Origin: Eunapius fragilis
Lineage: Eukaryota; Porifera; Demospongiae; Spongillida; Spongillidae
Length of the DNA: 64,000 nucleotides
Assembly (NCBI GenBank): GCA_963681505.1
Contig: OY811973.1
Coordinates: 7,930,857-7,994,856 of the forward strand
Direction: 5' to 3'
In this document: piece after piece, positions 1 through 64,000 of the stretch
Layout: every line of letters starts with the position of its first letter
Numbering within the stretch: the stretch's first letter is position 1
The notes under the pieces: generated by a model
Seen by the model: only the letters and a program-made list of their open reading frames with translations
Databases searched by the model: none
Told to the model about the DNA's origin: nothing
Program-made: the position numbers and the translations under genes

Positions 1-173
1 AGAATGTTTTTATTTACTTGTATAGTACGCACGTGCACGTTTTTTAAAAATCATACATGTAGCGCCCGGATACATGCCACAGTTAATTACCACTACGTGT
101 AGTGCCCAGTCCATACACATTTGATTACATCATGTATACGATTAGTACTTCGTATAAAGAGCGAAGTATGACC

Positions 174-1066
174 CAGTGGCGGCGGAAGGGGGGGTGCTGG
201 AGGGTCTCGAGCCCCCCCAATAATGACATAGGGGGGTCTCAGCCCCTCCTAACCAAACAATAACCGGTATAGTACAATTGTTATTCCTTGCCCGCGAGAT
301 CGCTCGCGTATACCGTCACCGTTCGCCTGTGCCCGCGCATTTATATAATGATATCCAGAAAAGTCGCCGTAGGCGACCGCTCGATGGAGAAAAGGGGGGC
401 CCCCTCTCAACTAATTAATATTCATAGAGCTAGTTTTCTTAGGGGGCTTGTCCAAACTATGTTTGGAAAAATTAGCGTCATTGTGACGTTAAGTATTGTT
501 TTATAATACGCAACATCTAGTTAGCTGCAGCGTTGACTCCAGTGGCAGCAGTTACGTCTATTCAGACTACACTGCACATTGAGTAATGTTTCATGCTACT
601 AATCTAACAAAAACGCTATGACGCTTAGAGAAGGGGGGGGGAGGGGGGGGGGGGGGGGTTAATATGTTAACGTCACAATGACGCTAATTTTTCCAAACAT
701 AGTTTGGACAAGCCCCCTTAAATCGTATGAGTTTTTCATAAATATAATTAGGGCATCGAAAGCTTCCCCAATTCGCGCGGGAGGGCACACCTCCCCCCCT
801 CCCCTCCCCCCCCCCTCCCCCGTGAGCGTGCTTGACAATGTGAAGCGAAGGCTGTCCCGATTGATTGTTAGCTATATGCCAAATGCTAACAGTACAGATA
901 GATTGTAATGCAATATGCACCGGCTTTCTGGGTTAGGGAGTTCTTACCCCTCCCGCCCCCGGCGGACAAAAGGAATACTGTGAACAAATGCTCTCTTTAA
1001 ATTCATGAATTTAATTATCCTCGCTTTTAGAGCCCCCCCAATCTTATATACCTTCCGCCGCCGCTG
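174..1066. mobile_element. Non-autonomous hAT-like DNA transposon
   Basis: The left end CAGTGGCGGCGGAAGG (174-189) is matched by its inverted copy CCTTCCGCCGCCGCTG (1051-1066), with one mismatch. CAGTGGCGG-type ends are typical of hAT-superfamily elements. The flanks share only TGACC (169-173 and 1067-1071), so an 8-bp target duplication is decayed or my boundary is slightly off. No transposase reading frame is present; much of the interior is G-rich, and a second element (442-717) sits inside it. The class call rests on end sequence only. Confidence 0.6.
442..717. mobile_element. PIF/Harbinger-type MITE, copy 1 (TTA target duplication)
   Basis: Inverted ends of about 50 bp begin GGGGGCTTGTCC and finish GGACAAGCCCCC. 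The flanking trinucleotide is TTA on both sides (439-441 and 718-720). A TWA 3-bp target duplication with G-rich ends is the hallmark of PIF/Harbinger (Tourist-like) MITEs. The interior has no coding capacity and ends in a long G run (631-658). A second copy with its own TAA duplication is at 20902-21218, confirming the boundaries. It lies nested in the hAT-like element at 174-1066. Confidence 0.85.
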
Positions 1067-1531
1067 TGACCTATCCGACACGAGTCGTGTCAGTGCAGTA
1101 AGCTTAACTATACGTGATTTGCAAGCACAACCCCCGATATATGTCATGTAGCCTCGAGACGTTTTGACCACAGAAGCGAGAATGCCAACGAATTCTAAAG
1201 CCATTGGTGAGATTTTCATTTCCTAAAAGTGTTCCTATCACGAGTTATACGTGGTCAAGGACAAGAAGAAGAAATACGTGGGACTGGGTACGCTATTGGA
1301 AAATAGTTTAGTTCTCTACAACCACGCGGTTTTGTGACATCAAACAAACACGAAACTGCTTGTTGATACCTTCTTGTACGATGATGACAACAAGGTAAGC
1401 CATCCGCTCGTCGACGTCAGGAGTCATGTTAGAAGCGGGCCGCGTTTTTTAATGACTTCATAATCGGGGTCAAATCCTATGTGAGAGTTACTAACGTAAC
1501 TCTCGAGAGTTACTAACTCTCGATAACAACC

Positions 1532-2455
1532 TTAACCCTCATTATTAGCACCTACACATACACCCACTGTCCTCTTGACACCATTATTAGCACCTACACA
1601 TACACCCACTGGCCTCTTGACACCATTATTAGCACCTACACAAACACCCACTGGCCTCTTGACACCATTATTAGCATCTACACATACACCCAGAGGCCTC
1701 TTAACACCATTATTAGCACCTACATGCACACATACACCTACTGGCCTCTTGACACCATTATTAGCACCTATACATGCACCCACTGGCCTCTTGACACCAT
1801 TATTAGCATCTACAAATACACCCAGAGGCCTCTTAACACCATCATTAGCACCTACATGTACACATACACCCACTGGCCTCTTGACACCATTATTAGCACC
1901 TACACATACACCCACTGGCCTCTTAACACCATTATTAGCATCTACACATACACCCAGAGGCCTCTTAACACCATCATTAGCACCTACATGTACACATACA
2001 CCCACTGGCCTCTTGACACCATTATTAGCACTTATACATACACCCACTGGCCTCTTGACACCATTATTGGCATCTACACATACACCCAGAGGCCTCTTAA
2101 CACTCTTATTAGCACCTACATGTACACATACACCCACTGGCCTCTTAATACCATTATTAGCACCTACACATACACCCACTGTCCTCTTAACACCATTATT
2201 AGCACCTACACATACACCCACTGGCCTCTTAACACCATTATTAGTACCTACACATACATCATTATTACACCATTATTAGCACCTCCACATACACCATTAT
2301 TAGCACCTAAAAATACACCCACTGGCCTCTTAACACCATTATTAGCACCTACATATACACCAACTGGCCTCTTAACAACATCATTAGCACCTACATATGC
2401 ACCCACTGGCCTCTTAACACCACTGTTAGCACCTACACATACACCCACTCACAGG
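1532..2455 (+). repeat. 42/48-bp minisatellite, unit 1
   Basis: About twenty tandem copies of a 42-bp unit with the core CTCTTGACACCATTATTAGC; some units are 48 bp because of an extra ACATGT-type insertion. Both lengths are multiples of three, so open frames run through on both strands, but these are repeat artefacts and not genes. A shorter array of the same unit is at 10254-10736. The array forms the left edge of the 8-kb duplication and probably took part in its formation. Confidence 0.95.
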
Positions 2456-2740
2456 GAAAAGTTATAAATGTCCAGCCTGGATTTTTTTTGGCTGGTTTTT
2501 AACAAAAACCAATCCTAATAGCATAAAAACCATTCTGGATAAAACGTCCAGGGTGGGAATAATGTAAAATCCATGTTGTTCTACCCTGGTTTTGTCGAAC
2601 AAGTAACACAGATTAATACCTAGGCCTAAAGTTCAACTCGAGATAAGCGCAGTTCAATACATTTATAACTAGACAGATATACAGCCATCTTTTTTTGTTA
2701 ATAATGTTAAATAGCACCTAATATTCATTTTTTCACACAG

Positions 2741-3564
2741 TTGACGTACTGTCCCTTCAACATGTGGTCCATTGCTACAAGGACAACCCAAGAGGCACTC
2801 TCACTGCTAGTGAGATGGCCACGTATGCACAGGCCATGTTCCAGCAGACAGAGGGAGACTTTGCAGACAAGGTAGCCATGAGCAGGGCTATAGAGATTAC
2901 AACATCCTGGATACGTGATGTCTATGACAAGTGAGAGCAGCTGGATGAGCAAGTGGTGTCAGCTCAGACCTGTGATGTGTGTATGTGTGCTTTGTGTGCA
3001 GGTCACATGAAGGTTCATGTTCAGTTAGCATGTCAAGCTTCCAGATTGCAACCATCTGCATGTCTAATGGACAACTGGACAGCAAGTATACATGTCATGG
3101 TCACCACACTTCAATGGATGGGCCCTCCCCTCCCCTCAAACCTATACAAGGTGATCTCACAGAGCAAAGAGGGGGGCACCTCTGCAGAGATAGCTGCCAT
3201 TCTCCATGACCTGGTGCAGATACCTCTGAGCACCAGTGCACACAGAACTGTTCCTCCCGAATTAGTGACATGTGTACACAGGAGTGCATCAAGAAGGTGG
3301 GTCATGCGACAATCCTTGGTGCTCACCAGACCTCAGTGTAGGTCATGTGACATCCTGTGCTCACCTGACCTTAGTTGACTGTGTTGCCTTATGTTTCACA
3401 TGATCTCCTTCACGTTGTCATGTGACCTGACATCTCGTATTGCCCCCTTGCAGTATGGCAGTGGGGGTAAGCTCCAGCTGGTGAAGTTCCTGCAGTGGGT
3501 CCAGACAGAATCAGAGCCATTGGCTTGGCTGCCTATTCTCAGCTGTACAGAGAACAAACTTCTG
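2741..3564 (+). pseudogene. Dystrophin/dystrobrevin-like EF-hand region fragment, copy 1
   Basis: Exon-like blocks match the EF-hand region of the dystrophin family in order. The block 2741-2930 (acceptor TTTCACACAG, donor GTGAGA) encodes LSLQHVVHCY and ends TTSWIRDVYD, like the dystrophin LNWLLNVYD segment. The block 3002-3085 carries VSMSSFQIATIC. The block around 3143-3230 carries LYKVISQ and ILHDLVQIP (dystrophin LLLHDSIQIP). The block 3454-3564 carries KFLQWV and LAWLPIL (dystrophin LFLDWM, VWLPVL). Frames change between SKYT and LYKVIS, and again between QIP and CTQEC, without a GT-AG intron that fits. No ZZ finger, WW domain or spectrin repeats follow. I therefore read it as a decayed gene fragment, though very small or non-canonical introns cannot be excluded. 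Confidence 0.62.
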
Positions 3565-3863
3565 GTACTACTTAAAATTTTACTTCATAATAACCCCTTA
3601 AGTCATTTTGCCGAATTTTAGTTTTAACCGAGTAGTCGTGAATCATATATCCTAGTAATTTTACGACTAGGGGTGTGCCTAGGCATAGTGGAGTCATTAC
3701 CGCCCATGACACCAGCATTGTCATTTTCACCCTATTAGTTTATTGAGGAACCAGATTTAATATTCGCACGTTTTAACTGCGCGCACGCGTCAGCGCCTAT
3801 TTTTAGAATCTGGGGGAAGACTCAAATCCCACCCACTTCAGTACCCCACAAACGAGACTGCCG

Positions 3864-3871
3864 TATATAAA
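3864..3871 (+). promoter_or_regulatory. TATA box of p53-like gene, copy 1
   Basis: TATATAAA lies 40 bp upstream of the proposed start codon at 3911, in a locally G+C-richer stretch. Spacing fits a transcription start near 3895. The same box is kept in copy 2 (12070-12077). Confidence 0.6.
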
Positions 3872-3910
3872 CGGCCCCAATGTTGAATGTCGGAATCATG
3901 AGCAAATATA

Positions 3911-5536
3911 ATGGCTGGTATGTTCCTGCATTAATGCTACGTATGTATATAAGTCCCGACGCTCACTTATTTACACAGCGAAGTGGTATGCTGACGATGA
4001 TGTGGATTCATTGATACCCGAACTTGTGCCGGAGAACTCTGAACGGACCGATCTCGAGGACGTCGTAAGTGTGTTCTTCTCATAATGTAATGACAATGTG
4101 GGGAGGGGAGGGGGAGGGAGGATAGTGTGTAAATTATACGTTGAACGTGCAAATTATGTCTTTCTCACTTGACCATGATAGCATAGCAATATATATTTGC
4201 TGGTATTTCACGTGGGTAGTAAGTAACTTGAACACAGCACACCATTTATTACATAAACATAACAAACAGAACAAAAGAATGAAATAAAAGTTTTAATCCA
4301 ATTTGGGCAATTTCACTAACCATAATTGTCATTTTTAATCCTCCAGCTCCAACCATCAACATCAATATTCAGGTGGTTAATTTTGTTGCTAACACAAAGT
4401 TCTCCAAATCTACATTTATCTGCCTATTGAGCATTTATACACATCTCCGAATCCCCTAATGCAGACCTCCAATTGATACTGATTATGGCTTTGAGGTGAA
4501 TTTGACTTCATATGGTCGAAATACATCACCAAAGTCCAACAGTCACACAGTAAATGACATTAACTTTAAAAACAGGATGTACATGATATTGTATTTTCTG
4601 CAGTACTCAAAGGATCTGAACAAACTGTATGTAAAGCAGTGTGATGACTTACCAATACAATTCAAATTCAAAGGTATGTATCGACACAAGTCCTTGCATC
4701 GGGATTAATCACTTCATTGCACAGGGATCACAGATGGTCAAGTCTCAATTAGGGCCACATGTTACTTCCTTGAGAACCAAACCATTCCTGTCCTCTGCTG
4801 TCAACGTCATCGTGACACTTCAAGACCAGAATGCATGGGATCAAATATTTTTATTACAGTGCCACACCGCAGGGATGCATATATAACAGTAGACCAATCT
4901 GGTCACCTGTCTCTAACAGTTCCAGGTAAGGTTCCCCCCCCCCCCATGTCACTACATGGAGACCACACCTCTTTCTGTTCACATGCAGTCCATTCCTACC
5001 ATGGAGATACAACTGTCATCACGTACAGCTATCCCTGTTATACATCTGATATAACAAAAGATGGTGTGATTGAAACTCTTTTTAGTTTAGAGAGAGATAG
5101 GTATGCCTTAAGATGAAAGGTATGAAAGTAATAGAGTTTCTGTTTTGTAGCAAAGTACTTGCACAGTGTGCGACCCAAATTAGGGTTTTTTACTCTCCTG
5201 GAAGAGACAGATGCACTGAAGAGACAAAAGTAAAAGGTCCAATTGTTGGAAAAAAGAGGAGTCAGTTTTTATATAGTTAATTAGCTGCAATAGATGTATA
5301 TCATCAATAATCGTTTCTACAGAGACCACAGATGATAGTGAGGCATCGGAAGACCCTGCTGGCTCTAATTTGGGCAGGACATCCCTCACCATTAATGTTT
5401 GTTGAATGTCAGTGTTTATTATGTTGTTGCATTTCTCTGCCTTGCACCTCTTTAGGTATCTCCCATTCTCCACAATTTAATCAAAAAAATCGCCACACAA
5501 TTAGAGGAGGAATTGCCTAGGCTTAAGTCTTTATAA
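3911..5536 (+). CDS. p53/p63/p73-family transcription factor, copy 1
   Basis: Nine exons splice in frame to 301 residues: 3911-3917, 3979-4064, 4347-4372, 4465-4673, 4725-4925, 4989-5100, 5151-5260, 5323-5396, 5456-5536 (stop TAA). All introns are GT-AG and 60-282 bp. Residues 3-30 are acidic (DDDVDSLIPELVPEN) and resemble the p53 transactivation motif. The DNA-binding domain follows: YGFEVNL, YSKDLNKLYVKQC, a zinc-type CQRH (human C176/H179), YSYPC (C238), and IRVFYSPGRDRCTEE, which matches the human R273-R280 helix and is diagnostic. The human C242 ligand position reads Asp, and no Arg occupies the R248 position. A GKKRK nuclear signal spans the exon 7-8 joint. The last exon encodes a short amphipathic helix; I see no standard tetramerisation domain. 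Function is inferred to be sequence-specific transcription control in the nucleus. The last two introns are the least certain; an alternative reading stops at 5405. Confidence 0.9.
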
Positions 5537-5611
5537 ACACAACTTATAAATATGTATGTTTTTTTTTTTACACGTGAATAATTTATAAAATAACAGCATG
5601 CATGAATTATT

Positions 5612-5637
5612 AATAAACAATGCTACAGTTCAATAAA
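5612..5637 (+). terminator. Polyadenylation signals of p53-like gene, copy 1
   Basis: Two AATAAA hexamers (5612-5617 and 5632-5637) follow the proposed stop by 76 and 96 bp. The neighbouring minus-strand retrotransposon tail begins directly after them. Confidence 0.55.
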
Positions 5638-5640
5638 CTT

Positions 5641-6680
5641 TAACATGGGAGCCACCTGGAAAGGATTGCTGTCACATTTGCCCTCACCAGATGCAAGTTG
5701 AGCCTGCTATACAGTTGAGACAGCACAACTGCCTTTGGTTTGCCCGATATGATGGCAAGAAGGGAGGCAAGCATCTTAAACAAGCCCATGGCTTCCTTTC
5801 CCCAAGCACTGTAGGACTCCGTGACCAGAGAGGTACACAACACCAGCCCAAAGCATTGCATTTGGGGTCATTCTCAGTATACTTTTGCTCTTCAGAGGAC
5901 AAGGCGGCTGGCTGCCCCAGCTGACAATCCCGCTACTGAAACGATTTTGGGGTTTAGCGGTGATGTCACTGAAATATCAAAGGCAGCTGGTTTGCCAAGG
6001 GCCCAGTTGGGTAGCAAAATGTCTGCAGGGCGTGAATGGTCATGCTTAGATGTAAGATTGCTACCCATCTCCACGCTTATGCTCAAGTGGGCTCTACGGC
6101 AAGTCTCCACCAACACATTGCACAGCTGGTTGAGGCTGGTGACTACGTCTCCTCCTTTTTTGCACGTTGTAGCATGATGACCAAGGGGATCTATTGCACT
6201 GTTTGGGCATAGGGCACACAGGGAACCATTGGAGTGTCCAAACCAAGCCACCACTTGACTGCTACCTGGAATACTGAGGGCTCAAGATGAAGGCCGAGAC
6301 CTTCAGAAGGGACTACAGTTAGCCAGCCATGAAGCAGCATGTGGTGACGAGACAGACAACAAACGAGCCTTATCAGCAACAGAAGAAATGATCAGGATGT
6401 TATTGAACTGATGGATGTCAATCTTGCTCAAAATTAAAGTTGATTATGATGGACTGTAGATGATTTATACAAACCAGCTGTAGACGAGCTAGGCCTTCAC
6501 AGCCTCAGTTGTCCCAAGGGTTGAAGGCCGTTTACCTCGCCATGCTGCAATAAATAGCATCATTCATAGATCTTTGATGGCGGTTTGAATTCCATCAATC
6601 TTGGAGCCTGCAGGTCTATCACGCTCAGATGGCAAACGACTTGATGGCGTCAGGGAAGTCAGGACGTCCATGCACATCTC
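5641..6680 (-). pseudogene. Non-LTR retrotransposon 3' fragment with CCHC and restriction-like endonuclease motifs, copy 1
   Basis: Read on the minus strand, several frames together give the C-terminal part of a reverse-transcriptase polyprotein. Recognisable pieces are VKWWLG, a zinc knuckle CALCP-x6-GHH-x3-C (C-x2-C-x8-H-x4-C form), then RPADILLPNW and AFDISVTSPL, and a terminal LYSRLNLHLVRANVTAILSR. The CCHC followed by RPxD-x14-D fits the restriction-like endonuclease carried by R2/NeSL-class non-LTR elements. The polymerase core is absent (5' truncated) and the frame is broken several times. It lies tail-to-tail with the p53-like gene. The same family occurs on the plus strand at 9374 and 17446. 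Confidence 0.65.
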
Positions 6681-6730
6681 TGGGATATGACATGTCCTGA
6701 CACTTTTGCAACCCCATATGAGCTACAGAC

Positions 6731-6793
6731 AACATCAGAGGCAGGGGCTGTTGCAGCTCTGCCAAAGCTGCAACAGCCCCTGCCTCTGATGTT
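6731..6793. repeat. Near-perfect 28-bp hairpin
   Basis: Arms 6731-6758 and 6766-6793 are exact inverse complements around a 7-base spacer; the arm core is GAGGCAGGGGCTGTTGCAGC. It recurs in unit 2 (about 14839-14901) with one substitution. It could be a MITE remnant or a structured RNA element; nothing identifies a host gene here. Confidence 0.8.
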
Positions 6794-6852
6794 ACCCTTG
6801 ATACAGTTCATTAATAATTCATGTGCAAGGAGGATGGTGACACGAATTTATA

Positions 6853-6963
6853 AAGTGGGGGTTGGTAGGATTCTACAACTCACAGTCCTGAATTTGCAAA
6901 TGAAGAAGCCTATTTGCAAATTTAAGACTGTAACAGTTGTAGGATCCTACCAACCTCCACTTT
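6853..6963. repeat. Palindromic MITE-like inverted repeat
   Basis: The arms AAAGTGGGGGTTGGTAGGAT (6853-6872) and ATCCTACCAACCTCCACTTT (6944-6963) extend inward through CTACAACT/AGTTGTAG and TTTGCAAAT. Total length is 111 bp with no coding capacity. The unit-2 copy is at about 14961-15071. Confidence 0.7.
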
Positions 6964-6969
6964 AACATA

Positions 6970-8170
6970 CTGCCGGTACCTTGATTACTTGCTTTTTGCA
7001 CCACACATCCTACATACCTTTCTCTATAGAGAAGTTTTTGATTTACTTGTTCCCCTAATTTTTATCTCTGCCAGGAATGTTCAGTAAATATAATATATGA
7101 CTTAGTGTATTCGATGCAATGCATAGGATGCTTAGATTTTTCTTATCAGTATCGGATAATCTGAGTAGGCCTATATAGGCCTCTTTTTAATTTCATTGAT
7201 AGGCCTACCTTTGTTTTACGGATATCTTAAACTCAGAGTTCTCTTTGCTAACCAGCCGTTTTCTTTGGCTTAGTCACTTTTGCTGAATTAGAACCGCCTG
7301 TGTCTGCAGCTGTGTGCTGTGTAGCCTGGCAACAGAAAATGAAGACGCGTGTGTGACGTCATATTGCATAGGGCTAGGCAACCAAGAATTTTCACCAATA
7401 ATGAATTGCACCTGCTTGGATCATTTCACGGCATTTCATCATCAGCTAACAACAGGCCTTGTACACACTGTCAAAGATTATTTATGAGGGCAAAAAAATT
7501 CTGTGTTCAAAATTTGTTGATACCATGTAGGCATCTACAATGGGGATCTTCAATCTTGGAGTTGGTGGTTCAGGCTGGAGGAATTTTACCAGCATAAAAT
7601 GATACATGTACATGCATGCACATGTCAACCTCATTATAAATTGCATATTGTGATGTGGCAGTCAAATTAAAAGTGGCAATACTGAGGTCCACACAGTTAT
7701 TATAATCTGCGATATTGAAATCCTTCTCTACCAGTGTTTAGGGTATCAATTTTAAATTATTTAAATAATTATGTGTTACCCATGGGGAACGTACATTTCC
7801 CAAGGGTAACATACACTTGCTGGCCTCTAACTCTCACAAGATATAATAACTACAAACAAACCTTTCAAACCTGTGGCATTATTATCTGATCCCAACATCG
7901 ACCTGTACTCAACTGATAGTGCTCCACACATTTCATGTTATAGTGACTGGGGAACGTGATTATTGCACAGATAGACATTAAGGGACCATTAAGTCGGCTG
8001 TTAAAAACTAAAAACATGGATATGATACACTGTCATTGAGAAGAGATATCAGGAATTTCAATATACTAGCCATAATAGTTTTTCAGAGCATTTTCGTCAA
8101 CATACATATATATATATATATATACATGTACATATTTCTTGAACATGTGTTATATCATGTACATGTACAT
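6970..8170. other. Unassigned spacer, unit 1
   Basis: No recognisable gene. The stretch holds AT-rich sequence, a short AGGCCTATATAGGCCT palindrome near 7168 and a TA microsatellite near 8107-8123. An open stretch at 7349-7597 is kept in unit 2 (15446-15694) but resembles no family I know. Confidence 0.5.
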
Positions 8171-8246
8171 GTAAATGCAGGTCTGTAATATTCCCTTGTT
8201 TACTCGATCACTGCCTATGATTATGTTTTTGGCTTTTTACTTCCAG

Positions 8247-8552
8247 ACATACTGCAGTTCCATTTACATCACGAACAAGTTGAATGGTTGTGTATTGGAA
8301 CTGAAAGATAACCCTGAAGATGGCCACCATGTTGTCATCAGTCGTAGGGGACTTCCCTCTTATGACATGCAACAGTGGTACCTGATTGACCAATCAGATG
8401 ATGGTACATTTCTGATTGTCTCCAAACTAAATGAAAAAGTGCTGTCCTGTGAGAGTGGTGAGAAGCCTTCTAAGGACAGTGTACTATGGAAAAAGGATGG
8501 AGACCTTATAAGATCTGTCCCAAGAGAGAACTATGAGTTGGAGCATCTCTGA
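8247..8552 (+). pseudogene. Ricin-B-type beta-trefoil exon, copy 1
   Basis: A splice acceptor (CTTTTTACTTCCAG, ending 8246) opens a frame with SIYITNKLNGCVLEL, then QQWYLIDQ, then TFLIVSKLNEKVLSC. The YITN-x-LNGxxLxL pattern followed by QQW and a second xLNxKVLxC lobe is characteristic of carbohydrate-binding R-type (ricin-B) trefoil lobes. Two lobes are present; a full domain has three. A TGA closes the frame at 8550, where unit 2 still reads TGG, so this copy appears truncated. No upstream exon or start codon is identified. It is a binding domain only; no catalytic toxin chain is present. Confidence 0.55.
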
Positions 8553-9161
8553 AGGTCACAGAGAACTTGGGTATGCAGTAGTCCTCTGTGGGATGAAGAC
8601 GGATAATTGACATGAGCCAGATGTTTGTTGAAAGGCCAGCTGTAAGTTCTTGCAGTGTCTATTAATAGTGAGTTTATGATGTCTGCATGATTTGTCCTTA
8701 CTTGCAATGGCTTCATATTAGAACAATATACTCAAATGTTGCATATTAGATTGCCATTATATACACCAGCACTGTAATTGACTTTAGTAAGTTACTTATG
8801 TCTATATAATTGAATGTGTTCTATCATTATAAATCAATTACATTTTGGTTTATCTACATAATGCTTTGTGCAGGCTTAGAATAGCTTGTATGTTCATGTT
8901 ATTGCATTTTTGTTTATACCTCTTCATCAGGTGGCGTCTATATACATGAACATTTTTATCAAGCTGAATATAACCTGTACACTGTAACATCACTGTACAT
9001 GTTTAGGATTCCATTCCTGCGTCATATTTGCTGATTTTTTTTGTCATTTACAGGTAATGTATGTAGTATAATTCTATTTTCTACCACACATGCAACTACA
9101 TGTATAATTGTTGAAGTGGTTCAGTTGCATAAATTTATATAACACATCATTTAAGTAACAA

Positions 9162-9273
9162 GCCCGTAACTAGAGGGGGTTCGTAACAGAAACCCGTAAA
9201 ATTGCTAGTAAAATCTGATTTTACTAGCAATTTTACGGGTTTCCTTGGTTACGAACCCCCTCTGGATACGGGC
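9162..9273. mobile_element. Palindromic MITE, copy 1
   Basis: An almost complete palindrome begins GCCCGTAAC and ends ATACGGGC, with the inner arms AAACCCGTAAAATTGCTAGT and its complement meeting at TCTGA. It is 112 bp with no coding capacity. Copies are at 17239-17353 (unit 2) and, split by a LINE, at 49162-50413. This copy has lost the CAAGG segment of the left arm. Confidence 0.75.
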
Positions 9274-9373
9274 CTGAGTAATATACTTGTTTAATACAAT
9301 ATTGCATTATTATTTTAGCCAGCATTTTCATATTTCATCTTGAAACAGAAAGATATTTTTAAATGGTGAATTT

Positions 9374-10253
9374 CATGATGCTATCACTACACGCTCCAAC
9401 GTTCCCAATTTTGTCATTCTTGGGTCAACAATTGGAGATAAAAGCTTTTGTGAAGACTTCGCATCATCAGCCATCAGGGCTTCCAATATCTTGCACCAGC
9501 AACTGCAGAAACTAGAGGATCCCCAGATTGCCCTAACTCTACTTTGCCAGTGTGCCGCCTTCTGCAAGCTCACGCACATTGCACGCACCAAACCTCCAAA
9601 TTTGATTCAATCCGCTCTCGCTACATTTGATGATAATGTCAGAGCTTCACGGCTATTGACTTGTCACCTAACTGCCCAGCCTGGAAGCAAGCCACGCTGA
9701 GCTTATCCCATGGCGGTTTGGGCCTTCGATCTATTTTCCTCCATTGCTCGGCTGCATACATCAGCTCTATTAGTGCCTCCTTCCCTGACCACATCAATTC
9801 ACCATACCTCCTCAAGGCCATCAATATTTCTAATGCCCTTGTTTCTCCCGATGAAGCTCTTTCATCAACCTTTGACTCCATCCACACCAATCGACATGTT
9901 TTGTCACAGAATCTTGAAGACAAACAGTTTCAATCTCTCTTGCAATGCAGCACCCTGGCTGACCGAGCCCGACTTCTTTCCGTCTCATCCCCACATGCTA
10001 GCTCTGGGTTGCGTGTTACCCCATCACCAGCCTTAGGCTTGCATTTAACACCATCCGAATGTCAATTTGCCATCAAATGGTGGCTTGGTATTCAGCTATG
10101 TGAGCCTGGCTCTGTGTGTGCCCTTTGCCCAACCAAAGCCCTTGAGGCTCACCACGCCCTAACCTGCAAGAGGGGTAGTGATGTAATTGCGCGTCACAAC
10201 CACCTTCGCGACACCTTGCATCACCTCTTCAAGAGAGCCTTATACAACCCTAA
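9374..10253 (+). pseudogene. Non-LTR retrotransposon 3' fragment, plus strand, cut by duplication seam
   Basis: The frame contains FVILGSTIGD, GGLGLRS, IKWWLG and CALCPTKALEAHH, the same polyprotein family as the minus-strand element at 5641. A short deletion near 9645 disrupts the frame relative to unit 2. The coding sequence stops abruptly at 10253, where the minisatellite of unit 2 begins, so the RPADIL endonuclease segment is missing here. The intact continuation is in unit 2. Confidence 0.7.
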
Positions 10254-10736
10254 CCATTATTAGCACCTAAACATACACCCACTGGCCTCTTGACACCATT
10301 ATTAGCACCTATACATACACCCAGAGGCCTCTTAACACCATTATTAGCACCTACATGTACACATACACCCACTGGCCTCTTAATACCATTATTAGCACCT
10401 ACACATACACCCACTGTCCTCTTAACACCATTATTAGCACCTACACATACACCCACTGGCCTCTTAACACCATTATTAGTACCTACACATACATCATTAT
10501 TACACCATTATTAGCACTACCACATACACCATTATTAGCACCTCCACATACACCATTATTAGCACCTACACATACACCATTATTAGCACCTAAAAATACA
10601 CCCACTGGCCTCTTAACACCATTATTAGCACCTACATATACACCAACTGGCCTCTTAACAACATCATTAGCACCTACATATGCACCCACTGGCCTCTTAA
10701 CACCACTTTTAGCACCTACACATACACCCACTCACA
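10254..10736 (+). repeat. 42/48-bp minisatellite, unit 2
   Basis: About eleven copies of the same unit as 1532-2455, ending with two extra 21-bp partial units (CACATACACCATTATTAGCA). It abuts the truncated retrotransposon frame at the duplication seam. Confidence 0.93.
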
Positions 10737-11023
10737 GGAAAAAGTTTTAAATGTCCAGCCTGGATTATTTTTGGCTGGTTTTTAACAAAAACCAATCCTA
10801 ATAGCATAAAAACCATTCTGGATTGAACGTCCAGGGTGGGAATAATGTAAAATCCATGTTGTTCTACCCTGGTTTTGTCGAACAAGTAACACAGATTAAT
10901 ACCTAGGCCTAAAGTTCAACTCGAGATAAGCGCAGTTCAATACATTTATAACTAGACAGATATACAGCCATCTTATTTTGTTAATAATGTTAATTAGCAC
11001 CTAATATCCATTTTTTCACACAG

Positions 11024-11764
11024 TTGACGTACTGTCCCTTCAACATGTGGTCCATTGCTGAGGGAGACTTTGCAGACAAGGTAGCCATGAGCAGGGCTAT
11101 AGAGATTACAACATCCTGGATACGTGATGTCTATGACAAGTGAGAGCAGCTGGATGAGCAAGTGGTGTCAGCTCAGACCTGTGATGTGTGTATGTGTGCT
11201 TTGTGTGCAGGTCACATGAAGGTTCATGTTCAGTTAGCATGTCAAGCTTCCAGATTGCAACCATCTGCATGTCTAATGGACAACTGGACAGCAAGTATAC
11301 ATGTCATGGTCACCACACTTCAATGGATGGGCCCTCCCCTCCCCTCAAACCTATACAAGGTGATCTCACAGAGCGAAGAGGGGGGCACCTCTGCAGAGAT
11401 AGCTGCCATTCTCCATGACCTGGTGCAGATACCTCTGAGCACCAGTGCACACAGAACCGAATTATTGACATGTGTACACAGGAGTGCATCAAGATGGTGG
11501 GTCATGCGATAATCCTTGGTGCTCACCTGACCTCAGTGTAGGTCATGTGACATCCTGTGCTCACCTGACCTTAGTTGACTGTGTTGCCTTATTTTTCACA
11601 TGATCTCCTTCACGTTGTCATGTGACCTGACATCTCGTATTGCCCCCTTGCAGTATGGCAGTGGGGGTAAGCTCCAGCTGGTGAAGTTCCTGCAGTGGGT
11701 CCAGACAGAATCAGAGCCATTGGCTTGGCTGCCAATTCTCAGCTGTACAGAGAACAAACTTCTG
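11024..11764 (+). pseudogene. Dystrophin-like EF-hand fragment, copy 2 (74-bp exon deletion)
   Basis: Same blocks as copy 1 at 2741-3564, but a 74-bp deletion after CATTGCT removes the middle of the first exon and shifts its frame. A further 9-bp segment is lost near 11457. The two frame changes of copy 1 are shared, so the fragment was probably already non-functional, or spliced unusually, before the duplication. Confidence 0.6.
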
Positions 11765-12069
11765 GTACTACTTAAAATTTTACTTCATAATAACCCCTTA
11801 AGTCATTTTGCCGAATTTTAGTTTTAACCGAGTAGTCGAGAATCATATATCCTAGTAATTTTACGACTAGGGGGGTGCCTAGGCATAGTGGAGTCATTAC
11901 CGCCCATGACACCAGCATTGTCATTTTCTTAGAATCCCTATTAGTTTATTGAGGAACCAGATTTAATATTCGCACGTTTTAACTGCGCGCACGCGTCAGC
12001 GCCTATTTTTAGAATCTGGGGGAAGACTCAAATCCCACCCACTTAAGTACCCCACAAACGAGACTGCCG

Positions 12070-12077
12070 TATATAAA
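12070..12077 (+). promoter_or_regulatory. TATA box of p53-like gene, copy 2
   Basis: TATATAAA, 40 bp upstream of the start codon at 12117, identical in position to copy 1. Confidence 0.6.
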
Positions 12078-12116
12078 CGGCCCCAATGTTGAATGTCGGA
12101 ATCATGAGCAAATATA

Positions 12117-13646
12117 ATGGCTGGTATGTTCCTGCATTAATGCTACGTATGTATATAAGTCCCGACGCTCACTTATTTACACAGCGAAGTGGTATGCTGA
12201 CGATGATGTGGATTCATTGATACCCGAACTTGTGCCGGAGAACTCTGAACGGACCGATCTCGAGGACGTCGTAAGTGTGTTCTTCTCATAATGTAATGAC
12301 AATGTTTACTCAAAACGTGGGGAGGGGAGGGGGAGGGAGGATAGTGTGTAAATTATGCGTTGAACGTGCAAATTATGTCTTTCTCACTTGACCATGATAG
12401 CATAGCAATATATATTTGCTGGTATTTCACTAACCATAATTGTCATTTTTAATCCTCCAGCTCCAACCATCAACATCAATATTCAGGTGGTTAATTTTGT
12501 TGCTAACACAAAGTTCTCCAAATCTACATTTATCTGCCTATTGAGCATTTATACACATCTCCCAATCCCCTAATGCAGACCTCCAATTGATACTGACTAT
12601 GGCTTTGAGGTGAATTTGACTTCATATGGTCGAAATACATCACCAAAGTCCAACAGTCACACAGTAAATGACATTAACTTTAAAAACAGGATGTACATGA
12701 TATTGTATTTTCTGCAGTACTCAAAGGATTTGAACAAACTGTATGTAAAGCAGTGTGATGACTTACAAATACAATTCAAATTCAAAGGTATGTATCGACA
12801 CAAGTCCTTGCATCGGGATTAATCACTTCATTGCACAGGGATCACAGATGGTCAAGTCTCAATTAGGGCCACATGTTACTTCCTTGAGAACCAAACCATT
12901 CCTGTCCTCTGCTGTCAACGTCATCGTGACACTTCAAGACCAGAATGCATGGGATCAAATATTTTTATTACAGTGCCACACCGCAGGGATGCATATATAA
13001 CAGTAGACCAATCTGGTCACCTGTCTCTAACAGTTCCAGGTAAGGTTCCCCCCCCATGTCACTACATGGAGACCACACCTCTTTCTGTTCACATGCAGTC
13101 CATTCCTACCATGGAGATACAACTGTCATCACGTACAGCTATCCCTGTTATACATCTGATATAACAAAAGATGGTGTGATTGAAACTCTTTTTAGTTTAG
13201 AGAGAGATAGGTATGCCTTAAGATGAAAGGTATGAAAGTAATGGAGTTTCTGTTTTGTAGCAAAGTACTTGCACAGTGTGCGACCCAAATTAGGGTTTGT
13301 TACTCTCCTGGAAGAGACAGATGCACTGAAGAGACAAAAGTAAAAGGTCCAATTGTTGGAAAAAAGAGGAGTCAGTTGTTATATAGTTAATTAGCTGCAA
13401 TAGATGTATATCATCAATAATCGTTTCTACAGAGACCTCAGATGATAGTGAGGCATCGGAAGACCCTGCTGGCTCTAGTTTGGGCAGGACATCCCTCACC
13501 ATTAATGTTTGTTGAATGTCAGTGTTTATTATGTTGTTGCATTTCTCTGCCTTGCACCTCTTTAGGTATCTCCCATTCTCCACAATTTAATCAAAAAAAT
13601 CGCCACACAATTAGAGGAGGAATTGCCTAGGCTTAAGTCTTTATAA
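12117..13646 (+). CDS. p53/p63/p73-family transcription factor, copy 2
   Basis: Exons 12117-12123, 12185-12270, 12461-12486, 12579-12787, 12839-13039, 13099-13210, 13261-13370, 13433-13506 and 13566-13646 join in frame to 301 residues with all splice sites kept. Compared with copy 1 there are four amino-acid changes: Pro to Gln (DDLPIQ/DDLQIQ), Phe to Cys in the DNA-contact helix (RVFYS/RVCYS), Thr to Ser and Asn to Ser in the acidic tail. The Cys falls where human p53 has C275. The PGRDRCTEE helix, CQRH zinc motif and GKKRK signal are unchanged. Its own TATA box and AATAAA signals are present, so it looks like a second expressed paralogue and not a dead copy. Intron 2 is shorter than in copy 1. 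Confidence 0.9.
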
Positions 13647-13721
13647 ACACAACTTATAAATATGTATGTTTTTTTTTTTACACGTGAATAATTTATAAAA
13701 TAACAGCATGCATGAATTATT

Positions 13722-13747
13722 AATAAATCATGTTACAGTTCAATAAA
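13722..13747 (+). terminator. Polyadenylation signals of p53-like gene, copy 2
   Basis: AATAAA at 13722-13727 and 13742-13747, 76 and 96 bp beyond the stop codon, as in copy 1. Confidence 0.55.
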
Positions 13748-13750
13748 CTT

Positions 13751-14790
13751 TAACATGGGAGCCACCTGGAAAGGATTGCTGTCACATTTGCCCTCACCAG
13801 ATGCAAGTTGAGCCTGCTATACAGTTCAGACAGCACAACTGCCTTTGGTTTGCCCGATATGATGGCAAGAAGGGAGGCAAGCATCTTAACCAAGCCCATG
13901 GCTTCCTTTCCCCAAGCACTGTAGGACTCCGTGACCAGAGGTACACAACACCAGCCCAAAGCATTGCATTTGGGGTCATTCTCAGTATACTTTTGCTCTT
14001 CAGTGGACAAGGCGGCTGGCTGCCCCAGCTGACAATCCCGCTACTGAAACGATTTTGGGGTTTAGCGGTGATGTCACTGAAATATCAAAGGCAGCTGGTT
14101 TGCCAAGGGCCCAGTTGGGTAGCAAAATGTATGCAGGGCGTGAATGGTCATGCTTAGATGTAAGATTGCTACCCATCTCCACGTTTATGCTCAAGTGGGC
14201 TCTACGGCAAGTCTCCACCAACACATTGCACAGCTGGTTGAGGCTGGTGACTACGTCTCCTCCTTTTTTGCACGTTGTAGCATGATGACCAAGAGGATCT
14301 ATTGCACTGTTTGGGCATAGGGCACACAGGGAACCATTGGAGTGTCCAAACCAAGCCACCACTTGACTGCTACCTGGAATACTGAGGGCTCAAGATGAAG
14401 GCCGAGACCTTCAGAAGGGACTACAGTTAGCCAGCCATGAAGCAGCATGTGGTGACGAGACAGACAACAAACGAGCCTTATCAGCAACAGAAGAAATGAT
14501 CAGGATGTTATTGAACTGATGGATGTCAATCTTGCTCAAAATTAAAGTTGATTTTGATGGACTGTAGATGATTTATACAAACCAGCTGTAGACGAGCTAG
14601 GCCTTCACAGCCTCAGTTGTCCCAAGGGTTGAAGGCCGTTTACCTCGCCATGCTGCAATAAATAGCATCATTCATAGATCTTTGATGGCGGTTTGAATTC
14701 CATCAATCTTGGAGCCTGCAGGTCTATCACGCTCAGATGGCAAACGACTTGATGGCGTCAGGGAAGTCAGGACGTCCATGCACATCTCTG
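13751..14790 (-). pseudogene. Non-LTR retrotransposon 3' fragment, minus strand, copy 2
   Basis: Counterpart of 5641-6680 with the same CALCP zinc knuckle, RPAYILLPNW (Asp changed to Tyr in the endonuclease motif here) and C-terminal LYSRLNLHLVRANVTA. One codon-scale deletion near 13941 alters the frame relation to unit 1. No polymerase core. Confidence 0.65.
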
Positions 14791-16334
14791 GGATATGACA
14801 TGTCCTGACACTTTTGCAACCCCATATGAGTTACAGACAACATCAGAGGCAGGGGCTGTTGCAGCTCTGCCAAAGCTGCAACGGCCCCTGCCTCTGATGT
14901 TACCCTTGATACAGTTCATTAATAATTCATGAGCAAGGAGGATGGTGACACGAATTTATAAAGTGGGGGTTGGTAGGATCCTACAACTCACAGTCCTGAA
15001 TTTGCAAATGAAGAAGCCTATTTGCAAATTTAGGACTGTAATAGTTGTAGGATCCTACCAACCTCCACTTTAACATACTGCCGGTACCTTGATTCCTTGC
15101 TTTTTGCACCACACATCCTACATACCTTTCTCTATAGAGAAGTTTTTGATTTACTTGTTCCCCTAATTTTTATCTCTGCCAGGAATGTTCAGTCAATATA
15201 ATATATGACTTAGTGTATTCGTTGCAATGCATAGGATGCTTAGATTTTTCTTATCAGTATCGGATAATCTGAGTAGGCCTATATAGGCCTCTTTTTAATT
15301 TCATTGATAGGCCTACCTTTGTTTTACGGATATCTTAAACTCAGAGTTCTCTTTGTTAACCAGCCGTTGGTCACTTTTGCTGAATTAGAACCGCCTGTGT
15401 CTGCAGCTGTGTGCTGTGTAGCCTGGCAACAGAAAATGAAGACGTGTGTGCGACGTCATATTGCATAGGGCTAGGCAACCGAGAATTTTCACCAATAATG
15501 AATTGCACCTGCTTGGATCAATTCACGGCATTTCATCATCAGCTAACAACAGGCCTTGTACAAACTGTCAAAGATTATTTATGAGGGCAAAAAAAATCTG
15601 TGTTCAAAATTTGTTGATACCATGTAGGCATCTACAATGGGGATCTTCAATCTTGGAGTGGGTGGTTCAGGCTGGAGGAATTTTACCAGCATAAAATGAT
15701 ACATGTACATGCATGCACATGTCAACCTCATTATAAATTGCATATTGTGATGTGGCAGTCAAATTAAAAGTGGTAATATTGAGGTCCACACAGTTATTAA
15801 AATCTGCGATATTGAAATCCTTCTCTACCAGTGTTTAGGGTTTCAATTTTAAATTATTTAAATAATCATGTGTTACCCATGGGGAACGTACATTTCCCAA
15901 GGGTAACATACACTTGCTGGCCTCTAACTCTCACAAGATATAATAACTACAAACAAACCTTTCAAACCTGTGGCATTATAATCTGATCCCAACATCGACC
16001 TGTACTTAACTGATAGTGCTCCACACATTTCATGTTATAGTGACTGGGGAACGTGATTATTGCACAGATAGACATTAAGGGACCATTAAAGTCGGCTGTT
16101 AAAAACTAAAAACATGGATATGATACACTGTCATTGAGAAGAGATATCAGGAATTTCAATATACTAGCCATAATAGTTTTTCAGAGCATTTTCATCTACA
16201 TATATATATATACCTGTACATATTTCTTGAACATGTGTTATATCATGTACATGTACATGTAAATGCAGGTCTGTAATATTCCCTTGTTTATTCGATCACT
16301 GCCTATGATTATGTTTTTAGTTTTTTACTTCCAG

Positions 16335-16481
16335 ACATACTGCAGTTCCATTTACATCACGAACAAGTTGAATGGTTGTGTATTGGAACTGAATTATAAC
16401 CCTGAAGATGGCCACCATGTTGTCATCAGTCGTAGGGGACTTCCCCCTTATGACATGCAACAGTGGTACCTGATTGACTAA
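16335..16481 (+). pseudogene. Ricin-B-type beta-trefoil exon, copy 2 (nonsense)
   Basis: Same acceptor and SIYITNKLNGCVLEL start as copy 1, but a CAA to TAA change stops the frame at 16479-16481, after QQWYLID. Downstream, the second lobe is still readable and lacks the TGA that closes copy 1. The two copies have therefore been broken by different single-base changes. Confidence 0.55.
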
Positions 16482-17238
16482 TCAGATGATGGTACATTTC
16501 TGATTGTCTCCAAACTAAATGAAAAAGTGCTGTCCTGTGAGAGTGGTGAGAAGCCTTCTAAGGACAGTGTACTATGGAAGAAGGATGGAGACCTTATAAG
16601 ATCTGTCCCAAGAGAGAACTATGAGTTGGAGCATCTCTGGAGGTCACAGAGAACTTGGGTATGCAGTAGTCCTCTGTGGGATGAAGAAGGATAATTGACA
16701 TGAGCCAGATGTTTGTTGAAAGGCCAGCTGTAAGTCCTTGCAGTGTCTATTAATAGTGAGGTTATGATGTCTGCATGATTTGTCCTTACTTGCAATGGCT
16801 TCATATTAACAATATACTCAAATGTTGCATATGAGATTGCCATTCTATACACCAGCACTGTATATTGACTTTAGTAAGTTACTTATGTCTATATAATTGA
16901 ATGTGTTCTATCATTATTAATCAATTACATTTTGGTTTATTTACATAATGCTTTGTGAAGGCTTAGAATAGCTTATATGATCATGTAATTGCATTTTTGT
17001 TTATACCTCTTCATCAGGTGGCGTCTATATACATAAACATTTTTATCAAGCTGAATATAACCTGTACACTGTAACATCACTGTACATGTTTTGGATTCCA
17101 TTCCTGCGTCATATTTGCTGATTATTTTTGTCATTTACGGGTATTGTATGTAGTATAATTCTATTTTCTACCACACATGCAACTATAATTGTTGAAGTGG
17201 TTCAGTTGCATTTATATAACACATCATTTAAGTAACAA

Positions 17239-17353
17239 GCCCGTAACTAGAGGGGGTTCGTAACCAAGGAAACCCGTAAAATTGCTAGTAAAATCTGATT
17301 TTGCTAGCAATTTTACGGGTTTTCTTGGTTACGAACCCCCTCTGGGTACGGGC
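17239..17353. mobile_element. Palindromic MITE, copy 2
   Basis: 115-bp palindrome, more complete than copy 1: both arms contain GGTTCGTAACCAAGG and its complement. Ends are GCCCGTAAC and GTACGGGC. Confidence 0.78.
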
Positions 17354-17445
17354 CTGAGTAATATACTTGTTTAATACAATATTGCATTATTATTATAGCC
17401 AGCATTTTCATATTTCATCTTGAAACAGAAAGATATTTTTAAATG

Positions 17446-19099
17446 GTGAATTTCATGATGCTATCACTACACGCTCCAACGTTCCCAATTTTGTCATTCT
17501 TGGGTCACCAATAGGAGATAAAAGCTTTTGTGAAGACTTCGCATCATCAGCCATCAGGGCTTTCAATATCTTGCACCAGCAACTGCAGAAACTAGAGGAT
17601 CCCCAGATTGCCCTAACTCCACTTCGCCAGTGTGCCGCCTTCTGCAAGCTCACGCACATTGCACGCACCAAACCTCCAAATTTGATTCAATCCGCTCTCG
17701 CTTCATTTGATGATAATGTCAGAGCTTGCTTCATGGAGTGCACGGCTATTGACTTGTCACCTAATTGCCCAGCCTGGAAGCAAGCCACGCTGAGCTTATC
17801 CCATGGCGGTTTGGGCCTTCGATCTGTTTTCCACCATTGCTCGGCTGCATACACCAGCTCTATTAGTGCCTCCTTCCCTGACCACATCAATTCACCATAC
17901 CTCCTCAAGGCCATCAATGTTTATAATGCCCTTGTTTCTCCCGATGAAGCTCTTTCATCAACCTTTGACTCCATCCACACCAATCGACATGTTTTGTCGC
18001 AGAATCTTGAAGACAAACAGTTTCAATCTCTCTTGCAATGCAGCACCCTGGCTGACCGAGCCCGACTTCTTTCCGTCTCATCCCCACATGCTAGCTCTGG
18101 GTTGCGTGTTACCCCATCACCAGCCTTAGGCTTGCATTTAACACCATCCGAATGTCAATTTGCCATCAAATGGTGGCTTGGTATTCAGCTATGTGAGCCT
18201 GGCTCTGTGTGTGCCCTTTGCCCAACCAAAGCCCTTGAGGCTCACCACGCCCTAACCTGCAAGAGGGGTAGTGATGTAATTGCGCGTCACAACCACCTTC
18301 GCGACACCTTGCATCACCTCTTCAAGAGAGCCTTATACAACCCTAAGCTGGAAGCTGGCAGTGGTCTTGGCCATGACCAGAAACAATCTAGACCTGCAGA
18401 CATACTAGTCAACAACTGGGGCATCAATGGCAAACCTGCTGCGTTCGACTTATCTGTGTCGTCTCCACTAAAACCTGACAGTTTCCGAAGCGGGACACAC
18501 AGCAGGCTCTGCAGCTTTTGCCACAGAACAGCGAAAGATACAAGCAAATTCAGGGATCTGTGAAGAACTAGGCTGGAGTTGCATACCCCTTGTTGTTGAA
18601 TCATTCGGAGCCTGGGGCCAACTAGCGTCTAACACATTCAAGAAACTTGCTTCCCGCCTTTCAGTCCAGGTGAACTCCTCCACTCAGTGGCGGCGGGTGG
18701 GGGGGGGGGGGGGGGCAATTGCCCCCGGGCGCCGGGACAAGTGGGGTGCCTGCTAAGGCCAATAAAAAAAGGCTAAGCCTACTAAACAAAGGGAAAACAA
18801 TGATTCCATACAAGTTTAACTTAAGCTTGATCATGACAGGTAGACCTACATGTAAGCCTAAGTATGCCTGTAGGCTACTATAAGCGCAAACCTAAGTGAC
18901 GTCATATTGGAGAACGTGACGCACGTGGCAAGTATGCATGACGACACATAACTCGTCAAATCATTCACGTAAGTGGGTAAGCTTAGCTGTACACGAGGAG
19001 TCATCAGCATACCAGTTTTGGACCCAGGTGGAAGGTCTAGAGAGTGACTTCATTAGTGGCCGAATCTCAACCTCATTCTTCTAGAGACTGCACGGATGC

Positions 19100-19131
<32 letters not shown>

Positions 19132-19309
19132 CATATCATAATCTGACCCCGGGCGCCAGAGACCCTCGCGCCGCCACTGCTCCACTTCCACCACTCTGGA
19201 CAGCATTTATTCCAGACTAAACTTTTCCCTTGTGCGCTCGAATGCCAGAGCATTTCTTGCAAGGGCAGGTCCCCGTGCTAATGTCTCAGACCTCTACTTA
19301 GTTGGTTGA
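17446..19309 (+). pseudogene. Non-LTR retrotransposon 3' fragment, plus strand, with hAT-like insertion
   Basis: A long frame (to about 18480) carries GGLGLRSVFHH, IKWWLG, CALCPTKALEAHH-x4-C, RPADILVNNWG and AFDLSVSSPL. A frameshift follows, then GWSCIPLVVESFGAWG in another frame. The frame is split at 18685 by a 495-bp hAT-like insert and resumes at 19180 with LDSIYSRLNFSLVRSNARA, closing with TGA at 19307-19309. CCHC followed by RPxD-x14-D matches the restriction-like endonuclease of R2/NeSL-class elements. It is 5' truncated, without the polymerase core. Confidence 0.68.
18685..19179. mobile_element. Non-autonomous hAT-like element in retrotransposon tail
   Basis: The ends CAGTGGCGGCG and CGCCGCCACTG are inverse copies. 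The flanks repeat CTCCACT (18678-18684 and 19180-19186), and removing the insert plus one repeat restores the retrotransposon frame. Near each end is a GGGCGCC-containing stretch and a long G run. No transposase frame. The 7-bp (possibly decayed 8-bp) duplication and the ends fit hAT. Confidence 0.8.
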
Positions 19310-19589
19310 CTCATACATAGTTACATAGTTTACTAGTTAAATACTTGTTTATCCTGTACGTTTAATAATAATTTTTATTAATGTTTAATGGTGAATCTGG
19401 TGAGAGAAACAGGGAGGATGGAAATATGTAAACATGTAAGCATGCTTTAACAGTACAAGAGTGGCAGAATAGAATATGAACAGTATACATGTAATTATTA
19501 CACATGCTGTCCAAGGTAGCTAAGGTCATACACTAAGACGATAGGCTACATAGGGATACTTCACAAATGATGGGTAGAACGTTTGGTTC

Positions 19590-20155
19590 CTGGGGGCTTT
19601 ACAATTAATTGTCCCTTGTCCCACTAGGGGTGGTGTCCAGCGGTCTGAAACATTATTGTTCCAGGGGGTAATGGATGAAGTATAGTGTCCAGGGTACCTT
19701 AAACAGTATTGTCCCAGGGGATAGTGGATGTGTCCAGGGGTCTTAAACATTATTGTCCCAGGGCGTAGTGGATGATGGGGACAGTGTCCAGGGGTTTTAA
19801 ACATTATTGTCCCAGGGGGTAGTGGATGAAGTATAGTGTCCAGGGTAACTTAAACCTGGGGGGTAGTGGATGATAGGTAAAAAGTATAGTGTCCAGGGTA
19901 CCTTAAGGATTATTGTACGGGGGGGGGGGGGGGGGGGGGTAATCGATGATTGGTACAAAAAATAGTTTGTCCCAGGGGGTAGTGGATGATGGGAACTATG
20001 TCCAGGGGTCTTAAACATTATTGTTCCAGGGGGTAGTGGATGAAGTATAGTGTCCAGGGTACCTTAAACAGTATTGTCCCAGGGGGTAGTGGATGTGTCC
20101 AGGGGTCGTAAACATTATTGTCCCAGGGGGTAGTAGATGATGAGGGGGTTTTAAA
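19590..20155 (+). repeat. Minisatellite of about 50-60-bp irregular units
   Basis: Repeated motif GTCCCAGGGGGTAGTGGATG joined to AAGTATAGTGTCCAGGGTAC and TTAAACATTATT, in roughly ten irregular copies. One unit has expanded to a long G run (19918-19939). No gene seen. Confidence 0.85.
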
Positions 20156-20159
20156 CATT

Positions 20160-21960
20160 AAACAGGTTAATTTGACAAGAACTCATAAGAACTATAGATG
20201 TAGCATGCAACAGGGCAATTAGCTCTACTTAATGCCTAAACTTAAACGGTACAGCGGTCGAAAACCCCCACGCCCTGTTTATGTTAAGGCACTATACTTG
20301 TAACGACAAAAATCAAAGGCCTTGTTTTATTTCACGGTGGCTTTTGTTTGTGGCTTTCGTTACGTTGTTAGGAGTGCTTATCCAACCCATCTTCGACCCT
20401 GTACTGCCTAAACCTAAACGGTGCCCCCGCCCTGTTTATATTGAGGCAGTATCTGGGGAAAAACAGCACTTACTTTAATGCACGAGTAATTGCCCTGTGG
20501 CTATATCTATAGTTCTTATGAGTGCATGTCCAATTAACCTTAAACGGTACAGCGGTCGAAAACCCCGCGCCCTGTTTATGTTAAGGCACTATACTTGCAA
20601 CGACAAAAAACAAAGGCCTTGATGTTTTATTTTGGACAAATTGCGCTGTGGCTTTTGTTTGTGGCTTTATTCGTTGTAATTTTAGGAGTGCTTATCCAAC
20701 CCATATTCGACCCTGCACTGCCTAACCTAAACGGTGCCCCGCACTGTTTATGTTAAGGCAGTACCTGAAAAAAAAAAAAACACTTACTATGCCCAGTGGC
20801 TATATCTATAGTTCTTATGAGTGCTTGTCCAATTAATCTATTCGATCGTACACTGCTCTAACTTAAACGGTGCAGCGGTCGACATGCAACCGCTATGCTA
20901 AGGGGGCTTGTCCAAACTATATTTGGAAAAATTAGCGTCATTGTGACGTTAGGGGGGGGGGGGGGGGGGAGCTGTGACGTTAAGAAAAATTTTATTGTCC
21001 GCAAGTATTGTTTAATAATACGGAACATCTAGTTAGCTGCAGCGTTGACTCCAGTTGCAGCAGTTACGTCTATTCAGACTACACTGCACATTGAGTAATG
21101 TTTCATGCTACTAATCTAACAAAAACGCTATGACGCTAAGAGGGGGGGGGGGGGGGGGGTTAATATGTTAACGTCACAATGACGCTAATTTTTCCAAACA
21201 TAGTTTGGACAAGCCCCCTAAGGCACCATACATGTACTTGCATGCAAAAAAAAAAAAACAACTAAGGCCTTTTTTTTATTTGGGTGAAATTGCTCTGTGG
21301 CTTTTATTGTAAGCAGTGCTTATCCATGATCCCACCTATATTACTATAACGGTTGCGGTCGACCAGCCCCACCCTAGTTGTTTATATTAAGGCAGTACTG
21401 CAAATATCATTCTTACGTTAATGCAGGCAATATGGCTTTCGTTGCTGGGAGTACTTATTCAACCTATAAAACCACAAACAAAAGCCACAGCGCATTTTGT
21501 CCAATATAAAACAAGGCCTTTGTTGCAAGTATAGTGCCTTAACATAAACACGGCGAGGGTGGTCGACCGCTGTATCGTTTAAGTATGTAGAGCAGTACAG
21601 GGTCGAATAGGTTGGATAAGCCCTCCTAACAATGAAAGCCACATCGCCTGCATTAAAGTGTTAATTGCCTTAATATAAACAGCTAGGGTGGTGCTGGTCG
21701 ACTGCAACCGTTTTAGTATATGCAGTAAAATAGGTTGGATCATAGATAAGCACTGCTTGAAACAAAGGCCAAAGCGCAATTTCTCCCTAATAAAACAAGG
21801 CCTTTGTTTTTTGGTTGTTGCCAGTATAGTGCCTTAACATAATGAGGGCGGAGGCACCGTTTAGGTTGAAGCAATACAGGGTCTAATAGCCTGGTTGAAT
21901 AAGCAATCCTAACAACGAAAACCACATCACATGCTTAAAAGTAAGTGTTGTTTGCAGTAC
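20160..21960. repeat. Low-copy direct and inverted repeat field
   Basis: Segments containing AAGGCACTATACTTG, AAAGGCCTTGTTTTAT, GCTTATCCAACC and TAGTTCTTATGAGTGC occur two to three times directly (20160-20880) and in inverted orientation (about 21430-21940). The Harbinger MITE copy 2 lies in the middle. Short open stretches are low-complexity by-products. It looks like a foldback or satellite-like locus; no gene is supported. Confidence 0.7.
20902..21218. mobile_element. PIF/Harbinger-type MITE, copy 2 (TAA target duplication)
   Basis: Same ends as 442-717 (GGGGGCTTGTCC and inverse) flanked by TAA on both sides (20899-20901, 21219-21221). Interior is near-identical to copy 1 apart from an additional G-run/TTAAGAAAAATT segment after the left arm. 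Confidence 0.86.
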
Positions 21961-21969
21961 TGCCTTAAT

Positions 21970-23020
21970 AAACAGCGATATAGGAATCCTGCGGTATCAT
22001 GAATGTCATTAAAAAAACGTCACTCGCGTCTAGCGGGACAGCCAAGAGTCGGATCACTTCGCTTTTAGTGGCAATCGAGCAATATCAATAAGGAGAACAG
22101 TTCTGCATTATACATATGTCATAAGACGGTGTACTTTTAGAGAACAAAAAAACTCGTCCCCATCGTCCGTACCCAGTCCCACCTAAAATTTCTCCTCCGT
22201 CGTCGTCTTCTTCTTCTTCCTTCGGGATAGCATAACTCACGACAGGAACGTTTGTAAAGCACGCCATGTGTACCAATCGCTTCAGGATGTGTCCGCATGT
22301 TATCTTCAGGTATCTGTTAGACGCCTAACCGATCGGGCAATTGGCTGAAGCTAGTAGTACCTTATTTGGTGTTGATCTACAAATAGCACATTACATCAGC
22401 TATCACAATGTTCATGACGCACCAGTATAATATAACCAGCGTTATCAAATTCGATGGTTTTACCATATAATCTCATGAGGACAATTCTGATTCCACTCGA
22501 GCATCTAAAAGTGGAAAGATCCAGATGCTGCCAGATCTGCCAAACGTGCGTATGTCAAGCGCGGTACCGAAAGGAACAACAAAACGACCACCCAAAGGTA
22601 CGTTTATACGGCATCGATAAATGTTGGATCGATAAATTATAAGCATGCATATGGTATATCGCTAAAATGGAAGGAATAGTTTAGTTACAGCGGTAGAGAT
22701 ACTGCGTCTCTCCGTTTTACAGTAATATGCGCTGTTTGAAATGTGTGTATAACGCCAAAGTTGCTTGCGTCAGTTTGGTCATGTATTGTGGTGCATGGTT
22801 TATCTGATTATAGCGTGAGATCAGTTTACTTAGAGTGCATTTATTCTTTGTACTATATGGCTTCGCTTTTAACCTTTATCAATCCTTTGCTCCTCAATGG
22901 AGATAGTCTGGGGACTAGTGTAATATTTGGTACACACCTCAACAGAATTGCAGATTCTAATATAAACCTGTCATGCTCGCGCAAGTTGACGTTTATGCTA
23001 CCTTATTCTATGCGTTTCAA
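21970..23020. other. Unassigned spacer
   Basis: No gene can be supported. A run of acidic codons on the minus strand (22200-22220) and a plus-strand stretch at 22480-22597 ending at a GTACGT donor-like site are open, but neither resembles a known family. Confidence 0.4.
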
Positions 23021-23333
23021 GAACGCAGTGGCTACGGGTACGGGCCCGTATCGTTAATTATTTTGGCTACGGGTACGGCATATCATCACGTGACGCAAAT
23101 ATGACGGCACTATGACTGCTAACAAAATCAGTGTCCTAAATGGACAGCAATTTGCTTCGTTCCAAACTTCATAGCTCTATTTTAACTATAGTCGTTAGGA
23201 CCATGAACTCTAAACGCAAGCAGAAATATGAATATGTAGATAGTATTGTCCAAAAGTGTATAGTTTTTAAATGAATAACACGTTAGAATCAATGAAATTA
23301 TATGAAGTGTATAGGTTGTAAATGAATAAAATA

Positions 23334-23747
23334 TTAACATCCACATATCTCATAGCATCGTGAGCAATACCACCATTTTTGTTTAGGAGCTGTTTTCAGA
23401 CAAACACATTTCAGGTGATGCCAATTCAGACAAGAGTCACATTGAATTGACTCAAACTCATGAGGATCCTCTTCACATGTTGAGCATGGCCAATTTGGAA
23501 ATTGTTCTTTTTCTGCGATAAGTACTCCAAGAACATCCCATGCACTACTTTCAAAGTACTTCTTAACTCTTTGCAATTCAACATTCACATCATGAAGCTT
23601 TGGTGACAACTGGTTTGCACGCTCAGGTAAATCTTTAACAGCAAATTTATTCCCCAATAATGATTCTCCAAAATAAGTGGGAATGATCCAGCTAACTATA
23701 TATTTCTTCTTTTTTTCTGGGCTCTTCTTTATGAATGGTGTAGGCAA
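23334..23747 (-). pseudogene. PHD finger at C-terminus of MULE transposase
   Basis: The frame ends with a complete C4HC3 PHD finger: PCSTC, then CDSCLNWHHLKC, then WWYCSRC, all zinc ligands present. PHD fingers bind histone tails; in transposases they may steer chromatin targeting (inference). It is separated from the SWIM-containing segment by a one-base frameshift near 23735 in a run rich in AAG codons. No stop interrupts the finger itself. Confidence 0.72.
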
Positions 23748-24680
23748 TGTTTCTTTTTGTCTGTGCTTTTTGCAGGTAACCCAATGACTGTAAGATCTGA
23801 TGCTTTTGGCCTTCCTCTTTTAATCATTTTTGGTGTTAACTGGATTTTAGTACTCAATACACCCTCCTCATAATTGAAATCAGATAGTGGTTTAGATTTG
23901 GTGGATGGCTGTGATTGGTTGGGTGAGAGATGGGTGAGAGGTGTATGGCTGGTGGTAGGAGGCATATCAGATGTGACTGGGGGCTGTGAATGTAATGGTG
24001 GGAGCTGAAGTGTATGACCATGGTGTTCTGCATCAAGAGGGATATTACTGGTGGTTGAAGGCATGTCAATTGTGACTGGTGGCTGTGACTGGCATGGTGG
24101 AATATGAGCATTTTGGTCTGCATCAATGATTTTAACAGCTACATGCTTCCCTAAAAAAGCTTTCTCCCACATTTCAACAAGTTTTTGCAGGGATTCCAAA
24201 GCGTAATGATACTCATTCATTGGGATCTCTGAGGCCAAACTAGCAAGCTTCTCTGCTATTCCAAAAGCTTTCCTATACTTTTCGTGCTGTGATAAAATTC
24301 TTGATGAAGTACGTTGAATGTCAGAGACTTGAACTGGTATGCCAATGTTCTGCACAAAATCAGATGAAATCACCCTGTGACTTTCATGGTAATAATTTTT
24401 TGTCCATCGCGCTGAACAAATTTTTTTGTCAAATAGTTCCATATTGTGTGTAATACGATGTGAAAATACATGTCTGCATGGAAGTTTCATGGCTTTAAAA
24501 AAAACTGCACTGGCAGCTAAGTGCAGATACCGGTAAATGACCTTCTGATGATTGCAACACATTGTTTTCAGCAGTACCAGCATCTTCACTTATTTTTTTG
24601 GCTACATCAAATTGTTCCTTGAGAAATGAAAAAGCGTAAGGAGTGAGAAGCAACCGATAATGATGTAGTGCTGACTCTGA
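23729..24680 (-). pseudogene. SWIM zinc-finger and linker segment of MULE transposase
   Basis: Minus-strand pieces give SALHHYRLLLTPYAF, then KAMKLPCRHVFSHR, the C-terminal half (CxH) of a SWIM finger, followed by a Pro/Ser/Thr-rich linker with repeated SQPPVTSDMPPTTSH-like units. The residues before KAMKLPC, where the first SWIM cysteines should be, are split between two frames around 24500-24560, so the finger is damaged. SWIM fingers are usual downstream of MULE catalytic domains. Confidence 0.65.
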
Positions 24681-24704
24681 AGTGTACAACTGTACTGGTG
24701 CCTT

Positions 24705-25480
24705 TTAAAATATAGTGATGGCACGGTGATCTCTTTCAAGTGCAAGAGAATCCAAGCACTTCAGGAGATCTTGGAAGAATTTCGCTAACGAAGAATATTT
24801 TTGCACAACACTCTTGATCTTTTGATTTATTGCTTCAAGCCGGTTATTTGTTCTGTTTAGAAAATTACATGCATTATTTTTAAGACCTTCAACCCATTCT
24901 GCTCTTATAGCATGCCAATTTGTATTGAAGTAGTCAATAACTGGCTTCAGTCTTGTATCAATAAGCTCATGATAGTGTTGTTGATATTCAGTCTCATTCT
25001 TGGAATATACTAACTTTGTTATTATTTCTAATGTCATCTGTCGTTGGTCACTAGTAATATGCAGTTTCTCCGTGGAAATTTCCCGCTTAAAGCTTCAAAG
25101 AGTATGAAAAAGACATATCTATAAAACTGCATCTGGTATTTCTTCACCAAGTACATCCCTTTCTGTCATATTCTTATCAGACATAATGCACACTGTTCTA
25201 TCTGTTGAATTGTGGCGTTTATAGATACGGACCATGTTCTTAATAAAGATTTGATCTTCAGAAGCAACTATCCATAATGCCACTATTTCCCTCTCACCAT
25301 TGCCATCTACCATCATAATGTATAGTGGCATTCGAAGGTGATTCAGCTTGTATTTGCATGTATCAACAATAGCTCAGGAAAATTTGAAAACTCTTGCATG
25401 ATTTTTTTCTGATAATAAATGCCTTGCAGAACATTCTTTTCATCTTTTACGATCTCATATATCAAAATGATGAGCTCATG
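24705..25480 (-). pseudogene. MULE transposase catalytic core, inactivated
   Basis: The minus strand reads DEKNVLQGIYYQ, FPELLLIHA, MPLYIMMVDGNGE, CIMSDKNMTERD and, farther on, FLNRTNNRLEAINQKIKSV. In MULE/ZSWIM-type transposases the first stretch is normally LLIDATYK, with the first catalytic Asp. Here Asp is His, and a one-base deletion two codons later shifts the frame. The second Asp (SDKN) and the Glu (NNRLEA) remain. Further breaks occur near 25090-25120. The protein cannot be active as it stands. Confidence 0.75.
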
Positions 25481-26792
25481 TAAAGTTGTGATGATAAGAG
25501 AATGATGCAAAAGAACACAGCCCAGTGCAAAGCTGGTGGGACCAGGTGGGTGGATAGAACTACAATACATCCATGTACAGCACCTACAGCCCCAAGGAAG
25601 CTACTGTCTTGATATGCCTATCTACTGTTATTCCCAATGTACCTGGGAGTAAGGTGGTGCGTTTTGTAACAATACTGCATTGTATGTTCTCTCCCCACTC
25701 TCCTACCTCCCTCACCCCACCCAACCCTCCCTCTTCCCTCCCTCTCCCCACTCCTCTTCCTCTCCCACTCCTCCCTACCTCTTCCCACTGAACAGATAAT
25801 GATAGTGCATGGGGTACTTCAGCCTGTAAGAGCAGACAGTGAATGATTCAACATTGTCTGCATGCATTGAACTACAACAGATCAAGGCATATACCTATCA
25901 AGTAGTTAAATTACTTTTTAAATCTAACCCAGCTATTATTAGTCCATGACATAACTGAATCAATAATCAGGTGTTAGTGGATGCGTGTGTGTGTGAAGTA
26001 TGAAAATGGTGTTATGTCAAAATATTAGATAGTGCTCTAATTAAAAAGTGAGTGACTTATTGGTTAAAATTGCAACAGGTAAAATAAAAAAATATGGGGT
26101 CTGGTACGTTTTGCCTAAAATGTTTATGCAGGTACTCAAGAACAAACCTTGTCAACCCTTAACTAAACTATAGGTTGCATTTGTATGGTTGCAAAATTAA
26201 GGGTATCCCAAAATGTACTCACCTATGGTGGCCCAGTAGGTCACGCACACTAACTATTTACATAGTCTTACGCAATAAAATGACCAACATGGCACTTGAG
26301 CGCAAAACAATTTTGATCTTATGCCCATAGCCCAACACAAGGTTCTATGGGATGCATTGATACAGTTGACTGTGAAGAAGCTAGACAACGTTCTCAGGTA
26401 GTACAAATAAGTATACTAGCAATTACGCACTTAAAATACTATAACATTTAATAAGTTAAGGTCTTTTTAATTTAACTCTCATTTGTGACTGAGTAAAAGT
26501 GTATTGCATCTATTATCTTTTTTTTTCATGAAATGGCATGAAAGTATTAATTACACTATCATATAATGCCATGTAAAATAATACTTTCTATAACTGACAT
26601 CAATATCACTCAGTAGACTAGTTAAATTCATACAAATCACATATCATTTCTCAGGTCAGTAATCAATATTTTTATCACAGGATTATCCTAACTAGATGCC
26701 TTTAAAAGCACTTAAGTTAAGTACGTGTCATAACAAGTTCCAAATAAAAGCCCAATGTTGTTTTACAACATTACAAAAATAGCAGCACATAC

Positions 26793-27014
26793 CTTCATGT
26801 TTTTTATTTCTTCTACCAGTGTGTTGAGATCATTATCAGGAGCTAGAGTGCTGGCAAGATTATGAATATCTTTCAGATTTACAACCTTTCCAGACTCTTT
26901 GTACAGGTGCTGTTGTATCAACTTTTTATTTGCCCTCATCTTCAGCATGGATAATGCTTCGTTAGCTGTTTCATGACCAAGTTTTCTTTGTTTTGGGAGA
27001 TGTTCAAATGCTAC
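26793..27014 (-). pseudogene. MULE transposase internal exon
   Basis: Bounded by acceptor CTATATAG (27015 side) and donor AAG/GTATGT at 26793-26792. It encodes VAFEHLPKQRKLGHE and LKMRANKKLIQQHLYKESGK, the region between the FAR1-like domain and the catalytic core in this family. The exon is open throughout. Confidence 0.65.
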
Positions 27015-27407
27015 CTATATAGACGTTGGAAAACCAACATATTAGCGGCAAAGGGAATTACAATATTGCCTTACTTAGTTAATTTCATGGTTGTGTTCTG
27101 AATTCATTGACTTAACAAAAAGCTTTTGTCCGTTATCTGTGGTTTTCAATCTGATAATAAAAGGGCACTCCATTTGGGACGTCCTAAAAACAATATACGT
27201 CCGACGGAGGTGTACGTGAAAATACGTTTCGGCATAATGCCAGTGGCGGTCTGGGCATTAATTATCTGGGGGGGCAAAACACTTTTATGGCGCCCCCCAC
27301 TCACCAGCCATAAATCATATAAATGTACACAGGAAGGAGGCTTAGGTATCAAATTTAATGCAAATGGGGATGTACATGCATATATATGATTGATGAGAAA
27401 GTTAGTG

Positions 27408-28177
27408 CTATAATAATGCTTTGAAGAGCTCCGATGAACTCCGTGCAAACTCATCAATTATTGAATCGCATGATAGGGAAGAGAGAATTTTACGTTCAAC
27501 GGACATCATTAGCAAATCTTCAAGCCTTTCCTGAGTCGTTGTGGACCGAAGTCGCGTCTTAATACGTTTTAGAGCAGAAACACACGTACTGATAGGAGTT
27601 GCAACTGCAATCGAATATATCTTGCAAACCTCGGGAAATGCATCGTAGAGATGATAGGTAGGGTTGCACAGCAGGTTTATAGCATCCAAAAACGACCAGT
27701 TGACAAGAGCCTGATCAGGATTGGCCCGAGAAGATGTACGTTTAACTTCCTCGTCTTCTTCCGCTATACCAATACCTTCATCATCAGTATCATCACTTAG
27801 CGAATCAACAACGTCCATTTTAAGGGAGGTGCCGGAGGGGGTATGAAATCGATGGTACTAGGCAACAATTCTTGAAAGCATTGATTTGTATTCAAGTGAA
27901 ATTTGTCACAAAACACTGCCACAGTGCATTGAAGATCTTATGGGCTTTTACCACTCTTCACGAGATCGGTAAAAATGCTGGGCGCAAAGATGGCTAATGT
28001 TTCAAACAGCGACCTGTTCTTATCAAATCGCCTTCCCATTGATCCTAGAATAGTGTCAAGAGCAACAAAAAAAGTCTTACGCTTGCATGACTCTTCTGGT
28101 GTTTCAGGTACCTCACCATCTTCTCCTGATTGTTTCTGTTTTCCATCCGACATCATTATAGTTGGGCGCAGATACAC
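27408..28177 (-). pseudogene. hAT transposase remnant (ZMYM/C17orf113-like)
   Basis: Minus-strand segment 28177-27938 reads FFVALDTILGSMGRRFDKN; segment 27818-27408 reads FPEVCKIYSIAVATPISTC, then SALKRIKTRLRSTTTQERLE, the hAT C-terminal dimerisation domain. The usual CExERSFS motif between ISTC and SALK is missing by an in-frame deletion of about six residues. N-terminal zinc finger and the first catalytic part are absent. Intact relatives exceed 600 residues, so this is an internally deleted, inactive copy. Confidence 0.75.
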
Positions 28178-28346
28178 ACAGCAAAAAAACGCGTCGAATC
28201 AATTCTTGATTTTCGATTGATTTGCCACTTACATTCTGGTACATATTGTTAACAGTTTGTACCAGGTATGTAAACATTTTGTACCAGAATGTAAGTGGCA
28301 AATCAATTGAAAATCAAGAATTGATTCGACGCGTTTTTTTGCTGTG
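28177..28346. mobile_element. Small palindromic MITE nested in hAT
   Basis: Arms of about 75 bp begin CACAGCAAAAAAACGCGTCG and end with the inverse; the trinucleotide ACA flanks both sides (28174-28176, 28347-28349). 170 bp, no coding capacity. It interrupts the hAT transposase remnant, so it arrived after the hAT. Confidence 0.8.
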
Positions 28347-28713
28347 ACAATGTAGCAGTACATGGCATTAACAAATAATATTATTGTATAATTATTATGT
28401 TAACAAAACAATGCCCGCGCCACCAGGGTGCCCGAGCAGTTATGAATTAACGAACCACAAATGCGCCACTTACGTGCATGTGTGGGGGTGCATCGGCAAG
28501 TAGTCTCGTACCTAGACTTACAACGTAAAAAGCATCACAGCTTCATTAGTTAACGGCAATGCTAATCAATATTATAATCTGAGAAGTCTGGCCGGAATTG
28601 CGCTGGTAGGTATTTTGGCGCCCTACCGCCGTTTTGGCGCCCCCCCCCCCCCCCCCCCCCCCCCCTCCCTGCACCCCTGGCCAGATCGCCACTGCATAAT
28701 GCACTAGTCTTAC

Positions 28714-28994
28714 GTATGGTTCGTTGTTTTCCCTTTTGAACGGGAAGCAAATTTCTTTCCACCATGAATACACGCATAATCCACCTCCGAATATTTCAGT
28801 TTTTGAAGAAAGGACTTTTTTGGTGCACGCTTCATAGCTGCTTCAATAGTACGTGACCTTCTAATGTACAGCTGCACGTAAGACTGTTGTTCAAATTCAG
28901 CTATTCGATCACGAAGTTCTTGGAACGAAGCAAATTGCTGTCCATTTTCAAACGTACAGGAGACAGTGATTTCGTTAGCAGTCATTGCAGACAT
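28714..28994 (-). pseudogene. MULE transposase first exon (FAR1-like domain start)
   Basis: Starts MSAMTANEITVSCTFENGQQ and continues to YACIHGGKKFASRSKGK, resembling the start of a FAR1/FLYWCH-type zinc-binding DNA-binding region, then reaches a GTAAGA donor at 28713. The start codon is only about 75 bp from the outer end of the transposon, within the inverted repeat. Open throughout. Confidence 0.65.
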
Positions 28995-29321
28995 ATTTGC
29001 GTCACGTGATGATGTGCCGTACCCATAGCCAAAATAATGAAAGATACGGGCCCGTACCCGTAGCCACTGCGTTTAATTTATTAATAAAGTTAATAACTTA
29101 GCCCCCACAGACCATCCAAAAAACTTGTCTACGCCCTTGTGGAGTACATGTATAACACGACGAAATTGTCCGGGATAACGAAGTAAATGTCCGCTGTACA
29201 GGTATGTATTAGGTTTCTGGACAAAATATCAAAGGCGAGGGTGGAAAATTTTGTTGGCTTGTAGCAGATGCACGTGACCGTTTCATTTGTAGAATTTATA
29301 CATGTACATGCAGTGAAGGCA

Positions 29322-29332
29322 AGGGGCTTATA
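29322..29332 (+). promoter_or_regulatory. Candidate TATA box before the ankyrin-kinase gene
   Basis: CTTATATAACC lies about 360 bp upstream of the first recognisable ankyrin exon. I could not place a start codon or first coding exon that joins in phase 0 to 29689, so this is only a positional candidate. Confidence 0.25.
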
Positions 29333-29688
29333 TAACCTCCTACGTCTTCCATGCTTCCATCAACATCAAAATATACGTCGAAGCCTTCTACTCACTGAAG
29401 AATTTCGTGACTTTAGTGGTACTAGCTTAGTTAGGCGTAGCCCGACTTTGCAAAGGTCTGGCTACGCCCAACTATACACGTGATGTAAAAACTATTGAAT
29501 TGATAACTATTAGAGAATACATCTCCCCCAGCCTTTCTACTACTTCTCTAGGTTGGAACTCTTCATTATTAGATTAATCGTAGTTGTCAAGTGTTGGGCA
29601 GAAAAGATTATATTAATGCTCAAATGATCATGGTTAGGATATGTGTTATAGTACTTCATTTTCATATGTGTACATTTGTCCACTACAG

Positions 29689-29775
29689 CTAGTTGAAGCA
29701 TGCAGGACTGGAGATGTGAGAGCTGTCCAACAGCTGCTGTCACGTGGTGTTGGTGTGGATGATGAGTATGGGGAG
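29689..29775 (+). CDS. Ankyrin exon 1 of the ankyrin-kinase gene
   Basis: Acceptor CACTACAG and donor GAG/GTATGT bound 29 codons reading [20 protein letters not shown] and ending DDEYGE, an N-terminal capping ankyrin repeat ([17 protein letters not shown] pattern). Its 3' end and donor have been captured into the adjoining 32-bp minisatellite. Confidence 0.82.
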
Positions 29776-32700
29776 GTATGTACATGTGTGTGTTGAGTAT
29801 GGGGAGGTATGTACATGTGTATGTTGAGTATGGGGAGGTATGTACATGTGTATGTTGGGTATGGGGAGGTATGTACATGTGTATGTTGGGTATGGGGAGG
29901 AATGTATGTGTGCATGTTGAGTATGGGGTGGTATGTACATGTGTATGTTGAGTATGGGGAGGTATGTATATGTGTATGTTGGGTATGGGGAGGTATGTAC
30001 ATGTGTATGTTGGGTATGGGGAGGTATGTACATGTGTATGTTGGGTATGGGGAGGTATGTACATGTGTATGTTGGGTATGGGGAGGAATGTACATGTGTA
30101 TGTTGAGTATGGGGAGGTAGGTACATATGTATGTTGAAATCTGGGGCATGTGAATGTTGGGTATGGGGAGGTATGTAGATGTGGGCAGTTTTTGTATTCA
30201 TGGCTGAGTAGTTTTATGCATGTAACCATTTATACTACAGTATTGTGGCGTGTACTCAATGACAACATAATACACGACAACTTTGCAAACTACACACGTG
30301 CGCTAATCTAATTAATGCACCAGTTCATCTCGTTCTCAGTCCTCTCTGACAGGGTCGCTAGCACTACTCCCCCCAGAACGGAGATGTAACGTTGCGGTTG
30401 GTTGGCCTGCCGACCAGATCTTGTACGATGGGGTGGAGGGTTGGGGGGGGGGGGGGGGGGGGGGTACTTGGTGTCGGAACCTGGGTTGCGGTGGAGGAAA
30501 GATTAGGCTTCTTTTGCGGTCGTCCACGGTGTACAGGCTCAGGTAGCAAGAGTGGTTGCTCCGGATCAATGTGGGCAGGTTTGAGCCTGTCCACTGAAAT
30601 TCTTTCTTTTCTCCCGCTTACGTCAACGGTGAAAGTCTCTTCACCTGATTGGAGGACTTTAAAAGGTCCTTCATATGGTCGTTGAAATGGTGATCGGTGA
30701 GAGTCACGACAGATGAACACAAATTTGGTTTGTTTTAGGCTAGATGGCTGGGAGGAAGGTACAACTCCGGGTGCGTGCTGGGAGGTAGGCACGGGGACAA
30801 AATCACCAACTTGTTTCCTAAGTTGTTGCAGTTGAGATTGATGATCCCGTTGAGAATTGTGAGTATGAAAAAATTCTCCAGGAACAGTAATAGGAGCTCC
30901 ATACAGCAACTCTGCCGAGGAGCATCCTAAATCTTCCTTTAATGTTGTTCTAATACCTAAACGTACCCATGGAAGGTCCGTGGTCCAGTTGGGGCCCGTG
31001 AGTCGTGCTCGCAGTGATAATTTGAGGTGACGGTGAAAACGCTCCACTAGACCGTTTGATTGAGGGTGGTAAGCGGTGGTGTGGTGAAGTTGAATGCCTA
31101 ACAATTGAGCAATAGATGTCCACAGTTGTGAGGTAAACTGACTTCCCCTGTCGGATGTCATGTCTAGTGGAACGCCAAAACGTGAAATCCACTGAGATAT
31201 CAATGCTTGAGCACAAGTAGTAGTGGTTGTATCGTTTAACGGGATGGCTTCAGGCCAGCGCGAAAATCGGTCCACAATTGTAAGTCGGTAAGTAAAACCA
31301 TTAGAAGGACGTAAAGGTCCCACAAGATCCACATGGATGTGGTCAAAACGGCGATTGGGTACTTGAAACGTTTCGAGAGGAGCCCTGATGTGAGTTTGGA
31401 TTTTGGAACTCTGACAAGGGATGCATGTTCGTACCCAGTGCCCAATTTGCTTCTGCAGGCCTTTCCAAATGAATTTGGATGCGATAAGGTTTCTTGTGGC
31501 ACGGATTGATGGGTGGGACAAACCATGAAATAGGTCAAAAACCCGTCGTCTACATGCTACTGGGACGTCCAGCAGACAGGTCACATAGAAGTGTAGTACC
31601 TTGCATGTGCCCCAAAAGGAATATCCTGCAATACCAAACTGGATAGCGTGGTTTGGTAGGATTGAACCTCAGGGTCTTCAGCTTGATCTGTGGCCATCAT
31701 AGCATAGTCAATCCCCAGCTGAACAGAGTCAATGATAGGGAGTCAGCAACAAAGTTGTCTTTACCTTGTATATGTTGAATGTCGGTTGTGAATTCAGAAA
31801 TGTAGGAAAGATGGCGTTGCTGACAGCTTGTCCACGTGTCTGAACTTTTGGACATACAAAATGTCAGTGGTTTATGGTCGGTGAAAGCTGTGAACTGTCT
31901 GCCTTCAAGAAAAATCCGAAAATGCTTGATGCCTAGATACAATGCAAGGAGTTCCCGGTCGAAAGCACTGTATTTTGTTTCACAATGTTGTAGCTTCTTC
32001 TGAAGTATGCCAGTGGTTCCCACAAGTTGTTTACGAACTGCTGCAAAACTGCACCTATGGCAAGATCAGAGGCATCTGTGGTGATTGACAGCGGTGCTCC
32101 ATGGTGCGGGTGGGAAAGTAGTGTCGCCTCTGCCAATGCCTTCTTGGTAGCATCAAATGCTTTTGACATTACGTCATTCCAAATCAAGGTCTTTGGATTG
32201 CTTGCTAGTGCTGTGTAGAGTGGTGACATCATCCGTGCAGCACCTGGGATGAAACGGTGGCAAAAATTGATCATACCTACAAATTCCTGTAAACCCTTCA
32301 CTGTGGTTGGTTGAGGGTATTGGCTGATGACCTTTACCTTGTCAGGCAATGGTACAATCCCGGTTGGAGTGATATGGTGTCCTAGAAAATCAATTGAATC
32401 CTGACCAAATTGACATTTAGAAGTGTTGATAACTAAACGATATTCCTGAAATCGTTGGAACAGCTGGCGGAGGTGGTCCATGTGAGTCTCGGCATCATCC
32501 CTGGCAATGAGGATGTCGTCGATGTACATGTTGTAGACAAAAACAAATTCCAACCTGTGGCAGACAGTGTCCATTAAGCGCTGAAAGGCTTGAGCGGAAT
32601 TCTTTAGCCCAAAAGGCATTCTTAAGAACTCATAAAGGCCAAAAGGGTTGATGATGGCCGTTTTGGGTATGTCTTCAGCTGCAAGCAGAATCTGTTGGTA

Positions 32701-35700
32701 GCCTCGCACCAGATCGACCTTTGAAAAAATGGTCTTCCCATGAAGTTGCGCTGAAAAGTCCTGAATGTGTGGCAGGGGATACCGGTCAGGTATTGTTGAG
32801 TTGTTGAGGCGTCTTTAATCCCCACACGGGCGCCACCCCCCTGATGCCTTGGGTACCATGTGGAGTGGGGATGACCAAGGACTTGCTGATTTTCTAATCA
32901 GGCCCATCTCCTCCATGTTATCAAACTCTTGCTTGGCTACAGCCAACTTGTCTGATGGCAAACGACGAGCACGCGCGTGAACTGGGGGGCCTGTAGTCAG
33001 TATGAAGTGCTCTACTTTGTGTTTGATGGAGGAGGCAGTAAACACTGGTGTTGTAATGTGAGGAAATTCTGTTAACAGGGTCTCAAACTGGTTGCTAGAG
33101 GTGGTAATGGCACTAAATTGAGGTACCGCTGTGTGAACGGTTCCCAGTGAAACAGAATGATATGCTTCCGTTTGAGGTCCACCAGTAATGAGTTTGAACG
33201 AAGGAAATCAGCTCCAAGAAGAGGCCTAGAGACACTGGCGATAGTAAATGTCCAACGGTAAATCTTGGAGGCAAAACAAACGGGAAGAGTGCGAGTTCCA
33301 TAGGTTTTAATGGAGCTGCCGTTGGCTGCTAAAAAACAGGGCCCGAGTGGTCTAATGCTTTCATCCTAAACGAGCGGTGATAGAAACACAACCCATCTTG
33401 AGGAGATTGGGATGGGATCTTATTTACTTTCTGCTTGGTAGGTCGGTTGTGATGCACAGCGTTGGTGCTATATTCCATATCCTGGCTGGTCCAAAGGGCG
33501 TCTGCATGTTTGGCTAATTTTCGGCAATCGTCGAATTGCGCGTCGACTAGCTGCATGCGGATGTTCTTCGGGTAGGCGCTTGAGAAACAGTTGCTCAAAA
33601 TACAAGCAAGGAGGATGATCGCCTAAAAGGGCCAACATTTCGTCCATCAGAGCAGATGGTTTTGTGTCACCGAGTTCGCGAAAATGTAGGAGCCGGGACG
33701 ATCGTTCTCTCTTGTTGAGTCCGAAAGTGTCATTGAGACGGTCCTTAAGCGCCTTATATTTGTTCTGCGTCGGTGGTTGGCTGATTAGGTCCAAAACGCG
33801 CGTCGCTGTCGATTGGTCAAGTGCTGCCAGCACGTGGTAATATTGCGTCTCGTCTGCTGTAATCTTGCGCAAATGAAACTGTGCTTCCATCTGCGCAAAC
33901 CCTACAGCAGGTTGTGCAGGCCAAGATGTAGGAAGCTTGAGTGAGACGGAATGTTCTTCTGCCATTCACGTCAAGGGTCACCAATGTGGCGTGTACTCAA
34001 TGACAACGTTATACACGATAACTTTGCGAATTACACACGTGCTCTAATCTAATTAATGCACCAGTTCATCTCGTTCTCAGTCCTCTTTGACAGGGTCGCT
34101 ACAGTAGTAATATCATTGCTACTGTATCATAAGAATTTCAATGTTGGTCACATAACTGAAGTTGTTTACTTCAAAACAAACATGGAGCTTATTGTTGCCC
34201 TCAGATCTTTGTTCAAAAGAATTGGTTTTGTCCTCATGTTTGTAGTTTCCATGCTCATTGCCACTAGATTTTGTTCCATCTGATGTGAATGTGAACAACA
34301 ATCAGTGCATTGTTTAATTCCACATGTTGTCACCTCATTGATGCATGTGTATTGCACTGCTTTTCTTTACCCTCACCTCCCATATGTAGGACACACCACT
34401 GTATGTGGCAGCTGAAAATGGTCATACAGCTGTGGTGGAGATCCTTTTAAAGGCAGGAGCTGATGTGAACACAGTGAGTGATGTAGTGTGTGGTTTAGTA
34501 CTAACAAGCATGCAAAAGAAAAGTTGATCCAAATACATATATTCATTGTCATGCATAAATGCAAGGAGTTAACTAAATATTTTTATTGCATGCCATGTAC
34601 ATGTACATGCTGGGGGTATACAACATTAGTGGTCAACATATTAACAATTTCTCTTTCTTTTTATTATGTGAATCCCACTTATCCATCATCAGGGGGTAAG
34701 TTATGCAAGTGGACAGTATTTGTATTGACGATTGAGTAAGTTTGTTAATAGAGTTGTGCAATTAGCAATGGGGAGGTTGTGACTACATATAAGTCATTCA
34801 TCAGGATTATTAATAACAGGCTGCATAATTACATCATCCTATATTTTTTCATGCAATCATGTATGTGAGTAATAATTATTAATGGACTTAGTGTTAAATT
34901 ATACCCGAGTGTCTTGTATACTTGTTAATAGCCTGTGTTCCTTTCCTGCATATGACATCTGTCAATTTCACTCATCCATATCATCAGGGGGTAAGTCATG
35001 CATGTGGACAGGATTTGCATTGATGATTGAATAGCTTTCATATAAAGTGCTCAAGTAGTATGTTAAAACCAGTATAATTGATAACGTACATATGTACTGC
35101 TTTGACCTGCGTATAACCATCACTAAGCTGATAGAACAGACATGTGTAATCATCATGTATTAATGTGTTAATAATTTCTTTGTTGGAATGTCCTGTGCTC
35201 AGCCCTTTGCAGCTGGACATTAGGGTCCATAATTAGACTATACCATAAACCAACAAAATCCATTGTGCCTTGATGCTCCACCACCTCATTATAATTGTGC
35301 TTTTTGAAGGAGCTGTATCATGTTCATTTTATCATCAAATGCCTGTTGGAGTATCGTCGTCATAGTTACTATACCATATGTGCACTCATCATATTGCAAA
35401 CCATGTTCTTATGCAAGAGAACATTAGTCTACACATTGACAATTTCTCTTTCTTTTCATTATGTGAATCATACTCATCCATCATCAGGAGGTAAGTTGTG
35501 CATGTGGACAGTATTTTTATTCATGATTGAGTACTTTGTATTATAGCATGGTCTAAAGTAGCAATGGGGATGTGGTGACTACAGGTTCATTAATAACTGG
35601 CTGCATAATTGCATCAGTCCTATACATGTATTTGTTCATGCAATATGTATGTGAGTAGTAATTATTATATTCATCCAAATGGACTTACACATCCGAGTGT

Positions 35701-38700
35701 TTTGTATACACTGTGGTAATAGCCTCTGTTTCTTTCCTGCATATGACATCTGTGGATTTCACTCATCCATCATCAGCGGGTAAGTTATGCATGTGGACAG
35801 GATGTGTATTAGTAGCTTTCATTTAGAGTGCTCAAAAAGCATGTTAAAACAAAGAAAACAGTCAAAAAAGATAACGTACATATGTACTGCTTTAACCATC
35901 ACCAAGCCTGCAGATGATAGAACAGACATGTGTAATCGTCATGTATTAATATGTTAATGATTTAATGTCCTGTGCTCAGCCCTTTTCAGCTGGACATAAG
36001 GGTCCATAATTAGACTATACCATAAACCAACAAAATCCATTGTGCCTTGATGCACCACCACCTCATTATAATGGTGGTTTTTGAAGGAGCTGTATCACGT
36101 TCATTTTATCATCAAATGCCTGTTTCACCATCACATTTAAATGGAGTATCGTCATAGTAGTTGCTATACCATACATGTATGTGCACTCATCATATTGCAA
36201 TCCAAGTTACATTTGTATGCTAGGGAAATACGAAAAACACTGGCCAACACATTAACAATTTCTTTACTTTTTATTATGTGAATCCCACTCATCCATCATC
36301 AGGGAGTAAGTTATGCATGCGGACAGTATTGGTATTGATGATTGAGTAGTTTGTAGAGGGTCTAAAAGTAGCAATGGGGAGGTGGTGACTACTTATAAAT
36401 CATTCACCTGGTTCATTAATAACAGGCTGCATTATTACATCAATCCCATATTTGTTCATTCAATCGTGTACATGAGTAGTATGTATTAATGGACTTAGTG
36501 AAAATTGTACCCGAGTGTCTTATAGTACTGTTTAGGGAGTAAACAGAGGTTAATGGCCTGTGGTAAACCACCTAGGTTAGCATTGGGCCCGCGCGGGGCA
36601 GCAGCCGTTTTAGTGTTAAGGTTAACTATGGAGCCAGCTTGTGGGTCTATACATGTATATGCCTTAGTGCAGTGGCCCTGGCTATTGCCTAGGTCACTGC
36701 AGGAGGCAACTTTGATGCATCGCGCTCAATGTTGGATGCTACGCGTCGCCAATTAATGCGCCTCAAAGCCGAGGTGCTGTGCCTATGTCTCATGCAAGCC
36801 AACCTGGTGGCCTCAGGCACCAAGCAAACCATGGTCGAGCGACTGCTGAGCCACGAGTCGTCCCAGCAGGATGCCGCGTGCAGTCATTCCCCAACGGACT
36901 CCGACCAGTCTGGAAGTCACGAGGGCTCCTCATCTTCTCAGCACTTGGAGGAGGAGAGCCCGGCTGTCACTACTTTCCCGGTCACCTCGGGGCCCTCCAC
37001 ACAGCATGTGGAGCCAGCCTGCAGGGCGAGCACACACCGGAGATGCTCCACTAGCCACGACTCCTCGTCTGGGGATGCTCCCACGGGGACGGTGGTTTCG
37101 AAGCTGAGAGTGGATCCTTGTCGGGTGCACACCAGCGCGGCTCCCATCCGTCTTCATCGCAGGACATCCACTGCATCCTCCGCGGGTTGTCGATTTCCCC
37201 TCAGATCCTCAATCAGCTCCAGGGGGCAGTGGATGCAGACACCTCCATGAGAGGGCGGGATAGTCGCTTGCTACAGGCGGCAATGTCCCTGGCCTTCTAC
37301 GGTTTTCTCTGAGTAGTGGAGTTCACAGCATCATCACTCTATCAAGTCCCCTTGCGGAGGCGCGATGTTTGTTTCATGGGGCATCAGCTCAAGGTCCTCA
37401 TGAGGCGCTCCAAGTCTGACCAGTGGGGACGGGGGACCGTAGTGTCGGTGGGATGCAGCGGAGACAGCTCTTGCCTGGTGAGCACTATGAAATGGTATCT
37501 GAACTGCTGCACGGCCCCTAGCTCCAGCCATCTCTTCATCTGGGAAGATGGATCACCTTTGACCGCCAGGAGGTTTTGATCGCAGCTACGGGTCTACTTT
37601 GACAAGTTGGGTTTGGACCCTGACCAATTCAACACTCATAGTTTTCGCATTGGGGCAGCGACTACAGCAGCCAAGGTGGGGATCTCTTCTGGCGTAATCA
37701 AGCAGTTGGGCCGCTGGCGAAGTAGGGCCTTCAAGACCTATATAAGATGTGACCCTCAGCACGCTGCAGTGGCAGCTGTGATGGCCAAGTGTCAGGACTG
37801 ACTACATCTCAGTGGAATGGACCAGAATGTTGTTCACTTGTGCAGTGTCATGCAATTTTGTTTACATTTGCTACCCACACCCACAATCTGGCTCTTACCT
37901 ATGCCCTATGTACAGGGGGAGGCGAGTTTGGGGCGTTAACTTTGGGTGGGGCCCTGCGGGCTAGTCCCTTCCCGGCAACACAAGCCTGGACCAGCATCCT
38001 GGCCTTGGTACACACAGCACCCAGTGGTGGTCAGCATCACCCCTGGTCTCTGTTGCCGGTCATCCCAAACCCGGCCGACTGGGACCAGCGTCTCAGCTCA
38101 GTCACTGGGGTCCACAGTGGCTGGGTGACCATCGTCACTGCCAGCCACACCCTGTGGCCGGGGTATTAGGAGGGGGGGGGGGGGACTCAGGCCTTGCCTG
38201 CTACCTCTATTTCTCGCCAATCCATCAAAGGGTTTGAGCTAGATGGTGATAAGGGCTAAGAGCTGAACATTCATCGCAGGGGTGGTTACCACCGAGTAAA
38301 TTAAAATATAAATCATTCATCAGGTTCTTTAATAACTGGCTGCATAATTGCATCAATCCTATATTTGTTCATGCAATCATGAATGTGAGTAGTATATATG
38401 AATGGACTTAGTGTTAAATTATACCCGAGTGCCTTATATACTTGGTAATAGCCTTTGTTTCTTGCCATCCATGTTTTTATGCTAGAGAACATTGGTCTAC
38501 ACATTGACAATTTCTCTTTCTTTTCATTATGTGAATCCCACTCATCCATCATCAGTGGGTAAGTTATGCATGTGGACAGTATTTGTATTGATGATTGAGT
38601 AGTTTGTATATAGAGTGGTCCATAAGTACCAATAGTGACAGGTTCATTATAACAGGCTGCATAATTACATCAATCCTATATTTGTTCAATACATGTATGT

Positions 38701-41700
38701 GAATAGTACTTATCCAAATGGACTGGGTGTTAAATTATACTTGAGTGTCTTATATACTTGTTAATAGCCTTTGTTTCTTTCCTGCATATGACATCTGTGA
38801 ATTCCACTTGTCCATCATCAGTTGGTAAGTTATGCATGTGGATTGATGATTGAGTAGCTTTCATTTAGAGTGCTCAAAAAGTATGTCAAAACAAAGAAAC
38901 CAGTAAAAAGTATTTGCTTATTGATAATGTACGTACGTACTGCTTTGACCATCACCAAGCCTGCAGATGATGATAGAACAGACATGTTTAATCGTCATGT
39001 ATTAATGTTTTAATAATTTCTTTGTTGGACTTTCCTGTGCTCAGCCCTTTTCAGCTGGACATAAGGGTCCATAATTAGACTATACCAGAAACCAACAAAA
39101 TCCATTGTGCCTTGATGCACCACCACCTCATTATAATGGTGCTTTTTGAAGGAGCTGATACTATACCATATGTGCACTCATCATATTGCAATCCATGCTA
39201 CAAAACATTGGTCTACACATTAACAATTTCTTTTTCTTTTCATTATGTGAATCCCACTCATCCATCATCAGGAGGTAAGTTAGGACAGTATTTGTATTGA
39301 TGATTGCATTTAGTGTCAAAAAGTATGTTGATCCCAAGAAACCAGTAAACACGTTTGCTCAAGATATGTACTGCTTTGACTTGCATATAAACATCACCAA
39401 GCCTGCAGATGAGGATAGAACTAATATGTTTTTGTTTCTTTGTGGGACTATAGCCCTTTTCAGCTGGACATTAGGGTCCATAATTAGACTATACCATAAA
39501 CCAACAAAATCCATTGTGCCTTGATGCACCACCACCTCATTATAATGGTGCTTTTTGAAGGAGCTGTATCACGTTCATTTTATCATCAAATGCCTGTTAC
39601 ACCATCGAATGGAATATCGTCATAGTAATTACTATACCATATGTGCACTCATCATATTGCAATCCATGTTTTTATGCTAGATAACTTTGGTCTACACATT
39701 AAAAATTTCTCTTTCTTTTCATTATGTGAATCCCACTCATCCATCATCAGGTGGTAAGTTATGCATGTGGACAGGATTTGTATTGATGATTGAGTAGCTT
39801 TCATTTGGAGTGCTCAAAAAGTATGTTAGAACAAGTAAAAAATTTTTTTCTTTAGGATAACGTACGTATGAACTGCTTTGACCATCACCAAGCCTGCAGA
39901 TGATGATAGATCAGACATGTGTAATCGTCATGTATTAATGTGTTAATAATTTCTTTGTTGGACTGTCCTGTGCACAGCCCTTTTCAGCTAGACATTAATA
40001 GAGGACAATGAGGACACCAGTCGCTATACATTTGCATCAATGCAAGGTGTTAACTAAATATTTCTTCCATATGTCTAGTCCATGCCATGTAAATATACAT
40101 GCTGGGGGTATGCAACAGTTAATGAGGAGAGTAGTTTGTATGTAGAGTGGTCTAAAAGTAGTAATGGAGAGGTGGTGACTGCATATCAACTGCTGCTATG
40201 GGAAGAACAGACATGTTTATTCATGTCATTTTTATGCGAATGCCATGTGCAAGAAAGAATGTTACCTATTGATATGTAGTGTTGAATTAGTTAATTCCAC
40301 ATGTTGTCACCTCATTGATGCATGTGTATTGCACTGCTTTTCTTTACCCTCACTTCCCATATGTAGGGGGCACCACTGTATGTGGCAGCTGAAAATGGTC
40401 ATACAGCTGTGGTGGAGATCCTTGTAAAGGCAGGAGCTGATGTGAACATAGTGAGTGATGTAGGGTGTGGTGAAGTACTAACAAGCAGAAGAAGAAGGGT
40501 TGATCCAAATACATTGTATTCATTGTCTTGCATCAATGCAAGGGGTTAACTAAATATTTCTTCCATATGTCTAGTCCATGCCATGTACATGTGCATGCTG
40601 GGGGTATACAACATTAGTGGTATTTGTAATGAGGAGAGTAGTTTGTATGTAGAGTGATCTAAAAGTAGTAATGGGGAGGTGGTGACTACATATCAACTGG
40701 TGCTATGGGAAGAATAGACATGTTTATTCATGTGTTAATAACATTTTTGTGGGAATGTCATGTGCAATAAAGAGTATTACCTATTTGTATGTTAAATTGT
40801 TAATAACTTCTGTTATTCATTTATATGCTGGGGAAGTACAAAAAAACACTGGACAACACATTAACAATTTCTCTTTTTTTTTCATTATGTGAATCCCATT
40901 CATCCATCATCAGGAGGTAAGTTATGCATGTGGACAGTATTTGTATTGATGATTGAGTAGTTTGTGTATAGAGTGATCTATTAGTAGTAATGGGGCAGGT
41001 AGTGACTATGTATAAATCATTCATCAGGTTCTTTAATAACTGGCTGCATAATTACATCAATCCTATATTTGTTCATGCAATCATGAATGTGAGTAGTATA
41101 TATGAATGGACTTAGTGTTAAATTATACCCGAGTGTCTTATATACTTGGTAATAGCCTTTGTTTCTTGCCATCCATGTTTTTATGCTAGAGAACATTGGT
41201 TTACACATTGACAATTTCTCTTTCTTTTCATTATGTGAATCCCACTCATCCATCATCAGTGGGTAAGTTATGCATGTGGACAGTATTTGTATTGATGATT
41301 GAGTAGTTTGTGTATAGAGTGATCTACAAGTAGCAATGGGGCAGGTAGTAACTACATATAAATCATTCATCAGGTTCTTTAATAACTGGCTGCATAATTA
41401 CATCAATCCTATATTTGTTCATGCAATCATGAATGTGAGTAGTATATATGAATGGACTTAGTGTTAAATTATACCCGAGTGTCTTATATACTTGGTAATA
41501 GCCTTTGTTTCTTGCAATATATGTGTTTATGCTAGAGAACATTGGTTTACACATTGACAATTTTTCTCTTTCTTTTCATTATGTGAATCCCACTCATCCA
41601 TCATCAGTGGGTAAGTTATGCATGTGGACAGTATTTGTATTGATGATTGAGTAGTTTGTATATAGAGTGGTCCATAAGTACCAATAGTGACAGGTTCATT

Positions 41701-44700
41701 ATAACAGGCTGCATAATTACATCAATCCTATACATGTATTTGTTCAATGCATGTATGTGAATAGTACTTATCCAAATGGACTGGGTGTTAAATTATACTT
41801 GAGTGTCTTATATACTTGTTAATAGCCTTTGTTTCTTTCCTGCATATGACATCTGTGAATTCCACTTGTCCATCATCAGTGGGTAAGTTATGCATGTGGA
41901 TTGATGATTGAGTAGCTTTCATTTAGAGTGCTCAAAAAGTATGTCAAAACAAAGAAACCAGTAAAAAGTATTTGCTTATTGATAACGTATGTATGTACTA
42001 CTTTGACCATCACCAAGCCTGCAGATGATGATAGAACAGACATGTGTAATCGTCATGTATTAATGTTTTAATGATTTCTTTGTTGGACTGTCCTGTGCAC
42101 AGCCCTTTTCAGCTAGACATTAGGGTCCATAATTAGACTATACCATAAACCAACAAAATCCATTGTGCCTTGATGCACCACCACCTCATTATAATGGTGC
42201 TTTTTGAAGGAGCTGATACTATACCATATGTGCACTCATCATATTGCAATCCATGCTAGAGAACATTGGTCTACACATTAACAATTTCTTTTTCTTTTCA
42301 TTATGTGAATCCCACTCATCCATCATCAGGAGGTAAGTTAGGACAGTATTTGTATTGATGATTGCATTTAGTGTCAAAAAGTATGTTGAACCCATAAATC
42401 CATTGTGCCTTGATGCACCACCACCTCATTATAATGGTGCTTTTTGAAGGAGCTGTATCACGTTCATGTTATCATCAAATGCCTGTTACACCATCACATT
42501 TAAATGGAGTATTGTCATAGTAGTTACTATACCATATGTGCACTCATCATATTGCAATCCATGTTTTTATGCTAGATAACTTTGGTCTACACATTAAAAA
42601 TTTCTCTTTCTTTTTATTATGTGAATCCCACTCATCCATCATCAGGGGGTAAGTTATGCATGTGCACAGGATTTGTATTGATGATTGAGTAGCTTTCATT
42701 TGGAGTGCTCAAAAAGTATGTTAGAACAAGTAAAAAATTTTTTCTTTAGGATAACGTACGTATGAACTGCTTTGACCATCACCAAGCCTGCAGATGATGA
42801 TAGAACAGACATGTGTAATCGTCATGTATTAATGTGTTAATAATTTCTTTGTTGGACTGTCCTGTGCACAGCCCTTTTCAGCTAGACATTAATAGAGGAC
42901 AATGAGGACACCAGTCACTATACACTTGCATCAATGCAAGGTGTTAACTAAATATTTCTTCCATATGTCTAGTCCATGCCATGTAAATATACATGCTGGG
43001 GGTATGCAACAGTTAATGAGGAGAGTAGTTTGTATGTAGAGTGGTCTAAAAGTAGTAATGGAGAGGTGGTGACTGCATATCAACTGCTGCTATGGGAAGA
43101 ACAGACATGTTTATTCATGTCATTTTTATGCGAATGCCATGTGCAAGAAAGAATATTACCTATTTATATGTAGTGTTGAATTAGTTAATTCAACATGTTG
43201 TCACCTCATTGATGCATGTGTATTGCACTGCTTTTCTTTACCCTCACCTCCCATATGTAGGTGACACCACTGTATGTGGCAGCTGAAAATGGTCATACAG
43301 CTGTGGTGGAGATCCTTGTAAATGCAGGAGCTGATGTGAACACAGTGGGTGATGTAGGGTGTGGTGAAGTACTAACAAGCAGAAGAAGAAGGGTTGATCC
43401 AAATACAGTGTATTCATTGTCTTGCATCAATGCAAGATGCTATCTTCCACATGTCTAGTCCATGCCATGTACATGTACATGCTGGGGGTATACAACATTA
43501 GTGGTATTTGTAATGAGGAGAGTAGTTTGTATGTAGAGTGGTCTAAAAGTAGTAATGGGGAGGTGGTGACTACATATCAGCTGCTGCTATGGGAAGAACA
43601 GACATGTTTATTCATGTGTTAATAACATTTTTGTGGGAATGTCATGTGTAATAAAGAGTAGTACCTATTTGTATGTTAAATCGTTAATAACTTCTGTTAT
43701 TCATTTATATGCTGGGGAAGTACAAAAAAACACTGGACAACACATTAACAATTTCTCTTTTTTTTTTTCATTATGTGAATCCCATTCATCCATCATCAGG
43801 AGGTAAGTTATGCATGTGGACAGTATTTGTATTGATGATTGAGTAGTTTGTGTATAGAGTGATCTATAAGTAGCAATGGGGGAGGTAGTGACTACATATA
43901 AATCATTCATCAGGTTCTTTAATAACTGGCTGCATAATTGCATCAATCCTATATTTGTTCATGCAATCATGAATGTGAGTAGTATATATGAATGGACTTA
44001 GTGTTAAATTATACCCGAGTGTCTTATATACTTGGTAATAGCCTTTGTTTCTTGCCATCCATTTTTTTTTATGCTAGAGAACATTGGTATACACATTGAC
44101 AATTTCTCTTTCTTTTCATTATGTGAATCCCACTCATCCATCATCAGGAGGTAAGTTATGCATGTCAACAGTATTTGTATTGATGATTGAGTACATGTAG
44201 TTTGTATATAGAGTGGTCCATAAGTACCAATAGTGACAAGTTCATTATAACAGGCTGCATAATTACATCAATCCTATATTTGTTCAATACATGTATGTGA
44301 ATAGTAATTATCTTAATGGACTTGGTGTTAAATTATACCCGAGTGTCTTATATACTTGTTAATAGCCTTTGTTTCTTTCCTGCATATGACATCTGCGAAT
44401 GTCACTCATCCATCATCAGGAGGTATGTTATGCATGTGGATTGATGATTGTATTGATGATTGAGTAGCTTTCATTTGGAGTGCTCAAAAAGTATGTTAGA
44501 ACAAGTAAAAATTTTTTTTCTTTAGGATAATGTACGTATGTACTGCTTTGACCATCACCAAGCCTGCAGATGATGATAGAACAGACATGTGTAATCGTCA
44601 TGTATTAATGTGTTAATAATTTCTTTGTTGGACTGTCCTGTGCACAGCCCTTTTCAGCTAGACATTAATAGAGGACAATGAAGACACCAGTCACTATACA

Positions 44701-47700
44701 CTTGCATCAATGCAAGGTGTTAACTAAATATTTCTTCCATATGTCTAGTCCATGCCATGTAAATATACATGCTGGGGGTATGCAACAGTTAATGAGGAGA
44801 GTAGTTTGTATGTAGAGTGGTCTAAAAGTAGTAATGGAGAGGTGGTGACTGCATATCAACTGCTACTATGGGAAGAACAGACATGTTTATTCATGTCATT
44901 TTTATGCGAATGCCATGTGCAAGAAAGAATATTACCTATTGATATGTAGTGTTGAATTAGTTAATTCAACATGTTGTCACCTCATTGATGTATGTGTATT
45001 GCACTGCTTTTCTTTACCCTCACCTCCCATATGTAGGACACACCACTTTATGTGGCAGCTCAAAATGGTCATACAGCTGTGGTGGAGATCCTTGTAAATG
45101 CAGGAGCTGATGTGAGCAAAGTGAGTGATGTAGGGTGTGGTGAAGTACTAACAAGAAGGGTTGATCCAAATACATTGTATTCATTGTCTTGCATCAATGC
45201 AAGGTGTTAACTAAATATTTCATCCATATGTCTAGTCCATGCCATGTGGTGGTTTGATGTTTTGGTGAATGATAATGTGCTAAATAACCCTGAGGGGGGA
45301 ACATCCCCTGGGCAAAGGCCTCACTTCCATTCAACCATTTCCCTTCAGTCAAAGCCAATCTAATACTATGTCCCACTATACTACAGTTTTGACTTGGTTC
45401 TGTGTCATAACAAAAATACTCATGCCCACGTCTTGCCTCTGTCCACCTGTTATTTGCTGCCATTTGTCTTCTTCTCCTTCCTTCTGCCACAAAGAACTCG
45501 AGCTAGGAACGTTGTCCAAGAACCTTAACAGCACCAGTCGCTTCAGCATATATCTGGATTTTATCTTTAGTATGTATGACCCATTGGTCGAAATACAAAA
45601 GCAATTAGTACATAATTTGATATACACAGCTTGATATACAAAAACCTTGTACCCAGGCCATACACCTACGTTATTCACCGACATATGGTACCCACCCTAC
45701 CCTTTCCGTTGGTTATTAATAGTCATCTGTTTGAAGAAATCAACAAGGCTTAAGCCCACGAGCAAAGGGAATCCCATAAAGAAGGTGTCAGCTACAAGGC
45801 TGATCCAGGAAAGAAGGTCTATGAGCGTGACAGCTATGAGGCTGATCTGCTTCATCAGCCATGTACATGTAAAAGTTAAAACTGTTCGATTTGCTATTAA
45901 TACAAGACCCAGATTTCCAGTCCCAAAAGATGACACTCTGCCGTAGGGGTCTTATTTCAAAATTGTGTACATGCTATCTCATCTCATGAAGAAATTGAAA
46001 ACATGAAACAAGTAATTAAAAATTTTCTATGAGAAAGGTAGTGTATTGGATAAGAAGGCAATAGTGGTCTAAAAAGGGAGGAAACAAGGGTCAAATGAAA
46101 AAGAAAAATCTAAAAAAATCTAAACTCGCCCATTTGTAGAGGATTATTTTGTGTGCAATATATATGACTATTATATCTTCCCTTTTTATTAGTTCCTAGT
46201 TTCCTCCCTTTTAACACAACTATTGGCTTCTCCTATATGTCACCAACTTTCTCACAGAGAATGATTTTATTAACTGTTTATTGTTTACATAGAGGATTGC
46301 ACATCAATGGTCCCTTGGAACATGCATAATGGAAGAGTCCAATACGACGGTCTGGCAGTATTAATGAGACCAAAGAATTGGTTTTGTCCTCATGCTTGTA
46401 GTTTCCATGCTCATTGCCACTAGATTTTGTTCCATCTGATGTGAATGTGAACAACAATCAGTGCATTGTTTAATTCCACATGTTGTCACCTCATTGATGC
46501 ATGTGTATTGCACTGCTTTTCTTTACCCTCACCTCCCATATGTAGGACACACCACTGCATGGGGCAGCACAAAATGGTCATTCAGCTGTGGTGGAGATCC
46601 TTGTAAAGGCAGGAGCTGATGTGAACAAAGTGAGTGATGTAGGGTGTGGTGAAGTACTAACAAGCAGAAGAAGGGTTAATCCAAATACATTGTATTCATG
46701 GTCTTGCATCAATGCAAGGTGTTAACTAAATATTTCTTTCATATACATATAGTCTAGTCCATGCCATGTACATGTACATGCTGGGGGTTTACAACATTAG
46801 TGGTATTTGTAATGAGAAGAGTAGTTTGTATGTAGAGTGATCTAAAAGTAGTAATGGGGAGGTGGTGACTGCATATCAACTGCTGCTATGGGAAGAACGG
46901 ACATGTTTATTCATGTGTTTATGGGAATGTCATGTGCATGAAAGAATATTACCTATTGGTATGTAGTGTTGAATTAGTTCGTGTTTTTGGACAGTCATGA
47001 TTGTGTGCTTTGTAGAATGGTCTAAAAGTAGCAATGTGGAGGTGGTGACTATCATCAGGTTCAGAAAGAACTGTAGGCTACTTAATTATGTTAATCAATG
47101 GGTACTTTTTTATTCAACATGGAATCGAGTATGACCTACCGCATATTATAAAATATTGTCATTATAATGTATCACGGTTAAATCGCTATAACAACCCAAC
47201 GGTTAACGCTATACACTTCTTATTTTCAAGACTTCATACTACACCATTTCTCTGATTTTGGGGTCTTGCACTAGCTTTGTGCCATTGTTGCAATGTTCAA
47301 TTCCTCTTGGGGTTCAAACAGGCCGTATCTTCCTGCAGGAAAGTTCAACTCATTCGGTTTATACTTAGAGAGATCCTGTATCCATTGATGTATCCTGTTC
47401 GTTAAATTTTCCTTGATCTGTTACAGAGATATTGCTGTGCAAATTATATGCTCAATCCGTACCATTGTATGTGCATGATTATTCAAGCTTTGTTGATAAC
47501 CTATGCCCACATACCATCACATGAGTGTATTAGTACACTACACCAGTGCCACATGATTTAAAACATGGTATGAATAATTCAAGCTTGACAACCACGGCAA
47601 TGTCACGTGGTCATGCTAGAGCTCTATTCTTAATCCAACAATTTATTTATGTCGACTAGTTCAATTTGCATGTGGGTATGCGGGGAGGGGGGTGGAGTTT

Positions 47701-50700
47701 CTCACTCCCTCAAATGAGGTCACCTTTATCATACCGTACAGGAGCGGATAATTCAGAGCCTGAAGCGTACAGCACCCCCTCACCTCCTCACCTCAAACCA
47801 CCACCCACCACTTTTCATGTAGGGCGCTTTTTGTATCGCAGGTCCCCCCCTTCTCAAGTATTCTACATGTGTATCCGCCCCTGCCGTATGATGCATGTAT
47901 TTATTGTAAGGTCACCTATTAACTAAATTCGACGTGTAACACAACTGAAGACGAGCCCAACTTGGTTGGTTCTGCGCATACGAGTTCGAAAGGTACGATC
48001 ACTGTGCAATTACAGTTTGAAGGTGATGATGGTAGCTATGATAGTGACGAGTTCAGTGATGATGGTGAAAGTAGAGGTGGTAGGCCTGCCGAGTCTCACG
48101 CATTTACTCACCATTACATAGAGGGGCGGATTTTCAAAAAGGGGAATTTGGGAACCCGCAATACAAAAAGCGGTGTGTGTGTGCATGTGCGAGGGGAAGG
48201 AACCTTATCATTTAGTTAGTAAATGCTTGAGACTCAGCAGGCCTACCACCTCTACTATAGCCATCATCACTACACTCATTGCTATCATAGACACCATCAC
48301 CACCTTCAAACTGCAATTGCAATATACAATCATATGAGCGGAACCAACCGAGTCAAGCTCGTCTTCAGTTGTGTTACATGTCATCATATCACTTTTATCT
48401 ACAGAATAACTGTACATCACCACAAATCATGTCAGGAAGGGGTGGGGGGAACGTTACAGTGGTAGTCAAGCTTGAATTAGTCATACATGTTTACTGCAAT
48501 ACAGCTTAAATCAAATGACATTGTTGTAGTGTACTAATGCAAGTACACTCTCTCATGGGTATGGATCGTTATCAACGAAGCTTGAATATCTCATTATTCT
48601 ATTGCATTTTACTCTATGACTTCCTTAACATGTTTACATGTACATGGGTGAGCGTACCCCTGCATGGTGGCCATTTTGTGTCATCTTAATATGAATAGAA
48701 ATGAAAGCACTGTGGTATAGATGTAGTGATGATGGAGACATATATGCATTACAATTTCCATTATAAAAGGCCAATATCATTTCCTCAAAGTTTGTGAATT
48801 ATTAATTAATAAAATACATACGCCATGGCATGCTTAGAATTTTTGTATTTTATTACATAGCATGTGTCTCCTAACTATACTTGGATTCATTCACTTATGT
48901 TACAAATATGAACACAACATAGATATGCAAGGCAAATATACATTTAAGGTAAACCACCTTTCATGATCCACTAACTGAGGTCCCTTACTGATTAATGCTT
49001 CAAATGCTTTTATTACCATAACCTGGAAACTCTGCTAGATATCCAACACCTCTGCCCATCTTTAGCTACCGTTATTATCAAACTTATTGTGATAATACTG
49101 TAGATGGAGGTATGTTGATCCAGCATGCTCTCAGGTTTTTCGTTTCTACAACTGATTCCAGGCCCATAGCCAGAGGGAGTTTGTAATCAAGGAAACCCGT
49201 AAAATAGCTAGTAAAATCAGAAACCCATAAAATAATAATAATAATAATAATAATAATAATTTATTTGGTAAATTTACACCAAAAAGGCAAGTAATGGCAT
49301 TAGGAAATGCACTTATAAACTGCCTAAACTATTTATAAGGGAATAGTTTACAAAAGGGGGTAAGGTCAACATGACTCAGATGAGCTTTAAATGCACAGAC
49401 GGAGGATGCAGACACCACTGAGTTGGGCAAAGAGTTCCAAATTGGTATGACACGTTCTGAAAAAAAGTTTAGACGAAAATTATGATGTGGTAATGATCTG
49501 GACTTGAGCTTAAAGTGGTTACCTCTGGTAAAATGAACATGAGAGTTGATAACAAAGAAGTCAGATACATCGACATCAACAAGGTGAAACACTATCTTGT
49601 AACACATCACAAGGTCAAAGAATACCCTGCGATATTCAAGAGATTGAAGATTTAAATTTCTTAGCCGAGTGCCATAATCCATATATGAAAGCTTAGCTCT
49701 TCTGCAAACAGCTCTAGTAAAGAAGCGTTGGACCTTTTCAATGGAATGAATGTCTTGATGAAGCCATGGATTCCACACCTGAGTGTTTGACTCAAGAAGT
49801 GGCCTAACATAGGTAGTGAACAGCTTTAAAAGTATTGAAGCATCATTTGAGTGAAAACCCTTCAAAAGAAGAGCACATCGATGATGAGCCTTAGCAGCAA
49901 TAACCTAGCAGTGAATGTGAAACTTTAAATCAGATGAAAGAAAGACACCAAGATCACGAATAGAAGATACTTCTTCTAAGACTACGCTTGATAAAGAATA
50001 CTTGATAGATGGGACTGCTAGATTTCCAAATGAGATGACATTACATTTTTGAAAAGCAATGTTTAGCTGCCACTTGGAAGACCAGTTACAAAATTCAGAT
50101 AGAGAGTTTGAGAACGCAGGATCTTCTGTACTGTAACGAGCAGAGTATAGTTTAGTATCATCAGCAAAGATTTTCACCTTTACAGGTGGTGTGAGACAGT
50201 CAGGTAGGTCATTGATGTATATTAGAAAGAGTAGAGGACCTAGAACAGAGCCTTGAGGCACACCACTTATGACAGGAAGTAGAGTGGACTGAGATTCATG
50301 AATATATACACATTGAAACCAATCAGAGAGAAAAGACAAAATAGCTATTATAATCTGATGTTACTAGCTATTTTATGGGTTTCCTTGGTTACGAACCCCC
50401 TCTGACTACGGCCCTGGATTTATGGCCTCCACAAAGCTGAAAGATGTCTGCAGCTTCTGCAATGTCACAACAGATAGCATGGCTCTTCTAAATATTCTAC
50501 CTTGCAACATAGTGGTTAGAGGCAGTACACTTTCTTTGGGGCTATTAGAGAGCTGTTGTAGAACAGTTTAAGTGTAGACATCTGCTTATGATGCTGGGTA
50601 GTAAACACTGTTGTTACCAACAGAGACACTCTCCAGGACTCATATGCTTCCCTTGTTTAATTAATAAAAGTTGGAATGTTTGATGAGGCAATGGTGGAAC

Positions 50701-53700
50701 AATTATACATGTAGCCCAACCTGGAAGAGCAAATTTCCATTCCCCAATTGTTGCTGAATGCAATCTATCACATCAGTGTAACTATAACTGTACATGTATG
50801 AGATGTATTATTGTGTTATCTCTTCCTAGGCCTGTGGTGGGTCCACTCCACTACACATAGCTGCTAAGAAGGGTCACCATGAAGTGGTGGCAGTCCTGGT
50901 GGAATATAATGCTGACACTACCATAAAGGATGAGGTACTCTACATGTGTTATGCATGATGTATGACATTCACAAGTATGCACAAGTGTGATGTAACCAGG
51001 TACTTCATGATGGATGGAATAGCAAATTAATTTTCACAATGTGTGCAATAACTTCATCACCATGGACTGCCTGTTTCTTAGCTGTATTAAATAATATGCA
51101 GTTGCATTGATTACATGGATCAAAAGCACACAATGTGGAAATGGGCACCAATAGCATTATTCCATGCATACCAGGTGGACATGCACAATGCATACATGGC
51201 ACCACTGAGTACTATAGAAGTCATGGTCCTAATATGTACCATCACAAGTGAATGTTCATGTGCTACATATTATGATCAACTTGTATTTCATGTAGGATAA
51301 ACAGACGGCCTTTGATTTGATGGTAAATAAATATCAAGAAGAGCTTTCTCTATTATTTTCAAAGGTACGTAAGCATGCCTGTATTTTTGATTATTCATTA
51401 TAAGAAGTACATGTACATGTATTTGAAATACTGTAGTTATCAAATGTAGATAGTCTACATGAATGAAATTATTGAATGTCCTCCGCTTATAAAACTGATA
51501 GTTATATATTTAAATTAGAGACATTTCACGAAAAAAATAACCTTCGTGTTTATTAATATAAAGTCATAAAAATGATTCACTTTAAAATGGCTGCATGGTA
51601 AATGCTACTAACTTCCCATTTTCAGCACTTTATACTACATAGAAAAATACATTTTGGGGTTTAAGCATTAGCTTTGTGCCAGTGTTGCAATGTCCGATGC
51701 ACCGTGGGGTTCATACCCGCCATAGAAATAAAATGCAAGGAGAAATGACTGTCTGTAATAGTAAGGGAAAATGTGATAGTCTTATACGGACATTGTATAG
51801 GCTATAAATGGGCTAAATATAGGACTATCACATTTTCATCCTTACTTCCTTCTTTCAAATCCCATATATCACCATCTTCTCAGAGAGAATGATTTTAGTT
51901 ACCTGTATAATGCACCTATTGATTTATATACTGTATGAAGAAGGGGTCATGTATACCTATTGATTTGCTCTGTTCATTAATTTTTATGCCACCCAAAACA
52001 AAGATCCCCTTCCTCCCCCATGGTGATGGCAGTACCACTCACCCTATGGACCCCTCCCCCCCATGGTAATGGCTGTACCACTCACCCTATGGACCCCTCC
52101 CTCCCCCATGGTGATGGCTGTACCACTCACCCTATGGACCCCCCCTCCCCCCATGGTAATGGCTATACCACTCACCCTATGGACCCCTCCCTCCCCCATG
52201 GTTATGCCTGTACCACTTACCCTATGGACCCCTCCCTCCCCCATGGTGATGGCTGTACTACTCACCCTATGGACCCCTCCCTCCCCCATGGTGATGGCTG
52301 TACCACTCACCCTATGGACCCCTCCCTCCCATGGTGATGGCTGTACCACTCACCCTATGGACCCCTCACTCCCCCATGGTGATGGCTGTACCACTCACTG
52401 TATGGACCCCTCCCTCCCCCATGATGATGGCTGTACCACTCACACTATGGACCCCTCCCTCCCCCATGGTGATGGTTGTACCACTCACCCTATGGACCCC
52501 TCCCTCCCCCATGGTGATGGTTGTACCACTCACCGTATGGACCCCTCCCCCCCCATGGTGATGGCTGTACCACTCACCCTATGGACCCCTCCCTCCCCCA
52601 TGGTGATGGCTGTACTACTCACCCTATGGACCCCTCCCTCACCCATGGTGATGGTTGTACCACTCACACTATGGACCCCTCCCTCCTCCATGGTGATGGC
52701 TGTACCACTCACCCTATGGACCCCTCCTTCCCCCATGGTGATGGCTGTACCACTTACCCTATGGACCCCTCCCTCCCCCATGGTGATGGCTGTACCACTC
52801 ACCCTATGGACCCCTCCCTCACCCATGGTGATGGTTGTACCACTCACACTATGGACCCCTCCCTCCCCCATGGTGATGGTTGTACCACTCACCCTATGGA
52901 CCCCTCCCTCCCCTCCCCATGGTGATGGCTGTACCACGCACCCTATGGATCCCTCCCTCCCTCCCCCATGGTGATGGTTGTACCACTCACCCTATGGACC
53001 CCTCCCTCCCCCATGGTGATGGCTGTACCACTCACCCTATGGACCCCTCCCTCCCCCATGATGTTGGCTATACTACTCACCCTATGGACCCCTCCCTCCA
53101 TCATGGTGATGGCTGTACCACTCACCCTATGGACCCCTCACTCCCCCATGGTGATGGCTGTACCACTCACCCTATGGACCCCTCCCTCCCCCATGGTGAT
53201 GGCTGTACCACTCACCCTATGGACCCCTCCCTCCCCCATGGTGATGGCTGTACCACTCACCCTATGGACCCCTCCCTCCCCCATGATGATGGCTATACTA
53301 CTCACCCTATGGACCCCTCCCTCCATCATGGTGATGGCTGTACCACTCACCCTATGGACCCCTCACTCCCCCATGGTGATGGCTGTACCACTCACCCTAT
53401 GGACCCCTCCCTCCCCCATGGTGATGGCTGTACCACTCACCCTATGGACCCCTCCCTCCCCCATGGTGATGGTTGTACCACTCACCGTATGGACCCCTCC
53501 CCCCCCATGGTGATGGCTGTACCACTCACCCTATGGACCCCTCCCTCCCCCATGGTGATGGCTGTACTACTCACCATATGGACCCCTCCCTCCCCCATGG
53601 TGATGGTTGTACCACTTACACTATGGACCCCTCCCTCCCCCATGGTGATGGCTGTACCACTCACCCTATGGACCCCTCACTCCCCCATGGTGATGGCTGT

Positions 53701-56700
53701 ACCACTCACCCTATGGACACCTCCCTCCCCCATGGTGATGGTTGTACCACTCACTGTATGGACCCCTCCCCCCCCCCATGGTGATGGCTGTACCACTTAC
53801 CCTATGGACCCCGCCCTCCCCCATGGTGATGGTTGTACCACTCACAGTATGGACCCCTCCCCCCCCCATGGTGATGGCTGTACCACTCACCCTATGGACC
53901 CCTCCCTCCTCCATGGTGATGGCTGTACTACTCACCCTATGGACCCCTCCCTCACCCATGGTGATGGTTGTACCACTCACACTATGGACCCCTCCCTCCC
54001 CCATGGTGATGGTTGTACCACTCACCCTATGGACCCCTCCTTCCCCCATGGTGATGGCTGTACCACGCACCCTATGGACCCCTCCCTCCCTCCCCCATGG
54101 TGATGGTTGTACCACTCACCCTATGGACCCCTCCCTCCCCCATGGTGATGGCTGTACCACTCACCCTATGGACCCCTCCCTCCCCCATGGTGATGGCTAT
54201 ACTACTCACCCTATGGACCCCTCCCTCCATCATGGTGATGGCTGTACCACTCACCCTATGGACCCCTCACTCCCCCATGGTGATGGCTGTACCACTCACC
54301 CTATGGACCCCTCCCTCCCCCATGGTGATGGTTGTACCACTCACTGTATGGACCCCTCCCCCCCATGGTGATGGCTGTACCACTCACCCTATGGACCCCT
54401 CCCTCCCCCATGGTGATGGTTGTACCACTCACCGTATGGACCCCTCCCCCCCCCCCCCCCCATGGTGATGGCTGTACCACTCACCCTATGGACCCCTCTC
54501 TCCCCCATGGTGATGGCTGTACCACTCACACTATGGACCCCTCCCTCCCCCATGGTGATGGCTGTACCACTCACCCTATGGACCCCTCACTCCCCCATGG
54601 TGATGGCTGTACCACTCACCCTATGGACCCCTCCCTCCGCCATGGTGATGGTTGTACCACTCACTGTATGGACCCCTCCCCCCCCATGGTGATGGCTGTA
54701 CCACTCACCCTATGGACCCCTCCCTCCCCCATGGTGATGGTTGTACCACTCACACTATGGACCCCTCCCTCCCCCATGGTGATGGCTGTACCACTCACCC
54801 TATGGACCCCTCACTCCCCCATGGTGATGGCTGTACCACTCACCCTATGGACCCCTCCCTCCGCCATGGTGATGGTTGTACCACTCACTGTATGGACCCC
54901 CCCCCCCCCCCCATGGTGATGGCTGTACCACTCACCCTATGGACCCCTCCCTCCCCCATGGTGATGGTTGTACCACTCACCGTATGGACCCCTCCCCCCC
55001 CCCATGGTGATGGCTGTACCACTCACCCTATGGACCCCTCCCTCCCCCATGGTGATGGCTGTACTACTCACCCTATGGACCCCTCCCTCACCCATGGTGA
55101 TGGTTGTACCACTCACACTATGGACCCCTCCCTCCCCCATGGTGATGGTTGTACCACTCACCCTATGGACCCCTCCCTCCCCCATGGTGATGGCTGTACC
55201 ACTTACCCTATGGACCCCTCCCTCCCCCATGGTGATGGCTGTACCACTCACCCTATGGACCCCTCCCTCACCCATGGTGATGGTTGTACCACTCACACTA
55301 TGGACCCCTCCCTCCCCTATGGTGATGGTTGTACCACTCACCCTATGGACCCCTCCTTCCCCCATGGTGATGGCTGTACCACTTACCCTATGGACCCCTC
55401 CCTCCCCCATGGTGATGGCTGTACCACTATCATCCATCCCTTTCATTATACCATGTAAACACACACACACACAACACATGCTTACCCCATACTTATGTGA
55501 TCCTATCCTATAGCCTTCACTACATGTTATTGTCTTATAGCTTCCCCACTACATGTTTGCAACCACTACATGCTTGTGTGTTTATAGCCTCCACTACATG
55601 GATCTGTCTTTTTTGAGTCACAGTAGGGACGGATTGGTGGGTGGGGCCATAAATACTTTACTAAAGTGTGTGTGTGTGCAAGCACAAAGATAATGTAACA
55701 GTTTTCGGATCCCTAAATGGTACCATTATTAATGAAAGGTAGTATGCACAGATTTGTGTAGCAGTAAAGCCTAGTTCACAAATTGACGCAAGACCCCGCG
55801 ACGCGACGCGATGCGACGTCGCAGGAATAGAAAAAATTTCTATTCCTGCGACGCGATGCGACGTCGCAGCGATAAACCTAACCACGCCCGATACTGGTAC
55901 GTTATTAAAAAGTGACGGCCTAGCCCAGTGCAGAACTTTTTTTCATTCATCGCGACGCATCGCGGGCTCTTGCGTCATATTGTGAACCAGCTCGACTAGA
56001 CAAGTAGGGTACATTTAGCATCATTTACTTTCTCTATATAATGGAAGACTTTGTACATGTGGTGGCTGTGAATATTAACAGATGTGGGCCACTGTATGTT
56101 CCTAAGCATCTGTAGAAATGGAACGCACACACACACGCACACACACACACACACACACAGCCTATGGGTAAATATGAAGCTATGTGTGTGAATACCCCTA
56201 AGGACGCCCATTCGTTTGGTATAGTGTGGCAATAATATTCACTGCCACTATGTGGGCTTCTATTAGTATCCCAGTAAAAAGAGCAGGTCAGTGGCCTACA
56301 CATCACAGAAATTAATTGCACAGCTTCCTAGAAAGTACCGTGTATGATCTATACACATAATGCACACATACATGTATAAGCATACACATATAAACAATTA
56401 ACCTCCAGTTTGCGGCGAAATTACCATGTACGGTAACGCTATTTATTGCCGTGCACGGTAACAAGCAATTAGGACATAATACAAAACAAATGCACAAACA
56501 ATTTCAATTTATACCCATTCCCATTACAATATTTATATGTCAGGGGCGGCGGAAGCCTATCATATTTGGGGGGGCTAAACTGAACCAACGATAATTATTT
56601 CATGACCACATGAATTTCGTTTCAAAGCACCAGTAAAAACTACAGTACCAAAGTATCTGGTGCGTTCGTCGTTAGTAGTGGAAAATTCAACGGCAACATC

Positions 56701-59700
56701 AGTGGCGTTAGTGTCTAATGTACCGGGACCTCATCTCGGGGGTACATTTGCCTACTGCGGTGCTTAGAAAAAAAATTTATCACGTTCATGATCAGCCAGT
56801 TTAACATTTGACAGTGCATGCTCGTTGTAAAGGTTCTTTAGAGCTTGGCCCGAAACCCAGCAAAAAGTTCTTGGGCAAGATTCTTGCCAAGAAGAGCTAG
56901 ATCTTGGCAGGAGGCCGAGATCATGCCATATCTTGGGTAAGATCTTGGGCAGAACTTGGCCGGCATAATCTTGGCACCTTTGGCAAGTCTTGTTCAAGTT
57001 GGTCAAGATCTTGGGCAGTCCAAGAACTTTTTGCTGGGAATTGCCAAGGTATAATTCTTTTTCTTTGATCCCAAGCCAGGGTTTCAAAGTGAAACTATTA
57101 GATCGCGATATGCGTGGTTTCTATGTAATCTTCTGTACTAACCAGGCGCACCGCGATCGAATAGCGTCCCTTTGATGCTCTGGCTTGGGTCTGCTTGGGA
57201 CCAGAGAAAAAGAATTAGAGCCTGGGAATTCGGGCCAGGCTCTAAACGATTAGTATGCATTGTCAAACGTAAAAGGGATGTTAAACTGAAAGAACGTGAA
57301 TAACTGTACATCACGGTAGACAAATTTACTTCCGGGAGGACGCCAGGTACATTGAGCTCCCCCCCAAATACATATTTGGGGGGGCTAAAGCCCCCCTTGC
57401 CCCCCCTCTTCCGCCGCCCCTGTTAATGTCCATTTTGGCACGCTGTACCATAGATTGAAGACCTTACGGAACGTCTTCAATCTATGGCTGTACAGAGTGC
57501 ATGAATGTGTTTCTTCTCTGTTTTTGTTGTGTGCATGTGACTCAGTATTTGGCTGCAAGATTGGATTTCTTTCTACCATTGATTGAGCAATCAGAGCAGG
57601 CTTGATGTCTTTCCAAAAGTATCTTCTCAGCCAGCACAAACACCCTTGCACCATTGTCCACCATTGTAATTGTATGGTCTGGGTACGTGTGATCACGTGC
57701 AATTACAAATGGTGTTTCTTCTTTGACTATGGCAACTGTTATCGTAACTGATTCTGTGAACCTGATACTGACTGATAGGAGCCATAAACTATTTCTGTGA
57801 GGATCCTCAGTCCTAAACATGTACACACGAGTTAACGTTTATATGCCATAGCTACAATCGTGATACATACATGTACATGTATTTGTTGACTCGTGGATAT
57901 TGTCAGCAATGAGTTGCCACGCACTTTTATTGGCTCGTGCTATATTGTACTGCGAGTATATGAGTTACCAACTCGAAATACATGGCTAGCGATAGATTTG
58001 CAGTCTTGACCCTTAACCCTTCACTGTTCCAGATTATAATTGCGCTAGTTTGTCACGTTAAGCGAACAAATGGGATTAGCGCTAGATTAATTATGACTCC
58101 TGAAAGACCGTCATTTTAAATTGCCGTGTACGGTAATGAATTTCCGTGCACGGCAACGTAACAACGCGGAGGTTAACACACAAAGCGCACACACACACAC
58201 ACCAAACACACACATGCACACGCACATACACACACGCACACACATACACTCCCACGCAAACACACACACACACACACACACGAACATGCACACACACTGT
58301 TAGCCATTATTAGGTACAGTAGGTACTCATAAATAGCGACTTTTCGCACCTCGCAGATGGACCATTCATTGCACCTTTATAGTTGATACACCCCTGCCGA
58401 CTTCATTTACTGCTTTTGTAATCCGCCTCTATTCCATGCCCTGCCTAGTTCTAGCTTACCTTATACGAGGCTATGTGTACCTAATACCTGCCTGCACGCT
58501 AGCTTCCTGTCATTATAAGAACGTCAACCTTGCTTTGTTACCGTGGTGGAAGATAACAAAACCTGAGTACCCAAACTGTTGAAGCTCTTATTATGACTGC
58601 AGGCAGGTATTAGGTACATCGTATAATGAAGACAAGCTAGACGTAGGCAGGGCATGGAGAGCAAGCTAGCGAAAAGGGGTCAGATTACGAAGCACTACAA
58701 CGTTTTCTGTGGCCAATGAATATTAAAAGTGGTACTAAAGTCGGCATGTTACATCAACTGACAAGTGCACTGCATGCTGCGTATTTTCTCCATCTGTGAG
58801 GTGTGAAAAGTCTCCATTTGCGAGTCCCCCCTCCCCCCCCACACACATACCATAAGGTACATGTAAATATGAAGCCATGTGTGTGATGCCCTCAACATAA
58901 ACTTTCCAGAGGCCCCACTCTTACAAATCTTTGAGATAGGGTAACAGTAATATTCACTGCCCCTATACATGTATGTATGGTTTTAAAAGGAGTACACAAC
59001 ACAAAAAAATATTGCAAGGCCTCCTAGAAGTGTTGTTCATTTATCTAGATCTTTGCCTATAGGGAGGTAGTGCATTTCTGAACACTAAAGTACCACCCTA
59101 TTTTGAGACATGCCATGCACTAACTCTGGTTAAAAATTCATTTTTTACATTCATAATAGCTAAGCACCCTATAATAATTACAGTGCTAACAAATGTAAAT
59201 TCCAACAAAAAGAAGGGTTGCCTTTCAGCCCAGCAGTGGCTTTAACTTCACTACACAAACATGTACTGGAGGCTATAAGACCTCTACATCTAGTGAGAGA
59301 TGCAGGACTATTGTAGGCATGTAACCATCCCTATATAAAGTTGTAAAATTTGTCCACATTAAAATTGCTACATCTCTCGGATCGTAAATGCTACTGACTT
59401 CCTATTATCTACACATCATACTACATCACTTCGTATGGCAAAAAGAATGTTGGCGTCTTGCATTTGTTTCGTGCCAGTGTTGCAAAATTCGATACCCCTT
59501 GTGGTTCAAACCCAGCATATCTTTTTGCAGGAGAATCCAATTTACTTATTTGGTTTATACCTAAAGAGATCCTGTACCTATTGATTTGTCACACACACAA
59601 CACACAACACACACACACAACACACACACGCACACATACACACACACAAAACCAAACTAGCCAAATCACCCATGTGGATTATTCTTCAAGTTTTCAAAGA

Positions 59701-61680
59701 ATTTCATTTTCCGTGGACTCCAAAGAGCTTCTATCAAATAGCCCTAACGCATCCTAAATTGGACTCAGTATCCATCATAAAGCTATTAGGCACTAAATTT
59801 ATTATTAGCCATACATTTCTATGTGAACGTTTGCTTGTCCTGGAAAGTTTGATAATAACCATCATAAGGGTGATTTTGCTGGACACTGTTCCATATATTC
59901 ATAGCTGCACAATATTAATAGCATAATGATATATGATGTTTTTTGTGAACAGTCCTATTCTGCATTATTTTCTAAGGTTATGCACATTTTGACACATTAA
60001 TATTTCATTCTCCAGACAAGTACTGGTGCACAAGTTAAGAGCACCAAATTCTGCACTGTTGCTGAATTGAAATTGCTTACCACCCAAAAAAGAGTATCTA
60101 TTGCTGAAGAGCGAGCAATGACTGCTGAAAGAAGAGCCATTACTGCAGAAGAGAGAGCTGCCACTGCTGAGGAAACTGCATCTGTCCTTGAGAAGACAGC
60201 TGCTAGTGCTGAAGAGAGAGCCATTGGAGCAGAAAGGAAAGCTACTAGTTGTGAAGAAAGTAAAAAAGTAGCAGAAAGCAGAGCCACCATGTATGAAGAG
60301 AGAGCCATTTCAGCTGAGGCAAGAGCTGCATCAGCTGAACAGAGAGCCACTGAAGCTCTACAGAGAACCATTGCAGCTGAGGGCAAAGCAACATCAGCTG
60401 AACAGAGAGCCACAATAGCTGAAAAGGAGTGTGCTATCACAAAAGAACGATTGTCTGATGCTTTTAAACAAGTCACTGTGGCTGAAAAGAATGCCACAAC
60501 AGCACAGAGGAGGGCCGGTATTGCAGAGGACAGAGCTACTGTTTCCAATAAGAAAGCCATTACAGATGAGAAGCGAGCAAACATAGCAGAGGAACGAGCT
60601 ACTGCAGCAGAGAAAAGGGCCTCTGTAGCAGAGGAGAGGGCCAAAGTAGCAGAAATGGAGGTTACTGCTGCTGTCATGAAGGCACAAGCTGCTGATACCA
60701 GAGCAAAAGGTTTGGAAGAGAGAACCAATCAAGCTGAAGGTGCAGTGAAAATGTTGCAAGAAAGTGCACGCATATCTGATATCAGAATGGCAGAGCTTGT
60801 GCAAACAAATAGAGCTCTGGAGGACAGGGCCACAGGAGCAGAGCAGCAGATCCAGGACCTGACCATACAGTGCAGACAGCTACAAGAGCAGCTTGACAAA
60901 GCCACTACACCATCATGGCTTGTAAAGAAGGCTGATATTGTACTGACGGATAAAGAGCTAGGCAGAGGAGGATGGGGTGTGGTGAAGGTAGCAAGATATT
61001 GTGGACTTGAAGTGGCTGCTAAGCTCCTTCATGGTGCTATCTTATCTCCTCACAACGAGCAGCTGTTTAAGAGAGAAATGAATATATCGGCACTGGTACG
61101 TCATCCAAACATAGTACTATTGATCGGAGCCACTTTGGATCAGCCATGTGTCATCCTCACAGAGCTGATGCACACCTCTCTAAGGGCAGTCCTAGAGGAT
61201 AGGGTGCTGAAAAAGGTAACCCTCTCCCATCAGCAAGTATCCACTATTGCCATTGATGTGGGTAGAGCCCTGAATTATCTGCATTTAATAAAACCAGATG
61301 CCATCATCCACCGAGATGTAAGCAGCAGCAACGTGCTCCTTGATCCACTGGGAGGAGACATGTGGAAGGCCAAGTTGTCAGACTTTGGGTCGTCCAACTT
61401 TGCACGTCAGGTGACTACTGTGGGCCCTGGAAATTACAGCTATGCAGCTCCTGAGAGCTCTGATCCTTCCCTGCAATCTCCCAAAATGGATGTGTTTAGC
61501 TATGGCATTCTTCTGTTGGAAATGGCATGTGGTCAGTTTCCAGAAGTGCAAAAGAGGCTAGATGTAATGAAAAGGCTCCAGTGGTCAGCAATGAAGACAT
61601 TGATTGAGCAGTGCACAGCAAAGAGTCCAGGTGATCGTCCCAACATTGCTGATGTACTTATGAAACTTCCTATAGCTTAG
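29689..61680 (+). CDS. Ankyrin-repeat / coiled-coil / protein kinase gene (split over nine recognised exons)
   Basis: Recognised exons: 29689-29775, 34390-34473, 40367-40450, 43261-43344, 45037-45120, 46546-46629, 50830-50934, 51296-51364, 60016-61680. Every internal junction is phase 0, so any exon subset stays in frame. Together they encode ankyrin repeats, a short helical linker, an alanine/glutamate-rich coiled coil and a C-terminal kinase of TKL-like type. Ankyrin-coil-kinase proteins are a known, expanded class in sponges, presumably recognising cell-internal ligands or partners and signalling by phosphorylation; the partner is unknown. The 5' end is not identified. About 30 kb of intron is filled with transposons and duplicated cassettes. 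The four near-identical 84-bp ankyrin exons suggest very recent exon duplication or alternative exons. Confidence 0.8.
29764..30175 (+). repeat. 32-bp minisatellite built from an exon end plus 5' splice site
   Basis: About thirteen tandem copies of a 32-bp unit with GAGTATGGGGAGGTATGTAC at its core. The first copy is the real exon end (GAGTATGGGGAG) and donor (GTATGT) at 29764-29781; later units repeat both. Downstream donors would add sequence with an early in-frame TGA, so the first must be used for the full protein. Reading frames on the minus strand ([13 protein letters not shown]) are artefacts. Confidence 0.9.
30244..30363 (-). repeat. 3' LTR of Gypsy element
   Basis: TGTGGCGTGTACTCAATGAC at the low-coordinate end through GACAGGGTCGCTAGCA; pairs with 33985-34103. 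A polypurine tract (minus strand) lies just inside at about 30366-30375. Confidence 0.88.
30364..31584 (-). pseudogene. Gypsy integrase region (open)
   Basis: The frame holds an H-H-C-C zinc domain ([12 protein letters not shown] to CIPCQ), a DDE core with [18 protein letters not shown] and [12 protein letters not shown] (D, D, E all present), and a GPF/Y-type module ([17 protein letters not shown], then DRLKPAH). It ends in a proline-rich tail that includes a C run. The integrase itself is uninterrupted, although the element as a whole is defective upstream. Confidence 0.85.
31697..33045 (-). pseudogene. Gypsy reverse transcriptase and RNase H, interrupted
   Basis: Minus strand: [27 protein letters not shown] followed by an in-frame TAA near 32817, then [30 protein letters not shown] and the catalytic YIDDILIA. 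RNase H motifs [16 protein letters not shown] and [12 protein letters not shown] follow, separated by a frameshift near 31990 ([15 protein letters not shown] is in a different frame). Catalytic aspartates remain, but the stop and the shift make the polyprotein untranslatable in one piece. Confidence 0.85.
33113..33965 (-). pseudogene. Gypsy gag and protease remnant
   Basis: The start [15 protein letters not shown] follows the primer-binding site by one base. Gag-like text ([35 protein letters not shown]) is frameshifted near 33590. The protease C-terminal part (GADFLRSN) is present, but the region that should hold the LVDTGA active site is absent: CFYH-type text runs directly into [14 protein letters not shown] near 33310-33360, indicating an internal deletion. 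Confidence 0.75.
33985..34103 (-). repeat. 5' LTR of Gypsy element
   Basis: 119 bp, near-identical to 30244-30363. TG...CA ends in the minus-strand reading. Confidence 0.88.
34390..34473 (+). CDS. Ankyrin exon 2 (84 bp)
   Basis: Acceptor CCCATATGTAG and donor ACA/GTGAGT enclose 28 codons: [20 protein letters not shown] then AGADVNT. The TPLxxAAxxGH and VVxILLxAGADVN signatures define an ankyrin repeat. At 28 codons it lacks about five residues of the 33-residue unit, so repeats joined directly would have a short loop. Confidence 0.85.
36525..38300 (+). mobile_element. Tyrosine-recombinase element (Crypton/DIRS-like), degraded
   Basis: G+C-rich sequence interrupts the AT-rich cassette field and encodes a SAP-like segment and a tyrosine recombinase (see 36729-37801). 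The cassette sequence is cut near GTGTCTTATAGTACTGTT on the left and resumes at AAATCATTCATCAGG on the right. GAGTAAA occurs near both edges (36537 and 38293), but I cannot define termini. No reverse transcriptase was seen, which favours a Crypton-like or truncated DIRS-like element. Confidence 0.65.
36729..37801 (+). pseudogene. SAP-domain / tyrosine recombinase remnant
   Basis: 36729-37250 begins with [20 protein letters not shown] and TMVERLLSH, a SAP-type DNA-binding helix pair, then a Ser-rich linker. In another frame, 37118-37801 reads [14 protein letters not shown], stop, VVEFTASS, then [11 protein letters not shown], stop at 37577-37579, and [33 protein letters not shown]-x2-R, W and the nucleophile Tyr are present. 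The first stop (TGA, 37310-37312) lies precisely where tyrosine recombinases of this type have the first catalytic Arg (GFLR-V-x-E). Confidence 0.78.
40367..40450 (+). CDS. Ankyrin exon 3 (84 bp)
   Basis: ATATGTAG acceptor, ATA/GTGAGT donor; encodes [20 protein letters not shown] and AGADVNI. Nearly identical to exon 2 at DNA level, including flanking introns; first codons GGG GCA replace GAC ACA. Confidence 0.82.
43261..43344 (+). CDS. Ankyrin exon 4 (84 bp)
   Basis: Encodes [20 protein letters not shown] and AGADVNT; the donor is the weaker ACA/GTGGGT instead of GTGAGT, so it may splice less efficiently than its sisters. Confidence 0.8.
45037..45120 (+). CDS. Ankyrin exon 5 (84 bp)
   Basis: Encodes [20 protein letters not shown] and AGADVSK with a GTGAGT donor. 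Gln replaces Glu in the AAxNGH turn. Confidence 0.82.
45245..46320. other. Unassigned insertion between cassettes, with inverted repeat
   Basis: Sequence unlike the surrounding cassettes. A minus-strand open stretch (45490-45194) resembles no family I recognise. An inverted repeat pairs about 46030-46083 (AATAGTGG... GGGAGGAAAC) with about 46200-46262 (GTTTCCTCCC...CAACTATTGG), suggesting a MITE. Confidence 0.45.
46546..46629 (+). CDS. Ankyrin exon 6 (84 bp)
   Basis: Encodes [20 protein letters not shown] and AGADVNK, the most divergent of the 84-bp set and closest to the canonical TPLH start. GTGAGT donor. Confidence 0.82.
47200..47440 (+). repeat. Dispersed repeat family (four copies in window)
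   Basis: About 230 bp with CTTCATACTACACCATTTCT, GGGGTCTTGCAxTAGCTTTG and CTTGGGGTTCAAACxGGCxT in fixed order. Related copies are at about 51600-51720, 59385-59590 and 61868-62130, all in the same orientation. No coding capacity or clear ends; an unclassified SINE-like or MITE-like family. Confidence 0.6.
47480..48600. repeat. 1.1-kb foldback (long inverted repeat)
   Basis: TATTCAAGCTTTGTTGATAA (about 47480) pairs with the inverse near 48590; GAGTGTATTAGTACACTACA pairs with 48530-48552; AATTCAAGCTTGAC with 48464-48480; and GCAATTACAGTTTGAAGGTG (48005) with 48300-48325. The left arm carries about 270 bp of extra sequence (47610-47900). No transposase. Short acidic open stretches in the arms are mirrored and not treated as genes. 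Confidence 0.75.
49162..50413. mobile_element. Palindromic MITE, copy 3, split by a LINE
   Basis: Left arm (49162-49220: AGGGAGTTTGTAATCAAGG, AAACCCGTAAAATAGCTAGT) and right arm (50340-50413: ACTAGCTATTTTATGGGTTT, CCTTGGTTACGAACCCCCTC) are the two halves of the same MITE as 9162-9273. The LINE lies exactly between them. Confidence 0.82.
49221..50340 (-). pseudogene. 5'-truncated LINE (CR1/L2/Jockey-like reverse transcriptase C-terminus)
   Basis: The minus strand reads [20 protein letters not shown], the catalytic FADDTKLY, then [10 protein letters not shown], and after one in-frame TAG (49902-49904) [19 protein letters not shown] and [14 protein letters not shown]. This order is reverse-transcriptase palm to thumb of non-LTR elements. 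The 3' tail is an ATT-repeat (49228-49259). About 20 bp, AAAATAGCTA-(G/T)TA..., is duplicated on both sides with some divergence (49201-49220, 50339-50358), the long target duplication expected of LINE insertion. Confidence 0.85.
50830..50934 (+). CDS. Ankyrin exon 7 (105 bp)
   Basis: Acceptor CTTCCTAG, donor GAG/GTACTC; 35 codons with [20 protein letters not shown] and [13 protein letters not shown], a full canonical ankyrin repeat ending in the next repeat's loop (KDE). Unlike the 84-bp exons it is complete and diverged, so it is probably part of the ancestral array. Confidence 0.85.
51296..51364 (+). CDS. Linker exon 8 of ankyrin-kinase gene
   Basis: Acceptor CATGTAG, donor AAG/GTACGT; 23 codons: [20 protein letters not shown] then FSK. 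The start [12 protein letters not shown] matches the final half-repeat typical at the end of ankyrin arrays (TAxDLA). Phase 0 on both sides. Confidence 0.75.
52005..55430 (+). repeat. 45-bp minisatellite, about 76 copies, in kinase-gene intron
   Basis: Unit core GGTGATGGCTGTACCACTCA followed by CCCTATGGACCCCTCCCTCC. Because 45 is divisible by three and the unit lacks stops in several frames, open frames up to about 400 codons appear on both strands (15-residue units such as [15 protein letters not shown]). Subsets of variant units (TTGTACCACTCACAC, GCTATACTACTC) recur as higher-order blocks. No start context, splice site or codon signal argues for a protein. It lies between exons 8 and 9. Confidence 0.95.
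55774..55987. mobile_element. CpG-rich palindromic MITE
   Basis: Ends GTTCACAAATTGACGCAAG and CTTGCGTCATATTGTGAAC are inverse with two mismatches. Inside, GCGACGTCGCAGGAATAG and its complement form a second perfect hairpin around AAAAAATTT (55813-55869). 214 bp, no coding capacity, exceptionally rich in CGATG/GCGACGC motifs for this AT-rich window. Confidence 0.7.
56541..57422. mobile_element. Non-autonomous hAT-like element with nested MITE
   Basis: CAGGGGCGGCGGAAG at 56541 and CTTCCGCCGCCCCTG ending 57422 are exact inverse copies, followed inward by TTTGGGGGGGCTAAA near both ends. Flanks TTATATGT and TTAATGTC are only an imperfect 8-bp match. No transposase. A smaller inverted repeat, CCCAGCAAAAAGTTCTTGG (56856) to its inverse (57038), is nested inside. 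Confidence 0.75.
57430..60015. other. Intron sequence with microsatellites, no gene seen
   Basis: Within the last intron of the ankyrin-kinase gene. Contains CA-rich tracts at 58182-58297 and 59590-59650, TTGCCGTGTACGGTAA-type short palindromes near 58121-58156 (also 56421-56461), AGGCAGGTATTAGGTAC in inverted orientation (about 58478-58496 and 58601-58617), and one dispersed-repeat copy. No supported coding exon. Confidence 0.5.
60016..61680 (+). CDS. Terminal exon: heptad coiled coil and protein kinase domain
   Basis: Acceptor CATTCTCCAG, 555 codons including the TAG stop. Residues about 25-290 form an exceptionally regular heptad series (AEERAx[15 protein letters not shown]), predicting a long alpha-helical coiled coil. 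The kinase domain runs from about residue 303 to the end. It has [11 protein letters not shown] (glycine loop), VAAKLL (catalytic Lys about 335), [25 protein letters not shown] (catalytic Asp 434), KLSDFGSSN (Asp 456), YAAPESSD and [12 protein letters not shown]. All catalytic residues are intact. HRDVSSSN and the GxGxxGxV context fit TKL-like serine/threonine kinases. No transmembrane segment. It is encoded on a single uninterrupted exon, unlike the ankyrin part, which may reflect an old retro-derived module (inference). Confidence 0.93.
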   Translation, partial: TSTGAQVKSTKFCTVAELKLLTTQKRVSIAEERAMTAERRAITAEERAATAEETASVLEKTAASAEERAIGAERKATSCEESKKVAESRATMYEERAISAEARAASAEQRATEALQRTIAAEGKATSAEQRATIAEKECAITKERLSDAFKQVTVAEKNATTAQRRAGIAEDRATVSNKKAITDEKRANIAEERATAAEKRASVAEERAKVAEMEVTAAVMKAQAADTRAKGLEERTNQAEGAVKMLQESARISDIRMAELVQTNRALEDRATGAEQQIQDLTIQCRQLQEQLDKATTPSWLVKKADIVLTDKELGRGGWGVVKVARYCGLEVAAKLLHGAILSPHNEQLFKREMNISALVRHPNIVLLIGATLDQPCVILTELMHTSLRAVLEDRVLKKVTLSHQQVSTIAIDVGRALNYLHLIKPDAIIHRDVSSSNVLLDPLGGDMWKAKLSDFGSSNFARQVTTVGPGNYSYAAPESSDPSLQSPKMDVFSYGILLLEMACGQFPEVQKRLDVMKRLQWSAMKTLIEQCTAKSPGDRPNIADVLMKLPIA

Positions 61681-61708
61681 TCGCATTGTTTTCTACGTTA
61701 TGGACGGT

Positions 61709-61714
61709 AATAAA
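61709..61714 (+). terminator. Polyadenylation signal of ankyrin-kinase gene
   Basis: AATAAA 29 bp after the kinase stop codon, the only such signal close to the end of the gene; implies a very short 3' untranslated region. Confidence 0.65.
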
Positions 61715-61719
61715 ACTGA

Positions 61720-62650
61720 GAGTGGTGTTGTTATTTATTGGATGTAATAGTAATACATGTATACATGTATATATGGGTCAGTTTCCAACAATATGCATGA
61801 GCCTTCGCTATGTAATTTAAAAGTTATTAAAATGACTCACGTTTGAATCGCAGAGATATTATCTCTGCTATAACTTCGGAACGGTAAACGCTATTGACTT
61901 CCTATTTTCAACACTTCATACTACACCATTTCTATATGGTAAAATAGATTTTAGGGTCTTGCATTAGCTGCGTGCCAATATTAATGTTGCAACGTCCGAT
62001 ACCCCTTGGGGTTCAAACTGGCATATCTTTCGGCAGGACATCTCAATTAACTTCAAACTGTTTATACGCAGAGGGGTCCTGTTCCTATCGATTTGTCCTG
62101 TTCGTTAATTATTACTTGATCCGTTACGGCTGTGCAAAGTAATATTAATTGCACATTTCTCGTTCATTTCGCGCCATTATCCTGCTCCGAGCACATTAAC
62201 CTCCCGTCCCCATGCCACTATGTACAACTGAAGTACCAGCTTCTTACAAACGTCAGTGGTTCTCTTTCAAACCGAACAAGATTCGTTAAGCGATAGAAAT
62301 GCGTGGGATTCAGCTACCATCACCATACAAAACACGGTACGTACTACCAGTACCGATACGCGCGCACAACATTTATATTACGTAGAAATCGTGACCCTGT
62401 CGATTCGGTAGTACTATTTGGGTACCACTCATGATTGCGTGGCCATTTATAGGCTCACAACCTATATCAGTACGTCAGAGCCATGGTATATAGTGCACGG
62501 TGTATCAGCTAGGCTATGGGAGAGGCGTGGTCGAGTTAAAGACGCATCCAGCGCAGCTAGGCTGGAACACATGTAACCCTTCCTTATTGTCGGGATTTGT
62601 GTTCTGCTGGCACATATATTTTAAACGCCCACCGTTTTTCATTTCATCTG
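61720..62650. other. Intergenic sequence with dispersed-repeat copy
   Basis: Holds the fourth copy of the dispersed repeat (about 61868-62130). No gene seen; small open stretches at 62500-62650 run into the CA microsatellite. Confidence 0.5.
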
Positions 62651-62658
62651 CATGGCTG

Positions 62659-62659
<1 letters not shown>

Positions 62660-62732
<73 letters not shown>
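62660..62732 (+). repeat. CA microsatellite
   Basis: Uninterrupted (CA)n of about 36 units. Further CA tracts lie at 56127-56159 and 63498-63540. Confidence 0.97.
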
Positions 62733-62733
<1 letters not shown>

Positions 62734-63494
62734 ATGAACCAACGCATATACACATCTCATGTCAGGCCTATGCACACTCTTTCCACCATAAGACACTATT
62801 CTTTTCCCCTTGCTGTACACCCTGTAAATTGTCATGTTGTGTGCTACACTGTACATGGATTCGCTCATAAGATTTGTCGATGAACGTTTTTTCTATGTCT
62901 TTCGGTTACAGTGCTTCACTGGCCTAATATACAACCCTCTTTCCCAACTATTTTTATTCAGACTGATGTGTAATTGGATTGTGTGTTGTATACAATGTAC
63001 ATAGTGGTATAGGAGCTTGGGGGCATATGCCCAACAGAAGGGCATCCCCCCCCCCCCCCCCCCCCTTCCCCCCATTGGTTGCATGTACTGGATTAATGTG
63101 TTGTATGTGCTGGACTATTTGTTCCTGTCCTACAGTACCTGCCACATCATGACGTACCATGCCTTATGTCCCATATTCCATTACATGCATCCATTTACAC
63201 ACTCATACACACAACACTCACAACTATCCCATGCCAATCACTATATACGCTGAAGCTCTGAGTGTGTACCATTGAGAGGTTTTAAAAGACTTAGGACTTA
63301 CTATTTATTACCTTCCCTTGTTATATAAAATTCACAGGGCCCTGATCTTTATCTTTTGGGATTCAGCAGGAATAATATTCCTGCCGGGCTTATATACCAG
63401 GTAAAAGTAGGTCTACTAAAGTCCCTCTTACCGAGTGGTGATTTACAAGTAATATCACAAAGGACAGATTCCTAGCAGGGGCCCATGTATAATG

Positions 63495-63544
<50 letters not shown>

Positions 63545-63599
63545 AAGGGGCCCATTTATAATGCTATACATACACACACATACATGTACACACTCACAC

Positions 63600-63999
63600 A
63601 CTCACGTGCGCTCACACACACACACACAAACCAGTGCTACTTAGAATTAGTGGTTCTGGTGGGTATGACTGTCAGCTTGCTATGACCAGATGCAAAGCCA
63701 CCCATGGAAGTCACCCATGGATTGTTGATTTGTATGAGATGAGATAGGCTAATGCCTTTGTGTTTAAGACTTGCAATCAATGAGGCATATGGTCACATAC
63801 ACACCTGAGGATCAGAGCACTTGATATCATTTTTATGCATGTTTTTGAATATGGGGCAGTGCCGCTTCCAAACACATTACAGGTGACTTCCATAGGCTTT
63901 TGCATTTGGTCATATGTGTAGCAAACCTGACAGCCACCCTCACCAGAACCACTAATCCTAAGTAGCATTAGAATTTCCGTGTGTGTGTGTGTTTGTGTG
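63600..63999. repeat. Inverted repeat flanked by CA/GT tracts
   Basis: GTGCTACTTAGAATTAGTGG (63632) and GGTTCTGGTGGGTATGACTG pair with CAGCCACCCTCACCAGAACC and CCACTAATCCTAAGTAGCAT (about 63930-63968); GCAAAGCCACCCATGGAAGT pairs with ACTTCCATAGGCTTTTGCAT near 63888. Outside the arms are ACACAC and GTGTGT tracts. A foldback of about 380 bp, cut off by the window edge. Confidence 0.7.
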
Positions 64000-64000
64000 T

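Follow-up and report, generated by a model that had tools for sequence, protein, structure and literature searches.

Copies A and B, two p53-family genes lying head to tail in a 64,000-nucleotide stretch of chromosome 3 of Eunapius fragilis (the window), are probably members of a set of six intact p53-family genes that was produced by segmental duplication on this chromosome and that corresponds to three to six haploid loci. The copies contain a p53 DNA-binding domain and a conserved exon structure, the six frames are intact, and eroded relatives are found on six further chromosomes. The source of the DNA is a freshwater sponge, in agreement with the early-branching animal that had been proposed from the letters of the window.

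Gene structure and family membership of copies A and B

Both genes were located where the preliminary description had placed them, with the ATG at 3911 and 12117 and the stop codon of B ending at 13646. The nine introns of each copy were all bounded by GT..AG, and the TATA-like boxes and AATAAA signals reported earlier were present as well (Table 1). The copies were 99.3% identical across the gene, and the four amino-acid and two silent differences previously counted between their coding sequences were recovered. Their frames were indeed intact, but the proposed length of 301 codons is best read as 283, because a 54-nt GT..AG intron (18 codons) had been retained as coding. We take the position of this intron to be that of human TP53 intron 4, at the T125/Y126 junction. 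At the matching site the chromosome-13 paralogue has an intron of 110 nt. Codons 85, 209, 235 and 248 are copy-specific.

Table 1. Coordinates of the p53-like genes, duplicated units and repeats (window positions unless given in Mb)
Feature	Position	Strand	Remarks
First unit, carries A	1-10248	+	homology with other chromosome-3 copies extends past left edge of window
Insertion in first unit	~174-1066		breaks homology
42-bp minisatellite	first unit 1531-2449; second unit 10253-10732	+	Tandem Repeats Finder
TATA-like box, copy A	3864-3869	+	TATATA, 47 bp upstream of ATG
p53-like gene copy A	3911-5536	+	ten exons, 283 codons + stop; all introns GT..AG
Copy A coding exons 1-5	3911-3917, 3979-4064, 4347-4372, 4465-4549, 4604-4673	+	
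Copy A coding exons 6-10	4725-4925, 4989-5100, 5151-5260, 5323-5396, 5456-5536	+	
54-nt GT..AG intron	copy A 4550-4603; copy B 12664-12717	+	
Two AATAAA signals, copy A	5612-5637	+	at 5612 and 5632
Unit junction	10236-10268	+	LINE-like frame end ...ACAACCCTAA joined to 42-bp minisatellite CCATTATTAGCACC...
Second unit, carries B	10249-21981	+	collinear with chromosome-3 copy at 8.114 Mb up to 21981
TATA-like box, copy B	12070-12075	+	TATATA
p53-like gene copy B	12117-13646	+	ten exons; all introns GT..AG
Copy B coding exons 1-5	12117-12123, 12185-12270, 12461-12486, 12579-12663, 12718-12787	+	
Copy B coding exons 6-10	12839-13039, 13099-13210, 13261-13370, 13433-13506, 13566-13646	+	
Two AATAAA signals, copy B	13722-13747	+	at 13722 and 13742
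LINE-like open frame	17424-18563	+	many dispersed copies
Other chromosome-3 copies	~7.247, 7.328, 8.114 (L023), 8.186 Mb (L024)		

The assignment to the p53 family was upheld by a profile search of the joined exons, in which both copies scored far above the curated cut-off of 27 bits for Pfam P53 (PF00870; A, E=1.4e-24, 87.5 bits; B, E=2.6e-26, 93.1 bits). Positions 7-192 of the 193 in the profile were covered, which amounts to the domain over its whole length. In sequence searches against solved domains the A-type sequence matched 7pc6 at 3.6e-15 and human chains of p53 from 1.4e-11 and of p63 at 1.8e-9, and a four-member profile reached 1.2e-25 for 7pc6 and 7.8e-16 for p63. The Pfam profile also matched the chromosome-13 gene, one group II copy and one group III copy. 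Introns of A and B at T/Y (phase 0), at S (phase 2), after KKR (phase 1) and at LTIN/V (phase 0) recur with the same positions and phases in the chromosome-13 gene, and they presumably correspond in both respects to human introns 4, 7, 8 and 9. One more intron, of phase 1 and close to residue 91 of A, is common to A and the chromosome-13 gene and is not known from human TP53. A protein tree of seven sequences, too few to be more than suggestive, placed groups I-III together, the chromosome-13 gene next to its Ephydatia homologue, and human p53 next to 7pc6 (support 92-100).

Like the p53/p63/p73 family (PF00870), A and B combine a whole-length DNA-binding domain with the PGRDR motif and equivalents of K120, R273 and R280. 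They differ from it in having Asp in place of the fourth zinc Cys, a shortened R248/R249 loop, a tetramerisation domain too diverged for Pfam, and six intact copies assembled. A SAM domain was not matched by Pfam in A or B.

Zinc site, DNA contacts and the chromosome-13 gene

When compared with the canonical zinc ligands C176, H179, C238 and C242, the A-type copies keep C, H and C in the alignments and have Asp (residue 179) as the fourth (C-H-C-D). The motif CYTSD, with Asp at the fourth ligand, was read in 13 of the 14 loci in which exon 7 is readable, the region being deleted in the remaining one. The R248 minor-groove contact was missing too, the alignments showing a gap or K/D at this place. 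The DNA contacts K120, R273 and R280 (human numbering) were kept in the alignment as K63, R207 and R214 of A. The N-terminus of the A-type protein is short and acidic. At the expected place of the tetramerisation domain, which Pfam did not recognise in A or B, a strand-helix-like segment SLTIN/VSPILHNLIKKIATQLEEEL with the expected intron was seen.

Judged from its sequence, each copy would encode a small oligomeric transcription factor laid out as a short acidic N-terminus, the p53 DNA-binding domain, a basic linker and, where p53 has its tetramerisation domain, a strand-helix C-terminus. Such a factor is predicted to contact DNA via the K120/R273/R280 equivalents, the minor-groove contact of R248 apparently being gone, and the Asp that replaces the fourth Cys of the zinc site may either act as a ligand or accompany loss of the metal. 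The likely effect would be a raised dosage of one p53-like factor of altered specificity beside the four-ligand p53 gene on chromosome 13.

The latter gene has the full complement of zinc ligands (C, H, C, C) and a homologue in Ephydatia muelleri (Em0016g298a), and it was the sole intact gene of its kind found, with truncated 5' copies on chromosome 9. It belongs, together with Em0016g298a, to the same family and the same sponge lineage as A. Besides their complete set of zinc ligands, the two differ from the A-type copies in having lost the glycine of PGRDR, and with the group I sequence they share just 25-27% identity. A further-reaching interpretation, which we put forward tentatively and regard as possible but doubtful, is that a second old sponge p53 lineage with a C-H-C-D zinc site and without the R248 contact was amplified in Eunapius to several working copies, where it acts as a naturally occurring equivalent of the hot-spot mutants of p53 and competes with or modulates the chromosome-13 protein.

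Sponges are without p53 according to a family-wide survey (PMC5543598) and to a later review (PMC11217308), and in another review p53 first appears in placozoans and cnidarians (PMC8343074). In a further paper (PMC5793068) p53 is described as apparently present in the sponge genome, and therefore its presence in sponges is not wholly unreported. The statement that sponges lack p53 (PMC5543598, PMC11217308) does not hold for Eunapius fragilis and Ephydatia muelleri. An expansion of p53 in a sponge was described by none of the papers listed in the literature searches (titles and abstract openings, with thin coverage of subscription papers), and a literature search for a p53 lacking the zinc site gave nothing. 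Arguments on the origin of tumour suppression, of epithelia and of radiation tolerance rest on the absence of p53 from sponges. One freshwater sponge contains a four-ligand p53, with a homologue in a second genus, and a separate amplified lineage with an altered zinc site. The use of p53 by sponge cells, and p53-type DNA binding with an Asp-substituted zinc site, can now be tested.

Copy number, duplicated units and possible alleles

The preliminary description had regarded p53-family genes outside vertebrates as usually single-copy and had counted two copies here. That there is more than one copy was confirmed, but the number had been understated: six intact, near-identical copies (A, B and four more) are assembled on chromosome 3, and all six splice to 283 codons. 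A Pfam-based search of the genome gave no match at E<=0.001 because exons were scored separately; at E<=10 there were 12 weak ones, of which two rose above the cut-off once joined with their neighbours. A look-up for MDM2 yielded a single SWIB match, on C19. An origin as retrogenes was ruled out, for those copies whose exons could be modelled, by their retained introns. A viral origin was rejected as well: the four-member alignment, when used in one scan against viral contigs, gave 30 pattern matches, among which there was no relative. In a set of 5.8 billion proteins, where a word-based search and missing annotation limit the reach, A alone found no relative at E<=1 (234 candidates) and the four-member alignment none at E<=10 (2789 candidates).

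Window positions 1-173, before the insertion in the first unit, also match other chromosome-3 copies. Past the end of the second unit only non-collinear matches of 75-84% occurred, 36.6-44.3 kb after the ATG of B. The sequence of the unit junction was unique in the genome in a search allowing two mismatches, and A and B lie within one gap-free 68-kb stretch containing no N. The open frame in the second unit, which has no Pfam match and is a LINE on our own reading, was present at the same place in at least five of the six units on chromosome 3, on the basis of the 40 candidates scored out of 316. The family probably spread by segmental duplication of blocks larger than 17 kb, and the A-B pair probably arose when two units that had already diverged were joined ectopically and without homology.

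Some of the six copies may be alleles, and therefore the haploid number is given as three to six. That several of them are alternative haplotypes of a very heterozygous diploid placed side by side in the scaffold, with a haploid number lower than six and down to three, seems rather unlikely. In its favour, the assembly, made with HiCanu and purge_dups, contains 802 gaps, its primary k-mer completeness is 55.49%, and the copies differ over ~6 kb by 0.8-1.4% (five copies) or 2.7-3.1% (the copy L021). Upstream sequence is shared by the copies at 7.247 Mb, at 8.114 Mb and in the window (92-97%) to the limits of the compared sequence. A flank downstream of the 8.114 copy is found again beside the 7.247 (98%) and 8.186 (96%) copies, with weaker relatives similarly placed at 7.304 and 8.173 Mb, before the 7.328 and 8.186 copies, and the blocks at ~7.247/7.328 and 8.114/8.186 Mb appear parallel, like two haplotypes. 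However, with two alleles each, six copies need at least three loci, and one family flank is complete at three places, which is more than two alleles permit. Upstream homology, moreover, ends in two copies, 7.328 (about -5.0 kb) and 8.186 (about -5.7 kb), and continues in three others, and the closest pairs, A with the 8.186 and B with the 8.114 copy, differ from the copies with parallel blocks. A wrong joining of haplotypes, against which the preliminary description had cautioned, is improbable in the case of A and B in view of their unbroken 68-kb stretch and unique junction; it may apply to the other copies, whose flanks are partly shared.

Constraint and descent of the chromosome-3 copies

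The coding changes among the six copies show constraint on the protein sequence: 12 were non-silent and 14 silent, against 658 and 191 sites (binomial p=5e-4, omega ~0.25), the substitutions behind this test being few and non-independent. Between A and the copy L022 six changes were non-silent and one silent, and gene conversion with a single used copy could imitate constraint. It is unlikely that the family is decaying to the extent that all or most copies are pseudogenes without expression, spread passively with duplicated segments and nearby mobile elements. Many relatives are broken or partial, and the chromosome-11 copy breaks off in exon 9, so that it has no C-terminal domain. Since none of the group II and III copies is readable as an intact gene, decay is common in this p53-like family, and the units contain the LINE-like element and minisatellites. 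Yet frames and splice sites are intact in all six chromosome-3 copies, and the changes are skewed toward silent sites.

The extra TP53 copies of elephants are retrogenes; the sponge copies, in contrast, retain their introns, and six of them have intact frames. Common to both is a large growth of the p53 family in one lineage, which in elephants, according to two papers, has brought TP53 to 20 copies (PMC5061548, PMC5543598).

The relationships of the chromosome-3 copies were judged from pairwise differences and site patterns. The preliminary description had seen in A and B a tandem pair from a recent duplication. Their head-to-tail order was confirmed, but they are not each other's closest copies: at 30 informative sites A was paired with L024 at 11, B with L023 at three, and A with B at none. 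That A and B are simple recent tandem duplicates of each other is thus very improbable, despite their order, their high identity and six of the 30 sites at which L022 and L021 differ from a state common to A, B, L023 and L024. The junction itself brings together two unlike sequences, one a LINE-like frame and the other a minisatellite.

Gene models and family membership of the tandem pair

Spliced comparison of A and B, the two head-to-tail p53-like genes of the window, confirmed the four amino-acid and two silent changes counted in the preliminary description: codons 85 (P/Q), 209 (F/C), 235 (T/S) and 248 (N/S) differ in the encoded residue (A first), and codons 46 and 73 differ silently. The conserved splice sites were likewise upheld, as every intron is GT..AG (9/9 in A and 9/9 in B), and TATA-like and AATAAA signals were found in both genes. 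However, the length of 301 codons was not, because a 54-nt intron (4550-4603 in A; 12664-12717 in B) had been retained. This stretch is open in frame and its status as an intron therefore rests on three other points: its ends are GT..AG in A and B, it sits exactly at the position of human TP53 intron 4, and the p53 paralogue on chromosome 13 has a 110-nt intron at the same position.

Membership of the p53 family was borne out by nearly full-length matches to the Pfam P53 DNA-binding domain (E=1.4e-24 for A and 2.6e-26 for B). The top solved relatives of A and B were 7pc6, human p53 and p63, and four intron positions and phases are identical to those of human TP53. The family itself is already known. 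With regard to sponges, a 2017 survey describes p53, p63 and p73 as completely absent from Porifera (PMC5543598), the absence is restated in a 2024 review (PMC11217308), and a 2021 review traces the first appearance of p53-like proteins to Placozoa and Cnidaria (PMC8343074). Elsewhere, p53 is described as apparently present in the sponge genome (PMC5793068). In the part of the literature covered, no description of a p53 family expansion in a sponge was found.

Copies across the genome and their status as loci or haplotypes

The genome, described in its report as 23 chromosomes totalling 218.91 Mb and a mitochondrial genome of 28.5 kb (PMC12616128), was searched with protein A, followed by exon lift-over. 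The two genes of the proposed tandem pair are both present and belong to a larger family with six complete copies on chromosome 3 (see table). In the seventh, on chromosome 11, exon 9 enters unrelated sequence near 5366 of L025 and the C-terminal domain is lost, so that the copy may be either chimeric or merely truncated. Beside these A/B-type copies (group I), eroded relatives form groups II and III, for which the fragment counts are minimum numbers. No intact gene was readable among them: in group II even the best copy is without the acceptor AG of exon 7, and in group III the two longer copies, read with the exon structure of A, lose the frame at exon 7.

Positions of the p53-like genes, their relatives and other features (plain numbers refer to the window; C, chromosome)
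Feature	Position	Strand	Description
p53-like gene copy A	3911-5536		ten exons, 283-residue product
p53-like gene copy B	12117-13646		ten exons matching A, 283-residue product
Complete copies, chromosome 3	near 7.247, 7.328, 7.935 (A), 7.943 (B), 8.114 and 8.186 Mb		frames and splice sites intact in 6/6
Seventh copy, chromosome 11 (in L025)	within L025 (C11:5461000-5470000)		1.4-kb block, 98-99% identity, cut in exon 9
Group II	chromosome 2 (four sites), with fragments on chromosomes 20 and 1		~59% identical in long exon
Group III	chromosomes 5 and 7; fragments on 5, 9 and 2
Chromosome-13 p53 gene	C13:2117221-2120176 and upstream	-	~275 residues, spliced by hand
Truncated 5' copies of chromosome-13 gene	C9:5654000-5660500 (L045); C9:5803348-5806162		in tandem; second such pair
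Relatives of 8.114-Mb flank	C3:7120349-7124885, 7304122-7306517, 7386827-7395439, 7886242-7889053, 8172843-8175269		among 40 of 3358 candidates scored
Insertion	174-1066		~0.9 kb
Open stretches upstream	2935-3378; 11144-11512	+	resemble exon remains of another gene
Ricin-type beta-trefoil-like fragments	8175-8552 (+); 16.3-16.6 kb		one in each unit (PF14200 1.4e-5)
Retroelement	30364-33965	-	integrase core (rve 9.2e-17); reverse-transcriptase-like frames adjoin
Minisatellite	52006-55428		3.4 kb, 45-bp unit, ~76 copies
Kinase frame	60001-61680	+	single 559-aa open frame, long coiled-coil-like stretch then protein kinase domain (Pkinase 7.2e-33)

According to the genome report (PMC12616128), the sequenced individual shows very high heterozygosity and its assembly went through purging, which makes it a serious possibility that the chromosome-3 copies are partly alternative haplotypes and not separate loci. 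Checking strengthened it. The upstream homology of the 7.247-Mb, 8.114-Mb and window copies reaches the limits of the sequence fetched at 92-97%, and ends near -5.0 kb in the 7.328-Mb copy and near -5.7 kb in the 8.186-Mb copy. Downstream of the 8.114- and 8.186-Mb copies homology resumes past indels (2.9 kb at 95.7%). Among 40 of 3358 candidates scored, most of the 8.114-Mb downstream flank recurs beside the 7.247-Mb copy at 98%. Weaker relatives with comparable internal spacing were located at 7.304 and 8.173 Mb, so that the blocks at 7.24-7.33 and 8.11-8.19 Mb may represent duplicated segments or alternative haplotypes. However, A and B lie within one 68-kb stretch without N, one flank was found three times, where a pair of alleles would give no more than two, and for a diploid to have six different copies, one haplotype must contain three or more loci. 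A counterpart of window 22000-27000 was not found near the other copies among 40 of 2475 candidates scored. The recurrence of flank relatives over C3 6.7-8.2 Mb is a sign of wider block duplication there.

Across the six copies, 11 codons carry 12 non-silent changes and a further 14 changes are silent, over 658 non-silent and 191 silent sites, whereas about 6 silent changes out of 26 are expected under neutrality (p=5e-4, omega ~0.25). A and L022, one of the 7.247- and 7.328-Mb copies, show the opposite trend (six non-silent, one silent) and the constraint is therefore a property of the six-copy set, not of every copy. If some copies are alleles, the silent bias would still indicate constraint, on fewer loci. 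Intron divergence is 0.1-1.0% within a set of five copies and 2.4-2.8% between these and L021, the other of the 7.247- and 7.328-Mb copies.

Origin of the A/B pair

A recent tandem duplication had been proposed. The head-to-tail arrangement stands, but none of the 30 two-state informative sites groups A with B, and each is nearer another copy: over ~6 kb the difference is 1.28% between A and B, only 0.88% between A and the 8.186-Mb copy (L024), and 0.77% between B and the 8.114-Mb copy (L023). Eleven sites unite A with L024 and three B with L023; the remaining 16 fall into seven patterns, in the largest of which (6 sites) L022 goes with the outlying L021 while A, B, L023 and L024 hold the other state. 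Gene conversion among the copies could yield the same picture. The junction of the units, which sets the inside of a LINE-like frame against a 42-bp minisatellite, occurs once in the genome. The simplest reading is that two units which had diverged beforehand were joined ectopically to give the pair. The few bases common to both sides of the join (CCCTAA / CTTAACCC) would fit microhomology.

The ~0.9-kb insertion of the window copy is missing from four other chromosome-3 copies; at its ends are short inverted sequences (GGGGGCTTGTCCAAACTAT...) flanking a G-run, and the same is seen at 20.9-21.2 kb.

Predicted proteins, the chromosome-13 gene and neighbouring sequences

Alignment of the A/B-type protein with human p53 and 7pc6 showed that the equivalents of K120, R273 and R280 (human numbering) and three zinc ligands are kept. 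The fourth ligand is an Asp within CYTSD, where human p53 has CNSSC, the human chain in the alignment being a mutant; the loop bearing it is two residues shorter than that of p53 and lacks the R248/R249 pair. Asp was found in 13 of the 14 loci with readable exon 7, the exception being a deletion. As it is common to groups I, II and III, the change from Cys is older than their split. In other proteins Asp is able to coordinate zinc, and the site may have either kept or lost the metal. Phe at the C275 position, adjoining R273, is confined to A among the chromosome-3 and -11 copies and recurs in one group III copy. Judged from sequence, the A-type genes would encode a small p53-like transcription factor with altered DNA preference and extra dosage.

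The chromosome-13 gene was first indicated by a loose Pfam search of the genome. Its protein matches Pfam P53 (4.1e-25) and human p53 (2e-14), retains four zinc ligands and has a strand-helix-like segment where the tetramerisation domain would lie. Of 571 candidates scored in the protein set, one proved homologous, Ephydatia muelleri Em0016g298a (57% identity over 99%), which also bears a P53 domain. When this Ephydatia protein was used for an automatic spliced alignment, the exons agreed with those of the hand model except at the boundary of the first and second exons and at the third-exon donor, placed three codons earlier. Chromosome 9 carries truncated 5' copies of this gene, two of which were inspected.

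For the open stretch at 2935-3378 no Pfam match was found; window 3480-3560 may resemble dystrophin-type EF-hand regions. The ricin-type fragment accompanies the p53-like genes in six copies; three others, which are diverged, map to C3:12.63-12.75 Mb.
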